64,000 nucleotides of DNA, taken from assembly GCA_947177225.1 (NCBI GenBank), contig CAMWTS010000008.1, positions 1 to 64,000 on the forward strand, in the 5' to 3' direction. Position numbers and translations under genes: made by a program. Position 1 is the first letter of the stretch; the number at the start of each line of letters is the position of its first letter. Under the pieces are notes generated by a model, which was not told where the DNA came from, made no database searches, and saw only the letters and a program-made list of their open reading frames with translations. The DNA comes from an uncultured Alistipes sp. (GTDB lineage Bacteria > Bacteroidota > Bacteroidia > Bacteroidales > Rikenellaceae). Below, piece after piece: positions 1-64,000 of this stretch.

Positions 1-55
1 CTGCCCATTGGCGAGCGACAAGGCGCGGACGCAGAATGCCGCTTTTCATGGAAAA
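1..55 (+). repeat. Family B long-hairpin element, copy 1a (right half only; truncated by window start)
   Basis: CTGCCCATTGGCGAGCGACAAGGCGCGGACGCAGAATGCCGCTTTTCATGGAAAA, nearly identical to the right half of copy 6b. Confidence 0.85.
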
Positions 56-57
56 GG

Positions 58-180
58 TTTTTCGTCAAAAGGTGTTAGTAGCGGTGCCGACATGAAATTG
101 GCGCGGATAGGTTGTACTCGATGTACTACCTATTCGCGCCAATGATTGAGGTGACGCTAATGACGCCTTTTCACGAAAAA
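58..180 (+). repeat. Family B long-hairpin element, copy 1b
   Basis: Outer TTTTTCGTCAAAAGGTGTTAGT / CTAATGACGCCTTTTCACGAAAAA; middle TTGGCGCGGATAGG (98-111) / CCTATTCGCGCCAA (129-142); apex GTACTCGATGTACT. Confidence 0.92.
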
Positions 181-184
181 GAGC

Positions 185-2131
185 CTATCGCTGACGACGC
201 TGCTCTCTGTTAAGCTGTTGCTGCTGCTGACGCAACATGTCCTCGTAACGCTGCTGAAACTTCGACTTCTTCTTGGGACGGGCAGCCTTGGCCTCGATGT
301 TGGCTCGCACCTTGCTGTCATCGACATAACGGCGTATGAGATACATCTGCGTTATGGTGATGAGCTGCGAAAGGAAATAATAGTAGCACAGACCCGACGA
401 GTAGTTGTTGAAGAAGAACAGCATCATTATGGGCATCACGTAGACCATCATAACCTTCATACCGGCCATCTGAGGCTGTGCCGAAGCAGTCTGGTTGTAG
501 CTTACGTAAGAGTAACCGAACATGGCTATGGCCATGAGCAGAGCGAACAGACTCACATGATCGCCATAGAAAGGAATATTGAACGGCAGATTGATTACAC
601 TGTCGTATGACGACAGATCCGACGCCCACAGGAACGACTGACCGCGCAACTCGATGCTGGCGGGGAAGAAGCGGAACATGGCCCACAGGATCGGCATCTG
701 GATCAACAGCGGCAGACAACCGCCCATGGGGTTGATACCGGCCTTACGATACAGCTCCATCATAGCCTGCTGTTTCTTCATGGCGTCCTCCTTGCGCGGG
801 AACTTGGCATTGAGAGCCTCCAACTCAGGACGTATGACACGCATCTTGGCCGTCGAGAGGTAGCTCTTGTAAGTGAGCGGGAATATGACAGCCTTGACCA
901 GCAGCGTAAGAATCAGTATAATGAGACCGAAGCTGGGCAGATAGTTTTTCAACCACGAGAACAGAGGTATGGTCACCCAGCGATTGATCCAGCCCACGAG
1001 CCAGCCTCCCATAGGTACCATACGTTCGAGATGCACCGGTTCGCCCTCGAACTCGACACCTTTCAATATACGGTAGTCATTGGGACCGTAATAGAAGGCG
1101 AAATTATAGTCGCTCGAAGCCTTGTCGAGCGGCAGCGCGAGCGTTGCCGAGAAGGCCTTCATGAAATCGCGACCCTCTTGCTTACTGGTCGAGAACTCCA
1201 TATCGGCATCGAACGGAGTATTGCAGATGAAGGCCGATGCAAAATACTGCTGCTTGAAAGCCAGCCACGTCAGATCGCGATGATACTCGTGGCTGCCATC
1301 GGGTTCTATGTTATCCATATCGCCCTCCGAAGGCTGATAGTAGGCAATGGTCGTGGCCATATTCTCGTTCTGGAAGCCGCGCTCGTTCATATTGGAACGG
1401 TTGCTCCAATGCACACGCATGTTGTCGCGGCCGCCAAGATATGGCGTCATATCATGCAGGCGCACATCGAAGTCCACCAGATAGTCGCGGCTGGCATCGC
1501 CCGTATTGTGTATTTTGTAGACGAAATCGACATATGCGCGATCGAGCGTATCCATCGACAGACGCATGGCAAGCGTAGTCACATCACCGGCAACAGAGTG
1601 GTCGACGACACGGAATACGCAGTCGTCGGTGGCTATGCGACGATTGCCGGCCGGCGCAAACAGCTCCATGTCGAACCTGGCACTGGCAGGCTGCAACAAC
1701 TCCACCGGCTCGGTACGCTCCTCTGGCTTGTCGGCATAACGCGTATACTCTTTCAGGCGAACATTCGTCACCTTGGCACCGCGAGTCGAGAAATCGATCG
1801 CCATCACGTCGTTCTCGACAGTCACGATCTCGGCCTCGGCACTCTGAGCAGCAAGTACAGCCTCGCCCACAGCGGCTATCTCGGCCTGACGCACACGCTC
1901 GGCAGCCTCGGCACGTTCGGCCTCCTTCTCCTCTTCGGTGCGAGTATCCTGAGCCTCCAAAGCCGCCTGCTCCAAACGTTTGGCCTCGGCAATCTCGGCC
2001 ATTCGCTGCTGCTCGGCAAGCTGTTCACGCTTCCACTCGTTGTACTTTTCGGCCTGTTTGTTATTGTAGATGACGAATCCGACGAAGATCAGACCCATCA
2101 GCACCAGACCTATTATTGTTTTTTTATCCAT
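185..2131 (-). CDS. yidC: Membrane protein insertase YidC
   Basis: N-terminal MDKKTIIGLVLMGLIFVGFVIYN TM segment, large periplasmic domain and C-terminal Oxa1-like region (FPLTYKSYLSTAKMRVIRPELEALNAKF...NPMGGCLPLLIQMPI). Start taken at MDKKT, not the ORF-track start. Confidence 0.96.
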   Translation of the reverse strand: MDKKTIIGLVLMGLIFVGFVIYNNKQAEKYNEWKREQLAEQQRMAEIAEAKRLEQAALEAQDTRTEEEKEAERAEAAERVRQAEIAAVGEAVLAAQSAEAEIVTVENDVMAIDFSTRGAKVTNVRLKEYTRYADKPEERTEPVELLQPASARFDMELFAPAGNRRIATDDCVFRVVDHSVAGDVTTLAMRLSMDTLDRAYVDFVYKIHNTGDASRDYLVDFDVRLHDMTPYLGGRDNMRVHWSNRSNMNERGFQNENMATTIAYYQPSEGDMDNIEPDGSHEYHRDLTWLAFKQQYFASAFICNTPFDADMEFSTSKQEGRDFMKAFSATLALPLDKASSDYNFAFYYGPNDYRILKGVEFEGEPVHLERMVPMGGWLVGWINRWVTIPLFSWLKNYLPSFGLIILILTLLVKAVIFPLTYKSYLSTAKMRVIRPELEALNAKFPRKEDAMKKQQAMMELYRKAGINPMGGCLPLLIQMPILWAMFRFFPASIELRGQSFLWASDLSSYDSVINLPFNIPFYGDHVSLFALLMAIAMFGYSYVSYNQTASAQPQMAGMKVMMVYVMPIMMLFFFNNYSSGLCYYYFLSQLITITQMYLIRRYVDDSKVRANIEAKAARPKKKSKFQQRYEDMLRQQQQQLNREQRRQR

Positions 2132-2161
2132 CGTATAATCAAATATTTCTCTGTTTGACAA

Positions 2162-3796
2162 CTACTGCTTGCCGCCACGCTCTGCGTCATATTGCAGCGC
2201 AGAGGCCACAAATGCAACGAACAGCGGGTGGGGATTGGCCACCGTCGAACGGTATTCAGGGTGATACTGCGTACCGACGAACCAACGGTGAGAGGGGATC
2301 TCCACCACCTCAACCAGACCGGTATCGGGATTGACGCCCACGGCCTTCATGCCGGCAGCCTCGAACTGAGCGAGATAGTCGCTGTTGAACTCGTAGCGAT
2401 GACGATGACGCTCGACCACACTCTGCGAGCCATAAGCCTCCGCAACCTTCGAACCGGCGGCCAGATGACACGGATAACCGCCAAGACGCATCGTACCGCC
2501 CTTGGCCGTCACGCCTTTCTGCTCCTCCATCAAATCGATCACCGGGTGTGCGGTCGCCTGCTCCATCTCGCTCGAATTGGCATCGCTCCAACCCAGAACG
2601 TTGCGTGCGAACTCAATGACGGCGCACTGCATTCCCAGGCATATGCCGAAGAAGGGAACATCGTTCTCACGCGCATAACGCACGGCGGTCAGCTTGCCCT
2701 CTATGCCGCGATTGCCGAATCCCGGAGCCACCAGCACGGCCGACATTCCGCCCAGACTCTCGGCCACGTTGTCGGGAGTAAGACGCTCGGAATTGACATA
2801 ATGCAACTTCACCTTGCAGTCGTTGACGGCACCGGCATGTATAAACGATTCGCTTATCGACTTATAGGCATCGGGCAGTTCGGTGTATTTGCCCACCAGT
2901 GCGATGTCGACTCTGCGCGACGGGTGCTTCACACGCTCCACGAAAGCGCTCCAGGCCGCCATATCAGGCTCCTGCTCGGCTTCCAGTCCGAGTTTGTGCA
3001 GCAGCACCTCGTCGAGATGCTGGGCGTGCATGCGCAACGGCACCTCGTAGATCGTCGGCACATCGATCGACTCCACCACGGCCTCGGGTGCCACGTTGCA
3101 GAACAGTGCGACCTTTCGGCGTATGTCGGCGTTGAGCGGGTGCTCAGAACGCAGCACCAGTACGTCGGGCTGCAAACCGTTCGAGAGCAGATCCTTCACC
3201 GAGTGCTGCGTGGGCTTGGTCTTCAACTCGCCCGAAGCGGCCATATAGGGGATCAGTGTAAGGTGTACCAACACCGTATTCTGATAGCCCAGCGCATAGC
3301 GCAGCTGACGCACCGACTCGATAAACGGCAGCGACTCTATGTCGCCCACCGTACCGCCTATCTCGGTGATGATGACATCGTACTTCTTGGTGGTGCCGAG
3401 CAGTTGTATGCGGCGCTTGATCTCGTCGGTGATATGGGGAATAACCTGCACGGTCTTGCCCAGGAACTCGCCGCGACGCTCCTTCTCGATGACGCTCTTA
3501 TAGATTTTGCCAGTCGTGACGTTGTTGTTTTTCGTCGTCTGGATCGACGTGAAACGCTCGTAGTGTCCCAAATCGAGATCGGTCTCCGTACCGTCTTCGG
3601 TCACGTAGCACTCGCCATGCTCATAGGGATTGAGCGTACCCGGATCGACATTGATATAGGGGTCGAGTTTCTGTATGGTCACCGAATATCCGCGAGCCTG
3701 CAACAGACGCGCTATCGATGCCGAGATTATGCCCTTGCCAAGCGACGAGGCCACACCGCCCGTCACGAAAATGTACTTTGGTTTAGATAACTTCAT
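2162..3796 (-). CDS. pyrG: CTP synthase
   Basis: KYIFVTGGVASSLGKGIISASIARLLQARG N-terminus and glutamine amidotransferase domain (FFGICLGMQCAVIEFARN). Confidence 0.98.
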   Translation of the reverse strand: MKLSKPKYIFVTGGVASSLGKGIISASIARLLQARGYSVTIQKLDPYINVDPGTLNPYEHGECYVTEDGTETDLDLGHYERFTSIQTTKNNNVTTGKIYKSVIEKERRGEFLGKTVQVIPHITDEIKRRIQLLGTTKKYDVIITEIGGTVGDIESLPFIESVRQLRYALGYQNTVLVHLTLIPYMAASGELKTKPTQHSVKDLLSNGLQPDVLVLRSEHPLNADIRRKVALFCNVAPEAVVESIDVPTIYEVPLRMHAQHLDEVLLHKLGLEAEQEPDMAAWSAFVERVKHPSRRVDIALVGKYTELPDAYKSISESFIHAGAVNDCKVKLHYVNSERLTPDNVAESLGGMSAVLVAPGFGNRGIEGKLTAVRYARENDVPFFGICLGMQCAVIEFARNVLGWSDANSSEMEQATAHPVIDLMEEQKGVTAKGGTMRLGGYPCHLAAGSKVAEAYGSQSVVERHRHRYEFNSDYLAQFEAAGMKAVGVNPDTGLVEVVEIPSHRWFVGTQYHPEYRSTVANPHPLFVAFVASALQYDAERGGKQ

Positions 3797-3816
3797 TTTA
3801 TATATTAAGTAGTCTG

Positions 3817-5805
3817 TTACTCTTGCTTCGACGACTCGGCCTCCTGACGGTCGATCATACGCACTTTCTCTATGGTATCGGCCATCTCACGCTTGGCACG
3901 CTCGATCTTCTCGCGCACGTCGGCTATCATGGCATCGGCGTTCTTCGACTTGGCGAAGAAGCCTATATTATTCTCCAACAGTGCAATATCCTGCTCCATC
4001 TGGCGTACCTTGTTATAGAGACGCTCGCGCTCGGAACGCAGGCGGCGGTCACCCTTCATGCCCGACACCTTATCTTTGAAACGATTCATCGAGCGGTCGC
4101 GCTCCGACGAACGCAGCGTCGAGAACATCTCATCGACAACGGCCTTGTACTGCTTCTGTACGGCATCTTTCTGCTTGATGGGCACGAATCCTATCTCGCT
4201 CCAACGGCGTTGGAAATCCTTTATCATCTCGAAGCCTCCGGCCTTGATATCGGCCTCGCGCATCTCCGCCAGCAGAGCCTGCTTGCGCACAAGGTTCTGT
4301 TCGTGCTCGTCATCGACGGCCGAGAAGTGCTTGGCCTTGCGCTCGAAGAAAGCATCGCACGCAGCACGGAAACGCTTCCATACCTGATCCGAATAGCGGC
4401 GCGACACGGCTCCGATACCCTTCCATTTGGCCTGCAAGGCTATCAACTCGTCGGTGGCATGTTTCCAATCCTCGCTCGTTGAGAGTGCCTCGGCCTGAGC
4501 GCATATCTCCTGCTTCAAGGCAAGATTGTGCTCCATCTCGCTCTTCACACCGGCATAGAAATCGCGTTTCAGCTCGAAAAACTTGTCGCATGCACTGCGG
4601 AAACGCTCGTATATGCGGTTGTTCTCTTTCTTGGGGGCGAAGCCTATCGTCTTCCACACCTTCTGTATTTCGAGCAGCTGCTCGCTGGCCTTGTTCCAAT
4701 CCTTGCGCGTGGTGCAGGGCGCGGTCAGCAGCGCTTCGGTCTTCTCGCACAGACCGGTCTTCAATTCGAGGTTTTTCGTCTGCTCGTTCTTCAAGCCCTC
4801 GAAATACTCCTGATGCTGCTTGTTGATGCGGCTCGACGCCTCCTTGAAACGCTCCCACAGCGTCTCCTTATACTCGTTGGCCACGGGTCCGGTCTCGCGC
4901 CACTCGTCGTGCAGTTTCTGCAACTTGCGGAAAGCCTCGACGATCGACGGCTCCATTATCAGAGCCTCGGCCTGCTCGCAGAGCGAGAGCTTGGCCTCGT
5001 AGTTCTTTTTGAGATCGAGGTCGCGCAACTCCTTGTTGATCTTGATGAAATTGTAGAAATTCTCCACATGGAGGTTGTAGGTCTCCCACAGATCCTTGAC
5101 ACTCTGCTGCGGCACCAGTCCCGTATCCTTCCAGCGCTGCTGCAACTCGCGGAAGCGCGCGAAAGTGGTATTCATCGTCTCGTCGGAATTGACCAGCTCC
5201 TTCAACTCCTCGATTATCTGCAACTTCGTAGCGAGGTTCTTCTCCTTGTCGGCCTCGATCTGCGCCATATACTTGTCGCGATGCTCGCGATAGATGGCAA
5301 ACAGCTCCTTGAAGCGAGCCTCGGCGCGATCGGGTGCGGGAGCGAACTCCTCCTCCTTTCCGCCGGCCTCGATGAACTCACGGCGGGCAGCCTCCACCTC
5401 CGAACGGTGACGTTTGTAGAATGCTATCTTAATGGCCTCGACCGTGCGGCGCAGCGTCTGCACAGGCTCATTTTCGATCTTCGACGAGAACAGCTCCACC
5501 AACTCCGATTTGCTCTTGCCAATGAGTTCGTCTCCCGCTGCGGCATCAGCCGACTCCATCTCGGCAGCACGCTCCTCGGCCGTCTCCTCGCCTATCTCCA
5601 ATCCCGCCTCATCGGCAGCAAGCGCCGCCTCCTCGTCGGCAAAATCGGCATTATGACTCGGTGCAACCGGCTGCTCGTCACAAGCGAGCGATTCGGTGGT
5701 CTCAACTTCGGCAGCCGCAACGGCGGCATTCGTCTGCGTATCTTCGGCAACATTGCCGACTGGCTCCACGGGAGCCGTAAGATCGATTTTTTCAGTAGCC
5801 ATCAC
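3817..5805 (-). CDS. DUF349 domain-containing protein
   Basis: Repeated W(K/R)xxGxVPxxxxxxLWxxFxxAxxxFF-type units typical of DUF349; acidic low-complexity N-terminus. Confidence 0.9.
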   Translation of the reverse strand: MMATEKIDLTAPVEPVGNVAEDTQTNAAVAAAEVETTESLACDEQPVAPSHNADFADEEAALAADEAGLEIGEETAEERAAEMESADAAAGDELIGKSKSELVELFSSKIENEPVQTLRRTVEAIKIAFYKRHRSEVEAARREFIEAGGKEEEFAPAPDRAEARFKELFAIYREHRDKYMAQIEADKEKNLATKLQIIEELKELVNSDETMNTTFARFRELQQRWKDTGLVPQQSVKDLWETYNLHVENFYNFIKINKELRDLDLKKNYEAKLSLCEQAEALIMEPSIVEAFRKLQKLHDEWRETGPVANEYKETLWERFKEASSRINKQHQEYFEGLKNEQTKNLELKTGLCEKTEALLTAPCTTRKDWNKASEQLLEIQKVWKTIGFAPKKENNRIYERFRSACDKFFELKRDFYAGVKSEMEHNLALKQEICAQAEALSTSEDWKHATDELIALQAKWKGIGAVSRRYSDQVWKRFRAACDAFFERKAKHFSAVDDEHEQNLVRKQALLAEMREADIKAGGFEMIKDFQRRWSEIGFVPIKQKDAVQKQYKAVVDEMFSTLRSSERDRSMNRFKDKVSGMKGDRRLRSERERLYNKVRQMEQDIALLENNIGFFAKSKNADAMIADVREKIERAKREMADTIEKVRMIDRQEAESSKQE

Positions 5806-5940
5806 TTCTTTGTTTTAAAGTTACGCCCACGCATAAGCATGGAAATCGGGCAAAGATAACAATTTTTGCCAATTATTCATCGTATTATTCCAAGAATTTG
5901 CTAACTTCGCGCACAGTTATTCAAACCGGCTTCGAACATT

Positions 5941-6615
5941 ATGTATCGCATTCTGATTATAGACGACGAAATCGACATCTTGGAGTTTGTAAAATACAAT
6001 CTCAGCCGCGACGGCTACCAGGTATACACCGCCTGCAACGGCCGCGAAGGTGTCGAAAAGGCCGTCGAGATACGTCCGCATCTGATACTGCTCGACATGA
6101 TGATGCCCGTAATGAACGGCATCGAGACCTGCCGCGCAATCAGGGAGCACGACGATCTCCGGCAGACGATGATCGTCTTTCTCTCGGCACTCAATCAGGA
6201 GGAGCAGCAACTCGCCGGCTTCGGCGCAGGCGCCGACGACTACATCACCAAACCGATAAGAATGACCCTGCTGCGAAGCCGCGTGGGAGCCATCATGAAG
6301 CGCATCGAAGCAGAAGAGTGCGACACGGCCGCTGCCGCCGCACGGCCGACCGACATAAGGCTCGATCGCGAGCACTTCGTCGTACACACCGCGCAGGGCG
6401 AACTGACCATGCCGCGCAAGGAGTTCGCGCTGTTGGAGCTGCTCGCATCCTCGCCCGGACGTCTGTTCACCCGCGAGGAGATCTACTCGCGAGTATGGGG
6501 CAAAGATGTCGTGGTGGGCGACCGCACCATCGACGTCCACATTCGCAAACTGCGACAGAAGATAGGCGACAAACGCATCTTAACGGTCAAGGGCATGGGC
6601 TACAAGTTCGAGTAG
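5941..6615 (+). CDS. OmpR/PhoB-family response regulator
   Basis: Receiver domain (ILIIDDEIDILEF...LILLDMMMPVMNG...DDYITKPI) plus winged-helix DNA-binding domain (VWGKDVVVGDRTIDVHIRKLRQKIG). Confidence 0.95.
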   Translation: MYRILIIDDEIDILEFVKYNLSRDGYQVYTACNGREGVEKAVEIRPHLILLDMMMPVMNGIETCRAIREHDDLRQTMIVFLSALNQEEQQLAGFGAGADDYITKPIRMTLLRSRVGAIMKRIEAEECDTAAAAARPTDIRLDREHFVVHTAQGELTMPRKEFALLELLASSPGRLFTREEIYSRVWGKDVVVGDRTIDVHIRKLRQKIGDKRILTVKGMGYKFE

Positions 6616-6834
6616 CCGGCAAAGCAGCCGCACATCGTTCGACAGCATTTCGCAGACGCCCGTTTCCCGCCCGACAGCACCCCGCATGCACCTGGCGCAC
6701 TTCGCATAACCGAATCAATCACGGAAAAAATATCCGCCTTCGGCACACCGGCAACTGCGCCGCATCGTCATTTTTGTCCAATCGGAATAAAAAACTGCTG
6801 AAAATGTTTTAACTTCATTGCGCAATCGCAGTTT

Positions 6835-6854
6835 ATGCTTATCTTTGTAAGCAT
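6835..6854 (+). promoter_or_regulatory. Putative ackA promoter -7 box inside a palindrome
   Basis: ATGCTTA-TCTTTG-TAAGCAT: Bacteroidetes-type TATCTTTG flanked by 7-bp inverted arms, upstream of ackA. Confidence 0.5.
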
Positions 6855-6895
6855 TTAGACGTATTTTCAAACAAACTATAAGACAAATTTCTCAA

Positions 6896-8110
6896 ATGGT
6901 TATTTTGGTTCTTAACTGCGGAAGCTCGTCGATAAAGTATCAGGTACTCGACATCGACGCTTCGTCGCATAAGTTGCTTGCCAAAGGACTCGTCGAGCGC
7001 ATCGGCCTGCCCGAAGGAGATCTCACACATAAGCCCGCGGGCAAAACGCCGTTCGAACTTCATCGTCCGATAGCCGATCACACCACTGGCATCAAACTGG
7101 TGCTCGAAGCCCTGACCGACAGCGGGCACGGAGTAATATCGTCGCTCGAAGAGCTGGCCGCCGTAGGCCACCGCGTGGCGCACGGAGGTGAATACTTCGA
7201 CGACAGCGTGATCGTCGACCACGACGTAAAGGCCAAAATCGAAGAGCTGTTCTCCATAGCCCCGCTGCACAATCCGGCCAACATGGAGGGCATACTCTCC
7301 ATCGAGCGCGTCCTGCCCGAAATCACGCAGGTAGCGGTGTTCGACACCTCGTTCCACCACTCGATTCCCGCCGTCAACTACATGTACGCCATACCCTACG
7401 AGTATTACGAACGCTATCGCGTACGCAAATACGGATTCCACGGCACCAGCCATAAATACGTGGCCACGAAAGGCGCCCGACTGGCAGGCATAGATCTGGC
7501 CGCCTCGCGCATCATCACCTGCCACATAGGCAACGGAGCCTCCATAACGGCTGTCATGAACGGCCGTTCGTTCGACACCTCGATGGGCTTCTCCCCGCTC
7601 GACGGCTTGGAGATGGGCACGCGTTCGGGATCGATCGACGCCAGTGCCGCCACATATATCGGCGCACACGAACACATGGACTACACGGCTCTGGAATCGA
7701 TGCTCAACAAGCGTTCGGGATTGCTTGGCGTCTCGGGTATATCGAGCGACATGCGCGACATCGACACCGCCTACGACAACGGCGAGGAGCGAGCCATTCT
7801 GGCGCGCGACATGTACTATTCGCGAGTGAAGAAATTCATCGGCTGCTATGCCGCCGAGATGGGCGGCGTCGATCTGATAGTCTTCACGGGCGGCGTGGGA
7901 GAAAACTCCAAGGAGCTGCGCGAGGGAGCTTGTACCGGACTGGAATTCATGGGCATAGAGATCGACAATGCCGCCAACGACAATATCGAGCGCGGCAGCG
8001 ACGCCGTCATATCGACCCCTTCGTCGAAAGTCAAGGTCGCCGTGATCTGCACCGATGAGGAGCTGATGATAGCCACCGACACCTACCGACTCGTAAACCA
8101 ATTAAGATAA
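6896..8110 (+). CDS. ackA: Acetate kinase
   Basis: MVILVLNCGSSSIKYQ, GHRVAHGGEYF, GFHGTSHKYV, FTGGVGENS motifs. Confidence 0.98.
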   Translation: MVILVLNCGSSSIKYQVLDIDASSHKLLAKGLVERIGLPEGDLTHKPAGKTPFELHRPIADHTTGIKLVLEALTDSGHGVISSLEELAAVGHRVAHGGEYFDDSVIVDHDVKAKIEELFSIAPLHNPANMEGILSIERVLPEITQVAVFDTSFHHSIPAVNYMYAIPYEYYERYRVRKYGFHGTSHKYVATKGARLAGIDLAASRIITCHIGNGASITAVMNGRSFDTSMGFSPLDGLEMGTRSGSIDASAATYIGAHEHMDYTALESMLNKRSGLLGVSGISSDMRDIDTAYDNGEERAILARDMYYSRVKKFIGCYAAEMGGVDLIVFTGGVGENSKELREGACTGLEFMGIEIDNAANDNIERGSDAVISTPSSKVKVAVICTDEELMIATDTYRLVNQLR

Positions 8111-8130
8111 ACCTTTAAAACTTCAAAAAT

Positions 8131-9036
8131 ATGATAAGACATCTTTCGGAAATAGTAGAAGCCGCCCGCAAGGGAGGCAAGAAGCGTCTGGCCGTAGCCT
8201 ACGGTCAGGACAGCCACACCATCGAAGCCGTGTACGACGCCTACAAGGAGGGTTTGGTCGAGCCGACTCTGTTCGGCGACCGCAGCGTCATCGAAGAGAC
8301 ATGCCGCCAGCTGGGCATCGACCCCTCGATCTTCAACATCGTCGACGAGAAGAGCGACGTGAAATGCGTAAAGCTCGCCGTCGATGCTGTCGTATCGGGC
8401 AATGCCGACGTGCTGATGAAAGGTCTTGTTTCGACCGACAAATACATGCGCGGCATACTCAACAAGGAGGCCGGACTGTTCCCGCCGAAAGGCACGCTGA
8501 GCCACGTATCGGTCATCGAGCTGCCCGAATATCACAAGCTCCTGTGCGTATCCGACGTAGCGGTCATTCCCCAGCCCGACTTCAAGCAGAAGACGGTCAT
8601 CATCGGCTATCTGCGTTCGACGGCCAACCTGCTCGGCGTGGAGACTCCCAAAATCGCCTGCATAGCTCCGTCGGAGCAGCTGCTGCCGGCCGTACAGTCG
8701 TCGACCGAGGGCGCACTGCTCGCCAAGATGGGCGACCGCGGACAGCTGGGCAAAGTCATCGTCGACGGTCCTCTGTCGCTCGACGTCGCACTTTACAAGG
8801 AGGTGGCGGAGCACAAGAAGGTCACCGGTTCGAGCGTTGCCGGCGATGCCGACTGCCTGTTGTTCCCCAACCTCGAATCGGCCAACGTATTCTTCAAGGC
8901 CGCTTCGCACATAGGTCATGCCGAGTTGGCCGCCATGGTCATGGGCACAAAAGTACCGTGCGTCCTGACCTCGCGCGGCGATACGCCCCAAACCAAGAAA
9001 TATTCGATAGCCCTGGCTTGCCTCGCGGCAAAATAG
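8131..9036 (+). CDS. ptb: Phosphate butyryltransferase (phosphate acetyl/butyryltransferase family)
   Basis: Family-like sequence (DVLMKGLVSTDKYMRGILNKEAGL...LSHVSVIELPEYHKLLCVSDVAV) and position between ackA and buk. Confidence 0.9.
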   Translation: MIRHLSEIVEAARKGGKKRLAVAYGQDSHTIEAVYDAYKEGLVEPTLFGDRSVIEETCRQLGIDPSIFNIVDEKSDVKCVKLAVDAVVSGNADVLMKGLVSTDKYMRGILNKEAGLFPPKGTLSHVSVIELPEYHKLLCVSDVAVIPQPDFKQKTVIIGYLRSTANLLGVETPKIACIAPSEQLLPAVQSSTEGALLAKMGDRGQLGKVIVDGPLSLDVALYKEVAEHKKVTGSSVAGDADCLLFPNLESANVFFKAASHIGHAELAAMVMGTKVPCVLTSRGDTPQTKKYSIALACLAAK

Positions 9037-9109
9037 AGCGGCATAATCCGACAATGCCAAAGTAATGCCGCAAACATAGACTAACGACATTATCCACTAC
9101 ATTGCAATT

Positions 9110-10174
9110 ATGAGTTACAACATATTAGCTATTAACCCCGGATCTACTTCGACCAAAATGGCTCTGTTCCGCGACATGGAGCAGGTGAGTGTGCTGACCC
9201 TGCGCCACTCTACCGAAGAGATCTCACGGTTCGACTCGGTCGCCAACCAGTTACAATGGAGATTGGGTCTGATTTTGGAGGCACTCAACCAGGAGAAGAT
9301 CGACATATCGTCGCTCGACGCCGTCATAGGACGAGGCGGACTGCTGCGTCCGATCGAGGGCGGTGTCTACCTCATCAACGAACGCATGTGCCACGATCTG
9401 CGCCACCCCAAGCTGCACCACGCATCTAATCTCGGCGCGCTTATTGCCTTGGAGATAGCCAATATCGTCGGCATCAAGGCCTACATAGCCGATCCGGTCG
9501 TGGTCGACGAGATGCAGGAGGTAGCGCGCATCAGCGGCGTGAAGAAGTGTCCGCGCGTCTCGATCTTCCATGCCCTCAACCAGAAAGCCACGGCACGCCG
9601 CTATGCGGCCGAAGCGGGGCGCGACTATGAATCGATGAACCTCATCATAGCCCACATGGGCGGCGGCATCTCGGTGTCGGCACACCGTCAGGGACGCGTC
9701 GTCGACACCAACAACGCCCTCGACGGCGACGGCCCCATCGCACCCGAGCGTGCAGGCACGGTGCCTGCGGCCGAGTTGGTCGACCTCTGTTTTTCGGCAG
9801 AATACTCTCCCAAGCAGGTCAAGCAGATGCTGACCGGCAAGGGCGGACTGGTCGATCTTGTCGGCAGCAACTCGGTGCACGACATCGTTGTGCGTGCCGA
9901 GAACGGCGACAATGAGGCTCGCACGGCTCTCGATGCCATGTGCTATACCGTAGCCAAATACATCGGCGAGATGGCCGTAGTGCTCAAAGGCCGGGTAGAT
10001 GCCATACTGCTCACGGGCGGCATAGCCTACAATGCCTGCGTCACCGAAGCCATCGACGACTACTGCCGCTTTATCGCTCCTGTGAAGGTATATCCGGGCG
10101 AAAACGAGCTGGAATCGCTGGCCGAGAACGCACTGCGCGTACTGCGCGGCGAGATCGAGCCGAAGGAGTATTAA
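9110..10174 (+). CDS. buk: Butyrate kinase
   Basis: ILAINPGSTSTKMALF N-terminus, AVIGRGGLLRPIEGGVY, IAHMGGGISVSAH, LLTGGIAYN. Confidence 0.95.
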   Translation: MSYNILAINPGSTSTKMALFRDMEQVSVLTLRHSTEEISRFDSVANQLQWRLGLILEALNQEKIDISSLDAVIGRGGLLRPIEGGVYLINERMCHDLRHPKLHHASNLGALIALEIANIVGIKAYIADPVVVDEMQEVARISGVKKCPRVSIFHALNQKATARRYAAEAGRDYESMNLIIAHMGGGISVSAHRQGRVVDTNNALDGDGPIAPERAGTVPAAELVDLCFSAEYSPKQVKQMLTGKGGLVDLVGSNSVHDIVVRAENGDNEARTALDAMCYTVAKYIGEMAVVLKGRVDAILLTGGIAYNACVTEAIDDYCRFIAPVKVYPGENELESLAENALRVLRGEIEPKEY

Positions 10175-10187
10175 CTTCTATAACGAC

Positions 10188-10607
10188 ATGACATCTGTAT
10201 TGATTATCAACGGTCCCAACCTCAACCTCACAGGTCGCAGGCAGACCGACATCTACGGCACACAGAGCTTCGAGGATTATCTCGAAGCTCTGCGCGCACG
10301 TTATCCCCGCATCGTCATCGACGCATTTCAGTCGAATGTCGAGGGCGAATTGATCGATGCCTTGCAGGCTGCCGACGGCAACCGGCAGGGCATAATACTC
10401 AATGCCGGCGGATACACCCACACCTCGGTGGCTCTGCACGATGCCGTCGCGGCGATCTCGACCCCGGTGATCGAGGTTCACATATCGTCGATCCTCGCCC
10501 GCGAGGAGTTTCGCCATACGTCGCTCATCGCCCCTGCGGCACGCGGCACCATCATGGGATTCGGGCTCGAATCCTACCGGCTGGCCATCGAGGCACTGAT
10601 CGGATAG
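10188..10607 (+). CDS. aroQ: Type II 3-dehydroquinate dehydratase
   Basis: LIINGPNLNLTGRRQTDIYG, FQSNVEGELIDALQ, ILNAGGYTHTSVALHDA. Confidence 0.97.
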   Translation: MTSVLIINGPNLNLTGRRQTDIYGTQSFEDYLEALRARYPRIVIDAFQSNVEGELIDALQAADGNRQGIILNAGGYTHTSVALHDAVAAISTPVIEVHISSILAREEFRHTSLIAPAARGTIMGFGLESYRLAIEALIG

Positions 10608-10623
10608 AGAGACAACCGCAATC

Positions 10624-12090
10624 ATGGCAGAGACGGAGTTGAAGACAAAGGTAGTGAGCGGCGTGGTATGGAGCCTCTCCGAGAAGATAGGCACCATGCT
10701 GCTGCAAATGGTCGTCAGCATAATCGTCGCCCGGCGACTCATGCCCGAAGACTTCGGCGTGATGGCCATCATGACCTTCTTCACCTCGCTGGCACTGGCC
10801 ATGGTCGACAGCGGATTCTCGCAGACGCTCATACGCAAGAAGTCGTCGCCCACGGCCGACGAATATAGGTCGGTGGCCGTGTTCAACATGCTCATCGCCG
10901 TCATTTTATATCTGCTGCTCACCGCACTATCCCCCGCCATTGCCGAATTCTACGGCCACCCCGTCATTGCGCGCATAGCTCCCGTGCTGCTGCTGCTGCT
11001 GCCCGTCAACGCCTTGTGCGTGGTGCAGTCGGTGATCTTCACTCGCGAGTTCCGTTTCGCAACGATGTCGAAAATCGTCTTTTTCTCGTCGCTCATCAGC
11101 GGCGCCATAGCCGTCGGCATGGCACTGGCCGGCTGCGGCGTATGGAGCCTGGTGGCACAACGGCTTGCAGCCATGGCAGTCAAGGCCGCCATGTTCCGAT
11201 GGCTCGGCCGACGACCGGCCGAAGCTCGCTTCTCGCCGTCGATACTGCGCGCCATGGCACCGTACAGCCTGCGGCTGCTGGCCACCGATCTGATAACGGC
11301 CGTCTACAACAATCTCTCGCAACTCATCATAGGCAAGGTCTATTCGGCCACCTCACTGGGTTACTTTTCGCAGGCGCAGAAGCTCAAAGATCTGCCCGTC
11401 ACCTCCACCGTACAATCCGTTCAGAGCGTTACGTTTCCCGCTCTGGCCAAGATCGACGGTCAAAGCGGCAAGTTTGCAGAGAGCTATCGCCAGATACTCT
11501 CCATTACGGCGTTCGTCGTACTGCCCGCAATGACCGGACTGATAGCCATAGCTCCCGATATGTTCGCTTTGCTGCTGGGCGAAAAGTGGCTGCCCACGGT
11601 GCCGTACTTCGAAATAATCTGCATCGGCGGCATGTTGTATCCGCTGTCGGTCGTAGCCTACAACGTGCTGAAAGTTCGCAGCGACGGACGCATAATCCTG
11701 CGCTTGGAGATATTCAAGAAGATTGTAATGACGCTGATTCTGGCCTACGTATTCCTCGTCTCACGCAGCATGGAGGCCGTGGCATGGGGTCTTACTGTAA
11801 TGTCGGGCGTGGAGCTGACGATCAATATCGCCGCCTCGCTGCGCTACACGACACTGAGTGCTGCACGCATAGCGGCCACGCTGCTGCCCACGCTTTTGGC
11901 CACCGGCACGATGTTCGCCGCCGTCATGGCCATGCGCACCGAGACTGCCGCTCTGACACTCGGTCTCAGACTCATGGTCTGCATCGCCACCGGTGTCGCC
12001 GCCTATATCTTCGCCGCCGCCGTCATGCGTTCGGAGGCGTTGCGTGAAGTGCTGAACATCGTAAAACGCATGATCTCGCGCAATCAATAG
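10624..12090 (+). CDS. Lipopolysaccharide/polysaccharide flippase (Wzx/MATE-like)
   Basis: About 488 aa polytopic protein with VVWSLSEKIGTMLLQ...IIVARRLMPEDFGVMA, typical of the polysaccharide biosynthesis export family. Confidence 0.88.
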   Translation: MAETELKTKVVSGVVWSLSEKIGTMLLQMVVSIIVARRLMPEDFGVMAIMTFFTSLALAMVDSGFSQTLIRKKSSPTADEYRSVAVFNMLIAVILYLLLTALSPAIAEFYGHPVIARIAPVLLLLLPVNALCVVQSVIFTREFRFATMSKIVFFSSLISGAIAVGMALAGCGVWSLVAQRLAAMAVKAAMFRWLGRRPAEARFSPSILRAMAPYSLRLLATDLITAVYNNLSQLIIGKVYSATSLGYFSQAQKLKDLPVTSTVQSVQSVTFPALAKIDGQSGKFAESYRQILSITAFVVLPAMTGLIAIAPDMFALLLGEKWLPTVPYFEIICIGGMLYPLSVVAYNVLKVRSDGRIILRLEIFKKIVMTLILAYVFLVSRSMEAVAWGLTVMSGVELTINIAASLRYTTLSAARIAATLLPTLLATGTMFAAVMAMRTETAALTLGLRLMVCIATGVAAYIFAAAVMRSEALREVLNIVKRMISRNQ

Positions 12091-13028
12091 TGCTCGAATC
12101 CGTGCCAGTCGACGTCGATGCGCCGCCCGCGATCGAGCCACTCGATACCGCCGTCGGTCGGCTCCACTATCCTGCCTATGACATACAGCTCCGAAGCGAA
12201 ACGCTCGAAGTAATCGCGCCGCAGCCGCTCACACTCATCGGCCGCCACCGTCATCAGCAACTCGTAATCCTCGCCGCCCGTAACAGCCGTCTTGATATCG
12301 GTATCGGTCGGCACCGACTCTATGGCAATGGCCGCTCCTACGCCCGAACGCTCCATGATATGACGCATATCCGAAGCTATGCCGTCCGATATGTCCATCA
12401 TGGCATGCACCTCAGGCCTCAGGCCGAGCCACGCCCCCTCCTCTATACGGGCATTGCCGCGACGATGCAGGCGCGCATGCACGGTCGTACTGTCACCGTT
12501 CAATATGTCGCGCAACCCCGCAGCCGACGATCCCAGTTTACCGCTCACGCATATCATATCGCCGACACGGGCATCTGAGCGTCGTTTGATATCGGCAGTC
12601 GCCATGCGGCCTATGGCCACGACATTTACTGTTATGGCATCTCGCGACGAGGTGGTATCGCCGCCCGCAAGAGCCGTACCCCATCGTTTCGACTCGTCGT
12701 AATAGCCGCGCATGAACTCCTCCGCCCACTCTGCCACAGCATCGGAGGGCAGCGACAGCGACAGCATGGTGGCAACCGGCCGCGCTCCCATAGCCGCCAC
12801 ATCACTCAAATTTACCAGCAGCGACTTGCACCCCACTTCATATGCCGACGATGCCTCGCGCAGGAAGTGAATGCCCTCCACGAGCATATCGGTCGACATG
12901 ACAAGCGACTCGCCGCCGCCTATGTCGATGGTCGTACAGTCGTCGCCTATACGATCGAAGCCGCCGTCGGGCAGCTCGGCGAAGCGGGCAGCCAGAGATG
13001 ATATGAATCCGAATTCAGAGATAGCCAT
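12084..13028 (-). CDS. thiL: Thiamine-monophosphate kinase
   Basis: IGDDCTTIDIGGGESLVMSTDMLVEGIHF, SDVAAMGARPVA, MDISDGIASDM; 3' end overlaps the convergent flippase gene. Confidence 0.95.
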   Translation of the reverse strand: MAISEFGFISSLAARFAELPDGGFDRIGDDCTTIDIGGGESLVMSTDMLVEGIHFLREASSAYEVGCKSLLVNLSDVAAMGARPVATMLSLSLPSDAVAEWAEEFMRGYYDESKRWGTALAGGDTTSSRDAITVNVVAIGRMATADIKRRSDARVGDMICVSGKLGSSAAGLRDILNGDSTTVHARLHRRGNARIEEGAWLGLRPEVHAMMDISDGIASDMRHIMERSGVGAAIAIESVPTDTDIKTAVTGGEDYELLMTVAADECERLRRDYFERFASELYVIGRIVEPTDGGIEWLDRGRRIDVDWHGFEHY

Positions 13029-13236
13029 GATTAAGCAGTTTAGTCTTCGATGCCGGCATCTGCCGCCCCGCCCAACAGCAGCGCGCAATCATACAGAGTC
13101 GGCATACTTATGTCTTAATTAGGTTACAAATGTACGTAAAAACCCACAATCGGAAAATTATTTCCCAAAACTCTTGCATAATTTAATTATAAATCGTAAC
13201 TTCGAATAACAAATATCAGAACTTAGTACCAACAAT

Positions 13237-13701
13237 ATGAATCAAAAGACTCAACGATTATCGATCATTCGCAAAATCATTCGTTCGGAATTCATCTCTT
13301 CGCAGGAGGAGCTGATTAACCGTTTGGAGGAGTGCGGTGTATCGATCACTCAGTCGACGCTGTCGCGCGATCTGAAATTCATGCATGTGGCCAAGGTTCC
13401 GCACAAAGAGAAGGGTTACATATATGTCTTGCCCAACAACACCCGCAACGACATAAGCGTCTCGTCGAACATCACCGACAACATCACGAGCATAGCCTTT
13501 TCGGGCAACCTCTGCATCATACAGACCAAACACGGCTTCGCCTGCGCCACAGCCTCGTCGATCGACAACAAAGGCATATCGGAGATCATAGGCACGGTCG
13601 CCGGCGACAACACCATCATGTGCGTGTTGCGCGAGGATTTCGACATGGAGAGTCTGATGTCGCAGCTGCACATGCTGTTCCCATCGATCAGATCATTATA
13701 A
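13237..13701 (+). CDS. argR: Arginine repressor
   Basis: RLSIIRKIIRSEFISSQEELINRLEECGVSITQSTLSRDLKFMHVAKVP DNA-binding domain and C-terminal oligomerisation domain. Confidence 0.95.
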   Translation: MNQKTQRLSIIRKIIRSEFISSQEELINRLEECGVSITQSTLSRDLKFMHVAKVPHKEKGYIYVLPNNTRNDISVSSNITDNITSIAFSGNLCIIQTKHGFACATASSIDNKGISEIIGTVAGDNTIMCVLREDFDMESLMSQLHMLFPSIRSL

Positions 13702-13719
13702 TGTAGAGACCAAATCGCG

Positions 13720-13761
13720 CGGTAGTATATTGCGACACATTGCAATATACTACCGTTTTTT
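13720..13761 (+). terminator. Strong rho-independent-terminator-like palindrome after argR and directly before araC
   Basis: cggtagtatattgc - gacacatt - gcaatatactaccg followed by TTTTTT; perfect 14-bp stem. Confidence 0.75.
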
Positions 13762-13765
13762 ATAG

Positions 13766-14620
13766 ATGAATCTGCCGCTTCATACCATATCGCAAGTCAC
13801 CGAAGCAGAGACTGCCGTCAGACGAATCGATTTCGGGCAACTCGATTCGCACGACTTACTCTCATACGTCGACTACTCGCATCGCGACGACTACTACATG
13901 TTCGGCATCATACGCAGCGGCGAGTGCACTTTAAATATCGATTTCAACGACTACCGCTTCACTCCCCGCCACATGATGTGCCTCTGTCCGGGGCAGGTGC
14001 ACAGTTTCATCGGCTCCGTGCAGCTATGCGGCATAGGCATTATCGTCGACAGCTCACTGGTCGACGACAACACCCGCCATATCATCGATCGGTACACACT
14101 CGACTACCGTCCGGCAGAGATCTCGCCGATGCAACGCGATGAGCTCGAACGCATATTGGAACTTATCGAGCTGCGGCAGCACACATGCGACGGACATCGC
14201 TCGGCCGGCATCATTCATCACCTCGCCCGGGCTGCCGTCGACATCGTTGCCGAGGTCTTCGTCGAGAACGATCCGGCATGCAACGCCCCATCGAGTCGCA
14301 ATCGCATCATTGCCGCATTCAACGATCTGCTTTCCAAACATATGTCCAGCCATCGGCGGCCGTCATACTACTCCGATCGGCTCAACATATCGACCGTCTA
14401 TTTAAACCAGATCGTCAAGGAGGCCACCGGCATGAATACCGGCAACTATATACGTGCCCGGATAATGCTCGAAGCCAAGCGCATGCTCGCTCACTCCACA
14501 CTTCCGGTCAACGAGATTGCTACTGCACTGGGCTTCGACGACCATGCCTATTTCACCCGTGCATTCACTCTATGCGTCGGCATCAGTCCCGCGTCATTCC
14601 GCCGCAAATACATCGATTAG
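13766..14620 (+). CDS. AraC-family transcriptional regulator
   Basis: C-terminal HTH (RLNISTVYLNQIVKEATGMNTGNYIRARIMLEAKRMLAHSTLPVNEIATALGFDDHAYFTRAFTLCVGISPASFRR) and cupin-like N-terminus. Confidence 0.93.
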   Translation: MNLPLHTISQVTEAETAVRRIDFGQLDSHDLLSYVDYSHRDDYYMFGIIRSGECTLNIDFNDYRFTPRHMMCLCPGQVHSFIGSVQLCGIGIIVDSSLVDDNTRHIIDRYTLDYRPAEISPMQRDELERILELIELRQHTCDGHRSAGIIHHLARAAVDIVAEVFVENDPACNAPSSRNRIIAAFNDLLSKHMSSHRRPSYYSDRLNISTVYLNQIVKEATGMNTGNYIRARIMLEAKRMLAHSTLPVNEIATALGFDDHAYFTRAFTLCVGISPASFRRKYID

Positions 14621-14814
14621 TCCAACTTTCACCTCGATACGTCCATTGCTTTCCTCTGTACAAAGCCGTTACTTTGCTCTGTGAAAAGATGGTTCTTGCT
14701 GCTGCCATAAGACAATGACCGGTCTATGGCCGAATCACGCCGTCGACGACCGGTCAACAGGCACGCACATAACCTCCGAACGAGTAGTTGCAACCGTCTA
14801 AATAAACATATATT

Positions 14815-15042
14815 ATGAGAAACAGACTATTACAGACCCGATTCATAGAGATCGATCCGCACAAGTGCAGAGCCTGCTGGAAATGCGTCGACCAGTGTCC
14901 ACGAAAAGTATTGGAAAAGGTAGGATTCTTCATGCACCGCCACATAAGACTCTCCGACATGGAGGCCTGCATCGGTTGCGGCAAGTGTATCAAAGCATGC
15001 GCACACGGTGTATTTTCGAAGATCGAGCCGCAAGATCTCTAA
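14815..15042 (+). CDS. Small 4Fe-4S dicluster ferredoxin-like protein
   Basis: CRACWKCVDQCP and CIGCGKCIKACAHG motifs in 75 aa. Confidence 0.85.
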   Translation: MRNRLLQTRFIEIDPHKCRACWKCVDQCPRKVLEKVGFFMHRHIRLSDMEACIGCGKCIKACAHGVFSKIEPQDL

Positions 15043-15114
15043 GACTGCGGCGGCCAGACCGGCGAAACCGGCCGGCCGACGACATCGGCCATATCGGGCA
15101 GCGGTCGACGACCG

Positions 15115-15387
15115 CTACTCGATTATGTATACGGTCTCGCCCGGACGTTGCAGATTGAACTGCTCGCGGGCATATGTTTCGAGGAACTCCTCCGAACTGA
15201 GATTCTCGATAAAGAGGCTGTCGGCCTCGATGCCGTGTTGAAGACGGTCTCGCTCGATGCGCATCTCCGACATGCGGCTATGAGTACGCGCAATGTGTGC
15301 CACGGTACGTATCATGACATAGAGCGTGAATACGGCAATGATCGCCGTCAACGCCACCCAAAAACTCCTTGTCAATCTGATCTTCAC
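15115..15387 (-). CDS. FtsB/DivIC-family septum formation initiator
   Basis: Short single-TM protein with coiled coil and ...LSSEEFLETYAREQFNLQRPGETVYIIE C-terminus. Confidence 0.85.
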   Translation of the reverse strand: MKIRLTRSFWVALTAIIAVFTLYVMIRTVAHIARTHSRMSEMRIERDRLQHGIEADSLFIENLSSEEFLETYAREQFNLQRPGETVYIIE

Positions 15388-15413
15388 ACAGCCTCGGTTT
15401 TAGCACTGTCCGA

Positions 15414-16049
15414 CTACGGAATGTGCATGAATTTATGTATCTGTATAGAGATGTTCCACCGCGGATCGGCCTTGGCATACTCCACCATATCGCCTATAAT
15501 GCTCTCGTAGACACTCCACTCCGGTTGCAGATAAAGTCGGCATTTGCGTCCCACGCGTGCAGCGCACTGCTCCGCCCATGCAAAGTCGTCGCGACTCTGT
15601 ATGATGACCTTCAACTCGTCGGCACGCGCAAACGCTTCGTCCAGCGGCGGCATCTGACGCTTGGGCGACAGACACACCCAGTCGAACTCTCCGCTCAGAG
15701 GGTGCGTACCCGATGTCTCGATAAATATCTCCAACCCTCGCTCGTGCAAGGCTCTGGTCAGCGCTCCGAGCGGATATAACAGCGGCTCGCCGCCAGTGAT
15801 GACTATGGCCTGCGCACTGCACGACGAGGCACGCTCGACCACCGTCTCTATATCAGTCGGAGGATACATCTTCGGATTCCACGTATATTTGGCATCGCAC
15901 CAGCGACACCCGACATCGCACCCGCCCAAACGAATGAAGTAGGCCGGCTTGCCTGCATGACGCCCTTCGCCCTGAATCGTATAGAAGTCCTCGACCAGCG
16001 GCAGACGTCTGCCCTCCTGCAACAGATCCTCCGGAATACTACTGCTCAT
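15414..16049 (-). CDS. queE: 7-carboxy-7-deazaguanine synthase (radical SAM)
   Basis: VEDFYTIQGEGRHAGKPAYFIRLGGCDVGCRWCDAKYTWN (CxxxCxxC) and ITGGEPLLYP. Confidence 0.95.
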   Translation of the reverse strand: MSSSIPEDLLQEGRRLPLVEDFYTIQGEGRHAGKPAYFIRLGGCDVGCRWCDAKYTWNPKMYPPTDIETVVERASSCSAQAIVITGGEPLLYPLGALTRALHERGLEIFIETSGTHPLSGEFDWVCLSPKRQMPPLDEAFARADELKVIIQSRDDFAWAEQCAARVGRKCRLYLQPEWSVYESIIGDMVEYAKADPRWNISIQIHKFMHIP

Positions 16050-16581
16050 CTATAACGTAAATATCTTTCAGATTACGTCCCAGCTGATTGTAGTCCAGGC
16101 CGTAACCAACTATAAACTCATTGCCTATCGGCATGGCCACATAGTCGATCTCATACTCGTAGAGGAACTTTTCGGGCTTGAAGAAGAGCGTACAGATCGA
16201 TATGCTCGCCGGCTTGCGCGCTTTGAGATAATCCAACAGATAGTTCATGCTGTGCCCTGTCTCCACGATATCCTCGACGATGATGATGTCGCGTCCCTCT
16301 ATGTCGAAGTCTATGCCCAACTGCTGCTTCACTTCGCCCGTCGACTGCGTGCCCTCATAAGAAGATATCTTAATGAAAGCCAGCTGCGAGCAGAAATCCG
16401 TTTTGCGCACCAGGTCGCTCAGAAACAGAAATGCGCCGCTCAGCACACCCAGGAAAATAGGGGTCTTTCCCGCATATCGCTCGTTGAGTTTGTCGGCGAC
16501 ACGCTGTACGGCAGCGTCGATCTCCGCCTCGGGAATCATGATCTTGAACTGTTTGTCGTGTAGTTTTACCTTTTCAGCCAT
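16039..16581 (-). CDS. hpt: Hypoxanthine phosphoribosyltransferase
   Basis: PIFLGVLSGAFLFLSDLVR, PRPP loop DIIIVEDIVETGHSMNYLLDYL, VDYVAMPIGNEFIVGYGLDYN. Confidence 0.95.
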   Translation of the reverse strand: MAEKVKLHDKQFKIMIPEAEIDAAVQRVADKLNERYAGKTPIFLGVLSGAFLFLSDLVRKTDFCSQLAFIKISSYEGTQSTGEVKQQLGIDFDIEGRDIIIVEDIVETGHSMNYLLDYLKARKPASISICTLFFKPEKFLYEYEIDYVAMPIGNEFIVGYGLDYNQLGRNLKDIYVIDEQ

Positions 16582-16842
16582 AGCCGTAAGATTTTTTTGT
16601 TTCGGAAGATAAAATTAATTTCAAAGATAATAATATTTCCGCAAACATATCACATTTGCGGCCGAAAAAAGTTTCTGTTCGGATATACACACCCGCATCT
16701 TCGCAACAGCCTCACCACTCCCCTCACACGGCGTAGCACACCTGTCCGAGCGACAATCCCGGCGCATCATACCCGACAAACGCCGCATCGCAAAGCGGAA
16801 AACCAAACTGCCATATAGTGAATCTGAAAAGACATGACTGCG

Positions 16843-17335
16843 GAAATAGTCTCGCACAGATTTCTCGCTCACGCTCGAAATGACAAAATGCTGTCACTTC
16901 AAGGGAGGGCATGCCCGACCGTAGGAGTCTCGACATCGGTAATTGTCACTCCGAGGAGCCAAAGGCGACGTGGGAGTCTCTTCTGAATTGTCACTCCGAG
17001 GAGCGACGCAGTTGCGACGTGGGAGTCTCGCTGGCGGGAGCACTGTTTGCCACAACAAAAGAGATTCTCACGTCGGACGTGCTGTCCTCCTCAGAATGAC
17101 AGAACTGTGGACATATCACACATAACTGAGATTCTCACGTCGCGGCCATTGGCCGCTCCTCAGAATGACAACACCGTCATGTCATGTCGAACGAATGTGA
17201 GACATCTGGGAAAGACGTGGCCGACGACATGGTTGTTCCATAAAGACTTGACAATGGAAATTGTCACGCACAGATTTCTCGCTCACGCTCGAAATGACAA
17301 GGCAATAGGAATAGTCTCCTAAGCACCACAACCCC
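16843..17335. repeat. Intergenic island 2: cluster of family A short hairpin repeats, both orientations
   Basis: About eight units such as TGTCACTCCGAGGAGCCAAAGGCGACGTGGGAGTCTC, its reverse-complement relatives GAGATTCTCACGTCGCGGCCATTGGCCGCTCCTCAGAATGACA, CAGATTTCTCGCTCACGCTCGAAATGACA and TGTCATGTCGAACGAATGTGAGACATCTGGG. Confidence 0.9.
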
Positions 17336-17336
17336 A

Positions 17337-17459
17337 TTTTTCGTCAAAAGGCGTTAGTAGCAAGCCGCACGTGAAAAGTCCGCCGATGGGGCGTACTGGA
17401 CGTACGTTCCATTGGCGGACTTGAACGAGGCGACGCTAATGACGCCTTTTCACGAAAAA
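17337..17459 (+). repeat. Family B long-hairpin element, copy 2
   Basis: Outer arms TTTTTCGTCAAAAGGCGTTAGT / CTAATGACGCCTTTTCACGAAAAA; middle arms AAGTCCGCCGATGG / CCATTGGCGGACTT; apex GTACTGGACGTAC. Confidence 0.92.
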
Positions 17460-17479
17460 TGACGTCTTTTCACAGCGCG

Positions 17480-18115
17480 TTATACCAAACCCGCAAATCC
17501 CATAAACGCCATAGCCAGCAGGCCGGCAGAGATCAACGCAATGGGTGTTCCGCGCAAAGCAGAGGGCACGTCCTCCATTTCAAGACGCTCGCGAATACCG
17601 GCAAAGAGGATCAATGCCAAAGCGAAGCCCAAAGCCATGGATACCGAGTAGACTACACCCTGCAACAGAGTCAGCTGCTTCTGCATCATGTTGATGGCCA
17701 CACCCAATACGGCGCAGTTGGTAGTAATCAGAGGCAGGAATATACCCAATGCCTGATAGAGCGAGGGCGACACCTTCTTCAATACGATCTCCACCATCTG
17801 CACGAGAGCGGCGATAACCAGAATGAAGACGATGGTCTGCATGTACTGTATCTCGAAAGGTTCGAGGACATAGGTCTGAATGCACCACACCACGATCGAC
17901 GAGAGTGCCATGACAAACGTAACTGCGGCACCCATACCCATCGAGGTCTCGACCTTCGACGAGACACCGAGGAACGGACATATGCCGAGGAACTGCGACA
18001 ACACCACATTGTTGACGAAGATGCTGCCGATGATGATCGCAAACAGCGTTACTGTCGGCACGGTCACCGAACCGCTGTTGAAAGCCTGTAATATCTCTTG
18101 TGAAATCTCTCCCAT
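17480..18115 (-). CDS. rnfA: Rnf electron transport complex subunit A
   Basis: IFVNNVVLSQFLGICPFLGVSSKVETSMGMGAAVTFVM; operon context. Confidence 0.96.
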   Translation of the reverse strand: MGEISQEILQAFNSGSVTVPTVTLFAIIIGSIFVNNVVLSQFLGICPFLGVSSKVETSMGMGAAVTFVMALSSIVVWCIQTYVLEPFEIQYMQTIVFILVIAALVQMVEIVLKKVSPSLYQALGIFLPLITTNCAVLGVAINMMQKQLTLLQGVVYSVSMALGFALALILFAGIRERLEMEDVPSALRGTPIALISAGLLAMAFMGFAGLV

Positions 18116-18121
18116 AAAGCA

Positions 18122-18703
18122 CTAACGTTTTGCGATTTTGTTAAACAACACCATAAGATAGCCCAGCACGATAAAACCGCCCGGTGCCAAGATGAACAGC
18201 AGCGGCATGACGTCCGAGGCGAACTCTATGCCGAAGATCGAACCCGAACCCAGCACCTCGCGAACGGCACCTATGACCGTAAGCGAAGCGGTGAAGCCCA
18301 GACCGATGCCGATACCGTCGAGAGCGGAATCCAGCGGCGTGTTCTTCGAGGCGAAAGCCTCCGCACGACCCAAGATGATGCAGTTAACGACGATAAGCGG
18401 GATAAATACGCCCAGCGACTCATACAGAGCAGGCACATAAGCCTGCATCAGCATCTCGATCATGGTCACGAACGATGCTATGACCACGATAAAGGCCGGA
18501 ATACGCACCTTGTCGGGAATGAAATTCTTGATAAGCGAAATAACGATATTCGACATGATGAGCACCGCCATAGTGGCCACGCCCATACCGCAACCGTTGA
18601 TCGCCGACGAGGTTACGCCGATTGTCGGACACATACCCAGAATCAGGACGAACGTCGGATTCTCCTTGATGATGCCCTTGGTGATTAACTGTAACTTACT
18701 CAT
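18122..18703 (-). CDS. rnfE: Rnf electron transport complex subunit E
   Basis: ITKGIIKENPTFVLILGMCPTIGVTSSAINGCGMG. Confidence 0.96.
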   Translation of the reverse strand: MSKLQLITKGIIKENPTFVLILGMCPTIGVTSSAINGCGMGVATMAVLIMSNIVISLIKNFIPDKVRIPAFIVVIASFVTMIEMLMQAYVPALYESLGVFIPLIVVNCIILGRAEAFASKNTPLDSALDGIGIGLGFTASLTVIGAVREVLGSGSIFGIEFASDVMPLLFILAPGGFIVLGYLMVLFNKIAKR

Positions 18704-19385
18704 TGTCTACATCTCCTTCCTGAGCCGCAGGCTCCGTTGTTTTGGTTGCACCAGAAACCGCACCGCCGGGCATGTCGCCCACCGCCTCGAACTGTTCGCG
18801 CTGACCCGTTGTCCATAGGAATGCCGCATAGGCGGCAGCCACAGCATCGACATATGCTCGCGACGAGATGGTCGCACCCGACAGGGCATCTATGCCGCTG
18901 CGCTTATCGTCTTTCGAAACGGCGAACACCACCTCCGAGGCCTTATATCCCTTCAAGCCCTTTTCAAGGCTGTTGCCGGGCTTCACCATGTTGGCTCCCA
19001 GACCAGGAGTCTCTTTCTGCGACAGCACCTTGATCTCGTTGATCGTGCCGTCGGCGAGAAATCCCACCATAAGGTAGATCTTGTCGGCATAACCCGTTTT
19101 GGTGAGGCTGTGGGTCTCGACGGCATATCCCACCGTTTCGCCATCGGCCTTATTCGATACGCGGGTGGCAACGATCTGCGCGCCCTCTATCTTCATCGTA
19201 TCAGGCTCGAAAAGAGGTTCGCCTTCGAATGCGGGCAGCACCTCGGTCAGTGCCAGCAGCTTGGCATCGTCGTTGGTCTTCTTGATAGTATCCTTGGTGA
19301 TGTTGTTGACCACGCCGACCAGAAAGGCCGATACGGCAGTGATCGTGAAGAGCACCAAGACCATGTTTTTCAATGTACTTTTCAT
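18696..19385 (-). CDS. rnfG: Rnf electron transport complex subunit G
   Basis: FMN-binding domain, ETPGLGANM and SGATISSRAYVDAV motif. Confidence 0.95.
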   Translation of the reverse strand: MKSTLKNMVLVLFTITAVSAFLVGVVNNITKDTIKKTNDDAKLLALTEVLPAFEGEPLFEPDTMKIEGAQIVATRVSNKADGETVGYAVETHSLTKTGYADKIYLMVGFLADGTINEIKVLSQKETPGLGANMVKPGNSLEKGLKGYKASEVVFAVSKDDKRSGIDALSGATISSRAYVDAVAAAYAAFLWTTGQREQFEAVGDMPGGAVSGATKTTEPAAQEGDVDNE

Positions 19386-19397
19386 ACGGCAATCCCC

Positions 19398-20372
19398 CTA
19401 TTTTTTAGTTTTGACACCGAAACGCACGGGACGGCAATACTTGTTGATAAGAGGCACCGTAGCGTTCATTACGAATATTGCGAAGGACATACCTTCGGGA
19501 TACGAACCCCAAAGGCGGATAATCATCGTCAGAGCACCGATACCCACACCGTAGATGAGCATGCCGCGATGCGTCATGGGCGATGTCGAATAGTCGGTAG
19601 CCATGAAGATGGCACCCAGCAACGCACCGCCGGCCAGCAGGTGGAACAGCGGCAGTTCATAGATCAGCGAGCCGTGACCCATGCCGGCGCATGCGGCGAA
19701 AACGGCCATAGTGCCCAGCACAGCCACAGGTATATGCCACGTTATGACCTTGCGCCACAACAGATAGATGCCGCCGAGGATCAATGCCAATGCACCGATC
19801 TCGCCCATCGAGCCGTTCATCACACCGCCCAGCATCTGCATGAAATCGACATTCTCCATGATGCCCATGCCGCTCTCCTTGATCTGCGTCAGCATCGTGG
19901 CACCCGAGAAGGCATCGACATTTCCGTGTGCAGGAACCACCGCGAACGATGTCATCTGCACCGGATAGGCGATCAGCAGGAAGATACGGCCTGTAAGAGC
20001 CGGATTGAAAGGGTTTTTACCCAGACCGCCGAAGGTCATCTTGCCGATGGCGATGGCCACGAAAGCACCTATGACCACGATCCACCACGGAATGCCCGCC
20101 GGAAGGTTGAACGCAAGCAGCACACCAGTCACCACAGCCGACAGATCGCCGACGGTAGTGCGGCCGCGAAGCATGTATTTCTGAATGAGGTACTCGAACA
20201 GCACGCAGCTGACCACCGAAACGGCGGTGATGAGCAACACATTGAATCCCAGCACCCACGTCGACACGACCAAAGCGGGAATCAGAGCCAGAATGACATC
20301 GGCCATGATACCTCGCGTCGAGTCGTTGCCATGGACGTGCGGCGATGGAGATATGAATAATTTGTTTGCCAT
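19398..20372 (-). CDS. rnfD: Rnf electron transport complex subunit D
   Basis: SPSPHVHGNDSTRGIMADVILALIPAL; FMN-attachment region DAFSGATMLTQ. Confidence 0.96.
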   Translation of the reverse strand: MANKLFISPSPHVHGNDSTRGIMADVILALIPALVVSTWVLGFNVLLITAVSVVSCVLFEYLIQKYMLRGRTTVGDLSAVVTGVLLAFNLPAGIPWWIVVIGAFVAIAIGKMTFGGLGKNPFNPALTGRIFLLIAYPVQMTSFAVVPAHGNVDAFSGATMLTQIKESGMGIMENVDFMQMLGGVMNGSMGEIGALALILGGIYLLWRKVITWHIPVAVLGTMAVFAACAGMGHGSLIYELPLFHLLAGGALLGAIFMATDYSTSPMTHRGMLIYGVGIGALTMIIRLWGSYPEGMSFAIFVMNATVPLINKYCRPVRFGVKTKK

Positions 20373-20392
20373 AATATCTCTATTTTATCGTT

Positions 20393-21739
20393 TTACTTTT
20401 TAGCCGCACGTGCGCGGATAATGCCCATGACGGTCTGCTTGCCCAGACGTATATAGTCCAGCAGCGGAATATTGGCCGGGCATGAGAACGAGCAGCAACC
20501 GCACTCGATGCAGTCCGTCACGTTGTGCTGCTCGGCAGCGTCCCACAACTTCTTGCGCGAGATTTTTGAAATAAGGTAGGGTTCCAGACCCATCGGGCAC
20601 GCCGCAACGCACTTGGCGCACTTGATGCAGGCCGAAGCCTCGCCGCGAGTGGCCTCGTCGCCGCTGATGACCGTCAGACCCGAACAGCCCTTGGTGACGG
20701 GCGAAGCGAGATTGACCATCGCACGACCCATCATAGGACCGCCGTTGAGCACCTTCACGTCGCCTTCGGGCAGTCCGCCGGCACGCTCTATAAGGGTCTC
20801 GACAGGCGTACCCATACGCGTGAGGAAGTTATGCGTATCCTTGATCTGCTTGCCGGTGATGGTCACCACGCGCTCGATCAGGGGCTTGTTCTTCTGCACG
20901 GCCTCGTATACGGCAACCGTAGTCGAAGCGTTGCAAACCACCGCACCCACATGTATCGGAAGTGCCGGAGGAGGCGGAACCTGACGACCGGTCACGGCAG
21001 CTATCAGCTGCTTCTCGCCGCCCTGCGGATAACGCACTTTAAGGGGCATGATTTCCACGCCCTTATATCCGCCTTTTGCCACCAGTTCGCGAAGGTGCGC
21101 TATGGCATCGGGCTTGTTGTTCTCGACACCAACCACTGCGCGATCTACGCCCACGGCCTTCATGAGGATCTCCACACCTACGAGCATCTGCTCGCCGCGC
21201 TCCAACATGGTTCGATAGTCCGAGGTAAGGTAGGGTTCGCACTCCACGCCGTTGATTATCAATATATCGGCCTTGCAACCGTCGGGAATCGACAGCTTGA
21301 CGTGCGTTGGGAACGTCGCACCGCCCATGCCCACTACTCCGGCCTCCTTGATCTTGGCAATTATCTCCTTCGAGGAGAGCGTACACTCGCGTCGCAGAGT
21401 CTCCGACCGATCGATCGTATCGACCCACTCGTCGCCCTCGCGCTTGATGGTCACCATCATCTGGCGCAAACCCTGACCGTTGACCGCCATGTCGACGGCC
21501 GTCACCGTACCCGATATGGGCGAATGGATATTGGCCGACATGAAGCCCGACGACTCGCCGATGAGCTGACCGGTCAGCACCTTATCGCCCTTGGCAACCT
21601 TTGCCGCAGCCGGTGCGCCGATATGTTGAGCAAGAGGAATGGTCACCAGATCGGGCAGATCGAGCACCTCGATGGCCTTATCACGGCTCCACTGCTTGTT
21701 ATCCGACGGGTGGATACCGCCTATTGGAAATGTTTTCAT
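20393..21739 (-). CDS. rnfC: Rnf electron transport complex subunit C
   Basis: FPIGGIHPSDNKQWS, GVVGMGGATFPTHVKLS, two CxxCxxxCP clusters. Start at MKTFP. Confidence 0.96.
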   Translation of the reverse strand: MKTFPIGGIHPSDNKQWSRDKAIEVLDLPDLVTIPLAQHIGAPAAAKVAKGDKVLTGQLIGESSGFMSANIHSPISGTVTAVDMAVNGQGLRQMMVTIKREGDEWVDTIDRSETLRRECTLSSKEIIAKIKEAGVVGMGGATFPTHVKLSIPDGCKADILIINGVECEPYLTSDYRTMLERGEQMLVGVEILMKAVGVDRAVVGVENNKPDAIAHLRELVAKGGYKGVEIMPLKVRYPQGGEKQLIAAVTGRQVPPPPALPIHVGAVVCNASTTVAVYEAVQKNKPLIERVVTITGKQIKDTHNFLTRMGTPVETLIERAGGLPEGDVKVLNGGPMMGRAMVNLASPVTKGCSGLTVISGDEATRGEASACIKCAKCVAACPMGLEPYLISKISRKKLWDAAEQHNVTDCIECGCCSFSCPANIPLLDYIRLGKQTVMGIIRARAAKK

Positions 21740-21756
21740 ATCTCTTGTCGTTTTAT

Positions 21757-22644
21757 TTATTCTTTTGTTTGAGGTTTGCTCTCGGAAGCCGGAGCCTTTG
21801 CAGCCGGGGTCTTGGGCTCCTTGGGCAGCGGCTCCATACCGATGAGGCTTATAGCCCCCGTAGGACACTCGTTGACGCACTTGCGGCACAACTTACACTT
21901 CTGCGAGTCGATGAAAGCAAGATTGTTCTCGACGGTGATGGCACCGAATGCACATACTTTCTCGCACTTGCCGCAACCGATGCAACCAGCCTTGCAGGCC
22001 TTCATCACCACGGCACCCTTGTCTTTCGAGCGGCACGACACATAGACGGCGCGATTCTTCGGCCACTTCTTGCGCAGCTCGATCAAGCCCTTGGGGCATG
22101 CCTTGACACACGCGCCGCAAGCCGTACACTTGTCGGCATCGACCTCGGCCAATCCCGTTTCGGGATTCACCCTGATCGCTCCGAACTGGCACGCCTCAAC
22201 GCAGTCGCCGTAGCCCAGACAGCCATAGGCGCATGCCGTCTCGCCGACATAAAGCGACGATGCCACGGCGCAGCTTTTAGCTCCGTCGAACGAATTGGTA
22301 CGCGGACGCTTGTCGCACTTTCCGCCGCAACGCACCGTAGCCACCTCCGGGGCCTTCTCCGGTGCGGCCTTACCCAAATAAGCAGCAGCACTCTTCATGA
22401 CGTCGGCACCACCCACCGGGCAGTACAGCGACGATATGTCGTCCTGCTTGACCATGGCCTCGGCCATTGCACGACAACCGGCAAAGCCGCAACCGCCGCA
22501 ATTCGCGCCCGGAAGCATCTTCTCCACGTCGTCGATACGAGGATCCTCCTCGACCTTGAATTTCTGTGCTACGAAATACAAGACAATCGCCAAAAGACCG
22601 CCTAACACACAAAGTGTCAAGACTGTTAAGATTAATACTTTCAT
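21757..22644 (-). CDS. rnfB: Rnf electron transport complex subunit B
   Basis: N-terminal TM, DVEKMLPGANCGGCGFAGCRAMAEAMV, multiple ferredoxin clusters. Start at MKVLIL. Confidence 0.96.
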   Translation of the reverse strand: MKVLILTVLTLCVLGGLLAIVLYFVAQKFKVEEDPRIDDVEKMLPGANCGGCGFAGCRAMAEAMVKQDDISSLYCPVGGADVMKSAAAYLGKAAPEKAPEVATVRCGGKCDKRPRTNSFDGAKSCAVASSLYVGETACAYGCLGYGDCVEACQFGAIRVNPETGLAEVDADKCTACGACVKACPKGLIELRKKWPKNRAVYVSCRSKDKGAVVMKACKAGCIGCGKCEKVCAFGAITVENNLAFIDSQKCKLCRKCVNECPTGAISLIGMEPLPKEPKTPAAKAPASESKPQTKE

Positions 22645-23060
22645 TCCTGTTTTATAATTGTGAATTGAATCTTTCTGCTCATATACGAGCGCAACGCATA
22701 CAGCATCGCATAGTATGCCGTCACAGCGGCCAGCGTCACGCATGCCGCAGGTCCGTCCGCCGCTCCGGCCAGTTTGGCCGCGAAGAGCGACAAGAGCAAA
22801 ACCAACAAAGGCATCACATATCCCCACAGGATCGATGCAATGCCCATGCTGCGGCGGCGCAAGGCCACTTCCACTCTGTCTCCCGCCTTGAATTCCGACG
22901 TATGCGCCGTCTTTACGGCTATGATGCTCTCACCGCTGTCGGCACCGCAGATCTTGCGGGCATGACATGCTGCGCAGGCACTCTGACGCTCGACGATAAC
23001 ATATACCGTCGAGTCATCTACGCGTTGTACGATGCCGATATGTCGGATAGGGGCAGACAT
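22641..23060 (-). CDS. SoxR-reducing system protein RseC family
   Basis: Cys-rich N-terminal domain (SACAACHARKICG) plus two TM segments; ATGA overlap with rnfB. Confidence 0.88.
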   Translation of the reverse strand: MSAPIRHIGIVQRVDDSTVYVIVERQSACAACHARKICGADSGESIIAVKTAHTSEFKAGDRVEVALRRRSMGIASILWGYVMPLLVLLLSLFAAKLAGAADGPAACVTLAAVTAYYAMLYALRSYMSRKIQFTIIKQE

Positions 23061-23122
23061 TTATAGGATAAAGGGGTAATTGTTTACAAATTCATTGTCG
23101 GGGATTCAGCCATTCGGACGCA

Positions 23123-24712
23123 TCAGTCGCCATAGCGATTCACCAGAGGCATCAGCCATTCGTGACGGAACGCACATCTGGACAGTCGCAGCACAGGCGG
23201 GAACTGATAGCGTTTGCGCTCGTTGCGCATTATCATCGAATGGATCTTCTCGACAACCTCCGAATCGAATCCGGCATTGATGATCTCCTCGCGATGCTGA
23301 TGCTCCTCGATCATACGATACAATATGGCATCTACCACCTCGTACGGAGGCAGCAGATCGCTGTCTTTCTGATCGGGGCGCAGCTCCGACGAGGGCTCCT
23401 TGTTGATTATCGTTTCGGGAATCACATCTCCGAAAGTGGCGTTGATATAACGCGCCATGTCGTATATCTCGCCCTTGTAGAGGTCGCCCGTCACGCTGAA
23501 CGCACCGGCCGTATCGCCGTAGAGCGTACACCAGCCCAGCGCATTTTCACTCTTGTTCGAAGAGTTGAGCAGCAGGTAGCCGGTCTTGTTCTGCAAGGCC
23601 ATGAGCATGATGGTGCGGATACGCGACTGCACATTCTCCTCCGTCGCATCGAACTCCGTACCGCCGATGACGGGCTTTAACGTATCGGTAATGGCCTGGT
23701 ATGCCTCCACGATAGGCAAAACGCTATACTCCACACCCAGGTTCTCGGCCAGCCTCTTGGCATCTTCCACCGACTCGTCGGGCGAAAACTGCGACGGCAT
23801 CATCAGCACCCTGACATTCTCCCTGCCCAGTGCTCCGACGGCCAGACACGCCACAACAGCCGAGTCGATACCGCCCGAAAGACCCACGCATGCCTTATAA
23901 TAGTTGTTCTTGTGAAAATAGTCGCGCAACCCGAGACAAGCCGCATTGTAGACCATGCGCGTGCGGTCGTTATATGTGGTGAAAGGCACCTGCAACGACT
24001 GCGCCTGCTCGTTGTCGGTATCGAATATACGGAAATCCTCCTCGAAACTTTTCAATAGCATAAGCAGCTCGCCGCGGCTGTTCAACACGCCCGACGTACC
24101 GTCGTAGACGATCTCGCCCGACCCGCCTATCTGATTCACCATCACGATGTTCTTGCCCTCTGCGAAAGCCAGCCGGCTCATCTTCTCGAAGCGATACGAA
24201 AGCAAGCCCTTGGCGTAACGACGGGCATTGACCGAGATCACCAGATCCACTTCGGGATCAATGTCGTGCGTACGGCTAAGGTCGTCGCCCACCACTATCA
24301 TCACACGCTTGTCGGCAATGTCGAAGCTCTCGTATCCGGTCTTCGAACCGACCAGATAACCCATCTCGCGACGTGCCGTGACATATTGTTTGCCGATATA
24401 TGCTATACGTCCGGTTTTCGAGATGAAGGCGGCCGCACTCACAGTCCCGTACTCGGTCAGATAGGGCACACCGACGATAGCGGCGATACCGCGACACTTG
24501 GAAGCTATCGACTCGACAGCCTCCTCGCACAGCGTCAAAAATGTGGTTTTGCTGAGAAGCCCGTATGCCGGGGTGCCGCTCACGGCAAACTCGGCGAACA
24601 CAACCAGATCCGCACCTTCGTTTTTGGCTCGCTCTATGCCTGCCTCGATCTTGGCGGTGTTGGCAGCTATATCGCCGACGGTGTAGTTAAGTTGGGCTAA
24701 TGCTATCTTCAT
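23123..24712 (-). CDS. nadE: Glutamine-dependent NAD+ synthase
   Basis: N-terminal nitrilase-like domain and C-terminal CVGLSGGIDSAVVACLAVGALG ATP-pyrophosphatase domain. Confidence 0.96.
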   Translation of the reverse strand: MKIALAQLNYTVGDIAANTAKIEAGIERAKNEGADLVVFAEFAVSGTPAYGLLSKTTFLTLCEEAVESIASKCRGIAAIVGVPYLTEYGTVSAAAFISKTGRIAYIGKQYVTARREMGYLVGSKTGYESFDIADKRVMIVVGDDLSRTHDIDPEVDLVISVNARRYAKGLLSYRFEKMSRLAFAEGKNIVMVNQIGGSGEIVYDGTSGVLNSRGELLMLLKSFEEDFRIFDTDNEQAQSLQVPFTTYNDRTRMVYNAACLGLRDYFHKNNYYKACVGLSGGIDSAVVACLAVGALGRENVRVLMMPSQFSPDESVEDAKRLAENLGVEYSVLPIVEAYQAITDTLKPVIGGTEFDATEENVQSRIRTIMLMALQNKTGYLLLNSSNKSENALGWCTLYGDTAGAFSVTGDLYKGEIYDMARYINATFGDVIPETIINKEPSSELRPDQKDSDLLPPYEVVDAILYRMIEEHQHREEIINAGFDSEVVEKIHSMIMRNERKRYQFPPVLRLSRCAFRHEWLMPLVNRYGD

Positions 24713-24984
24713 ACAACTACAATTTTTCAGTATATGCAATTATAACACGGCAAAGATAGCAAAACTATTTTAATTATCCGAACGCCTTACCCACTATTTT
24801 TCCCGCACCGTCCGCAGCGGCTCTCAACCGCACCCGACAGCCATATCGTCATAAAACACAGACACAACCAACTCTCGTCGGAGATCGGCGGATTTCACTC
24901 CGCAATCGCATAAAACGGAGACATCGGCTATCGTCGTTTCGACACCGCAATTCAGCCCTACTGCCGCCGGCAGTCATGTGCAAC

Positions 24985-25420
24985 CTGTAATGCCGAGCGG
25001 AGTGAAGCATCTTGGGAAGATGCGGCTTGCGACATGGCCGTTGAATAAAGACTTGACTTCGGGAATAATCGCACACAGATTTCTCGCCGAGGCTCGAAAT
25101 GACAACCCGCTGTCACTCCGAGGGAGGGCATACCCGACCGTGGGAGTCTCGACATCGGTAATTGTCACTCCGAGGAGCTGCAGGCGACGCGGGAGTCTCG
25201 CGGTCGGGAATGCAGTTTGCCGCACCAAAAAAGATTCTCACGTCGGACGTGCCGTCCTCCTCAGAATGACAAAACTGTGGGCATATCACACACAACTGAG
25301 ATTCTCACGTCGCGGCCATTGGCCGCTCCTCAGAATGACAACACAGAAGAAATAGTCTCACACAAATTTCTCGCTTGCGCTCGAAATGACAAGACAATGG
25401 AAATAGCCTAAGCACCACCA
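24985..25420. repeat. Intergenic island 3: family A short hairpin repeats
   Basis: Same unit types and broadly the same order as island 2 (CAGATTTCTCGCCGAGGCTCGAAATGACA; TGTCACTCCGAGGGAGGGCATACCCGACCGTGGGAGTCTCG; TGTCACTCCGAGGAGCTGCAGGCGACGCGGGAGTCTC; GAGATTCTCACGTCGGACGTGCCGTCCTCCTCAGAATGACA). Confidence 0.9.
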
Positions 25421-25426
25421 ACCACC

Positions 25427-25547
25427 TTTTTCATCAAAACGCCACGAATGCAACGCGACGACGGAGCGAAGCGATAGGACGTACTGCGCGTACTTCCTAT
25501 TGATGAGCGACAAGGAGAGGACGCAGGTGCGGTGTTTTCATGGAAAA
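25427..25547 (+). repeat. Family B long-hairpin element, copy 3a (variant outer arm)
   Basis: TTTTTCATCAAAACGCCAC...GTGCGGTGTTTTCATGGAAAA; GCGATAGGA/TCCTATTGA; apex GTACTGCGCGTACT. Confidence 0.85.
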
Positions 25548-25549
25548 GA

Positions 25550-25673
25550 TTTTTCGTCAAAAGGCGTTAGTAGCGGTGCCGACATGAAAGCGGCGCGGAT
25601 AGGCTGTACTAAACCGTACTGCCTATTCGCGCCGATGATTGAGGTGACGCTAATGACGTCTTTTCACGAAAAA
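25550..25673 (+). repeat. Family B long-hairpin element, copy 3b
   Basis: Outer TTTTTCGTCAAAAGGCGTTAGT / CTAATGACGTCTTTTCACGAAAAA; middle GGCGCGGATAGGC / GCCTATTCGCGCC; apex GTACTAAACCGTACT. Confidence 0.92.
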
Positions 25674-25675
25674 GC

Positions 25676-26428
25676 CTACTCCTCCTGCTTGTCCGCAACC
25701 AATATACGTCCGCAATACTCGCAAACAATCAGCTTCTTGCCCTGACGAATATCGACCTGACGCTGGGGAGGTATGCGGTTGAAGCAACCGCCGCAGGCAT
25801 CACGAGTGACAGTCACAACAGCCAGACCGTTGTGAACATTGCTGCGGATACGGTTGTAAGCAGCCAAAAGACGCTCGTCGATGGGCGATTTGGCCTTGGC
25901 GGCCTTGGCCTCCAAATCGGCAACCTGCTGCGCCGTCTCAGCCTCGATCGACTCCAACTCCTCCTTCTTGGCATTGTAGTCCACGGTGCGCTCCTCGACC
26001 TGAGTCTGGGTCTGCTCCACCTGCGCCTTCTTAGCCTTGATGCCTGCGGCATACTCCTTCAAGCGCTTCTCGGCCAGCTCGATCTCCAACTCCTGATACT
26101 CTATCTCCTTGGAGATGGCATCGTACTCGCGGTTGTTGCGTACATTGTTCTGCTGCTCCTTGTAGTTGCCGATCATGATCTTGGCCTGATCGACCTCGCG
26201 TTTACGCTGGCGAGTGAGCGTATTGAGCTCCTCGATCTCGGCATTGACGTTCTCGATACGAGTATTCAAGCCGGCAAGTTCATCTTCAAGATCCTGAACC
26301 TCCAACGGAAGCTCACCCTTCACCTTATTGATTTCATCGATCTGAGAATCAATTTTCTGCAACTCGTAAAGAGCCAGAATCTTCTCCTGCATCGAGTAGT
26401 CAACGTCGCTTGTCTTCTTCTGTGCCAT
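25676..26428 (-). CDS. C4-type zinc-ribbon, coiled-coil protein
   Basis: Long coiled coil and C-terminal CGGCFNRIPPQRQVDIRQGKKLIVCEYCGRILV zinc ribbon. Confidence 0.9.
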   Translation of the reverse strand: MAQKKTSDVDYSMQEKILALYELQKIDSQIDEINKVKGELPLEVQDLEDELAGLNTRIENVNAEIEELNTLTRQRKREVDQAKIMIGNYKEQQNNVRNNREYDAISKEIEYQELEIELAEKRLKEYAAGIKAKKAQVEQTQTQVEERTVDYNAKKEELESIEAETAQQVADLEAKAAKAKSPIDERLLAAYNRIRSNVHNGLAVVTVTRDACGGCFNRIPPQRQVDIRQGKKLIVCEYCGRILVADKQEE

Positions 26429-26446
26429 ATATGTCATAAAGTTATT

Positions 26447-27235
26447 TTAGACCAAGTAATTTACCGGATTGCCAGAGCATAGGCTCTTGCGAACTGCAAA
26501 GGTACATAAATTTTTCGATAAAATATCAAATAAAATTTGAATTGCGCAAATTTCGCTCTCGAAATGACCGATATCGGCTATTATCATACCTCTCTCGCCA
26601 CGCATGAAATCGTTGTATCGAAGATCGGCCGTGAGGTAGAGATCCGCACCGGCAGCTACGGCATCGTCGATAAGCGAGCCGCCGGCACCGGTACATACGG
26701 CAATGCGCCGCACACGACGACCGTCGGCGATAGCATTATGACGCACGGCACCCACACCGAACAAAGACTTCACGCGACGCAGAAAAGCTACGGCGTCCTC
26801 CTCCGCAGGCAGATGTCCCACCACACCGAATCCGACCGAGTCATCGGCCGGCGACGGTTGCAGCACACGCATCTGACCGATCCCTATCATTTCGCCCACA
26901 CGCCAGCTCATGCCGCCGCGCGCACTGTCGAGATTGGTATGGCATGCGTAAAGAGCTATGCCGCTGCGTATGGCACGCTCGACACAACGTTCGACGTAAG
27001 ATGCCGAATTGAACCGCTTCAATGCGTGGAACACTATCGGGTGGTGAGTGATTATCAGATCGCAACCTTCGGCCTCGGCCTCGTCGAGCACAGCCTCAGT
27101 AACATCGACGGCGAGAAGAGCGCGATGCACTTCATCGTCATAACGTCCCACTACAAGGCCGGAATTATCATACGACTCCTGCAACGACAACGGAGCGAAC
27201 CGTTCGATAGCCTCAGCTATATCTCTGATCTTCAT
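26447..27235 (-). CDS. Nif3-like dinuclear metal centre protein
   Basis: ESYDNSGLVVG, DLIITHHPIVFHALKRF, YACHTNLDSARGGMSW. Confidence 0.93.
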   Translation of the reverse strand: MKIRDIAEAIERFAPLSLQESYDNSGLVVGRYDDEVHRALLAVDVTEAVLDEAEAEGCDLIITHHPIVFHALKRFNSASYVERCVERAIRSGIALYACHTNLDSARGGMSWRVGEMIGIGQMRVLQPSPADDSVGFGVVGHLPAEEDAVAFLRRVKSLFGVGAVRHNAIADGRRVRRIAVCTGAGGSLIDDAVAAGADLYLTADLRYNDFMRGERGMIIADIGHFESEICAIQILFDILSKNLCTFAVRKSLCSGNPVNYLV

Positions 27236-27238
27236 AGT

Positions 27239-28006
27239 CTAAAACAATGATTGCTCGTAAAACGGAAACAACTCCTTCTCCTCGTCGCTCTTGCGGCGGC
27301 GGCGTTTTGGAGCCGAACTTCTGGCACGCTTCGCTCCGGCAGGCTTCTCCTCTGCCGGTTCAGCCTCAACCGGCACGGCTGTATCCGATTCGGCGGCGGC
27401 AGATTCATCGACAACAGAATCCTCAGCGGCAGGCTCCCCGGCGGCAGTTTTCTCTTCAACAGCAGGCTCCCCGGCAGCAATTTCTTCGACGGCAGCAGTC
27501 TCCGGCAGCAGAACATCGTCTGCAACAGTATCGTCTGCAACGGCATCGTCCGCAGGCTGCCCCTGCTCCGCGGCTGCGGCTGCCGAGACATTCGCCACAT
27601 CGTCCGGCACCGGCATCTCTTCATGCCCCATAACCGGCTCCGGCATATCGACCGGCTCGTCGGGCTGCACATATGCGGCTTTGCCGTCGTCTTTGAGCGA
27701 CTCGCGCACCTCGACCAACATGGCTCTGATCTTTTGCAAACGCTCCAACAGCGAGGCATCGCCGGCCACGGCACGACGGTGATTCTTCATGGTGCGGTTG
27801 GCACCCTCCAACGTCATGCCCTTCTCCTTGACCAGATGGTAGATCAGTTTCAGATTTTCGACATCTTCGGGTGTGAACAGCCGGTTGCCCTTCTTGTTTT
27901 TCCGAGGTCGGATACAGTCGAATTTCGACTCCCAGTAACGGATAAGCGAAGCATTGACGTCGAACATCTCCGTCACCTCGCCCATCGAGTAGAGTAATTT
28001 AGCCAT
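27239..28006 (-). CDS. MerR-family transcriptional regulator with Ala/Glu-rich low-complexity tail
   Basis: LYSMGEVTEMFDVNASLIRYWESKFDCIRPRKNKKGNRLFTPEDVENLKLIYHLVKEKG. Confidence 0.9.
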   Translation of the reverse strand: MAKLLYSMGEVTEMFDVNASLIRYWESKFDCIRPRKNKKGNRLFTPEDVENLKLIYHLVKEKGMTLEGANRTMKNHRRAVAGDASLLERLQKIRAMLVEVRESLKDDGKAAYVQPDEPVDMPEPVMGHEEMPVPDDVANVSAAAAAEQGQPADDAVADDTVADDVLLPETAAVEEIAAGEPAVEEKTAAGEPAAEDSVVDESAAAESDTAVPVEAEPAEEKPAGAKRARSSAPKRRRRKSDEEKELFPFYEQSLF

Positions 28007-28010
28007 CTTA

Positions 28011-29378
28011 TCAAGTTTTAATAATTCTCAAATCCTTGGGATACATATTATTACATCTCGCGCCTATGCGTTTGACGAAACCTATCGGCAGGCCGTCGCA
28101 CACCACGGCGTTGATACCCTGGCAAAAACCGTCGGCCGCAATATCGGCACGACGCAGGTATGCCAGAGCCTCGTCGCGTCCGACTTCCGCCCACGGTACA
28201 GCATCGAGATCGAGTCCGACATACAGGGCAAGCGCATGATCCGGACGCAGCACCCCCTTGAATATCTGACCCATAGCCACACCCGAATAGACCACCGACA
28301 GCGACTCCGACAACGCTCTGACATCGTCGAATGCCGACTCCCGATAGCCGTATATCGTATCGCCCGCACTGCGGAAAGTCATCTGCCCTGCATCGCGCAC
28401 CCAGCGTGCCAGCTCCGCCGCCGACCTTTTGTCTACCGGCGAGAAGACCGATCGGCGCGACCTGACCGCTGTACATCCGCGCTCGGCACCGCCTTTCTTA
28501 CGCGCCACAGCCACGAAGAAACCTTCGCCGCGCGCACTGTCGGGATAGAAATGAAACATCTGAAAAGCATCTGTCTGCGAGGTTGCTATGCCCCATTCGG
28601 GCAGGCATTTCACCTCGGCCGCCGGTTCCAGTTCGTCGCCCCACTGCTCCTCTATCCATCGCACCACCCCTTCGTCCTCCGCACTGTTGAACGTACATGT
28701 GCTGTATATCATAATGCCGCCCTTGCGCAGCGTCCGCCACGCCTCGGCAACTATTTGGCGCTGTCGCCTGGCGCACATCTCCACCGCGCCCTGGCTCCAC
28801 TCCGAGCGAGCCTCCTCCATCTTGCGGAACATACCCTCGCCCGAACACGGCGCATCGACGGCCACCACGTCGAACCACTCCTCGAAAGCAGCCACATGCT
28901 GCGGCTCGTTGCACGTCACCACGACATTGCCCAAACCCCAGCGACGCACGTTGTCGGCCAGTATCATGGCTCGATTGCGGTTGATCTCGTTGGCCACCAC
29001 GACACCCTCCCCGCCCACAAGCGACGAGTAGATCGTAGTTTTGCCTCCCGGGGCTGCGCACATGTCCAGCACACGCGCTCCGTCGAGCCGCTCGTCGCGC
29101 AAGATGTAATCGATGAACTGCGACGATGCCTCCTGCACATAATAGGCTCCGGCATGCAACGCCGGATCGAGCGTAAATTGCGGCCGCTGCGACAGATAAC
29201 GGCCATGGCGGCTCCACCCTATCTGCTGGCCGCCGAGCGTCGGGTCATAAGGTTTGGCCGCATTGAGCCGGTACGACACTACCGGCTCCGTGTCGAGCGC
29301 ACGGCACAGCGACCCGGCACGCTCCGCACCGAGTTCGCGACGCATGGTCTCGACGAATTTTTCAGGAAGGCCGATCAT
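28011..29378 (-). CDS. RsmB/NOP-family (RsmF-like) rRNA m5C methyltransferase
   Basis: VLDMCAAPGGKTTIYSSLVGGEGVVVANEIN, VDAPCSGEGMFRK, MIYSTCTFNSAEDEGVV. Confidence 0.92.
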   Translation of the reverse strand: MIGLPEKFVETMRRELGAERAGSLCRALDTEPVVSYRLNAAKPYDPTLGGQQIGWSRHGRYLSQRPQFTLDPALHAGAYYVQEASSQFIDYILRDERLDGARVLDMCAAPGGKTTIYSSLVGGEGVVVANEINRNRAMILADNVRRWGLGNVVVTCNEPQHVAAFEEWFDVVAVDAPCSGEGMFRKMEEARSEWSQGAVEMCARRQRQIVAEAWRTLRKGGIMIYSTCTFNSAEDEGVVRWIEEQWGDELEPAAEVKCLPEWGIATSQTDAFQMFHFYPDSARGEGFFVAVARKKGGAERGCTAVRSRRSVFSPVDKRSAAELARWVRDAGQMTFRSAGDTIYGYRESAFDDVRALSESLSVVYSGVAMGQIFKGVLRPDHALALYVGLDLDAVPWAEVGRDEALAYLRRADIAADGFCQGINAVVCDGLPIGFVKRIGARCNNMYPKDLRIIKT

Positions 29379-29391
29379 CGCTGGCAAAGGA

Positions 29392-30000
29392 TTAGCGTCC
29401 GGCGCGAGCATCGATCTGCGCGCATATGCGATCTATTATCGACGGATCGCGCACGAAGTCGTCGACGTCCTTGTCGATCACCAACACCTCGCCGTCGTAT
29501 ATGTTGTCGATCCAATTGTCGTATTTCTCGTTGAGGCGACGCAGATAATCTTCGTCGATGTTCTGCTCGTAGTCGCGGCCTCGCAACTTAATCTGCGATA
29601 TCAGCGTAGGTACGCTCGCTTTCAGATATATGAGCACATCGGGACGCGGTATGATGTGCGACTGTATGTCGAATATCTTCATATAGGTGCCGAAGTCGCG
29701 GCTCGACATAAGTCCCATCTGATGGAGGTTATCGGCAAAGATATGGGCATCTTCGTAGATCGTACGGTCCTGCACCACATTCTGCGAACCGTCCGAAAGC
29801 ATCGTCACGGTCTGCTGTATGCGGCTGCCCAGAAACCACATCTGAAACTGGAACGCCCAGCGGCTCATATTCTCGTAGAAATCGCCTATATAGGGGTTGT
29901 CTACGTCTTCATAATAGGCCTTTGCGCCGTAACGCTCGGTAAGAATCTCCGTCAGAGTGGTCTTTCCACTGCCGATATTGCCTGCAATAGCGATGTACAT
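29392..30000 (-). CDS. Deoxynucleoside kinase
   Basis: MYIAIAGNIGSGKTTLTEIL P-loop, DRTIYEDAHIFA, RPDVLIYLKASVPTLISQIKLRGRDYE. Confidence 0.93.
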   Translation of the reverse strand: MYIAIAGNIGSGKTTLTEILTERYGAKAYYEDVDNPYIGDFYENMSRWAFQFQMWFLGSRIQQTVTMLSDGSQNVVQDRTIYEDAHIFADNLHQMGLMSSRDFGTYMKIFDIQSHIIPRPDVLIYLKASVPTLISQIKLRGRDYEQNIDEDYLRRLNEKYDNWIDNIYDGEVLVIDKDVDDFVRDPSIIDRICAQIDARAGR

Positions 30001-30074
30001 AAATATATAGTCTGAGGTTAATAATTATTTCATTACCCAATTAAACAACTCTCCGGCCGCACAGTCGGGCAGCA

Positions 30075-31532
30075 TCAGAGATATCGGCCGAGCGACTCGG
30101 CCACACGCCGGTCGTTCGACAGACGCGGCACCTTGTTGCGCCCGCACTCCTTCAACCAGCGTTCGAATCCGCCGCGCGGCACCTCGATCACTTCGGCTGC
30201 CGAAAGCGTACTGCGCCGCTTGGCATCATAGTCGGAATTGATGCGCCGCAGTGCCTCGTCCAACACACCGGCGAATCGCACCGGATCGTCGGGACGACAC
30301 CCGAACTCCACATACCACTCGTGAGCACCCGGCTGCGAAATGGTCATATATCGCGGAGCGACGCTGTACTCCTCCACCCTGCAATCGCACTCGCGACACG
30401 CCTCCATCAGAGCACGCTCGGCATTCTCGGCAACCACCTCCTCGCCGAATACGTTGATATATTGGCGCGTGCGTCCTACGACCTTCACACGGTAGGGCTT
30501 GACCGATGTCACTCTCACCACATCGCCTATCTCATAACGCCACAATCCTCCGCAGGTAGTTATCACCGGCGCATACTCCTCGCCCTCGACCACCTCCTCC
30601 AACGACAATACCTCATCGCCGCGGCGGAACTCGTAGTAGATGCCGTAGTCCATCATCAGCAGCATATCGTCGCGCCCGCTGTCATCGGCTATGGCGAAGA
30701 AGCCCTCCGAGGCATTGTAGGTCTCCACATAGTGCATGTTGTCCGACGGTATCAGCTCCTCGAAGGCCTTGCGATAGGGAGCGAAACTCACTCCGCCGTG
30801 CATGAACAGCTCCATGCCCGGCCACACCTGGCATATGTCCGCCTTGCCCGTCGCCTCCAACACCCTGCGCATCAGAGCCAGGTTCCACGACGGCACACCG
30901 GCGAAAGCCCTTATGTCGCACCCGACGCACTCCCGCACGATGGCTTCGCACTTGATGTCGAAGTTATCGGTCAGAGCCGTCTTCATCGACGGACGACGCA
31001 GTGCCGCCGCATAACGCGTGTTGTGCAACAGCAATCCCGACAAATCGCCCACGAGATATCCCTGCTCGCGCGAACACGAGCCGCCGAGCGTCAGCGTCCG
31101 GCCGCGAAACATCTGCGACGAGGGGTTGCCGGCCAGATACAGCGTCACCACATCGGACATGCCGCGCAGATGACAGTTCCACTGCGCCTTGTGCGTCAGC
31201 GGTATATACTTGCTGCGCGAGGAGGTGGTACCCGACGAACGGGCGAACATGTCGACCCTGCCGCGGCACGCCACCATCTTCGCCCCCGACATCATGCGGT
31301 CGATGTAATAGCCGTACGAATCGTAATCCGTCGGCTCGACACGACGCCGAAACTCCTCTGCGCTGCAATCCGCCGTCAGACCGTGTCTCAGGGCAAACTC
31401 CGTTGAGCGCGCACCGTGCAGTATGGCTCGCAGCGTATCGCGCTGCACCTGCCGCGGGTCGTCGCGCCATTTGTCGATGGCATGCAGACGATGCGAAAAC
31501 AAATTTTTAAGAACTCTCTCCTTAACCGACAT
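30075..31532 (-). CDS. GH3 (auxin-responsive-promoter) family acyl-adenylate-forming protein
   Basis: ARSSGTTSSRSKYIPLT, GLWRYEIGDVVRVTS, YINVFGEEVVAENAERAL typical of bacterial GH3-family proteins. Confidence 0.88.
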   Translation of the reverse strand: MSVKERVLKNLFSHRLHAIDKWRDDPRQVQRDTLRAILHGARSTEFALRHGLTADCSAEEFRRRVEPTDYDSYGYYIDRMMSGAKMVACRGRVDMFARSSGTTSSRSKYIPLTHKAQWNCHLRGMSDVVTLYLAGNPSSQMFRGRTLTLGGSCSREQGYLVGDLSGLLLHNTRYAAALRRPSMKTALTDNFDIKCEAIVRECVGCDIRAFAGVPSWNLALMRRVLEATGKADICQVWPGMELFMHGGVSFAPYRKAFEELIPSDNMHYVETYNASEGFFAIADDSGRDDMLLMMDYGIYYEFRRGDEVLSLEEVVEGEEYAPVITTCGGLWRYEIGDVVRVTSVKPYRVKVVGRTRQYINVFGEEVVAENAERALMEACRECDCRVEEYSVAPRYMTISQPGAHEWYVEFGCRPDDPVRFAGVLDEALRRINSDYDAKRRSTLSAAEVIEVPRGGFERWLKECGRNKVPRLSNDRRVAESLGRYL

Positions 31533-31702
31533 AAGCATTACAGTTAGTTCAACTCTACGCCGGTCTCTTCATCTATATTCGTATGCCGCAAACAGCGCGA
31601 AACGCTCTGTCGCAACACTCTCTCATTGCATTATCATTGCGCTGCGGCCTGCAAAACAGTTCGTCGCACACGAAGCCGCCGCAAACGCCCCGGGCAAATA
31701 CC

Positions 31703-33043
31703 CTAATTGAAATAGTCGCCTATGCGCGTCACCGATTCGGGCATGGCAAACACCACCACCCGATCGTAGGCGTTGATCTGCGTGTTGCCCACGGCGATAA
31801 ACACCTTGTCGCCGCGCACTATGCCGCCCACGACGGCATCGGACGGCAGTCCGAGATCGCGTATGCGCGACTTGGTAGCCGGAGAATTGGGCTTGACGAT
31901 AAACTCCAACACCTCGGCCTGACTGCCCGTCAGACACTTTATGGCCTGCACGTCGGTCGACATCGTAAAGCGGAATATGTTCGATGCCGTCACCAGTTTC
32001 TTGTTGATGATCGTATCCACACCCACGCTCTCGGCCAGCGAGATGTAGTTGATGTTCTCCACCTCGGCTATCACCTTCTTCACACCCATGCGCTTGGCCA
32101 GCATCGCCGCAAGGATATTGGTCTCACTGCGCCCCGTGACTGCCACGAAAGCGTCCATGCTCGACAGATCCTCCTCGACCATAGCTTCGGTGTTGCGCCC
32201 GTCCTCGTTTATGATGAGCGTACGATCGAGCATCTCGGCCAGACGATAGGCCTTGTCGGCATTGTAGTCTATGAGTTTTATGTTGACCTCGTCCTGCAAT
32301 TCGGTAGCGATGCGCACGCCTATGCGCGAACCGCCCAGAATCATCATGTTCTTTATCTCCACACTGCGGCGTCCCGACAATGCCTGCACCTCGTCGGCGG
32401 CACTGTGGCGCGCTATGGCGTAGACCATATCGCCCTCTTCGAAGCGGTCGGCGGCAGTGGGTATTATCGTATGGCTTCCCCGCACGATGGCCACCGTCCG
32501 GTAGTCGAGTTCGGCCTCGTCGCCGCCGAAATCCAGCACACCGCGCCCCAGAAGCGGCGAAGTCAACTCCAAACGAAATGCCACCAGCGACAGTTTGCCT
32601 CCCGAAAAATCGACATACTCCGTAGTAGACGAGTGTCCCAGCAGATTGATTACTTCGCGCGCAGCGATCTGTTCAGGATAGAACAGGTAGTCGATGCCCA
32701 TGTTTATGAAGACCTCCTTGCTGTTGGGTTCGAGATACTCGTTGTTGTCGACACGGGCTATCGACTTCTTGGCACCCAGCTGCTTGGCCATAACGGCCGA
32801 AAGAATGTTGTCGTTCTCGACCGAGTGCACCGCGATGAAAAGATCGCACTTGCGCGCACCGGCCTTGCGCAACACGCTGAACGAGGTGGTATCGCCCTCG
32901 ACGGTAATCACGTCGGCCAGATTGCCGATCTCGGCCAGAGCCTTCGTATCTATGTCGGCCACGGTAATATCGTGCCCGTTACCGCTCAGCATCTTGGCGA
33001 GGTGGCTGCCCATATCGCCCGCACCGGCTATCACTATCTTCAT
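31703..33043 (-). CDS. trkA: Trk-type potassium transport protein TrkA
   Basis: MKIVIAGAGDMGSHLAKMLSGNGHDITVADID Rossmann motif and two RCK_N/RCK_C halves. Confidence 0.95.
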   Translation of the reverse strand: MKIVIAGAGDMGSHLAKMLSGNGHDITVADIDTKALAEIGNLADVITVEGDTTSFSVLRKAGARKCDLFIAVHSVENDNILSAVMAKQLGAKKSIARVDNNEYLEPNSKEVFINMGIDYLFYPEQIAAREVINLLGHSSTTEYVDFSGGKLSLVAFRLELTSPLLGRGVLDFGGDEAELDYRTVAIVRGSHTIIPTAADRFEEGDMVYAIARHSAADEVQALSGRRSVEIKNMMILGGSRIGVRIATELQDEVNIKLIDYNADKAYRLAEMLDRTLIINEDGRNTEAMVEEDLSSMDAFVAVTGRSETNILAAMLAKRMGVKKVIAEVENINYISLAESVGVDTIINKKLVTASNIFRFTMSTDVQAIKCLTGSQAEVLEFIVKPNSPATKSRIRDLGLPSDAVVGGIVRGDKVFIAVGNTQINAYDRVVVFAMPESVTRIGDYFN

Positions 33044-33202
33044 AACTGTCTACTGTCTAACCGAATATAACTCAACGTCGGACACATGTAAAATATCACC
33101 GCCGACATGTTTGCATATTACCCTGCAAATATATAAATTTGCAGTGAATTTACGAAAGTAAAATCCAATTTTTAGAGTTCGCACCCCGTAAAGCATTACA
33201 CT

Positions 33203-33457
33203 ATGCCGAGTTGGTTGATCGTATTTCTGACAGCACTTGCCGCCGTGGCCTTTTTCGCATTGGCCATGTCGCTGACACTCATATTCAAAGGCCACAATAT
33301 CGACTCCGAGATAGCCACCAACAAGAACATGCAGCGGCTGGGTATAAAGTGCGCCGTGCAGGAGTCGCGCGAAGACACGGGTACCGACAACTGCCACGAC
33401 GTGGGCTGCCACGGCAACTGCTCGTCATGCGACATAGAACAAAACCCGACCGAATGA
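33203..33457 (+). CDS. Small membrane protein with Cys-rich tail
   Basis: One N-terminal TM followed by CHDVGCHGNCSSC; ATGA overlap with the next ORF supports coding. Confidence 0.75.
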   Translation: MPSWLIVFLTALAAVAFFALAMSLTLIFKGHNIDSEIATNKNMQRLGIKCAVQESREDTGTDNCHDVGCHGNCSSCDIEQNPTE

Positions 33458-33918
33458 ACGACCGTCGCCATACCGTGACCGAAGAGTGGCTCTGCCGCAA
33501 CTGCAACTCGCTCAATGCCGACGAGGCTCCGTCCTGCGTCTATTGCCATGCCGACCGTCCCGACGAATGCCCGCAGCATGATCCGTCGCAGCCAGCCGGC
33601 ACCCCGGCACTTTCGGCAGACGATGCCGCCACCGTCATTCACCGCGAGTCGTATGCCAACTCCGTCACACCGACTGCACCCAAATACACATTCCGCGAGA
33701 GCGTTCTGGTCACCGCGGCCGACATCATACTTATCATAGGGCTCTTCTGCTCGTTCGGTGCACTTATCGCCCCGGCCCTCATCGACGGCGACGTACCGAA
33801 CCTTCGCCTCTACTCCATCGTCGGAGCCATCGTCCTCTTTGCATGGGGCATGATCTCGTGGGCTTTGCTGCGCTGCGTAGCCGACATTTCGCGTCGTCTG
33901 CGACGCGACGACGAGTAA
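33454..33918 (+). CDS. Zinc-ribbon membrane protein
   Basis: EEWLCRNCNSLNADEAPSCVYC rubredoxin/zinc-ribbon-like N-terminus and two TM segments; start overlaps the previous stop (ATGA). Confidence 0.75.
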   Translation: MNDRRHTVTEEWLCRNCNSLNADEAPSCVYCHADRPDECPQHDPSQPAGTPALSADDAATVIHRESYANSVTPTAPKYTFRESVLVTAADIILIIGLFCSFGALIAPALIDGDVPNLRLYSIVGAIVLFAWGMISWALLRCVADISRRLRRDDE

Positions 33919-34105
33919 CCCGTCCAGCAACACCTGCACGACAAATATCGACTACCGAAACCACTGCTTGCACTGCACTCCTACGGAAGAAGGAACGTTG
34001 CGGTCGCACGACGAATCGCGCTACATGCAGGGCGTGGCAAAGCCAGCGCAACGCCGTGTGCCGTACTTGCCAAGCGATCCGGAATTAAACAGCTTTACAC
34101 GGTTT

Positions 34106-34520
34106 GTCATGTCGAACGAATGTGAGACATCTGGGGAAGACAAGACCGGCAGCATGTTAAAAAACAGCGAAAATCTCCGCGCACAGATTTTTCGCTTACA
34201 CTCGAAATTACAACCCGCTGTCATTCCGAGAGAGGGCATGCCCGACCGCGGGTGTCTCGCATCGGTAATTGTCACTCCGAGGAGCAACTCAGTTGCGACA
34301 TGGGAGTCTCTCCTGAATTGTCACTCCGAGGAGCAGGCAAAGACTGCGACGTGGGAGTCTCGCAGTCACGAACGCTGTTTACCGCAACAAAAGAGATTCT
34401 CACGTCGGACGTGCCGTCCTCCTCAGAATGACAGACACGTCATGTCATGTCGAACGAACGTGAGACATCTGGGGTAAACAAGACCGGAGACATGACCTCA
34501 AATAAAGACTGGACAGTGGA
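34106..34520. repeat. Intergenic island 4: family A short hairpin repeats
   Basis: TGTCATGTCGAACGAATGTGAGACATCTGGG, TGTCACTCCGAGGAGCAACTCAGTTGCGACATGGGAGTCTC, TGTCACTCCGAGGAGCAGGCAAAGACTGCGACGTGGGAGTCTC and others. Confidence 0.9.
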
Positions 34521-34547
34521 AATTGTCTCCAAAGCACTATGCGCCAC

Positions 34548-34680
34548 TTTTTCAGCAAAAGGCATTAGTTACAACGCGCAACGAAAAATGCCCGGACGGG
34601 TAGTACTGTGCGTACGTCCCGTTCGGGCATTTGAGTGAGAGGCAGTAAATGATGCCTTTTCATGAAAAAGTCACGAAAAA
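34548..34680 (+). repeat. Family B long-hairpin element, copy 4
   Basis: Middle arms AAATGCCCGGACGGG (34586-34600) / CCCGTTCGGGCATTT (34618-34632); apex GTACTGTGCGTAC; outer TTTTTCAGCAAAAGGCATTAGT / GTAAATGATGCCTTTTCATGAAAAA. Confidence 0.92.
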
Positions 34681-34683
34681 GAA

Positions 34684-35835
34684 CTACAACTTTCTCGCTC
34701 CATCAGATATCACTACATCATAAACCTTGGGCTGATGACCCCAACGCTCTGCGAAACGGCTCTTGGCAGTAGAGATGAAGTCGTCGTAAAGCTCGGATTT
34801 AACGAGGTTGATAGTGCAGCCGCCAAAGCCGCCGCCCATGATGCGCGAACCGGTCACACCGCACTCGCGCGCTATCTCGTTGAGATGATCCAGCTCCACG
34901 CAGCTCACCTCGTAGTCCTTCGACAAACCCTCGTGGGTCTGATACATGCGTTCGCCGACGGTCTCGTAATCGCCTTGTTCCAAAGCCTGGCACACGTCCA
35001 GCACACGCTGCGTCTCGCCGATGACAAAACGCGCACGCTTTCTGTCCTCCTCGCTGATCTCGCCGCTCACCTCGTCGAGCATCTCCATGGTTGCGTCGCG
35101 CAGGAACTTCACTTCGGGGTGACGCTTCGCAATCGCAGCCACCACACGTTCGCAAGATTCGCGACGCTTGTTGTAGGGCGAATCCACGAGTTCGTGCTTA
35201 ACAACCGAGTCGAGCAGCACCAGACGATAGCCGTGAGCCTCGGGATCGAACGGGAAGTAGCGGAACTCCATCGAGCGGCAGTCGAGACGCATCAGATGTC
35301 CGGCCTTGCCGAATACCGATGCGAACTGGTCCATGATGCCGCAGTTCACGCCGCAGTAGTTATGCTCGGTCGACTGACCTATGCGAGCCAGCTCGAAGCG
35401 GTCGATGCCCAACGCGAAGATCTCGTTAAGGGCATTGGCGAATGTCGACTCCAAAGCCGCCGACGACGACATGCCGGCACCCAGAGGCACGTCGCCCGAG
35501 AAGGCCGTATCGAAGCCGGCAATCTTGCCGCCGCGCTTCTCGATCTCGCGGCACACGCCGAAGATATAGCGCGCCCAGCCCTGCGAGGGTGCGTCCTGCT
35601 CTTGCAGACCGAACTCGGCGTAATCGTCGAGATCGACCGAATAGGCACGCACACGGTCGGTGCCGTTGAGACGAATCTCCGCCACCATGCCTTTGTCTAT
35701 CGCGCCGGGGAATACGAATCCGCCGTTATAGTCGGTATGTTCGCCGATAAGATTGATACGACCGGGAGAGGCATACAGCTCACCCGATGCGCCGAAATGC
35801 TCGGCGAACTTTTCGTTGATAAGTTTTGTGTTCAT
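34684..35835 (-). CDS. galK: Galactokinase
   Basis: ASPGRINLIGEHTDYNGGFVFPGAID and VPLGAGMSSSAALE. Confidence 0.97.
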   Translation of the reverse strand: MNTKLINEKFAEHFGASGELYASPGRINLIGEHTDYNGGFVFPGAIDKGMVAEIRLNGTDRVRAYSVDLDDYAEFGLQEQDAPSQGWARYIFGVCREIEKRGGKIAGFDTAFSGDVPLGAGMSSSAALESTFANALNEIFALGIDRFELARIGQSTEHNYCGVNCGIMDQFASVFGKAGHLMRLDCRSMEFRYFPFDPEAHGYRLVLLDSVVKHELVDSPYNKRRESCERVVAAIAKRHPEVKFLRDATMEMLDEVSGEISEEDRKRARFVIGETQRVLDVCQALEQGDYETVGERMYQTHEGLSKDYEVSCVELDHLNEIARECGVTGSRIMGGGFGGCTINLVKSELYDDFISTAKSRFAERWGHQPKVYDVVISDGARKL

Positions 35836-35849
35836 CGTTTTTTTCAGAT

Positions 35850-36989
35850 TTATCTGGTTGAAAATTTATATATGCACGTCTGTCGGTAGCTCCCTTCGGG
35901 CAGCAACTCTATCGACGGGAAGTCGGCATGGTTGGGGGCATCGGGATAGCGCTGGGTCTCCAACACCACCGACTCGCGCCATGCCAGCTCACGCCCCGAC
36001 TTGCCGCGTGTCGACGAATCGAAGAAGTTGCCGCTGTAAAACTGCAACCCTATCTGATCCGACAGCACCTCCATCACGCGTCCCGACTCGGGCTCGTAAA
36101 GCTCAGCCACCTTAATCACAGCTCCGTCATCGGCGCGGTCCAGACACCAGTTCATGTCGTAGCCTCTGCCCATGCGCAGCTGCTCGTGATCGTCATCGAT
36201 ACGCGCACCGATAGCCGTCGGCTCGCGAAAATCGAACGGCGTGCCCTCAACCGGCATCAGCTCGCCCGTAGGTATCAGACGTTCGTCGACAGGCGTTATG
36301 TGCGAAGCCGGAATAGTCAGCACATGGTCGCATATCGATCCGCCGCCCTCTCCGCGAAGGTTGAAAAACGAGTGGTGCGACAGATTGATAACCGTCTTGA
36401 CATCGCTCCACGCCGCATAGTCGATGCGAAACTCGTTGTCGGGAGTGAGCGTATAAGTCATGCGTATTATGCGGTTGCCCGGAAATCCGCCCTGAGCGTC
36501 GGACGCGGCACACGTCATGACGATATGATCGTCGGCCACCTCGTCCACGCGCCATGCCACCATGTCAAGACCGCGGTATCCGCCATGCAGCGTCTGTCCG
36601 TTATCGTTGGCCGAGAGCGTATACTCCACGCCGTCGAGCGAAAATCGCGCATCGGCGATGCGATTGGCCACAGGGCCGACCACAGCACCCAGGAAGCGTT
36701 CGCCCGGGTTGTCGACATACTCGGCAAGATTGTCGTAGCCCAACACCACATCGGCCATTCTGCCGTCACGGTCGGGCACCCAGAGAGCGACAACGCGTCC
36801 GCCGAAATTGGTAACCTGCATAGTCAGCCCGCCACCGCGAAGAGTGTACAACGACACGGGAACCGAGTCGACTACGGCCTCGAAACGCGAGGCCGGAATC
36901 AGCGTCACCTCGCTGTCGGCATTGCCGCCGCAAGCTGCGGCGAGCATGGCAGATGCCGCTATCGCCGCTATTTTAACATTGTGTATCAT
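35850..36989 (-). CDS. galM: Aldose 1-epimerase (lipoprotein-like)
   Basis: NFGGRVVALWVPDRDG, ANRIADARFSLDG, NLSHHSFFNL, LQFYSGNFFD; N-terminal signal with AAAC. Confidence 0.93.
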   Translation of the reverse strand: MIHNVKIAAIAASAMLAAACGGNADSEVTLIPASRFEAVVDSVPVSLYTLRGGGLTMQVTNFGGRVVALWVPDRDGRMADVVLGYDNLAEYVDNPGERFLGAVVGPVANRIADARFSLDGVEYTLSANDNGQTLHGGYRGLDMVAWRVDEVADDHIVMTCAASDAQGGFPGNRIIRMTYTLTPDNEFRIDYAAWSDVKTVINLSHHSFFNLRGEGGGSICDHVLTIPASHITPVDERLIPTGELMPVEGTPFDFREPTAIGARIDDDHEQLRMGRGYDMNWCLDRADDGAVIKVAELYEPESGRVMEVLSDQIGLQFYSGNFFDSSTRGKSGRELAWRESVVLETQRYPDAPNHADFPSIELLPEGSYRQTCIYKFSTR

Positions 36990-37020
36990 CGCTTGTCATC
37001 ATTTGATTCTTCCGAAACGG

Positions 37021-38874
37021 CTATCGCTCTACCGGCATCGAGAATATTTCATGAAGTCGCCCGGTATCGTACTTCTGCCTGCGGTCGTAGTAGTATATGC
37101 CGTTCTGCTCCTGTTCGACATCGGTGAGCTGCGTATAGCAGAAACCCCATATGTGATCCGACAGATCGAGCAGAGCACGCACCTGCGAGCGCAGACGGTC
37201 GTAGAACTCCTCCCGCGTGCGAGCGGCATCTCCATAGCCCCACGCATCGCCCTGAGGCGGATTGACCTCCAAGCAGCGTATGCCGCCGAACTCATCGACG
37301 AAATAGGGTATCGTGCCGTCGTATTCGGGGAAGTCGTAGCGGTAGCGCGACTCGGTGTTGTTGAAGCCCGTACTGCCATGACTGCCGTCCTGAACCGTGC
37401 ATGGAGTCTTGAAGAAACGACCCTCGTCGTAGAATATCCGAGCCAACTTCTCGGCGTTCTGCTCGTAGTTGTGCACTGTCCAAATATCGCTTACGATATG
37501 CGTTCCGCCGCTTGCACCGTTCACCGGACGCGACGGATCGATGCGACGGGTCAGTGCATAGATATCCTCCATCAGTCGCGGATAGTTGCGCGTATCAGGC
37601 CACCACTCCTCATTGACCGGAGTCCACACCACTATCGAGGGGTGATTGCGGTCGCGCTCCACTATGCTGCACCACTCCGTCAGGAAGTTGCGCGCAGCCA
37701 GCTCGTCGCTCGTATTCATACCCCAGCTCGAATACTCGCCCCATGTAAGATAACCCAGGCGATCCGCCCAATAGTGGAAACGCTCCTCGAAAACCTTCTG
37801 ATGCAGACGTGCGCCGTTAAAGCCCGCCGCCTTCGACAGCTCGATGTCGCGGCGCAGAGCCTCGTCGCTCGGAGCAGTCCATACGCCATCGGGGTAGAAG
37901 CCCTGATCGAGCACCAGACGCATGTAATAGGGTTCGTTGTTGAGATATATGCGATTGCCCTCGACGTGTATCTTTCGCATGCCGAAATACGACTTCACGC
38001 GATCGACCGTCTGCCCATCGGCATTGCGCACCTCGAATGTCACATCGTAGAGATGCGGATCCTCGGGCGACCACAAACGGGCGTTTTTCAAAGGGATCGT
38101 CACCACGGCTCCCTGCGCCGCACGCACGCTCTTGCGGGCTACGCGGCGGCCGGCGTCCCAAACCGATATATCGACCGAGCAGCCCGGCTCGACACGCCGC
38201 ATCGACAGCGTGAACGACACCTGCGCCTGATCGACATCGGGCTGAGTGTGCACGCCCGCAAGCGAGCACTCGTCGACGGCTTCCAGCCACACTGTCTGCC
38301 AGATTCCCGTCGTACGCGTGTACATGCAGCCATAGGAGTACTCTCTGAGCGACTGTTTGCCCGCACCCTGCAAACCGCTGCGCACATCGCTCGAAGCGCA
38401 TACCACCAGCGAATGGCGGCCTCCGGCCTCGACAAATGGCGTTATGTCGTATGAAAACGAATCCGACCCGCCGAAGTGACGCCCTACGAAACGGCCGTCG
38501 ACATAGACCTCCGACTCGTAATAGACGGCGCCGAAATTAAGCATCACGCGCTTGCCGCTCCATGCGGCAGGCACATCGAACGACCGCTGATACCATATGC
38601 AGCGTATGAAATCCTTGTGCCCGACACCCGACAGAGGGCTTTCGGGCGCAAACGGCACCGTAATGCGGGTATCGAAGCCTGCGCTCCCGAACAGTTTGCG
38701 GTCCCAGCCCGACATGGCATGGTCAAGTTCGCATGTCCAGTCGCCGTTGAGGTTCACCCACTGCTCGCGTTCGAACTGCGGACGAGGGTACTCCGCACGC
38801 GGAGTGTCGGCCGAAGCGGTCGCAAACATACACAATGCACAAAGCATAGCGAGGATCAAAGATCGTTTCATCAT
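37021..38874 (-). CDS. Secreted glycoside hydrolase family 2 enzyme
   Basis: Signal peptide, GH2 sugar-binding fold (WYQRSFDVPAAWSGKRVMLNFGAVYYESEVYVDGRFVGRHFGG) and catalytic VVWTPVNEEW...YFVDEFGG. Confidence 0.93.
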   Translation of the reverse strand: MMKRSLILAMLCALCMFATASADTPRAEYPRPQFEREQWVNLNGDWTCELDHAMSGWDRKLFGSAGFDTRITVPFAPESPLSGVGHKDFIRCIWYQRSFDVPAAWSGKRVMLNFGAVYYESEVYVDGRFVGRHFGGSDSFSYDITPFVEAGGRHSLVVCASSDVRSGLQGAGKQSLREYSYGCMYTRTTGIWQTVWLEAVDECSLAGVHTQPDVDQAQVSFTLSMRRVEPGCSVDISVWDAGRRVARKSVRAAQGAVVTIPLKNARLWSPEDPHLYDVTFEVRNADGQTVDRVKSYFGMRKIHVEGNRIYLNNEPYYMRLVLDQGFYPDGVWTAPSDEALRRDIELSKAAGFNGARLHQKVFEERFHYWADRLGYLTWGEYSSWGMNTSDELAARNFLTEWCSIVERDRNHPSIVVWTPVNEEWWPDTRNYPRLMEDIYALTRRIDPSRPVNGASGGTHIVSDIWTVHNYEQNAEKLARIFYDEGRFFKTPCTVQDGSHGSTGFNNTESRYRYDFPEYDGTIPYFVDEFGGIRCLEVNPPQGDAWGYGDAARTREEFYDRLRSQVRALLDLSDHIWGFCYTQLTDVEQEQNGIYYYDRRQKYDTGRLHEIFSMPVER

Positions 38875-39107
38875 ATTTCAGTTTTAGGATTATTGCATCT
38901 TCATCTTTCAAAGTTAATGATTATTCTATAAATATACAAATATGACGCACGATTAAAATTTCCCGCAGCACCACACGCACCGCCCGGGCGGACTACGGCC
39001 GGCGGCACCTCCGGCCGGTCACCCACCTGCGGCCGTATAGCCCGCACAAGTCCCGCACGTTCCGGCATAACGGCCGCACCAGCACCCATAAAACCGGCAC
39101 ACAAGAA

Positions 39108-39136
39108 AAAGCCGCTCACCCTTCCGGGCAGCGGCC
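39108..39136 (-). terminator. Probable rho-independent terminator of cysQ
   Basis: On the minus strand: gccgct-gcccggaagggtg-agcggc followed by TTTTTC. Confidence 0.5.
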
Positions 39137-39163
39137 GTCGGCATATCATAGGCTAAATGCCGG

Positions 39164-40030
39164 TTATTTCATTGCGCGGCAGCCGAAACACTCGAACCAC
39201 GGGTTGCGCAGGTCGCGCTTGTTATAACCCAGTTTGTCCGAATCGGGATAGGCGCGGGTAGAACCGCCTGCCTCCGACAGAATCAGTTCGCCGGCCGCAG
39301 TATCCCATTCGTAGGTGTGAGTGGTGCGCACATAGTAGTCCACAACGCCCTCGGCCAGCAGACAGAATTTATAGGAGCTGCCCTGCTCCATAACCTCCAA
39401 ATCGGCATGCGAGGCTCTCAGGCTGTCGATACGCGCATGTGTTTCCGGAGTCTGGTGCGAGCGCGACACGGCAACGCGATAGACCGTGCGGCCGGCCTGC
39501 TCCAACGGCAGACGAGTCAGACGATCGTGAATCTCGCCGTATCCGTAATCGGCATCGGCATTCGGTGCCACACCATCGATGACATATGATCCCGCACCGC
39601 GCTCGGCCACATACATCTTTTTGTGATAAGGAACATAGATAACCGAACTGATGCACTCGTTATCCTCCATCAGGGCTATGTTGACCGTAAACTCGTTATT
39701 GCCCTTGATGAACTCCACCGTGCCGTCCAGCGGATCGACCAGCCAGAACAGCTCCCAATTGCACCGCTCGTCGTAGAGCATCTCGCGCCCCTCCTCGCTC
39801 AGGATCGGTATACGCGTCTGTCCCAGCGACTTCTTAATCATGTCGTGCGCCAACCTGTCGGCCACGGTGATGGGAGTCTTGTCGCTCTTCAAGGCTATAT
39901 CGTAATCGTCGCGGTTCTTATATATCTTCATTATCTCGGCTCCGGCCTTCACTGCGGCATTGAAAGCCTGCGGCAACAGATACTCTCTGATCTCTTTATT
40001 TATCATCAGACAAGAGGTTTTTGCATTCAT
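39164..40030 (-). CDS. cysQ: 3'(2'),5'-bisphosphate nucleotidase CysQ / inositol monophosphatase family
   Basis: LVDPLDGTVEFIKGNNEFTVNIALMED and WDTAAGELILSEAGG. Confidence 0.93.
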   Translation of the reverse strand: MNAKTSCLMINKEIREYLLPQAFNAAVKAGAEIMKIYKNRDDYDIALKSDKTPITVADRLAHDMIKKSLGQTRIPILSEEGREMLYDERCNWELFWLVDPLDGTVEFIKGNNEFTVNIALMEDNECISSVIYVPYHKKMYVAERGAGSYVIDGVAPNADADYGYGEIHDRLTRLPLEQAGRTVYRVAVSRSHQTPETHARIDSLRASHADLEVMEQGSSYKFCLLAEGVVDYYVRTTHTYEWDTAAGELILSEAGGSTRAYPDSDKLGYNKRDLRNPWFECFGCRAMK

Positions 40031-40162
40031 CTAATATTTTCTATGTGTAAAGTTAATAACTTATTTCGACTCTGTGAAATTTTTCACACCAAATTTACAG
40101 CCGTCCCGCCACATATTATGCGAATCGGGACTGCAAGCATTCCGCAGGCAACACCGCCACCG

Positions 40163-41041
40163 TCAGCCGTTGCCCTTCCGGCACCGGCACGCATAGCTTC
40201 TGCACACGGCCACGAGCATGACCGTCGCCGCCGAAGCCGCCCCCAGCCCCGTGTCGTCGCACACCGCTCCCACTACCGCAAACGCCGCGGCGACAGCAGT
40301 TATTATGGCCGCATAGCGCACTACCATGCTCCTTATGCCCACTACTTTATATCTGTCGACCGCACAACCGCGGCGAACGGCTATACGCGAACGCTTCATG
40401 TAGCGCATGCCGGCATAGCCGCCGTGCTCGACAGCCATGTCGCGCGAAACGACACAGCCGCCGGGCTGAGGACATTGCAGCATGTCGATCTCTCCCGGCT
40501 CCCACTCGCCGATCTGCATGGCGAGCATGTCGACGGCATCGGCATAGAGATATTCGTTGCGCCCGACAGCCGTCACATAGTCGAACGAAGCGATGTTGAC
40601 ACCGGCATCGAAAGCGTCCTCGTGCGAGGTGAAGCGTTTGTCGATCAGCGTCACGCGCCGCATGGCACCGCGAGGCGTGCGATACATGGCACGCACCCCC
40701 ACCACCGGCAGATCGTTGTGCAGCGGAAGAGCCACCTTCAACAGCCGGTAGCGCGAGACTATATGCCCGATGCGGGCGGCCGAGCGCGCCGAGTCCAGAC
40801 ACAGCACCACTTCGTAGTTGTCGTATTCGGGCGAGACGAGATTTTCGATCTGCGCCATGCTCTCCACACCGCTGCATACGACACTTATCCCGACATATCC
40901 CACACCGCCGCAGCGCATCATCGACGACGACGACATCAGACGCCGCCGGTCGGCATCGCGGCGGCTGCGCCACACATCGAAGAGTGCCGCAGCAGCCACC
41001 GCCGCCAAAATCAGAAGGATCGTTACGTGCAAGAGATTCAT
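40163..41041 (-). CDS. Membrane-anchored GT2-fold-like protein, apparently lacking catalytic motifs
   Basis: N-terminal TM; GISVVCSGVESMAQIENLVSPEYDNYEVVLCLDSA resembles a GT2 beta1-alpha1-beta2; DAFDAGVNIASFDYVTAVGRNEYLYADAVDML aligns by eye to the DxD region but has no DxD; C-terminal TM segments. Confidence 0.6.
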   Translation of the reverse strand: MNLLHVTILLILAAVAAAALFDVWRSRRDADRRRLMSSSSMMRCGGVGYVGISVVCSGVESMAQIENLVSPEYDNYEVVLCLDSARSAARIGHIVSRYRLLKVALPLHNDLPVVGVRAMYRTPRGAMRRVTLIDKRFTSHEDAFDAGVNIASFDYVTAVGRNEYLYADAVDMLAMQIGEWEPGEIDMLQCPQPGGCVVSRDMAVEHGGYAGMRYMKRSRIAVRRGCAVDRYKVVGIRSMVVRYAAIITAVAAAFAVVGAVCDDTGLGAASAATVMLVAVCRSYACRCRKGNG

Positions 41042-41982
41042 GCTATGGTATATTTGTATGATTCGGCAAGAGATTCGGCATAACCGCGTTCGCGCTCACC
41101 CAAAAGCAGTTCGACCGTATCGGGACTGTAACCGTTGACCACGGCGCACCGGCACAGACGGCGACGCTCGGAGGAACCCATCGCATGCAGCCGGTCGGCG
41201 ATCTCGGCGAATGCTATGTCCGAGCCCGTCGAGCACAGTGTCCGCAACGCCTCGCGGCACACGGCAGGATCGGGATCGCCCGCCGCCATGTCGAGCAGCG
41301 CACCGCAAGCCGCATCGATCGAGAAGTGACGCACCACGGCCATGCCCGTCATTCGCAGGTTGCGATTGGCCGAGCGCAGCAGCCGTCTGTAATCGAGCAC
41401 GATCACGCCGCGGTGCAGCATCGCCACTATCTGCGCTATCTCGGACTGAGACAACGGCAGCGGATAACTCTCCACAAGATATTCGGCCAGAGCGGGAGTG
41501 CGCGTCATATCGGCCATGAGCGTATAGAAACGAATGCTGCGCGAGCCTGATTGCGCCGGCCGTGCCAGCAGTTGCCGGCAGCGCGGTATGCGTCGTCCTA
41601 CGGGCAGGCATGCCAGCGTCAGCAGCCGTTCCGCACGGCGATATCCGCGGGTGAGGGGCGACAGGCGGCCTATAATTCGCTCGGCACCGTAGGCCTCTGC
41701 CAGCAGCGACATGGCACGCCGGTCGACATTGCAGGTCGAGAGATAGAGATGCAGCAGCGTGAGCGACAAGCCTCTGCGCGGCATATCGGGAATGCGAACC
41801 CTGCCGCTCTGAGCCGAGTTGCCGATCAGAGTGCGCATGATGATTCGCAGAGCGATGCGCTCGTCGACAGCATGCCAGCGGCGGCGGCGCGCCGCATCTC
41901 TGACATCGTACAGCGACATCGCCACGATCGACGCTGCAATCACCGACACAGCAATCGTATATGCCCACACCAAGGAGATCAT
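41038..41982 (-). CDS. Membrane-anchored HEAT-repeat-like protein
   Basis: N-terminal TM (MISLVWAYTIAVSVIAASIVAMSLY) followed by helical repeats (RMTGMAVVRHFSIDAACGALLDMAAGDPDPAVCREALRTLCSTGSDIAFAEIADRLHAM). Start at MISLV, ATGA overlap with the upstream gene. Confidence 0.65.
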   Translation of the reverse strand: MISLVWAYTIAVSVIAASIVAMSLYDVRDAARRRRWHAVDERIALRIIMRTLIGNSAQSGRVRIPDMPRRGLSLTLLHLYLSTCNVDRRAMSLLAEAYGAERIIGRLSPLTRGYRRAERLLTLACLPVGRRIPRCRQLLARPAQSGSRSIRFYTLMADMTRTPALAEYLVESYPLPLSQSEIAQIVAMLHRGVIVLDYRRLLRSANRNLRMTGMAVVRHFSIDAACGALLDMAAGDPDPAVCREALRTLCSTGSDIAFAEIADRLHAMGSSERRRLCRCAVVNGYSPDTVELLLGERERGYAESLAESYKYTIA

Positions 41983-42359
41983 GACTCTGCCGGCATTCCG
42001 TTTACGATCTGTTCGCGCACCTTGCGCCGCAACCGGTGTATGTTGATTGGAAAGGTCATGCACTGATCGACTCCGCAGCGAAACAGCCGCGTGGCACGCA
42101 CCTCCGACAACTGTCTGAGAATGACGAATACGGGCATACCGCACCGATGCAGACGCCCGACGACGGCATCTAACCGCGAGTCGATCGCCAGACTGCGTGT
42201 CGATGCGATTATGACCAATGCGAAACTCTCGTTATCGATCAGCTGAGCCATGCCGCACGCAGAGGTGGTTCGCACCACCTCGCCCGCCAGATCGGCCACC
42301 GCCGCGGCTATTATGTTTCCTACCGCCACATCGGGTGTGAATATCAATATTCTGGACAT
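41979..42359 (-). CDS. Degenerate receiver-domain protein (pseudo-receiver)
   Basis: MSRILIFTPDVAVGNIIAAAVADL...FALVIIASTRS...MPVFVILRQLSEVRATRLFRCGVDQCMTFPIN: receiver-like pattern, but the phosphoacceptor Asp and the KP lysine are absent. Confidence 0.6.
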   Translation of the reverse strand: MSRILIFTPDVAVGNIIAAAVADLAGEVVRTTSACGMAQLIDNESFALVIIASTRSLAIDSRLDAVVGRLHRCGMPVFVILRQLSEVRATRLFRCGVDQCMTFPINIHRLRRKVREQIVNGMPAES

Positions 42360-42463
42360 ACGATTCTTGCAGAGAGTTATCCCGGCGTGCCATCTAAAAG
42401 CGTGCCAAAGAGAAAAAAAATGAAAAATTGCAGCTCGGGTGTTGTTCGTAAGATAAATTTGCG

Positions 42464-42471
42464 TATATTTG
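42464..42471 (+). promoter_or_regulatory. Putative -7 box for rplU-rpmA
   Basis: TATATTTG matching Bacteroidetes TAnnTTTG about 27 nt upstream of the ATG. Confidence 0.5.
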
Positions 42472-42497
42472 CACGCTAAACATTCAATTTTATATTA

Positions 42498-42809
42498 ATG
42501 TACGTAATAGTAGAGATTGCAGGTCAGCAGTTCAAAGCTGAGAAAGGTCGGAAACTCTATGTTCACCGTCTCCAAGGCGAAGTAGATTCGTCTTTGAGTT
42601 TCGATCGTGTCCTGCTCGTAGACAACGACGGTCAGGTTAAGGTGGGCGCACCTGTTGTAGAAGGCGCCTCGGTAAAGTGTAAGATCTTGAAGCACTTGAA
42701 AGACGACAAAGTCTTGGTCTTCAAGAAGAAGCGTAGAACGGGCTATCAGAAGTGCAACGGTCACCGTCAGTATCTGTCGCAGGTTCTCGTTGAGGAAATT
42801 GTTGCGTAA
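42498..42809 (+). CDS. rplU: 50S ribosomal protein L21
   Basis: [25 protein letters not shown]...[14 protein letters not shown]. Confidence 0.97.
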
Positions 42810-42829
42810 CCTTTAAAAAGTAGAGAAAC

Positions 42830-43090
42830 ATGGCACACAAAAAAGGTGTAGGTAGTTCGAAGAACGGCCGTGAGTCGGAGAGCAAACGACTCGGTGTAAA
42901 GCTTTTCGGTGGTCAGTTCGCTAAGGCCGGTAACATCATCGTTCGTCAGCGAGGCACGGTACACAACCCCGGTGAGAACGTCGGCATAGGTAAGGATCAC
43001 ACCCTCTTCGCATTGGTCGACGGTACTGTCGAGTTCTGCAAGAAGGCATCTGGCAAGTCGTACGTGAGCGTTACTCCGCTGAGCGAGTAG
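42830..43090 (+). CDS. rpmA: 50S ribosomal protein L27
   Basis: [43 protein letters not shown]. Confidence 0.98.
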
Positions 43091-43136
43091 CACTTTACGC
43101 AGCGGAGCGGTCTGTCGACCCGCCGCACGAAAACCA

Positions 43137-43178
43137 TTCTCCGAACGAGGATATGCAAGTATCGCGTTCGGAGATTTT
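43137..43178 (+). terminator. Rho-independent terminator after rpmA
   Basis: tctccgaacg ... cgttcggaga followed by TTTTTTT. Confidence 0.8.
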
Positions 43179-43238
43179 TTTATGACACATATTTATTAAA
43201 AAAGAGTCCGCGCAGGTTGATAATTCCGATTTTATTAT

Positions 43239-43246
43239 TACCTTTG
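43239..43246 (+). promoter_or_regulatory. Putative -7 box for rpmI-rplT
   Basis: TACCTTTG upstream of rpmI. Confidence 0.45.
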
Positions 43247-43280
43247 CGAGCTATGTTTAACTAATTTAACTTTTACGAAA

Positions 43281-43475
43281 ATGCCAAAGATGAAAACAAA
43301 TGCCGCTGCAAAGAAGCGTTTTTCTTTCACCGGCACAGGAAAGATCAAGCGTAAGCACGCTTATCACAGTCATATCCTGACCAAAAAGACTACAAAACGT
43401 AAGCGTAACCTGTGCTATTCGGGTATCGTTTCGTCGGCCGACGAGGCCAAGATCAAGAATCTGCTTGTTAAGTAA
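43281..43475 (+). CDS. rpmI: 50S ribosomal protein L35
   Basis: [44 protein letters not shown]. Confidence 0.97.
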
Positions 43476-43579
43476 GATCCCGCTGACCGCCTATTTATTT
43501 TATTAACAACGGAGCGACATAGCCCCAAAGAGCATGAGAGAATCATGCCGCTATCAGCTCTATCAAAAACTTATTGTTT

Positions 43580-43924
43580 ATGCCACGTTCAGTTAACGCT
43601 GTTGCGTCACGCGCAAGAAGAAAAAAGGTTTTGAAGCTTGCCAAGGGTAACTTTGGTTCAAGGGGAAACGTATGGACAGTTGCGAAAAACACTGTCGAGA
43701 AGGGTTTGCAGTTTGCATATGCACACCGCAGAGAGAAGAAGAGAAATTACCGTTCGTTGTGGATCACGCGTATCAACGCCGCAGTCCGCATGCACGGTAT
43801 GACCTATTCGGAATTTATAGGCAAACTCAACGCCAAGGGTATCGCCCTCAACCGTAAGGTTATGGCCGATCTGGCATTGAACGAGCCGAAGGCATTCGAA
43901 GCAATCGTTAAAGCAGTTAAATAG
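43580..43924 (+). CDS. rplT: 50S ribosomal protein L20
   Basis: [47 protein letters not shown]. Confidence 0.98.
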
Positions 43925-43953
43925 TCCGCTCGCACCTTTGGTGCGAACGAGCG

Positions 43954-43989
43954 CAGCCTGCCTCTTTCTCGGGGCAGGCTGTTTTTTTT
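43954..43989 (+). terminator. Rho-independent terminator after rplT
   Basis: agcctgcc-tctttctcg-gggcaggct followed by gTTTTTTTT. Confidence 0.85.
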
Positions 43990-44102
43990 ATACGTACATG
44001 CACCAGCGCCCGCCTGACGCCTGATTCATACAATACACGGAAAGTGTCGAAGCCGCACAGCCCCGACACCGCAATTCCAACCTCGCAGAGACTGCTCTGC
44101 CG

Positions 44103-44360
44103 TCAAAACAGTTTGCAGATCAGCCACACCGCAGCCGCCACTACGGCCGCACCGCAAAGCAGCTTTATAACCATCGACATGCAGCCGCCGCGCATGCGTA
44201 TGCCGCAATATGGACAATACTTCATGCTTTCGGGCACGGGCAATCCGCACTCAGGACATATGACTGTCTTCTCTCCGGGCTTGGCCAAGTGAAGCGGATC
44301 ATACTCCTCCGAGGCTGTGCGACGCTGCTCGTCGCTCTCCTGATTCATGTTGTTGTTCAT
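44103..44360 (-). CDS. Small zinc-ribbon membrane protein
   Basis: VICPECGLPVPESMKYCPYCGIRM followed by a C-terminal TM. Confidence 0.7.
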   Translation of the reverse strand: MNNNMNQESDEQRRTASEEYDPLHLAKPGEKTVICPECGLPVPESMKYCPYCGIRMRGGCMSMVIKLLCGAAVVAAAVWLICKLF

Positions 44361-44446
44361 AATCGTATATGTTTATTATTCATCTTTAATCACACAGAAC
44401 CCTGCTGCCACATTTCACGAAAACAGCCCAAGCACCACCAACCCCA

Positions 44447-44567
44447 TTTTTCATCAAAAACAGTTAGTTGCCACACAAACGACGTAAGGGACGGAGAGGC
44501 TGTATTGGCATACTGCCTATTCGGACGAACGAGCGCGCGGAAGCAAATAGCGGCTTTTCATGGAAAA
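44447..44567 (+). repeat. Family B long-hairpin element, copy 5a (degenerate)
   Basis: TTTTTCATCAAAAACAGTTAGT...GACGGAGAGGC-TGTATTGGCATACT-GCCTATTCGGAC...CGGCTTTTCATGGAAAA. Confidence 0.75.
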
Positions 44568-44569
44568 GG

Positions 44570-44691
44570 TTTTTCGTCAAAAGGCGTTAGTTACAAGCCG
44601 CAACGAAAATAGCTCGGATAGGCTGTACTTGACGTACTGCCTATTCGGGTTATTGAGCGAGGCGAAGTAAATGATGCCTTTTCACGGAAAA
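44570..44691 (+). repeat. Family B long-hairpin element, copy 5b
   Basis: AATAGCTCGGATAGGC / GCCTATTCGGGTTATT middle stem with G-U/U-G wobbles; apex GTACTTGACGTACT. Confidence 0.9.
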
Positions 44692-44699
44692 GAAAAAGG

Positions 44700-44821
44700 T
44701 TTTTCGTCAAAAGCGGTATTATACAACGCAACACAGGAGCGAAGCGATGGGACGTACTTAGCGTACTTCCCATTGCTGAGCGACAAGGCGCGGAAGTAGA
44801 ATGCCGCTTTTCACGAAAAAA
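44700..44821 (+). repeat. Family B long-hairpin element, copy 5c (GCGGTA outer-arm subtype)
   Basis: Outer AAAAGCGGTATTATAC / GTAGAATGCCGCTTTT; middle GCGATGGGA / TCCCATTGC; apex GTACTTAGCGTACT. Confidence 0.9.
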
Positions 44822-44826
44822 TCGAT

Positions 44827-45186
44827 TCATGGAAGATCCTTAAAAAGTAAGGCAAACTCATCGAGTGTAACTCCCAATAACCGCATACGCCTTATCATCG
44901 CCGGCAACTCCTCGGTCATGAACTCGCGACGCTCGATGTCGAGAATATGCTCCTTGGCACCATCGGCCACGAAAAATCCTATGCCGCGACGGTTGTATAT
45001 GATTTTATCGGACTCCAATCGCTCGTAGCTGCGCATCACAGTGTTGGGATTGACGCCCACATCGGCAGCCAACTCTCTGACCGAAACGATACGGCTCTGC
45101 TCGGTCCACTCGTCCGACAGAATACGCGTACAGACCAGATCGTAGATCTGACGCCAAATAGGTTTTCCTTCGCTGAACTCCATCAT
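44827..45186 (-). CDS. Short GntR-family (YtrA-like) transcriptional regulator
   Basis: FSEGKPIWRQIYDLVCTRILSDEWTEQSRIVSVRELAADVGVNPNTVMRSYERLESDKIIYNRRGIGFFV. Confidence 0.92.
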   Translation of the reverse strand: MMEFSEGKPIWRQIYDLVCTRILSDEWTEQSRIVSVRELAADVGVNPNTVMRSYERLESDKIIYNRRGIGFFVADGAKEHILDIERREFMTEELPAMIRRMRLLGVTLDEFALLFKDLP

Positions 45187-45189
45187 AGC

Positions 45190-45849
45190 CTACCAGTTAA
45201 TCTGTTTACGTCGGAGCAGAACAAACGACCCTATCCAGAACAGCGGCGCCATAACCATATTGGCATACATCTTCAAATCGTTGATGTCGGCCATATGGTC
45301 GCCACCGAGACGAACAATGGCATACTGGCAGACGATCGATATGAGGAATGCCGCTATATATGTCATTATCAACCGGCGACGGGCAAAGGCATTGATAATC
45401 ATGGCTGCGGCGTGCGTACTGCACAGACTCGCCAACAGATGGTCGCCTGTAAGGTAGCGTTGCATAATAAAGTCGACATACGGCGGATACATGGCATCGA
45501 TAACGGCCTTGGACAACAGTGCCGACACAACGAAACAAGCCATGAATACCACCGTCGTATTTATGAAGATGAAGACATAACGCTCCGTAATGCTAACGGG
45601 CAGAGTGTTGCTTATGACGGCACTGCGGCGGTCGCGCAACTCGTTCATTGAGATGTGCATCACGATGAAGATATCGATGATGAGCATGGTCAGAATCATC
45701 GCATGCGCCACCTCGCTCTGACGCGTCAGTACGCCGAAGAGTATGGGTACGGCTATCGACACGCCATACATGGCCGCATACTTTCTCGCATTCTCCGTGT
45801 AGTGCTTGACCAGCAAAGCACCCAACATATTAAATCTTAACCGATACAT
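45190..45849 (-). CDS. ABC-transporter permease-like membrane protein
   Basis: Six-TM-like protein with MNELRDRRSAVISNTLPVSITERYVFIFINT; paralogous to the adjacent ORF. Start at MYRLRF. Confidence 0.75.
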   Translation of the reverse strand: MYRLRFNMLGALLVKHYTENARKYAAMYGVSIAVPILFGVLTRQSEVAHAMILTMLIIDIFIVMHISMNELRDRRSAVISNTLPVSITERYVFIFINTTVVFMACFVVSALLSKAVIDAMYPPYVDFIMQRYLTGDHLLASLCSTHAAAMIINAFARRRLIMTYIAAFLISIVCQYAIVRLGGDHMADINDLKMYANMVMAPLFWIGSFVLLRRKQINW

Positions 45850-45851
45850 AT

Positions 45852-46547
45852 TTACCACTTTATTTGGCGACGACGCAATATGCAAAAGGACGCCGCATAA
45901 AAAAACACTGGCACCAGACAATAGAGCGTCTTGGCAATCCATTCGTAACACTCTCTCCACTCGATATGCAACTCGATGCCAACCGCCGCCTTCGACAGTC
46001 CCCAGACAAACAGCACCATGACGACGAAGGCCAAGACATAGCTATATATCAACCGCTTGCGCGCCAACGAATTAATCATCACACTACCCGACGAAATGAT
46101 CCATATCAATACATGCAGCTCCCAGCGGCCATAGAGATCGTACCACATATCGGCGAAACACCTATGCGCATCTGCATCGACAAACGGCAGCATCGCCACG
46201 GCAGTCATGCTGATGAAGCCCGAAACAGTTGCCAGCAAGCTGTATACAATACTCGTATTCAACACTATGAACAGCATTCGCTCGGCCACCGACACCGGCA
46301 GGGTATTGACCAGAATGCGGGTTCCGTGTCCGCGCAGTTCGTTCATCGTAACGGGAGCTATGGCAAATGCTCCGACGATGAACATCAGCGTCGCAGTCTC
46401 CGACACCGAATCCATGTCAGATGAGAGCATTGCGAACAGAATCGGGAAAAACGCCATAAGAGCGTAGAACATCACATATCGACGCATGTGATCGACATAG
46501 TGTTTGGCCAGCAGCCGCCCGACACGCATCAAAGAGAAGCTCTTCAT
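45852..46547 (-). CDS. ABC-transporter permease-like membrane protein (paralogue of its neighbour)
   Basis: Shares LLAKHYVDHMRRYVMFYALMAFFPILFAML, MNELRGHGTRILVNTLPVSVAERMLFIVLNTS and a C-terminal LRRRQIKW with the adjacent ORF. Confidence 0.75.
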   Translation of the reverse strand: MKSFSLMRVGRLLAKHYVDHMRRYVMFYALMAFFPILFAMLSSDMDSVSETATLMFIVGAFAIAPVTMNELRGHGTRILVNTLPVSVAERMLFIVLNTSIVYSLLATVSGFISMTAVAMLPFVDADAHRCFADMWYDLYGRWELHVLIWIISSGSVMINSLARKRLIYSYVLAFVVMVLFVWGLSKAAVGIELHIEWRECYEWIAKTLYCLVPVFFYAASFCILRRRQIKW

Positions 46548-46555
46548 ATTCAGGC

Positions 46556-47377
46556 CTATTTAATCAGACGCGCTATCGATCCACGATCGGCCGTCACGGC
46601 ATTGAACAACAATTCCAGATTGAGACGCGAATCCTCGCCCGTGGTGTTGGGTGCAACGCCTATCTGCCCCATCACGCTGCGCTCGGTGTAGACCGCCTCG
46701 GCAGCATCGACAGCACCGAACGACAATCGGCGACATATCTCGGCCGTCGTAGCCTCCAAAGCTACTCCTGCCTGGTCGAGTATTATTATATTGTCGAGCA
46801 GCGAATCGATGTCGTTGACCTGATGCGTCGACACCACAATGCAACGGCTCTCGTCGGTGTAACCGGCCAGCAGGCGGCGGAAAACGCTCTTCGATGGAAT
46901 GTCGAGACCGTTGGTCGGCTCGTCCAGAAGCAATATGCGGGTGTTACAAGCCATGGCGAAGGCTATGTAGGCCTTCTTGCGCTGTCCCATCGACATATTG
47001 TGCAGCTTCTCATGAGGATCGACCATCATCTCGCCACAATAGTAGTTCATCTGCTCCATGCTGAACTGCGGATAAAAGGGCGAGGTCATGCGCGCATAAG
47101 ATATCAACGAGACCGAGGGCAGAGAGAACTCCTCGGGAATAATCATCATCTGCTGCATCATATCGACACGCCGTGTCGAGGGATCGACCCCGGCAACGCA
47201 CACGCTGCCTCCGGTCGGCCGCATCAATCCGCATATTATCTTCAACAACGTACTCTTGCCTATTCCGTTGCAGCCCAAAAGGCCGTGAATATGACCGCCA
47301 TCGAGCGACAATGTGATATTGTTCAGCACATTGCGGTTTGCCGTATAACCGAACGTCAGTTGTTTTATATCTATCAT
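46556..47377 (-). CDS. ABC transporter ATP-binding protein
   Basis: GLLGCNGIGKSTLLKIICGLMRPTGG Walker A, LLDEPTNGLDIPSK Walker B. Confidence 0.95.
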   Translation of the reverse strand: MIDIKQLTFGYTANRNVLNNITLSLDGGHIHGLLGCNGIGKSTLLKIICGLMRPTGGSVCVAGVDPSTRRVDMMQQMMIIPEEFSLPSVSLISYARMTSPFYPQFSMEQMNYYCGEMMVDPHEKLHNMSMGQRKKAYIAFAMACNTRILLLDEPTNGLDIPSKSVFRRLLAGYTDESRCIVVSTHQVNDIDSLLDNIIILDQAGVALEATTAEICRRLSFGAVDAAEAVYTERSVMGQIGVAPNTTGEDSRLNLELLFNAVTADRGSIARLIK

Positions 47378-47488
47378 ACAAATGTATTTTAGTGTACTAA
47401 TTATCTAATACACGACAAAAATATGAACAATTATTATAATATGCAAATAATTCCTGCTATTATTTCGCCACACGGCTGTTGCCGGGAT

Positions 47489-47523
47489 AAAAATAATCCC
47501 GGACACGTCATGCGTGTCCGGGC
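47489..47523 (-). terminator. Rho-independent terminator of the DUF4837 gene
   Basis: Minus strand: cccggacacg-catga-cgtgtccggg then attaTTTTT. Confidence 0.7.
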
Positions 47524-47548
47524 ATAATACACGGCCGACCAGCCCTGC

Positions 47549-48532
47549 CTACCTGGTTATGGTATAGATCTGGTGCTCCATCTCGCGAATGTAGTCGCGC
47601 TTGTCGAGCTGCGGTGCATAGACCGAAAATACGATGGTAGTGATCTCGGCCGTCTGCATGTCGATGGTCGAATAGCTGACGAACGGCCCTCCCATGAAGT
47701 CGCCGTAAACGTCCCACAAACCGCGCAACTCGAACCAGTAGCGATCACCTATTTTAAATGTGGAGTATATGGGCGGCACCTCTTTCGAGATTTGCATGTA
47801 CGATCCGGCCGACGGACCGGGAATCTTGGCCAGACGGTTGTCGATGGCGCGCTCCAACCATTCGGCCGTCAGATCGGTACGGTCAGTGCACGGATAGCTG
47901 AATGCGAATATATCCTGACTCATGCGGTTATAATCCTTGCGCAGCCACAATATGCGGTCATCGACGGTATTGGCCTTGAAATAGCCCTGCAATACAGTCA
48001 TATCCAAACCGGTATGCTCCTCGAACAGTTTGCTCTTCGCATCGTCTTTAAGATTGCGGAACATCTCCAAATCGCGGTCGCGCTCGGCCATTTCGAACAC
48101 ACGCATCAGCGCATCGCCATTCTCCGAGATATACTCCATAGCCGATTCGGGCGAAGAGGCCTTCAACGAGACTATGATCTGCGGCTTGGCCGAATAGTCA
48201 TACTGCACCAGCATCTTGGTATCCGTGCGCAACGGATCGAACGACACGGTGAGAATATTGCTCTGTTTGTTCAGCAAATCGTTCATGCGCTGCTTGGTGG
48301 TGTGATTGATATCGAAATATGTCTCAGGCGTATTCAGACGCGGCACCTGAGCCTCCAACAGCGAACGCAGCGTATCGCCCAGGGCACCCTGCCACTCTTC
48401 ATCGGGACATATGACCAGCAACTCGTAGGGGCGTCCCAGCGAGGTACGGCCATCGGACATAAAACCGCGGCAGCCGACCGACAAGAGGAGGATCAGGCAG
48501 ATTGCGGCGAACTGCAAAATATATCTTTTCAT
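47549..48532 (-). CDS. DUF4837-family lipoprotein
   Basis: Lipoprotein signal (LILLLSVGC), GRPYELLVICPDEEWQGALGDTLRSLLEAQVPRLNTPETYFDINH. Start at MKRYIL. Confidence 0.85.
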   Translation of the reverse strand: MKRYILQFAAICLILLLSVGCRGFMSDGRTSLGRPYELLVICPDEEWQGALGDTLRSLLEAQVPRLNTPETYFDINHTTKQRMNDLLNKQSNILTVSFDPLRTDTKMLVQYDYSAKPQIIVSLKASSPESAMEYISENGDALMRVFEMAERDRDLEMFRNLKDDAKSKLFEEHTGLDMTVLQGYFKANTVDDRILWLRKDYNRMSQDIFAFSYPCTDRTDLTAEWLERAIDNRLAKIPGPSAGSYMQISKEVPPIYSTFKIGDRYWFELRGLWDVYGDFMGGPFVSYSTIDMQTAEITTIVFSVYAPQLDKRDYIREMEHQIYTITR

Positions 48533-48680
48533 AACAACAGGATTTTTCTCAACATCTCGAAGCGACACATGCAAATAACACGCTTTTCCGCACGATGTCA
48601 TCGACAAAGATAGCAAAATTTTTCGGTTTGCGAAAAAAAAGCTATTTTTGTGGTGTTTAACATTGATTGGTATTTGTCCG

Positions 48681-49289
48681 ATGAGAATCAATCCGCCCGG
48701 CTTCATACGCCGGCTGTTTCCCGACATGATATGGCGCATAGACGACCCCGAAGGCGTATTCCTCACCTTCGACGACGGTCCCACGCCGGGTGTCACGGAG
48801 TGGATATTGTCGACATTGGAGAAGTACGACGCCAAAGCCACATTCTTCGTGCTGGGCAAAAACGTGGAGATGTATCCCGATCTTTATCGCAAGATTCTCG
48901 ACGCAGGCCACAAGGTGGGCAACCACACCTACTCCCATCAAAAGGGGTGGGGCATGTCGCTCGAACGATACATCGAGGATATCGATTTCGCCTCGTCGAT
49001 CGTGCGCTCGGAGTTGTTCCGACCGCCATATGCGCGCGTCACGCCTTCGCAGATGCACGTGGTAGGTCAGCGTTTCAAGATAGTTATGTGGAGCGTGCTG
49101 TCACGCGATTACAACCGCGCCGTATCGCCCCGCAAGTGCCTGCGCGGGGTAATAAAGGATATCCGCGGCGGCGACATCATCGCCTTTCACGACAGTGCCA
49201 AATCGTTTCGCAACATGAGCCACGCACTGCCGGCAACGCTAAAAAAGATATCGTCGCTGGGATTGAAATGTAAAATCATAGAGTTGTAG
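48681..49289 (+). CDS. Polysaccharide deacetylase (NodB-homology) family protein
   Basis: GVFLTFDDGPTPGVTEWILSTLEKYDAKATFFVLGKN, GHKVGNHTYSH, RPPYARV. Start at ATG 48681, downstream of a TATTTTTG box at 48643-48650. Confidence 0.93.
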   Translation: MRINPPGFIRRLFPDMIWRIDDPEGVFLTFDDGPTPGVTEWILSTLEKYDAKATFFVLGKNVEMYPDLYRKILDAGHKVGNHTYSHQKGWGMSLERYIEDIDFASSIVRSELFRPPYARVTPSQMHVVGQRFKIVMWSVLSRDYNRAVSPRKCLRGVIKDIRGGDIIAFHDSAKSFRNMSHALPATLKKISSLGLKCKIIEL

Positions 49290-49292
49290 AAG

Positions 49293-49850
49293 ATGAAGAT
49301 AATAGTTGCCGTCACCGGAGCCAGCGGCGCGCTCTATGCGCGTCAGACATTGGAGTGTCTGCTCGCCTCGCACCAGGTGGAGACGATAGCTTTGATCGTA
49401 AGCCGCAGCGCAGAGGAGGTTCTGCGACACGAAGGCATCGAGCTCCCATGCGACGGCCGCATACGCCGTTTCGACAACGACGACATGACAGCATCGGTAG
49501 CGAGCGGATCGGCCGAGTGGGAGGCCATGATCGTCGTGCCGGCATCGATGGGCACCGTGGCACGCATAGCAGCAGGAGTATCGCACTCGCTGATAGAGAG
49601 GGCTGCCGACGTAATGCTCAAAGAGCGGCGCCGGCTGATACTCGTAGTACGCGAAACGCCATATTCGCTCATACACCTGCGCAACATGACAGCCCTGACC
49701 GAAGCCGGCGGCATAATATTGCCGGCCTCACCCTCGTTCTATATCAAGGCCGACAGCATCGACGAACTGTGCATGAGCGTCACGCTGCGTGCCGCAGCCA
49801 TGGCAGGCATAGCCATCGAGCGCAAACGCTGGGGCGACGACAGAGAGTAA
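49293..49850 (+). CDS. ubiX: Flavin prenyltransferase UbiX
   Basis: MKIIVAVTGASGALYARQTLECL, IVVPASMGTVARIAAGVS, RRLILVVRETPYSLIHLRNM. Confidence 0.96.
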   Translation: MKIIVAVTGASGALYARQTLECLLASHQVETIALIVSRSAEEVLRHEGIELPCDGRIRRFDNDDMTASVASGSAEWEAMIVVPASMGTVARIAAGVSHSLIERAADVMLKERRRLILVVRETPYSLIHLRNMTALTEAGGIILPASPSFYIKADSIDELCMSVTLRAAAMAGIAIERKRWGDDRE

Positions 49851-49874
49851 CAAACATTTTAAATTCGAATAGAT

Positions 49875-50375
49875 ATGTATTGCAGCAAATGCGGAAAGCA
49901 GATCGAGGACAGTGCACATTTCTGTTCCCACTGCGGTCAAATTACGTATAACGGAGTCAAAGCCAGCGAGGAGGCCTCGCCCATAGCCCGCGTCTCACAT
50001 CGCAAGCGCAACTGGATCATAGCCGGAGCAGCCGCCATAGCGGTGGCACTCGCAGCCTTCGGCATCTGGAAAATATGGTTTGCCTACCCCACCACTCCCG
50101 AGGGTGTGCTGACGGCATTCTACGAAGCATGGCAGCGAGGCGACGACGACGCTATGTGCCGCTATGCCATGCGCGGCGATAACGATGCCCGTGAAGATGC
50201 CATAGAGGATCTTGCCGAGCACACCATACTCGACTCGTTCCGATTGGGCGAGATATCATGGGACGGACGCCACCGCAGCATCGCCGTCGATCTGGTAATC
50301 GACGGCCGCCCCGTATCGGGCAATGCACGCCTCTCGGAGCGCAACGGCAAATGGAGCGTCGACTGGTGGTATTAA
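49875..50375 (+). CDS. Zinc-ribbon, single-TM protein with NTF2/DUF4878-like C-terminal domain
   Basis: MYCSKCGKQIEDSAHFCSHCGQ, TM helix, then TPEGVLTAFYEAWQRGDDDAMCRYA...GKWSVDWWY. Confidence 0.8.
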   Translation: MYCSKCGKQIEDSAHFCSHCGQITYNGVKASEEASPIARVSHRKRNWIIAGAAAIAVALAAFGIWKIWFAYPTTPEGVLTAFYEAWQRGDDDAMCRYAMRGDNDAREDAIEDLAEHTILDSFRLGEISWDGRHRSIAVDLVIDGRPVSGNARLSERNGKWSVDWWY

Positions 50376-50428
50376 GGTGCACACGGAAGATAAATGCCGA
50401 ATTAATTGATGATAACGTATTTTTTTTC

Positions 50429-50436
50429 TATTTTTG
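50429..50436 (+). promoter_or_regulatory. Putative -7 box for efp
   Basis: TATTTTTG about 43 nt upstream of the ATG. Confidence 0.5.
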
Positions 50437-50478
50437 CACGTCTTTTTGCGAGATATTTAATTTAACATATACATTCTT

Positions 50479-51051
50479 ATGACAATTACAGCAGCTGACA
50501 TCAAGATCGGCATGTGCATCGAAATGGACGGCAAGACATTTATCGTCGTCGATTTCCAGCATTGCAAGCCGGGCAAAGGCCCCGCATTCGTACGTTCGAA
50601 GTTGAAGAATCTGGAAAACGGCCGCGTGCTCGAAAACACCTTCTCGTCGGTAGGACAGAAGATCGAGCAGGTGCGCGTAGAGCGTCGCCCCTATCAGTTC
50701 ACCTACGAGGACGACCTGGGTGCACACTTCATGCACACGGAGACCTTCGAGGAGATCAACATCGAGAAGAGCCTCATCAATAACTACGACCTTATGGCCG
50801 ACGGCCAGATCGTCGAGGTTATGTTCCACACCGAGAAGGAGACCGTGCTTTCGGCCGAGCTTCCTCCCATCGTGGATATGGAGGTGACCTACACCGAGCC
50901 GGGCATCAAGGGCGATACCGCTTCGACCAACTCGCTCAAACCCGCCACAGTCAACACCGGTGCTACGATCAAGGTTCCCCTGTTTATCAATACGGGCGAC
51001 AAGATCCGCGTCGACACCCGCACGCGCGAATACTACGAGCGTATCAAGTAA
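50479..51051 (+). CDS. efp: Elongation factor P
   Basis: ITAADIKIGMCIEMDGKTFIVVDFQHCKPGKGPAFVRSKLKNLENGRVLENTF. Confidence 0.97.
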   Translation: MTITAADIKIGMCIEMDGKTFIVVDFQHCKPGKGPAFVRSKLKNLENGRVLENTFSSVGQKIEQVRVERRPYQFTYEDDLGAHFMHTETFEEINIEKSLINNYDLMADGQIVEVMFHTEKETVLSAELPPIVDMEVTYTEPGIKGDTASTNSLKPATVNTGATIKVPLFINTGDKIRVDTRTREYYERIK

Positions 51052-51078
51052 TCCGCACACCGGATCTGCAAATACAAC

Positions 51079-51116
51079 GGAGAGCAACCGCATGTTGCTC
51101 TCCGTTTTGTATTACA
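51079..51116 (+). terminator. Rho-independent terminator after efp
   Basis: cggagagcaac-cgcat-gttgctctccg followed by TTTTG. Confidence 0.75.
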
Positions 51117-51164
51117 AGACCACCGACATACAGAGAGAAAAAGAGGTCTTACCGTGGAAATAAT

Positions 51165-51500
51165 AAGTCCACGGATTTCTCACCGACGCTCTAAATAACA
51201 ACCCGCTGTCACTCCGAGGGAGGGCATACCCGACCGTGGGAGTCTCGCCATCGGGAATTGTCACTCCGAGGAGCCAAAGGCGACGTGGGAGTCTCGCTGT
51301 CGGGAGCACTGTTTGCCGAAACAAAAGAGATTCTCACGTCGCAGTCTACGACTGCTCCTCAGAATGACAAACACCGTCATGTCATGTCGAACGAATGTGA
51401 GACATCTGGGAAAGACTTGGCGACAACATGACGGTTGATAAAAGACATAGTTGCGGGAATTATCGCGCACAGATTTCTCGCTTGCGCTCGAAATGACATA
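51165..51500. repeat. Intergenic island 6: family A short hairpin repeats
   Basis: Includes GAGATTCTCACGTCGCAGTCTACGACTGCTCCTCAGAATGACA, TGTCATGTCGAACGAATGTGAGACATCTGGG and CAGATTTCTCGCTTGCGCTCGAAATGACA. Confidence 0.9.
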
Positions 51501-51536
51501 ACAATGGAAATAGCCAACCAAGAACCACCAACCATC

Positions 51537-51657
51537 TTTTTCGTCAAAACGCCGCAGATGCAACTCTCTGACAGAGCGAAGCGATAGGACGTACTGGGTG
51601 TACTTCCTATTGCTGAGCGACAAAGAGAGGACGCAGGTGCGGTGTTTTCACGGAAAA
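51537..51657 (+). repeat. Family B long-hairpin element, copy 6a
   Basis: Outer AAAACGCCGCAGATGC / GCAGGTGCGGTGTTTT; middle GCGATAGGA / TCCTATTGC; apex GTACTGGGTGTACT. Confidence 0.9.
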
Positions 51658-51680
51658 CAGACCAAGAACCACAAACCCCA

Positions 51681-51800
51681 TTTTTCGTCAAAAGCGGTAG
51701 TATACAACGCAACGCAGGAGTGAGACGATGGGCTGTACTGGCGTACTGCCCATTGGCGAACGACAAGGCGCGGCAGTAGAATGCCGCTTTTCACGGAAAA
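51681..51800 (+). repeat. Family B long-hairpin element, copy 6b
   Basis: Outer AAAAGCGGTAGTATAC / GTAGAATGCCGCTTTT; middle CGATGGGC / GCCCATTG; apex GTACTGGCGTACT. Confidence 0.9.
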
Positions 51801-51822
51801 CAGACTAAGCACCACAACCACA

Positions 51823-52018
51823 TTTTTCGTCAAAAGCGGTATTATACAACTTTTTCGTTAAGCCGAACGAGCAAAGCGAAATTTATTTCAGCTTTGCCGC
51901 GGCGAGAAAAAGTGCATGAAATGAACGCAAACGAAGATCGCCCAGATGGGACATACTAATGTATTTCCCATTTGGGCGAGCAAGCGCGCGGCAGTAGAAT
52001 GCCGCTTTTCACGAAAAA
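51823..52018 (+). repeat. Family B long-hairpin element, copy 6c, with internal hairpin insertion
   Basis: Outer AAAAGCGGTATTATAC / GTAGAATGCCGCTTTT; middle CGCCCAGATGGGA / TCCCATTTGGGCG; extra ~75 nt in the left half starting at 51851. Confidence 0.85.
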
Positions 52019-52050
52019 TGACGTCTTTTCACGAAAAAGTCACGAAAAAG

Positions 52051-53232
52051 TCACGACAACTTATTAACCTCTATCTCGAAATCTGCCAATACATTCATAT
52101 AGTTGATGAATGCCTCATAGGCAGAACCATAGGGGTTGAAATAAGAGTGTACGTCGCCGTCGGAGAACCACTTTGTGGCCATGTAGTAGAAGTGATCCGA
52201 GGTCTGCATGAAATGCCATACGAACTCGAAATCCTTATTTTTCAACGCCTTGACCTTGGGAGCCAGGGCATACAGCTTCTCAAAGGCTTCGTTCTGCAAC
52301 TCGTTGCCGAGCCATGCCGTTACGTCGCGCTCCTCGTCGGCCCACGACATGGCATGCGGGCAGTGCAGTACAGCCACCGGCTGCAATTTCTTGGTAGCCT
52401 CGCTCACCGTGGCAAACTCGATCTCACCGGTAGAGAGCATGGCAGCAGGCAGAGCCTTCATGAAATCGAAGATACCGGTCGATGCCTTCTGGTGCTCGCC
52501 GAAAGTCTCGTAATCCATAAACAGGTTGACCACGTCGCCATTTTCGGCAGCTACCCAGCCGGCAAACTTATCGGCCGTCAGAGGATACTGATCCCAACCC
52601 TCGTTGGAGAAGCGGAAAGCGATATCGTCGGAGAGCTTGTAGTTGCGCAGCAGCAGGCGGAGCTTATTATCCGTGGCATCGGTGTAGACGAAATTGGGCG
52701 ATTTCCAGCCCAGCACATGTTTGGCACCCTCGGCCAGCATGGTCTTGAAACCCATACGCGACACGGCCTCACCTATCGAGTCGGAGTAGATCAGCTCGGT
52801 ATTGCGGAACGCCGTAGGCTTGCAACCGAACTCGCGCTTTATCATCGACGCATGCAGCTTGACCTGCTCGGCAAACTCCGTCTCCGAACGCAACGATGCC
52901 AGCGAGTGCGAATAGGTCTCGGCAAGAAACTCCACGCAGCCCGTATCGGCAAGAGCCTTGAACGACTCCAACACCTCAGGCGCATAGGCCTTGAACTGCT
53001 CGACGGCCGAGCCCGTTATGGAGAACGAACAACGGAACTTGCCTTTGTTCTCCTTGATGAGCTTCAGCAGCAGCGCATTCATCGGAAGATAGCACTGACG
53101 TGCCACTTTCTGCATGATGGCGCGGTTGGTAAAGTCGTCGAGGTAGTTGTGATCCTTGCCCATGTTGAAGAATCGATATACCTTCAAACGCCAAGGCTGA
53201 TGTACCTGAAAATAGAAGCAAACTGTCTTCAT
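52051..53232 (-). CDS. Glycoside hydrolase family 57 (alpha-amylase-like)
   Basis: TVCFYFQVHQPWRLKVYRFFNMG, ETYSHSLASL, MDYETFGEHQ. Confidence 0.92.
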   Translation of the reverse strand: MKTVCFYFQVHQPWRLKVYRFFNMGKDHNYLDDFTNRAIMQKVARQCYLPMNALLLKLIKENKGKFRCSFSITGSAVEQFKAYAPEVLESFKALADTGCVEFLAETYSHSLASLRSETEFAEQVKLHASMIKREFGCKPTAFRNTELIYSDSIGEAVSRMGFKTMLAEGAKHVLGWKSPNFVYTDATDNKLRLLLRNYKLSDDIAFRFSNEGWDQYPLTADKFAGWVAAENGDVVNLFMDYETFGEHQKASTGIFDFMKALPAAMLSTGEIEFATVSEATKKLQPVAVLHCPHAMSWADEERDVTAWLGNELQNEAFEKLYALAPKVKALKNKDFEFVWHFMQTSDHFYYMATKWFSDGDVHSYFNPYGSAYEAFINYMNVLADFEIEVNKLS

Positions 53233-53247
53233 ATATTTTGTATTTTA

Positions 53248-54570
53248 TTATTTCTTTTCGTTGCACTTTTCGATTGCCTGCTCGTAGACGCGTTTGATCT
53301 TCGCGGCGGCATTGTTCCACTTCAAGCCCGTTACCTCCTGCAAGCCCTTCGACGAGAACATCTTGGCAAGAGCCGGATAGGTAATCAGACCGTATATCGC
53401 GTCGGCCATTGCATCGACGTCCCAGTAATCGACCTTCACGGCATAATCCAGCACCTCGGCTACACCGCTCTGCTTGGAGATGATGACCGGCACGTTCGAG
53501 CGCATGGCCTCCAACGGCGATATGCCGAACGGCTCCGATACCGACGGCATGATATATACGTCGGAGAGCTGGAACATCTTCTGCACGTCGTCGCCGCGCA
53601 GGAAACCTGTGAAGTGAAAACGGTCGGCAATACCCAAAGCCGCGACACGGCGTATCACGTGGTTCATCATATCGCCCGAACCGGCCATTACGAAACGTAC
53701 ATTGGGGACGCGTTTGAGCACCTTGGCCGCAGCCTCGACAAAGTAGTCGGGCCCCTTCTGATAGGTTATTCGACCCAGGAACGTAACGATCTTGTCGTCG
53801 ACACCGCGTTCGGGCAGAGCCGTATCTTTCTCGGCGAAACGCACGGCATTGTGGACGGTCACCACTTTGTCGGGCTCCACGCCATAGCGGTTGATGACGA
53901 TGTTGCGCGTCAGATTCGACACAGCTATCACCATATCGGCAGCGTGCATGCCGGCACGCTCTATGGCATAGGTCTGCGTATTGATATTCTCACCGCTGCG
54001 ATCGAACTCCGTGGCGTGCATGTGCACCACCAGAGGCTTGCCCGACACCCGCTTGGCCGCGATACCGGCGAAATAGGTAAGCCAGTCGTGCGCATGTATC
54101 ACGTCAAACTGCCCCTCCAAATCCTTAGCCACCTGTGCCGCCACTATGGCATAGCGCGCAACCTCCTCCATCAGGTTGGCACCGTATTTTCCCGAGAACG
54201 TATAGCGTTGCGACCATACGTCACCGGGCACCTCCCACGTACGGCGACCCGTCCGCAGATACTCCTCGCGGTAGGTCTCGTAATCCTCCGGAGAGAGATA
54301 AGGGACCATATTCGAGTCGATATGGATAAACGACATCTTGCTCATGATGTCGTCCGCACCGGTAGCCACATCGCCCTTGTAGAGAGCTTCCACATCGCTT
54401 GCATTGACGACCTTCACGAAGCGCTGGTCTTCATCGCCCGAAGCCTTGGGCATGACGAAGATCACCTCGACATCGTTGCGAGCCAAACCTCGCGTCATAC
54501 CGTAGCAGGCCGTACCCAGTCCGCCGGCGATATGGGGAGGGAACTCCCAGCCGAACATTAAGACTCTCAT
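53248..54570 (-). CDS. Glycosyltransferase family 4 / glycogen synthase-like
   Basis: MFGWEFPPHIAGGLGTACYGMTRGLA, VIHAHDWLTYFAGIAA, PSVSEPFGISPLEAM. Confidence 0.92.
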   Translation of the reverse strand: MRVLMFGWEFPPHIAGGLGTACYGMTRGLARNDVEVIFVMPKASGDEDQRFVKVVNASDVEALYKGDVATGADDIMSKMSFIHIDSNMVPYLSPEDYETYREEYLRTGRRTWEVPGDVWSQRYTFSGKYGANLMEEVARYAIVAAQVAKDLEGQFDVIHAHDWLTYFAGIAAKRVSGKPLVVHMHATEFDRSGENINTQTYAIERAGMHAADMVIAVSNLTRNIVINRYGVEPDKVVTVHNAVRFAEKDTALPERGVDDKIVTFLGRITYQKGPDYFVEAAAKVLKRVPNVRFVMAGSGDMMNHVIRRVAALGIADRFHFTGFLRGDDVQKMFQLSDVYIMPSVSEPFGISPLEAMRSNVPVIISKQSGVAEVLDYAVKVDYWDVDAMADAIYGLITYPALAKMFSSKGLQEVTGLKWNNAAAKIKRVYEQAIEKCNEKK

Positions 54571-54631
54571 AATCAGTAAAAAGTTAGTTTATTATTTATA
54601 GTTTTGTGTTTCGATTAAATCCTGTCGGCCG

Positions 54632-56698
54632 CTACTTCCTGCCCTTTGAGGCGTTCTTCGCACCGGTTTTCGAATCAGTCTTCGAGCCTTTGCCCTTGGA
54701 AGCAGACTTGGCAGCCGCCGACTTACGGTCGGCCTTGTCCGCTTTGCCCTCCTTCTTTCCGGCCGAAGCGGCGTATTTACCGATCAACTCGTTGATATAC
54801 AGAAGACCGCCGACGCTTGTAGCATGCGACACCGATCCGCGTGCGGCAAATGGAGGATCGGCCTCGAAACGCTCGCTGACAGAACCTATGCAGTGAGTCT
54901 GCAATTCGCCGTCGAAAGCACGCAACATCTCGCGGGCATCGTCGACAAACCGCTCTCCGCCCAGAGAGAAGCAGCTCTTGACATAGAGCATAAGCGGCCA
55001 TATCCACACCGAACCGTTGCGCGAAGCGAGATCCTGCGAGCGTTGATCCTCGGCGTAGGTCGACTCGAACAGAGGATTGAGCGGCGAGAGCGAACGCAGG
55101 CCGCGCGGCGTGAGCAGATGCTGACGCATGACCAGAATCATGTCGACCTTCTGCGAGTCGTTGAGCATCGAGTAGTCCAGACCGCATGCCACGACCATGT
55201 TGCAGCGTATGAACTTATTGGTTTCGTATTGATTTACATAGTCGGCCGCATAGCCCTCCTCTTCGAGCCAGAACTTCTCGATGAAGCTGTGACGGGTAGT
55301 CTCCGGAATATCCTTCCAGCGATCGACGAATGCCTTGTCCTTGTGTTTGCGAGCCAGCTCCAAGGTGTACATCACGGCATTGTACCACAACGCCTCCACC
55401 TCGACGGCATAACCCGCACGCTGCGTTACGGGGCGTCCGTCGACCATAGTACCCATCCACGTCAGCGGGCGGTCGGCAGCCTCTGCCCATATCAGACCGT
55501 TGTCGTGCATGACGATCTCACCGGCTATACCGCGGCGATATGCCTCCAAGACAGATTTCATGGTCTCACCGTAGCGCTGCCACAACTCCTTGGTTCCTAT
55601 ATGTTTTTCAAGATGCTGCAACGTCCAGAACAGCCACAGCGGAGCATCGGCCGAGACACGCGCCGAGGCCGAACCGGCAAAGTCGCCGTCGCGCATCGAG
55701 CGCACCATCGTATCGAGCACATCGATGCAGTCCTCCTTGTAGCCCTGAGTGAGAGTCAGACCCGGCAGCGAAATAAACGTGTCGCGGCCTATTGGACCGA
55801 ACCACGGGTAACCGGCTATGACCTCGGTACGCTGCCCGGGACGGCGTATTACGAACTGACGCGCCGAATGTTCCAGACAACTCAGAAAATCGATCTTATG
55901 CGTGCGGCGCATGATCGACTGTTCGAACACGGCGTCGATGGTTTCGGGCGATGCCATCATGTCGGTCGAAGCCGAGAAGATAACGCTTTCACCCTTTTTG
56001 ATCTTCAACTCGAAATAGCCCGTAGTCATCAGGTCCTCATAACCGTCGTAACCGCGCTTCAACTCCTCCTGATACTCGAAGTTGTAGTACCAGTCGGGAG
56101 CGGCAACGAACTCGGCATCGGCGCGGTTGGTCTGCAAATAGAGCCACGGGAAGCCATCGTAGAGCCGGCACTTCACACCGCACGGCACCTCGTAAGAGCG
56201 GCCGTCGGCCTGCATGTTGGCCTTCGACAGCGAGTGTTTGTCGCGGAAAGCCATCAGCGGACGCAGACGCAATGTGGTGTCCGAATGGGCATCGACAAGC
56301 GTATAGCGTATCATCAGCTGCGTGCGCTTATGTATCCACAGCAGCTCCTTGCGAAGTATCACGCCTCCCACACGATAGGTGATCGTGGGGGTGGGAGTAT
56401 AGGCGAAATCGGTGATGTATTTGTGTCCTCGCGGCTCGTAGACGCCCTGATAACGGTGCAGAGCCAGATTGAACGACTGGTCGTGCTGCACGATGGTCTC
56501 GTCCAGCGACGAGAGCAGCACGAACGTGCGGTCGCTCTCATCGATCGGCGCAACCATCAGACCGTGATACTTGCGCGTATTGCAGCAGACGATCGTGGTG
56601 CTCATATAACCGCCGCGACGATCCGTAGCCAGCATCTCGCGCGAGAGCGAATACTCCAAATTGCCCAATTCCCGCTTATCGAATGTGAGTCCTGACAT
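54632..56698 (-). CDS. Amylo-alpha-1,6-glucosidase (glycogen debranching enzyme)
   Basis: LSREMLATDRRGGYMSTTIVCCNTRKYHGLMV, GYPWFGPIGRDTFISLPGLTL; basic Lys/Ser/Ala-rich C-terminal tail. Start at MSGLTF. Confidence 0.93.
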   Translation of the reverse strand: MSGLTFDKRELGNLEYSLSREMLATDRRGGYMSTTIVCCNTRKYHGLMVAPIDESDRTFVLLSSLDETIVQHDQSFNLALHRYQGVYEPRGHKYITDFAYTPTPTITYRVGGVILRKELLWIHKRTQLMIRYTLVDAHSDTTLRLRPLMAFRDKHSLSKANMQADGRSYEVPCGVKCRLYDGFPWLYLQTNRADAEFVAAPDWYYNFEYQEELKRGYDGYEDLMTTGYFELKIKKGESVIFSASTDMMASPETIDAVFEQSIMRRTHKIDFLSCLEHSARQFVIRRPGQRTEVIAGYPWFGPIGRDTFISLPGLTLTQGYKEDCIDVLDTMVRSMRDGDFAGSASARVSADAPLWLFWTLQHLEKHIGTKELWQRYGETMKSVLEAYRRGIAGEIVMHDNGLIWAEAADRPLTWMGTMVDGRPVTQRAGYAVEVEALWYNAVMYTLELARKHKDKAFVDRWKDIPETTRHSFIEKFWLEEEGYAADYVNQYETNKFIRCNMVVACGLDYSMLNDSQKVDMILVMRQHLLTPRGLRSLSPLNPLFESTYAEDQRSQDLASRNGSVWIWPLMLYVKSCFSLGGERFVDDAREMLRAFDGELQTHCIGSVSERFEADPPFAARGSVSHATSVGGLLYINELIGKYAASAGKKEGKADKADRKSAAAKSASKGKGSKTDSKTGAKNASKGRK

Positions 56699-56844
56699 AT
56701 TATTAAGGTATTTATAGGTAATATTTAACACTTGCGTATCGTAAAGTAAATTTACGAAAAAATCTCCGAACTTCCAAATTATCAATCGCATAAAGGGAAG
56801 GTCGCCCTTCCCTTTATCGACTCAAACATATATCGGTCAAAAGG

Positions 56845-59800
56845 TTAGGCCCACTTAACCAACGCAAAGTCCATTCTGTAAGGCAGATGCTCGTTGCGAG
56901 GATATACACGCAGCGCCACATCGAACGAGCCTGTACGCTGGGGAGCATAGTCCAGAGCCAGCACCACGGTGCTGCCGTCGACCGACTGCAACTCCAACTG
57001 ACGCGTCTCCACGACATTGGCACCCTGTCCGGCCTCTATCTGCTTGGCCACGACCAGCTCGGCACCGATATCCTCCGGCGAGAGGTTGGCCAGATCGAGC
57101 GTGATCTCGAAGCGATACTTCGAACCAACGAATATTGCCTCGCTCTCGATCTCGGCACGCTTCACATCGAGGATCTTCACCGAATCCCACGCCGCCGACA
57201 CCTTGCGTTTCCAGGCGGCGATGCGACGTGCCAGCATATAGTTGTCGGCGAGCATCAGCTCCTTGCGTGCGGCGAGCTTGTTGTAGAATCGCTCCTCGTA
57301 ATCAATCAGCATGCGGTTGGTCGTGAAGTTCGACGCGATATCGGCCACACAACGCTTGACCGAAGCCACCCAATTATGAGGTATGCCGTCCTTGGCGCGA
57401 TCGTAGTAGAGCGGCACGATCTGCTCCTCGATCGTATTGTATATCATCTCGGCGTCGAGCTCGTCCTGATAGCCCTGATCGGCATATGTACGCTCCATGG
57501 GCAGACACCAGCCGGCATCTTTCTTATAGCCCTCGACCCACCAGCCGTCGAGCACCGAGAACTGCATTACACCGTTCATTACGCACTTCTCGCCCGACGT
57601 ACCCGAAGCCTCCAACGGACGGGTCGGCGTATTTAACCACACATCGACACCCTGCACCATGCGACGGGCAAGCTCCATATCGTAGTTCTGCAAGAAGAGT
57701 ATCTTGCCCACGAACTGCGGCATGGCCGACACTTCGACGATGCGCTTTATCAGATCCTGGCCGGGCTTGTCGTTGGGGTGAGCCTTGCCCGCGAAGATGA
57801 ACTGCACGGGGTGCTCCTTGTTATTGACGATTGCCGAGAGACGATCGAGATTGGTAAAGAGCAGGTATGCACGCTTATAGGTTGCGAAGCGACGGGCAAA
57901 GCCGATAGTAAGTACATCGGGCTTGATGCCCTCCACGACCTGAACCATCTGGCGCGGCGACTCCAAACGCACCTGCGTAGGATCGCTGAAACGCTTGCGA
58001 ATGTGATCGATCAGGCGGGTCTTCAACGCCATGCGCTCGCGCCACAGCGTCTCGTCTTCGATCTCGTGCACCTTCTGCCATGCCGGTATATTATAGGTAT
58101 GTCCCTCGAAGCCTTCGGGGAAATACTTCGCATAGAGACGGCGCAAATTCGATGCCGTCCACGTCGGGAAGTGCACACCGTTGGTGACATATCCGATATG
58201 AAGCTCGTTCTTGAAGTATCCCGGCCACATATTGCCCAAAATATCTTTCGACACCTCGCCATGCAGCCACGACACGCCGTTAACCTCCTGCGAGAGGTTG
58301 CATGCCAGCACCGACATCGAGAACTTCTCGTTCGGATCGCTGGGGTTGGTCTTGCCGAGGTTGATGAACTGATCCCACGTTATGCCCAGCACATCGGGAT
58401 AATGCGACATATACTGGCGCAACATCGCTTCGGGGAATGCGTCGTGACCGGCCGGCACGGGCGTATGGGTCGTAAAGAGCGACGAGCTGCGGACAACCTC
58501 CAACGCCTCCGAGAACGACAGACGTTTCTTGGCGATGAGGTTGCGGATACGCTCGATGCCGATAAATGCAGCATGACCCTCGTTGCAGTGATATACCTGC
58601 TGCTTGATACCCATCTTCACCAGCGCGCGGATACCGCCCACACCGAGCAGGATCTCCTGCTTCAAACGATTCTCCCAGTCGCCGCCGTAGAGATAATATG
58701 TCACCTGACGATCCTCTTCGAGGTTGGCCTCGTAGTCGGCATCGAGCAGGAACAGATCGGTGCGTCCCACCTGACACTTCCACACGCGAGCCGAAAGCGA
58801 ACGGCCGGGGAAGGCGATCTGTATGCTGATCCAGTTGCCGTCCTCGTCACGCACGGGCGAGATGGGCAGCTTGAAGAAGTTCTGAGCCTCGTATGTAGCC
58901 TCCTGCGCTCCCTGAGACGAGAGTCGCTGAGTGAAATAGCCGTAGCGATAGAGCAGACCCACAGCAACCATCGGTACATTGCGATCCGACGCCTCTTTAA
59001 GATAGTCGCCTGCGAGAATACCCAGACCGCCCGAATAGATCTTCAACGACGAGTGCAAACCGTACTCCATCGAGAAGTATGCGATCTTGGCCGATTCGGG
59101 CGACGGCTTCTCCGACATGTATTCGGTGAACTGAGCATACACCTCGTCCATCTTTTCGAGGAAACCGGCATCGGTCGAGAGCTGCGCAAGACGCTCCACA
59201 GAGAGCTTGTCGAGCAGCACGATGGGATTGCGATCCACCTCGACCCACAGCTTCTCGTCGGCATACTCGAACAGGTCGCGAGCAGCCGGAGTCCAGCACC
59301 ACCAAAGGTTGCGAGCCAGCTCCTCCAACGGTTTCAGACGCTCGGGAATGCTCTTCTCGACCATCAGACGATGCCATGAAGGACGGTTCGAGGTGAGCTG
59401 CTGACGCACGAAATTGATCTGCTCGTCCTTGGCTCCGCCGTCAAGCACGACACGGTTGGTACGCGATATGGAGTTGTCGATAGCCTCTTCGTAGGCCTTC
59501 TCGTACTCGGCGTAGAGCTTCGACCAGAGTGCCGTATGCGACACCTCGACAGCCGATACGCTAAGCGACGAGTAATCCCCGGTCGACAGACCGAGATAGC
59601 GCTTGATCGTATCGGTAATCTCCAATGCCACCTCGCGCTCGTTGTAGTCGTCGCGACGTATTACGTCCACACCGCCGTGATGAGACTGTTTCGAAACCCA
59701 CATGCCGAAACCCGACAATGTAGTGGTTACGGTCGGCACGCCGAATGCCACCGATTCCAGCGGAGTGTAGCCCCACGGCTCGTAGTAAGATGCGAACACC

Positions 59801-61092
59801 GTAAGATCCATGCCCGAGAACAGGTCGTAGTAAGGCATGTTGAAGATACCGTCGTTGCCGGTAAGATAGGTAGGCACGAACAACACCTTCACGCGCGACG
59901 ATTTGGTCGAGAGTATGCTGCCCTCGATGCTCTGGCACACGGCGTCCCACGCCTCGTTCTCTATGTTGTGCGTCAGGAAACGCTTCTGCGACGGGTCGAT
60001 CGGCTTCGATGGATCCTGCAAATGCGCCTGCAAATCGACACGCATACCCACCGTCGCAGCCGGCACGGCTATGACAGCAAGCACCTCGCGGTCGTCCGTA
60101 TCTCGCACGGCCAGCTGCTTCAAGGCTTCCAGGAATACGTCGATACCCTTGTTGCGGAACTCATAGCGGCCGCTTGTAGCCACGATCAGCGGCTCCTTCT
60201 CGAACTTGTGATCCCATGCAGCCTCGGCCACAGCGATGATCTTCTTGCGCGCCAGACGGCGTTTCTCGGCCAGCACACCGGCCTCAGGTACGAAGCCGTT
60301 ATCGAAGCCGTTGGGAGTAATGCGGGTTACCTCTCTGCCCAACAGATACTTGCACTCATTGGCCGTAATATCGCTCACCGTAAGGAAAGCATCGGCATAT
60401 GTGGCCGCAGCCTTCTCTATCGAATGCTTGGCCAAAACGTTGAACTGACGCGCCAGGTCGTCGGCATTGAACTTGTGCAGATCGTTGTAGAGCGGCAGAC
60501 GATTGCCGGCAATGCAGCGGCCGATGACCGTGGCATGAGTCGAAAATACCGTAGCCACGTAGGGCGCATTGTTGCGCAGATGCAGGCTGCCGGCCGAAGT
60601 CATCCACTCGTGGAAATGAGCCACGACCTTGTCCGTTGCCGCACAGAAGTGCTCTACATAAGAGGTGATTACCTCTCCTGCGGCATAACCGAACAGCACC
60701 GGCTCGATGTAGTCCCACTGACCCGATATCGAATCGACATGATACACGTCCCACAGCTTCTTCAATATCTCGTCTTTCTGACCGAAGAACGATTTGAAAT
60801 CGACGAGTATGGCTATGGGCGAGCTTTCGATCTTCCAGCGACCTATACGCACACGTATACCGGTGGCATACAACGCCTCACGCCATGCGCTCATCAGCGT
60901 CACGTCCTCGTCGAATTCGGGATTGCCCCCGTCCTGCGTGAAATCGGGACCGATGGTTATGTATTTATCGCCCATGCGGCTAACTACGGTCGAGGCCTTG
61001 GTGGCAATCACCGTATGTATTCCGCCGACCTTGTTGCAAACCTCCCAACTTACCTCAAAGAGAAAATCGGGACTCAGATTGACATTACTCAT
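56845..61092 (-). CDS. Fusion protein: N-terminal GT3-type glycogen synthase + C-terminal alpha-glucan phosphorylase
   Basis: N-terminus FEVSWEVCNKVGGIHTVIATKAS and PYYDLFSGMDLTVFASYYEPWGYTPLESVAFGVPTVTTTLSGFG (eukaryotic-type glycogen synthase); from about residue 570 ERLKPLEELARNLWWCWTPAARDLF...IAYFSMEYGLHSSLKIYSGGLGILAGDYLKEASD...VYHCNEGHAAFIGIERI (DUF3417/alpha-glucan phosphorylase). Confidence 0.93.
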   Translation of the reverse strand: MSNVNLSPDFLFEVSWEVCNKVGGIHTVIATKASTVVSRMGDKYITIGPDFTQDGGNPEFDEDVTLMSAWREALYATGIRVRIGRWKIESSPIAILVDFKSFFGQKDEILKKLWDVYHVDSISGQWDYIEPVLFGYAAGEVITSYVEHFCAATDKVVAHFHEWMTSAGSLHLRNNAPYVATVFSTHATVIGRCIAGNRLPLYNDLHKFNADDLARQFNVLAKHSIEKAAATYADAFLTVSDITANECKYLLGREVTRITPNGFDNGFVPEAGVLAEKRRLARKKIIAVAEAAWDHKFEKEPLIVATSGRYEFRNKGIDVFLEALKQLAVRDTDDREVLAVIAVPAATVGMRVDLQAHLQDPSKPIDPSQKRFLTHNIENEAWDAVCQSIEGSILSTKSSRVKVLFVPTYLTGNDGIFNMPYYDLFSGMDLTVFASYYEPWGYTPLESVAFGVPTVTTTLSGFGMWVSKQSHHGGVDVIRRDDYNEREVALEITDTIKRYLGLSTGDYSSLSVSAVEVSHTALWSKLYAEYEKAYEEAIDNSISRTNRVVLDGGAKDEQINFVRQQLTSNRPSWHRLMVEKSIPERLKPLEELARNLWWCWTPAARDLFEYADEKLWVEVDRNPIVLLDKLSVERLAQLSTDAGFLEKMDEVYAQFTEYMSEKPSPESAKIAYFSMEYGLHSSLKIYSGGLGILAGDYLKEASDRNVPMVAVGLLYRYGYFTQRLSSQGAQEATYEAQNFFKLPISPVRDEDGNWISIQIAFPGRSLSARVWKCQVGRTDLFLLDADYEANLEEDRQVTYYLYGGDWENRLKQEILLGVGGIRALVKMGIKQQVYHCNEGHAAFIGIERIRNLIAKKRLSFSEALEVVRSSSLFTTHTPVPAGHDAFPEAMLRQYMSHYPDVLGITWDQFINLGKTNPSDPNEKFSMSVLACNLSQEVNGVSWLHGEVSKDILGNMWPGYFKNELHIGYVTNGVHFPTWTASNLRRLYAKYFPEGFEGHTYNIPAWQKVHEIEDETLWRERMALKTRLIDHIRKRFSDPTQVRLESPRQMVQVVEGIKPDVLTIGFARRFATYKRAYLLFTNLDRLSAIVNNKEHPVQFIFAGKAHPNDKPGQDLIKRIVEVSAMPQFVGKILFLQNYDMELARRMVQGVDVWLNTPTRPLEASGTSGEKCVMNGVMQFSVLDGWWVEGYKKDAGWCLPMERTYADQGYQDELDAEMIYNTIEEQIVPLYYDRAKDGIPHNWVASVKRCVADIASNFTTNRMLIDYEERFYNKLAARKELMLADNYMLARRIAAWKRKVSAAWDSVKILDVKRAEIESEAIFVGSKYRFEITLDLANLSPEDIGAELVVAKQIEAGQGANVVETRQLELQSVDGSTVVLALDYAPQRTGSFDVALRVYPRNEHLPYRMDFALVKWA

Positions 61093-61504
61093 ACTCCGTT
61101 ATTTTTATTTATTAATTATTTGCAGAAATATTTTCCCGTGCAAAGGTAATACAAATATTTAATAAAGGGCAACCTTTTTAAAATTATTTAATAACTTTTT
61201 CAGACAAATGCTCCGCTACCGCTCTCTGGCCGGCATTCGGTACCTAAAATTTAATCTTTCCGTAACATAGCTCACCCGACCCATCAGCAAAAGATATGCA
61301 AAAACAGATACTCCGCACCGACAATAAGAACAATTCCCCGCCCCATATGCCAACCGCCGGACACAACCCGCTCCAAGCCCCATTTCACCCATTCGGTCTT
61401 CAAAGCCCGACTCCACACGTGCAATATTTCGCACCCATGCACTACACAAAACATGATGACAAACACCCTGCATGCCACGCTATAAAATATTCGACAGCCC
61501 TCTG

Positions 61505-61945
61505 CAATATGACAAGTCGAACGAATGTGAGACATCTGGGGGGGGGTGCAGAATGTATAAAAACAGTGGAAATCGCCGCGCACAAACTCTTAACTGTGCT
61601 TAGAACAGCACCGGCCTGTCACTCCGAGGAGCAACGCAGTTGCGACGTGGGAGTCTCGCCATTAGCAATTGTCACTCCGAGGAGCCGCAGGCGACGTGGG
61701 AGTCTCTTCTGAATCGCCACTCCGAGGAGCCAAAGGCGACGTGGGAGTCTCGCAGGCGGGTGCGCAGTTTGCCGCACCAAAAGAGATTCTCACGTCGGAC
61801 GTGCCGTCCTCCTCAGAATGACAAACACGTAATGTCATGTCGAACGAACGTGAGACATCTGGGAAAGACAAGACCGGCAGCATGTTAAAAGACAGAGGAA
61901 ATCGTCCCGCACAGATTTCTCTCTCTCGCTCGAAATGACATAACA
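61505..61945. repeat. Intergenic island 7: family A short hairpin repeats
   Basis: TGTCACTCCGAGGAGCAACGCAGTTGCGACGTGGGAGTCTC, TGTCACTCCGAGGAGCCGCAGGCGACGTGGGAGTCTC and others, ending in the CGAAATGACA unit. Confidence 0.9.
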
Positions 61946-61978
61946 ATGGAAATAGCCAACCAAGAACCACCAACCATC

Positions 61979-62101
61979 TTTTTCGTCAAAAGGCGTTAGT
62001 TACAAGCCGCACGTGAAAAATCCGCAGATGGGCTGTACTTGACGTACTGCCCATTTGCGGATTAGAACGAGGCGCAGTAAATGACGCCTTTTCACGAAAA
62101 A
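61979..62101 (+). repeat. Family B long-hairpin element, copy 7
   Basis: Outer TTTTTCGTCAAAAGGCGTTAGT / AATGACGCCTTTTCACGAAAAA; middle AATCCGCAGATGGGC (62019-62033) / GCCCATTTGCGGATT (62049-62063); apex GTACTTGACGTACT. Confidence 0.92.
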
Positions 62102-62105
62102 GAAA

Positions 62106-64000
62106 CTATCGCAGGAACAACAACTCCCTATACTTGGGCAACGGCCAAAGCTGATCGTCGACAATCTCTTCGAGCTTATCGATATGAGTGCGAATATCGT
62201 CGAGATAGAGAGCCACGGTGTCGTGATAGGCAATGGCCTTGGCACGCTCGCCAGAGAGACGGTTGGCAACCTTGCGTGCATCGATCATCTCGCCGCAGAG
62301 GGTCTGAATGGCTGCGGTATGCGACTGTATGCGTTTGATAAGTTCGATGTCGGAGGTGGCGGGAATACCGAGCTCTTTCATCTTGTAGGCCTTGTCGAGC
62401 AGCATACCCTCGTATTTGGAGGCAATGGGCAAGATATGGTTCATAGCCAGGTCGCCCAGCACACGCGCCTCGATCTGTATCTTTTTCGTGTATGTCTCCC
62501 ACTTGACCTCCGTGCGCGCCTCGACCTCGACACGGTTATATACGCCCATGCGTTCGAACATCTCCACGGTAGCCTTGTCGAGATAGCGGTCGAAGATGAG
62601 CGGCGTGGAGGTCTCACAGTCGAGCCCGCGCGCAGCGGCCTCGGCTTTCCACTCTTCGGAGTAGCCGTTGCCATCGAAATGTATCGGCCGACTCTGCTTT
62701 ATCATGCGCTTCAATACTTCATATATGGCGCGCTCCTTACGCTTGCCCGACTCGATGAGAGCATCGACCTCGCGTTTGAAGTCGGTGAGCTGCTCGGCAA
62801 CGATCGTATTGAGAACGATCATAGCCTCGGCGCAGTTGTCCGACGAACCCACAGCGCGGAACTCGAATCGATTGCCGGTGAAGGCGAAAGGCGAGGTGCG
62901 GTTGCGGTCGGTGTTATCGAGGAAGATGCTCGGTATGTGCTGCACACCGCTCATCTTGAACACATTCTTGGCATCGAAGCGGATCGTGTCGTCGCTCTTG
63001 CTATGCTCCAACTTGTCGAGCACGGTCGATATTTGCGAACCGAGGAAGGTCGAGATAATGGCCGGCGGAGCCTCGTTGGCACCCAGACGATGGGCGTTGG
63101 TGGCACTCATGATGGAGGCTTTGAGCAACCCGTTGTGACGGTGCACGGCCGATATGACATTCACCAGGAAGGTGATGAATTGCAGATTCTCGGCAGGAGT
63201 TCGGCCGGGGCCGATGAGATTCACCCCAGTGTCGGTGCCGATCGACCAGTTGCAGTGCTTGCCCGAACCGTTGATGCCCTTGAATGGTTTTTCGTGCAGC
63301 AGCACACGGAAATTGTGGCGGCGCGCCACCTTGTCCATAACGGTCATCAGCAGCTGATTATGGTCGTTGGCCAGATTGGTCTGCTCGTATACCGGAGCCA
63401 GTTCGAACTGATTGGGAGCCACCTCGTTGTGGCGCGTCTTCAACGGAATGCCAAGCATCAGACACTCATACTCCAAGTCGCGCATAAACGACATCACGCG
63501 CTCGGGTATGGCACCGAAATAGTGATCCTCCAACTGCTGGTTCTTGGCCGACTCGTGCCCCATCAAAGTACGCCCCGTAAGCATCAGATCGGGACGCACC
63601 GCCCACAGACTCTCGTCGACGAGGAAATACTCCTGCTCCCAGCCCAGATACGAAAACACCCTCTCCACCGATTTGTCGAAATAGCGGCACACCTCGGTGG
63701 CGGCACGATCGATGGCCGAAATAGAGCGCAGCAGAGGCATCTTATAGTCGAGAGCCTCGCCCGTATATGAAATGAATATGGTCGGGATACACAGCGTCGT
63801 ACCGACGATGAATGCCGGCGAGGCAGGATCCCATGCCGAGTAGCCGCGCGCCTCGAACGTATTGCGTATGCCGCCGTTGGGAAACGACGATGCGTCCGGC
63901 TCCTGCTGCACCAGCAGCTTGCCCGAGAACTCCTCCAACACTCCCCCGTCGGGATCCGGTTCCGAGAACGAGTCGTGCTTCTCGGCCGTACCGCCGGTCA
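62106..64000 (-). CDS. glnN: Type III glutamine synthetase, C-terminal part (N-terminus beyond window end)
   Basis: QQEYFLVDESLWAVRPDLMLTGRTLMG, RHNEVAPNQFELAPVYEQTNLANDHNQLLM, GINGSGKHCNWSIGTDTG; frame stays open to position 64000. Confidence 0.96.
   Translation of the reverse strand, partial: TGGTAEKHDSFSEPDPDGGVLEEFSGKLLVQQEPDASSFPNGGIRNTFEARGYSAWDPASPAFIVGTTLCIPTIFISYTGEALDYKMPLLRSISAIDRAATEVCRYFDKSVERVFSYLGWEQEYFLVDESLWAVRPDLMLTGRTLMGHESAKNQQLEDHYFGAIPERVMSFMRDLEYECLMLGIPLKTRHNEVAPNQFELAPVYEQTNLANDHNQLLMTVMDKVARRHNFRVLLHEKPFKGINGSGKHCNWSIGTDTGVNLIGPGRTPAENLQFITFLVNVISAVHRHNGLLKASIMSATNAHRLGANEAPPAIISTFLGSQISTVLDKLEHSKSDDTIRFDAKNVFKMSGVQHIPSIFLDNTDRNRTSPFAFTGNRFEFRAVGSSDNCAEAMIVLNTIVAEQLTDFKREVDALIESGKRKERAIYEVLKRMIKQSRPIHFDGNGYSEEWKAEAAARGLDCETSTPLIFDRYLDKATVEMFERMGVYNRVEVEARTEVKWETYTKKIQIEARVLGDLAMNHILPIASKYEGMLLDKAYKMKELGIPATSDIELIKRIQSHTAAIQTLCGEMIDARKVANRLSGERAKAIAYHDTVALYLDDIRTHIDKLEEIVDDQLWPLPKYRELLFLR

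Follow-up and report, generated by a model that had tools for sequence, protein, structure and literature searches.

A double-hairpin repeat with a near-invariant G.T pair, joined to stop codons and following replication direction in uncultured gut Bacteroidales

B elements and their gene neighbourhood

The window, that is, the whole 64,000-nt stretch of DNA analysed (positions 1 to 64,000 of contig CAMWTS010000008.1 from an uncultured Alistipes sp.), contains 12 two-arm copies of a repeat of about 123 nt, named here the B element. It is a double hairpin of two stacked stems with ends TTTTTCGTC and CACGAAAAA. All copies are on the plus strand. Copy 1 (58-180) adjoins the stop codon of yidC, a minus-strand gene at 185-2131, and its middle stem with the GTAC/GTAC apex, containing the G.T pair considered below, spans positions 98-142. 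The right half of a further plus-strand copy, truncated at the contig start and lacking the 5' arm, lies at 1-55. Copies at 17337-17459, 34548-34669 and 61979-62101 adjoin the stops of minus-strand genes encoding, respectively, an Rnf-Nqr subunit (17480-18115), a galactokinase-like protein (34684-35835) and glutamine synthetase III (62106-63998); the minus strand of the last copy reads ATCCGCAAATGGGC..GCCCATCTGCGGATTTTTC and is terminator-like. A tandem pair consists of a distal copy (25427-25547) and a gene-proximal one (25550-25673) that adjoins the stop of the minus-strand gene 25676-26437. There are also two runs of three tandem copies. One is formed by copies at 44447-44567, with one additional G/A mismatch in the stem, 44570-44691 and 44700-44820, the latter being gene-proximal and lying beside a minus-strand gene call at 44827. 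The other is formed by copies at 51537-51657, 51681-51800 and 51823-52018, of which the third adjoins the stop of a minus-strand GH57 gene (52051-53163).

The 5' arm of this third copy is split by another hairpin of about 70 nt (CTTTTTCGTTAAGCCGAACGAGC..GCGGCGAGAAAAAG; window positions 51823-51950), and at the end of contig C48 a portion of the same hairpin sequence stands behind a B copy. The GH57 gene belongs to a glycogen cluster (52051-61092) that has the island at its 3' end; other members are a debranching enzyme and a protein of 1415 aa that combines glycogen synthase and phosphorylase domains.

B elements are parts of larger units. The islands contain from one to four B copies arranged head to tail and share about 400-600 bp at 80-95% identity; from variable starting points inside an array of palindromes, named here family A, the homology runs to the 3' end of B. 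These palindromes, of the TGTCACTCCGAGGAGC..GCGACGTGGGAGTCTC and TGTCATGTCGAACGAATGTGAGACATCTGGG types, lie upstream of B in most islands of the window (16783-17332, 25002-25410, 34081-34500, 51166-51500 and 61500-61940), occur in both orientations and form large hairpins of their own. The plus-strand stretch 16783-17332, with palindromes of the TGTCACTCCGAGG.. type, is the 5' part of the island of copy 17337-17459 and has long homology with other islands. The plus-strand stretch 61617-61978 is likewise the 5' part of the island of copy 61979-62101, and the homology with other islands starts at about its beginning.

With a covariance model, the 2.06-Mb genome to which the window belongs (G000) was found to contain about 137 copies. 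The true number is probably higher, because the assembly breaks at the B repeat. Many contigs of this genome end within or beside B, e.g. C2:153474, C8:1, C9:38 and C28:21464. Of 24 further genomes from the same genus, 16 had matches, from one to more than 130 copies each, and 8 had none; the covariance model had no match in 16 genomes from other families of the order. The element was thus found in one genus of uncultured gut Bacteroidales. The GTDB matches listed all belong to MAGs of Bacteroidales, mostly of ruminant-gut origin, that were deposited under the names Alistipes sp., Rikenellaceae or Bacteroidales bacterium. The end sequences of B are species-specific. Carriage by phages or plasmids was rejected, as no copy was found in phage and plasmid records (124-nt query) or in viral contigs (core pattern). 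A known RNA family was rejected as well, since no match in the window exceeded the gathering score of any Rfam family.

The preliminary description of copy 1 regarded the element as antisense to the gene whose stop codon it adjoins, and this arrangement proved to be general. Given genes called in stretches around the copies by a purpose-written codon-usage caller, rough for starts and reliable enough for stops, the 3' neighbour is an antisense gene in 68 of the 78 islands of the same genome that have a called 3' neighbour, and the stop of an antisense gene is adjoined in 71 of 75 islands of the relatives. The gap between the stop and B is mostly 0-30 nt in the former and mostly 0-6 nt in the latter, and often it is 0-3 nt. 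On the gene strand, the stop is followed by TTTTTCGTGAAAAGGCG in G000, and by TTTCTTGTGATAAGG and TTTTATCGTGATAGTGG in the related genomes G017 and G003. Additional tandem copies of TTTTTCGTGA often lie between the stop and the element, and the TGA within TTTTTCGTGA is the stop codon of several genes. The idea that solo TTTTTCGTGA marks stop codons in general or is an excision scar was rejected, as the motif is practically absent behind other stops, away from B.

The islands lie between tandem genes, antisense (25) or sense (6) to the element, between convergent genes (24) and, rarely, between divergent ones (2). Of 17 testable sites, 6 are common to different species. Given these common sites, part of the islands may be old; since only this number is shared, the sites are not proven to be fixed, nor the islands to move freely.

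The G.T column

The non-canonical pair of copy 1 is G106.T134, within GGATAGG (105-111) and CCTATTC (129-135); above this stem there is a mismatch and then the GTAC/GTAC apex. A recount agreed with the earlier observation that all two-arm copies of the window have G.T in this column (12 of 12, every one on the plus strand), including copy 51823-52018 with its split arm. The further statement that the column never becomes G-C or A-T is correct for the window but does not extend to the genome, where 134 good cores comprise 127 with G.T, 4 with G-C and 3 with A-T, so that about 5% are Watson-Crick paired. If only distinct cores are retained, G.T occurs in 59 of 66. Cores from related species have G.T in 30 of 31 cases, and a GTDB-wide scan found 90 places, 89 with G.T and one with A-T, the latter two sets partly overlapping. 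To avoid circularity, the column was excluded from the alignment and left free in the counts, the anchors being the GTAC..GTAC apex and the remaining stem pairs, and the pattern of the GTDB scan stopped one base short of the column on either side.

The column is a near-invariant non-Watson-Crick site within a conserved block. About the same invariance is seen in the neighbouring A-T pair and in two G-C pairs higher up, so that the G.T column is a part of the block GA..GG / CC..TT and not a lone odd site. Pairs above and below the block vary freely in concert, in agreement with the covariation seen earlier around the column. The B hairpin is real, since one or more double changes occur in 21 of the 38 pairs that RNAalifold yields.

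The exceptions include two B copies of one type, L101:4501 and L089:7626-7746, in which G.T is replaced by G-C. They are perfect palindromes in the core and apex (GGATAAGTTGTAC..GTACAACTTATCC).

The wobble had been taken as an indication that the plus strand is the functional one. However, G.T on one strand is A.C on the other and both are non-Watson-Crick, so the invariance of the column alone cannot name the strand.

Replication direction, folding and termination

The direction of the elements agrees with GC skew in about 75 of the 78 islands of the genome containing the window. Contig-wise strand counts show that the elements keep to one strand along a contig: islands on the minority strand of their contig number 3 of 68 in G000, 4 of 119 in G003 and 4 of 66 in G017, against 20, 44 and 21 expected at random. 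In G011, whose contigs are short, the 3 of 19 against 4.7 expected are too close to tell. Counts by contig were used, as single 20-kb stretches of G011 and G017 have too little GC skew to judge polarity. On its contig, the ribosomal L2 gene occupies the G-rich strand and all elements occupy the other one, and the G-rich strand was therefore taken as leading; it follows that the leading-strand template is the plus strand of B, and the lagging-strand template its minus strand.

B is present at 56 of 124 eligible leading-strand stops and at 3 of 92 lagging-strand ones; a stop was eligible if followed by more than 100 nt, and the sample was drawn around elements, so that only the contrast between the two strands counts. 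At convergent sites, where two stops are on offer, B goes with the leading-strand gene. Since lagging-strand stops are nearly empty and the leading-strand gene is chosen at convergent sites, gene orientation is insufficient to account for the direction of B, and purely gene-linked orientation was rejected. More surprising than the G.T column itself are the polarity with respect to replication and the junction with stop codons.

On contig C28 (loci L103, L104 and L127) both the element strand and GC skew flip at about 7.8-21.2 kb, as would be expected for a replication origin, or for a misjoin; dnaA is located elsewhere (C11:34496).

On the coding strand of the abutting gene, many B copies have a GC-rich hairpin with a T-run right behind it. 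With a T-run called at a tail score of at least 2.5, the run after the middle stem is on the minus strand in 54 and on the plus strand in 5 of the 85 gene-proximal copies of the same genome; the respective numbers are 15 and 4 for the distal copies (n=38) and 47 and 25 for the relatives (n=78). Terminators were predicted within 110 nt of B-bearing stops in 28 of 64 cases (44%) in this genome and in 46 of 63 (73%) in relatives, so not at every copy; the background is 39% and 35%, respectively, at other stops with enough room and 8-13% inside genes. Several orthologous gene ends that have no B in relatives have ordinary terminators.

One possibility is that B is retained as the 3' terminator of leading-strand genes, acting in their mRNA (the minus strand), where the A.C mismatch would weaken or shape the hairpin and G.T would be a mere mirror image. 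The prevalence of T-runs on the minus strand of gene-proximal copies agrees with this, as does the fact that terminators are predicted at B-bearing stops as often as at other gene ends or more often, and mostly there is no space for another terminator between the stop and B. The hairpin with a T-run on the coding strand just past the stop codon is what intrinsic terminators look like. However, the terminator of B is placed inside an outer inverted repeat, is repeated genome-wide and is almost absent from lagging-strand genes. Termination as the reason for retention leaves unexplained the replication polarity with the near-absence from lagging-strand genes, the species-wise spread, the outer stem, and the excess of G.T over A.C at other columns in relatives. 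On balance, we consider it unlikely.

The predicted RNA energy is lower for the plus strand in 114 of 126 copies of the genome containing the window (mean -58.7 vs -49.9) and in 101 of 103 related copies (-70.3 vs -54.9). Wobble pairs were then counted in the other stem columns, with the G.T column excluded and the stems defined by Watson-Crick pairs alone. G.T exceeds A.C by 120 to 61 in the same genome (54 to 45 after removal of 90% redundancy) and by 171 to 53 in relatives (146 to 42); counted by column, the numbers are 12 vs 17 and 22 vs 4. The redundancy-free and by-column counts make the excess firm in relatives and weak in the genome containing the window.

Selection against strong hairpins on the lagging template, due to cleavage or slippage, could produce such asymmetry, as the surviving copies would expose the weaker strand and thus have G.T on plus and A.C on minus. 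Indeed, the minus strand, placed on the lagging template by skew and the ribosomal operon, is the weaker folder in most copies. Selection against hairpins on this exposed strand is a live alternative, although its probability is rather small: a general stability penalty predicts neither one fixed column at 95-99% nor the strict link to stop codons, and the strength of the stems is maintained by compensatory changes.

The preliminary description suggested a plus-strand transcript (or plus-strand ssDNA), antisense to the gene, as the functional molecule. Read in this way, B would act as a structured RNA whose conserved G-U wobble is recognised by a protein or an RNA. The plus strand does fold better and tolerates G.T, so this part of the proposal stood; the plus strand as a transcript found no support. 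None of 73 islands had a Bacteroidetes-type promoter on plus at a distance of up to 200 nt from the element, the control frequencies of the pattern being 43% of gene upstream regions and 1% of mid-gene stretches. The gene upstream of the island is also antisense in about half of the islands and thus offers no source of transcription, and the T-runs are oriented oppositely. Because of the T-runs and the promoter counts we consider an antisense plus-strand RNA very improbable. Most plausibly, the RNA in which B acts is the mRNA of the abutting gene rather than an antisense RNA. The replication-linked orientation is predicted by neither the antisense-RNA nor the mRNA reading. A strand-asymmetric DNA hairpin carrying the terminator of the neighbouring gene fits the data better than an antisense plus-strand RNA.

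Relation to known repeats and possible origin

B elements resemble REP/BIME sequences: they are high-copy intergenic palindromes in mosaic arrays, their termini can provide a stop codon, and imperfect pairing matters (PMC3733652). They also share the location near the 3' ends of ORFs, mostly of tandem or convergent genes, and the avoidance of divergent promoters. However, B has a single orientation relative to both the gene and replication, and a built-in terminator. GTAG REPs are 20-40 nt long, whereas B is about 123 nt with two stacked stems and has no GTAG tag, and the genus of B has no Y1/RAYT gene. CGTC-tagged REPs, reported in Bacteroidetes among others, are similar to B in having no associated transposase, and the plus strand of B, which begins with TTTTTCGTC, is a further resemblance; their stems measure 8-9 bp and their loops 4-5 nt, they carry short CCA-like tails, and they form mainly head-to-head dimers (PMC3733652). 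B has none of these latter traits, being a longer two-stem hairpin with copies in tandem head to tail. The ends of IS200/IS605 and TnpA_REP (Y1 HUH) systems are strand-specific hairpins with irregularities, and Y1 enzymes act on the lagging-strand template (PMC6006769), a coupling resembling that of B; but there is no Y1 transposase here, and no IS was found adjoining B.

Indeed, no Y1 transposase (PF01797) was detected in G000 and 60 other genomes of the genus, control genomes being positive, and mobilisation by RAYT or IS200 was therefore rejected. Similarly, a retroelement (group II intron, retron or DGR) was rejected, as no reverse transcriptase (RVT_1, PF00078) was found in G000, again with positive controls.

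The B elements adjoin stop codons, run antisense to the gene, follow the direction of the fork and in many copies carry a terminator-like hairpin on the minus strand. Our preferred reading, which we hold to be about evenly balanced between right and wrong, is that B forms the end nearest the gene in a REP/BIME-like composite, a strand-labelled non-autonomous single-stranded DNA repeat. This composite, in which family A palindromes precede one to four B hairpins of about 123 nt, would have spread in a single genus of uncultured gut Bacteroidales and been homogenised separately in each species. It may move, or have moved, non-autonomously, or its copying may proceed through single-stranded DNA at the fork. 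The two strands of the hairpin would differ by the non-Watson-Crick pair, and a putative protein could discriminate between them, similar to irregularities in REP hairpins cut by RAYTs; imperfect pairing of REP hairpins is required for RAYT cleavage (PMC3733652). Copies would persist right behind stops, and we propose that they survive there because they carry their own terminator.

The variation of copy number from zero to more than 130 among species and the species-specific ends argue for spread. On the other hand, neither a target-site duplication nor a clean pair of empty and filled sites from one species came to light, and the absence of Y1 transposases from the 61 genomes and of RVT_1 from G000 also counts against the preferred reading. 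Copying at the fork alone does not explain the better folding of the plus strand, because the lagging template exposes the minus strand, the weaker folder. A more specific scheme, in which short repeats are copied at the fork behind leading-strand stops, bring their own terminator and have the G.T/A.C label read by a putative single-strand factor that is neither Y1 nor a reverse transcriptase, is a tentative and rather doubtful possibility.

REP-like repeats are common. However, the literature on replication-polar REPs and on repeats of this bacterial group contained nothing direct, and the papers searched did not report a REP-like repeat locked both to replication direction and to stop codons. 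Here both rules are obeyed with few exceptions in several species, at more than 100 copies per genome, and with no known REP transposase present. If the pattern stems from the mechanism of spreading, it exposes a new single-strand DNA process; if it stems from selection, it shows how forks come to tolerate hairpins and how transcription termination can pass to mobile repeats. For mutation, a defined single site is available in the G.T column. Hairpins of integron attC sites, identified by the cores GTTRRRY and RYYYAAC together with an integron integrase, likewise follow stop codons.
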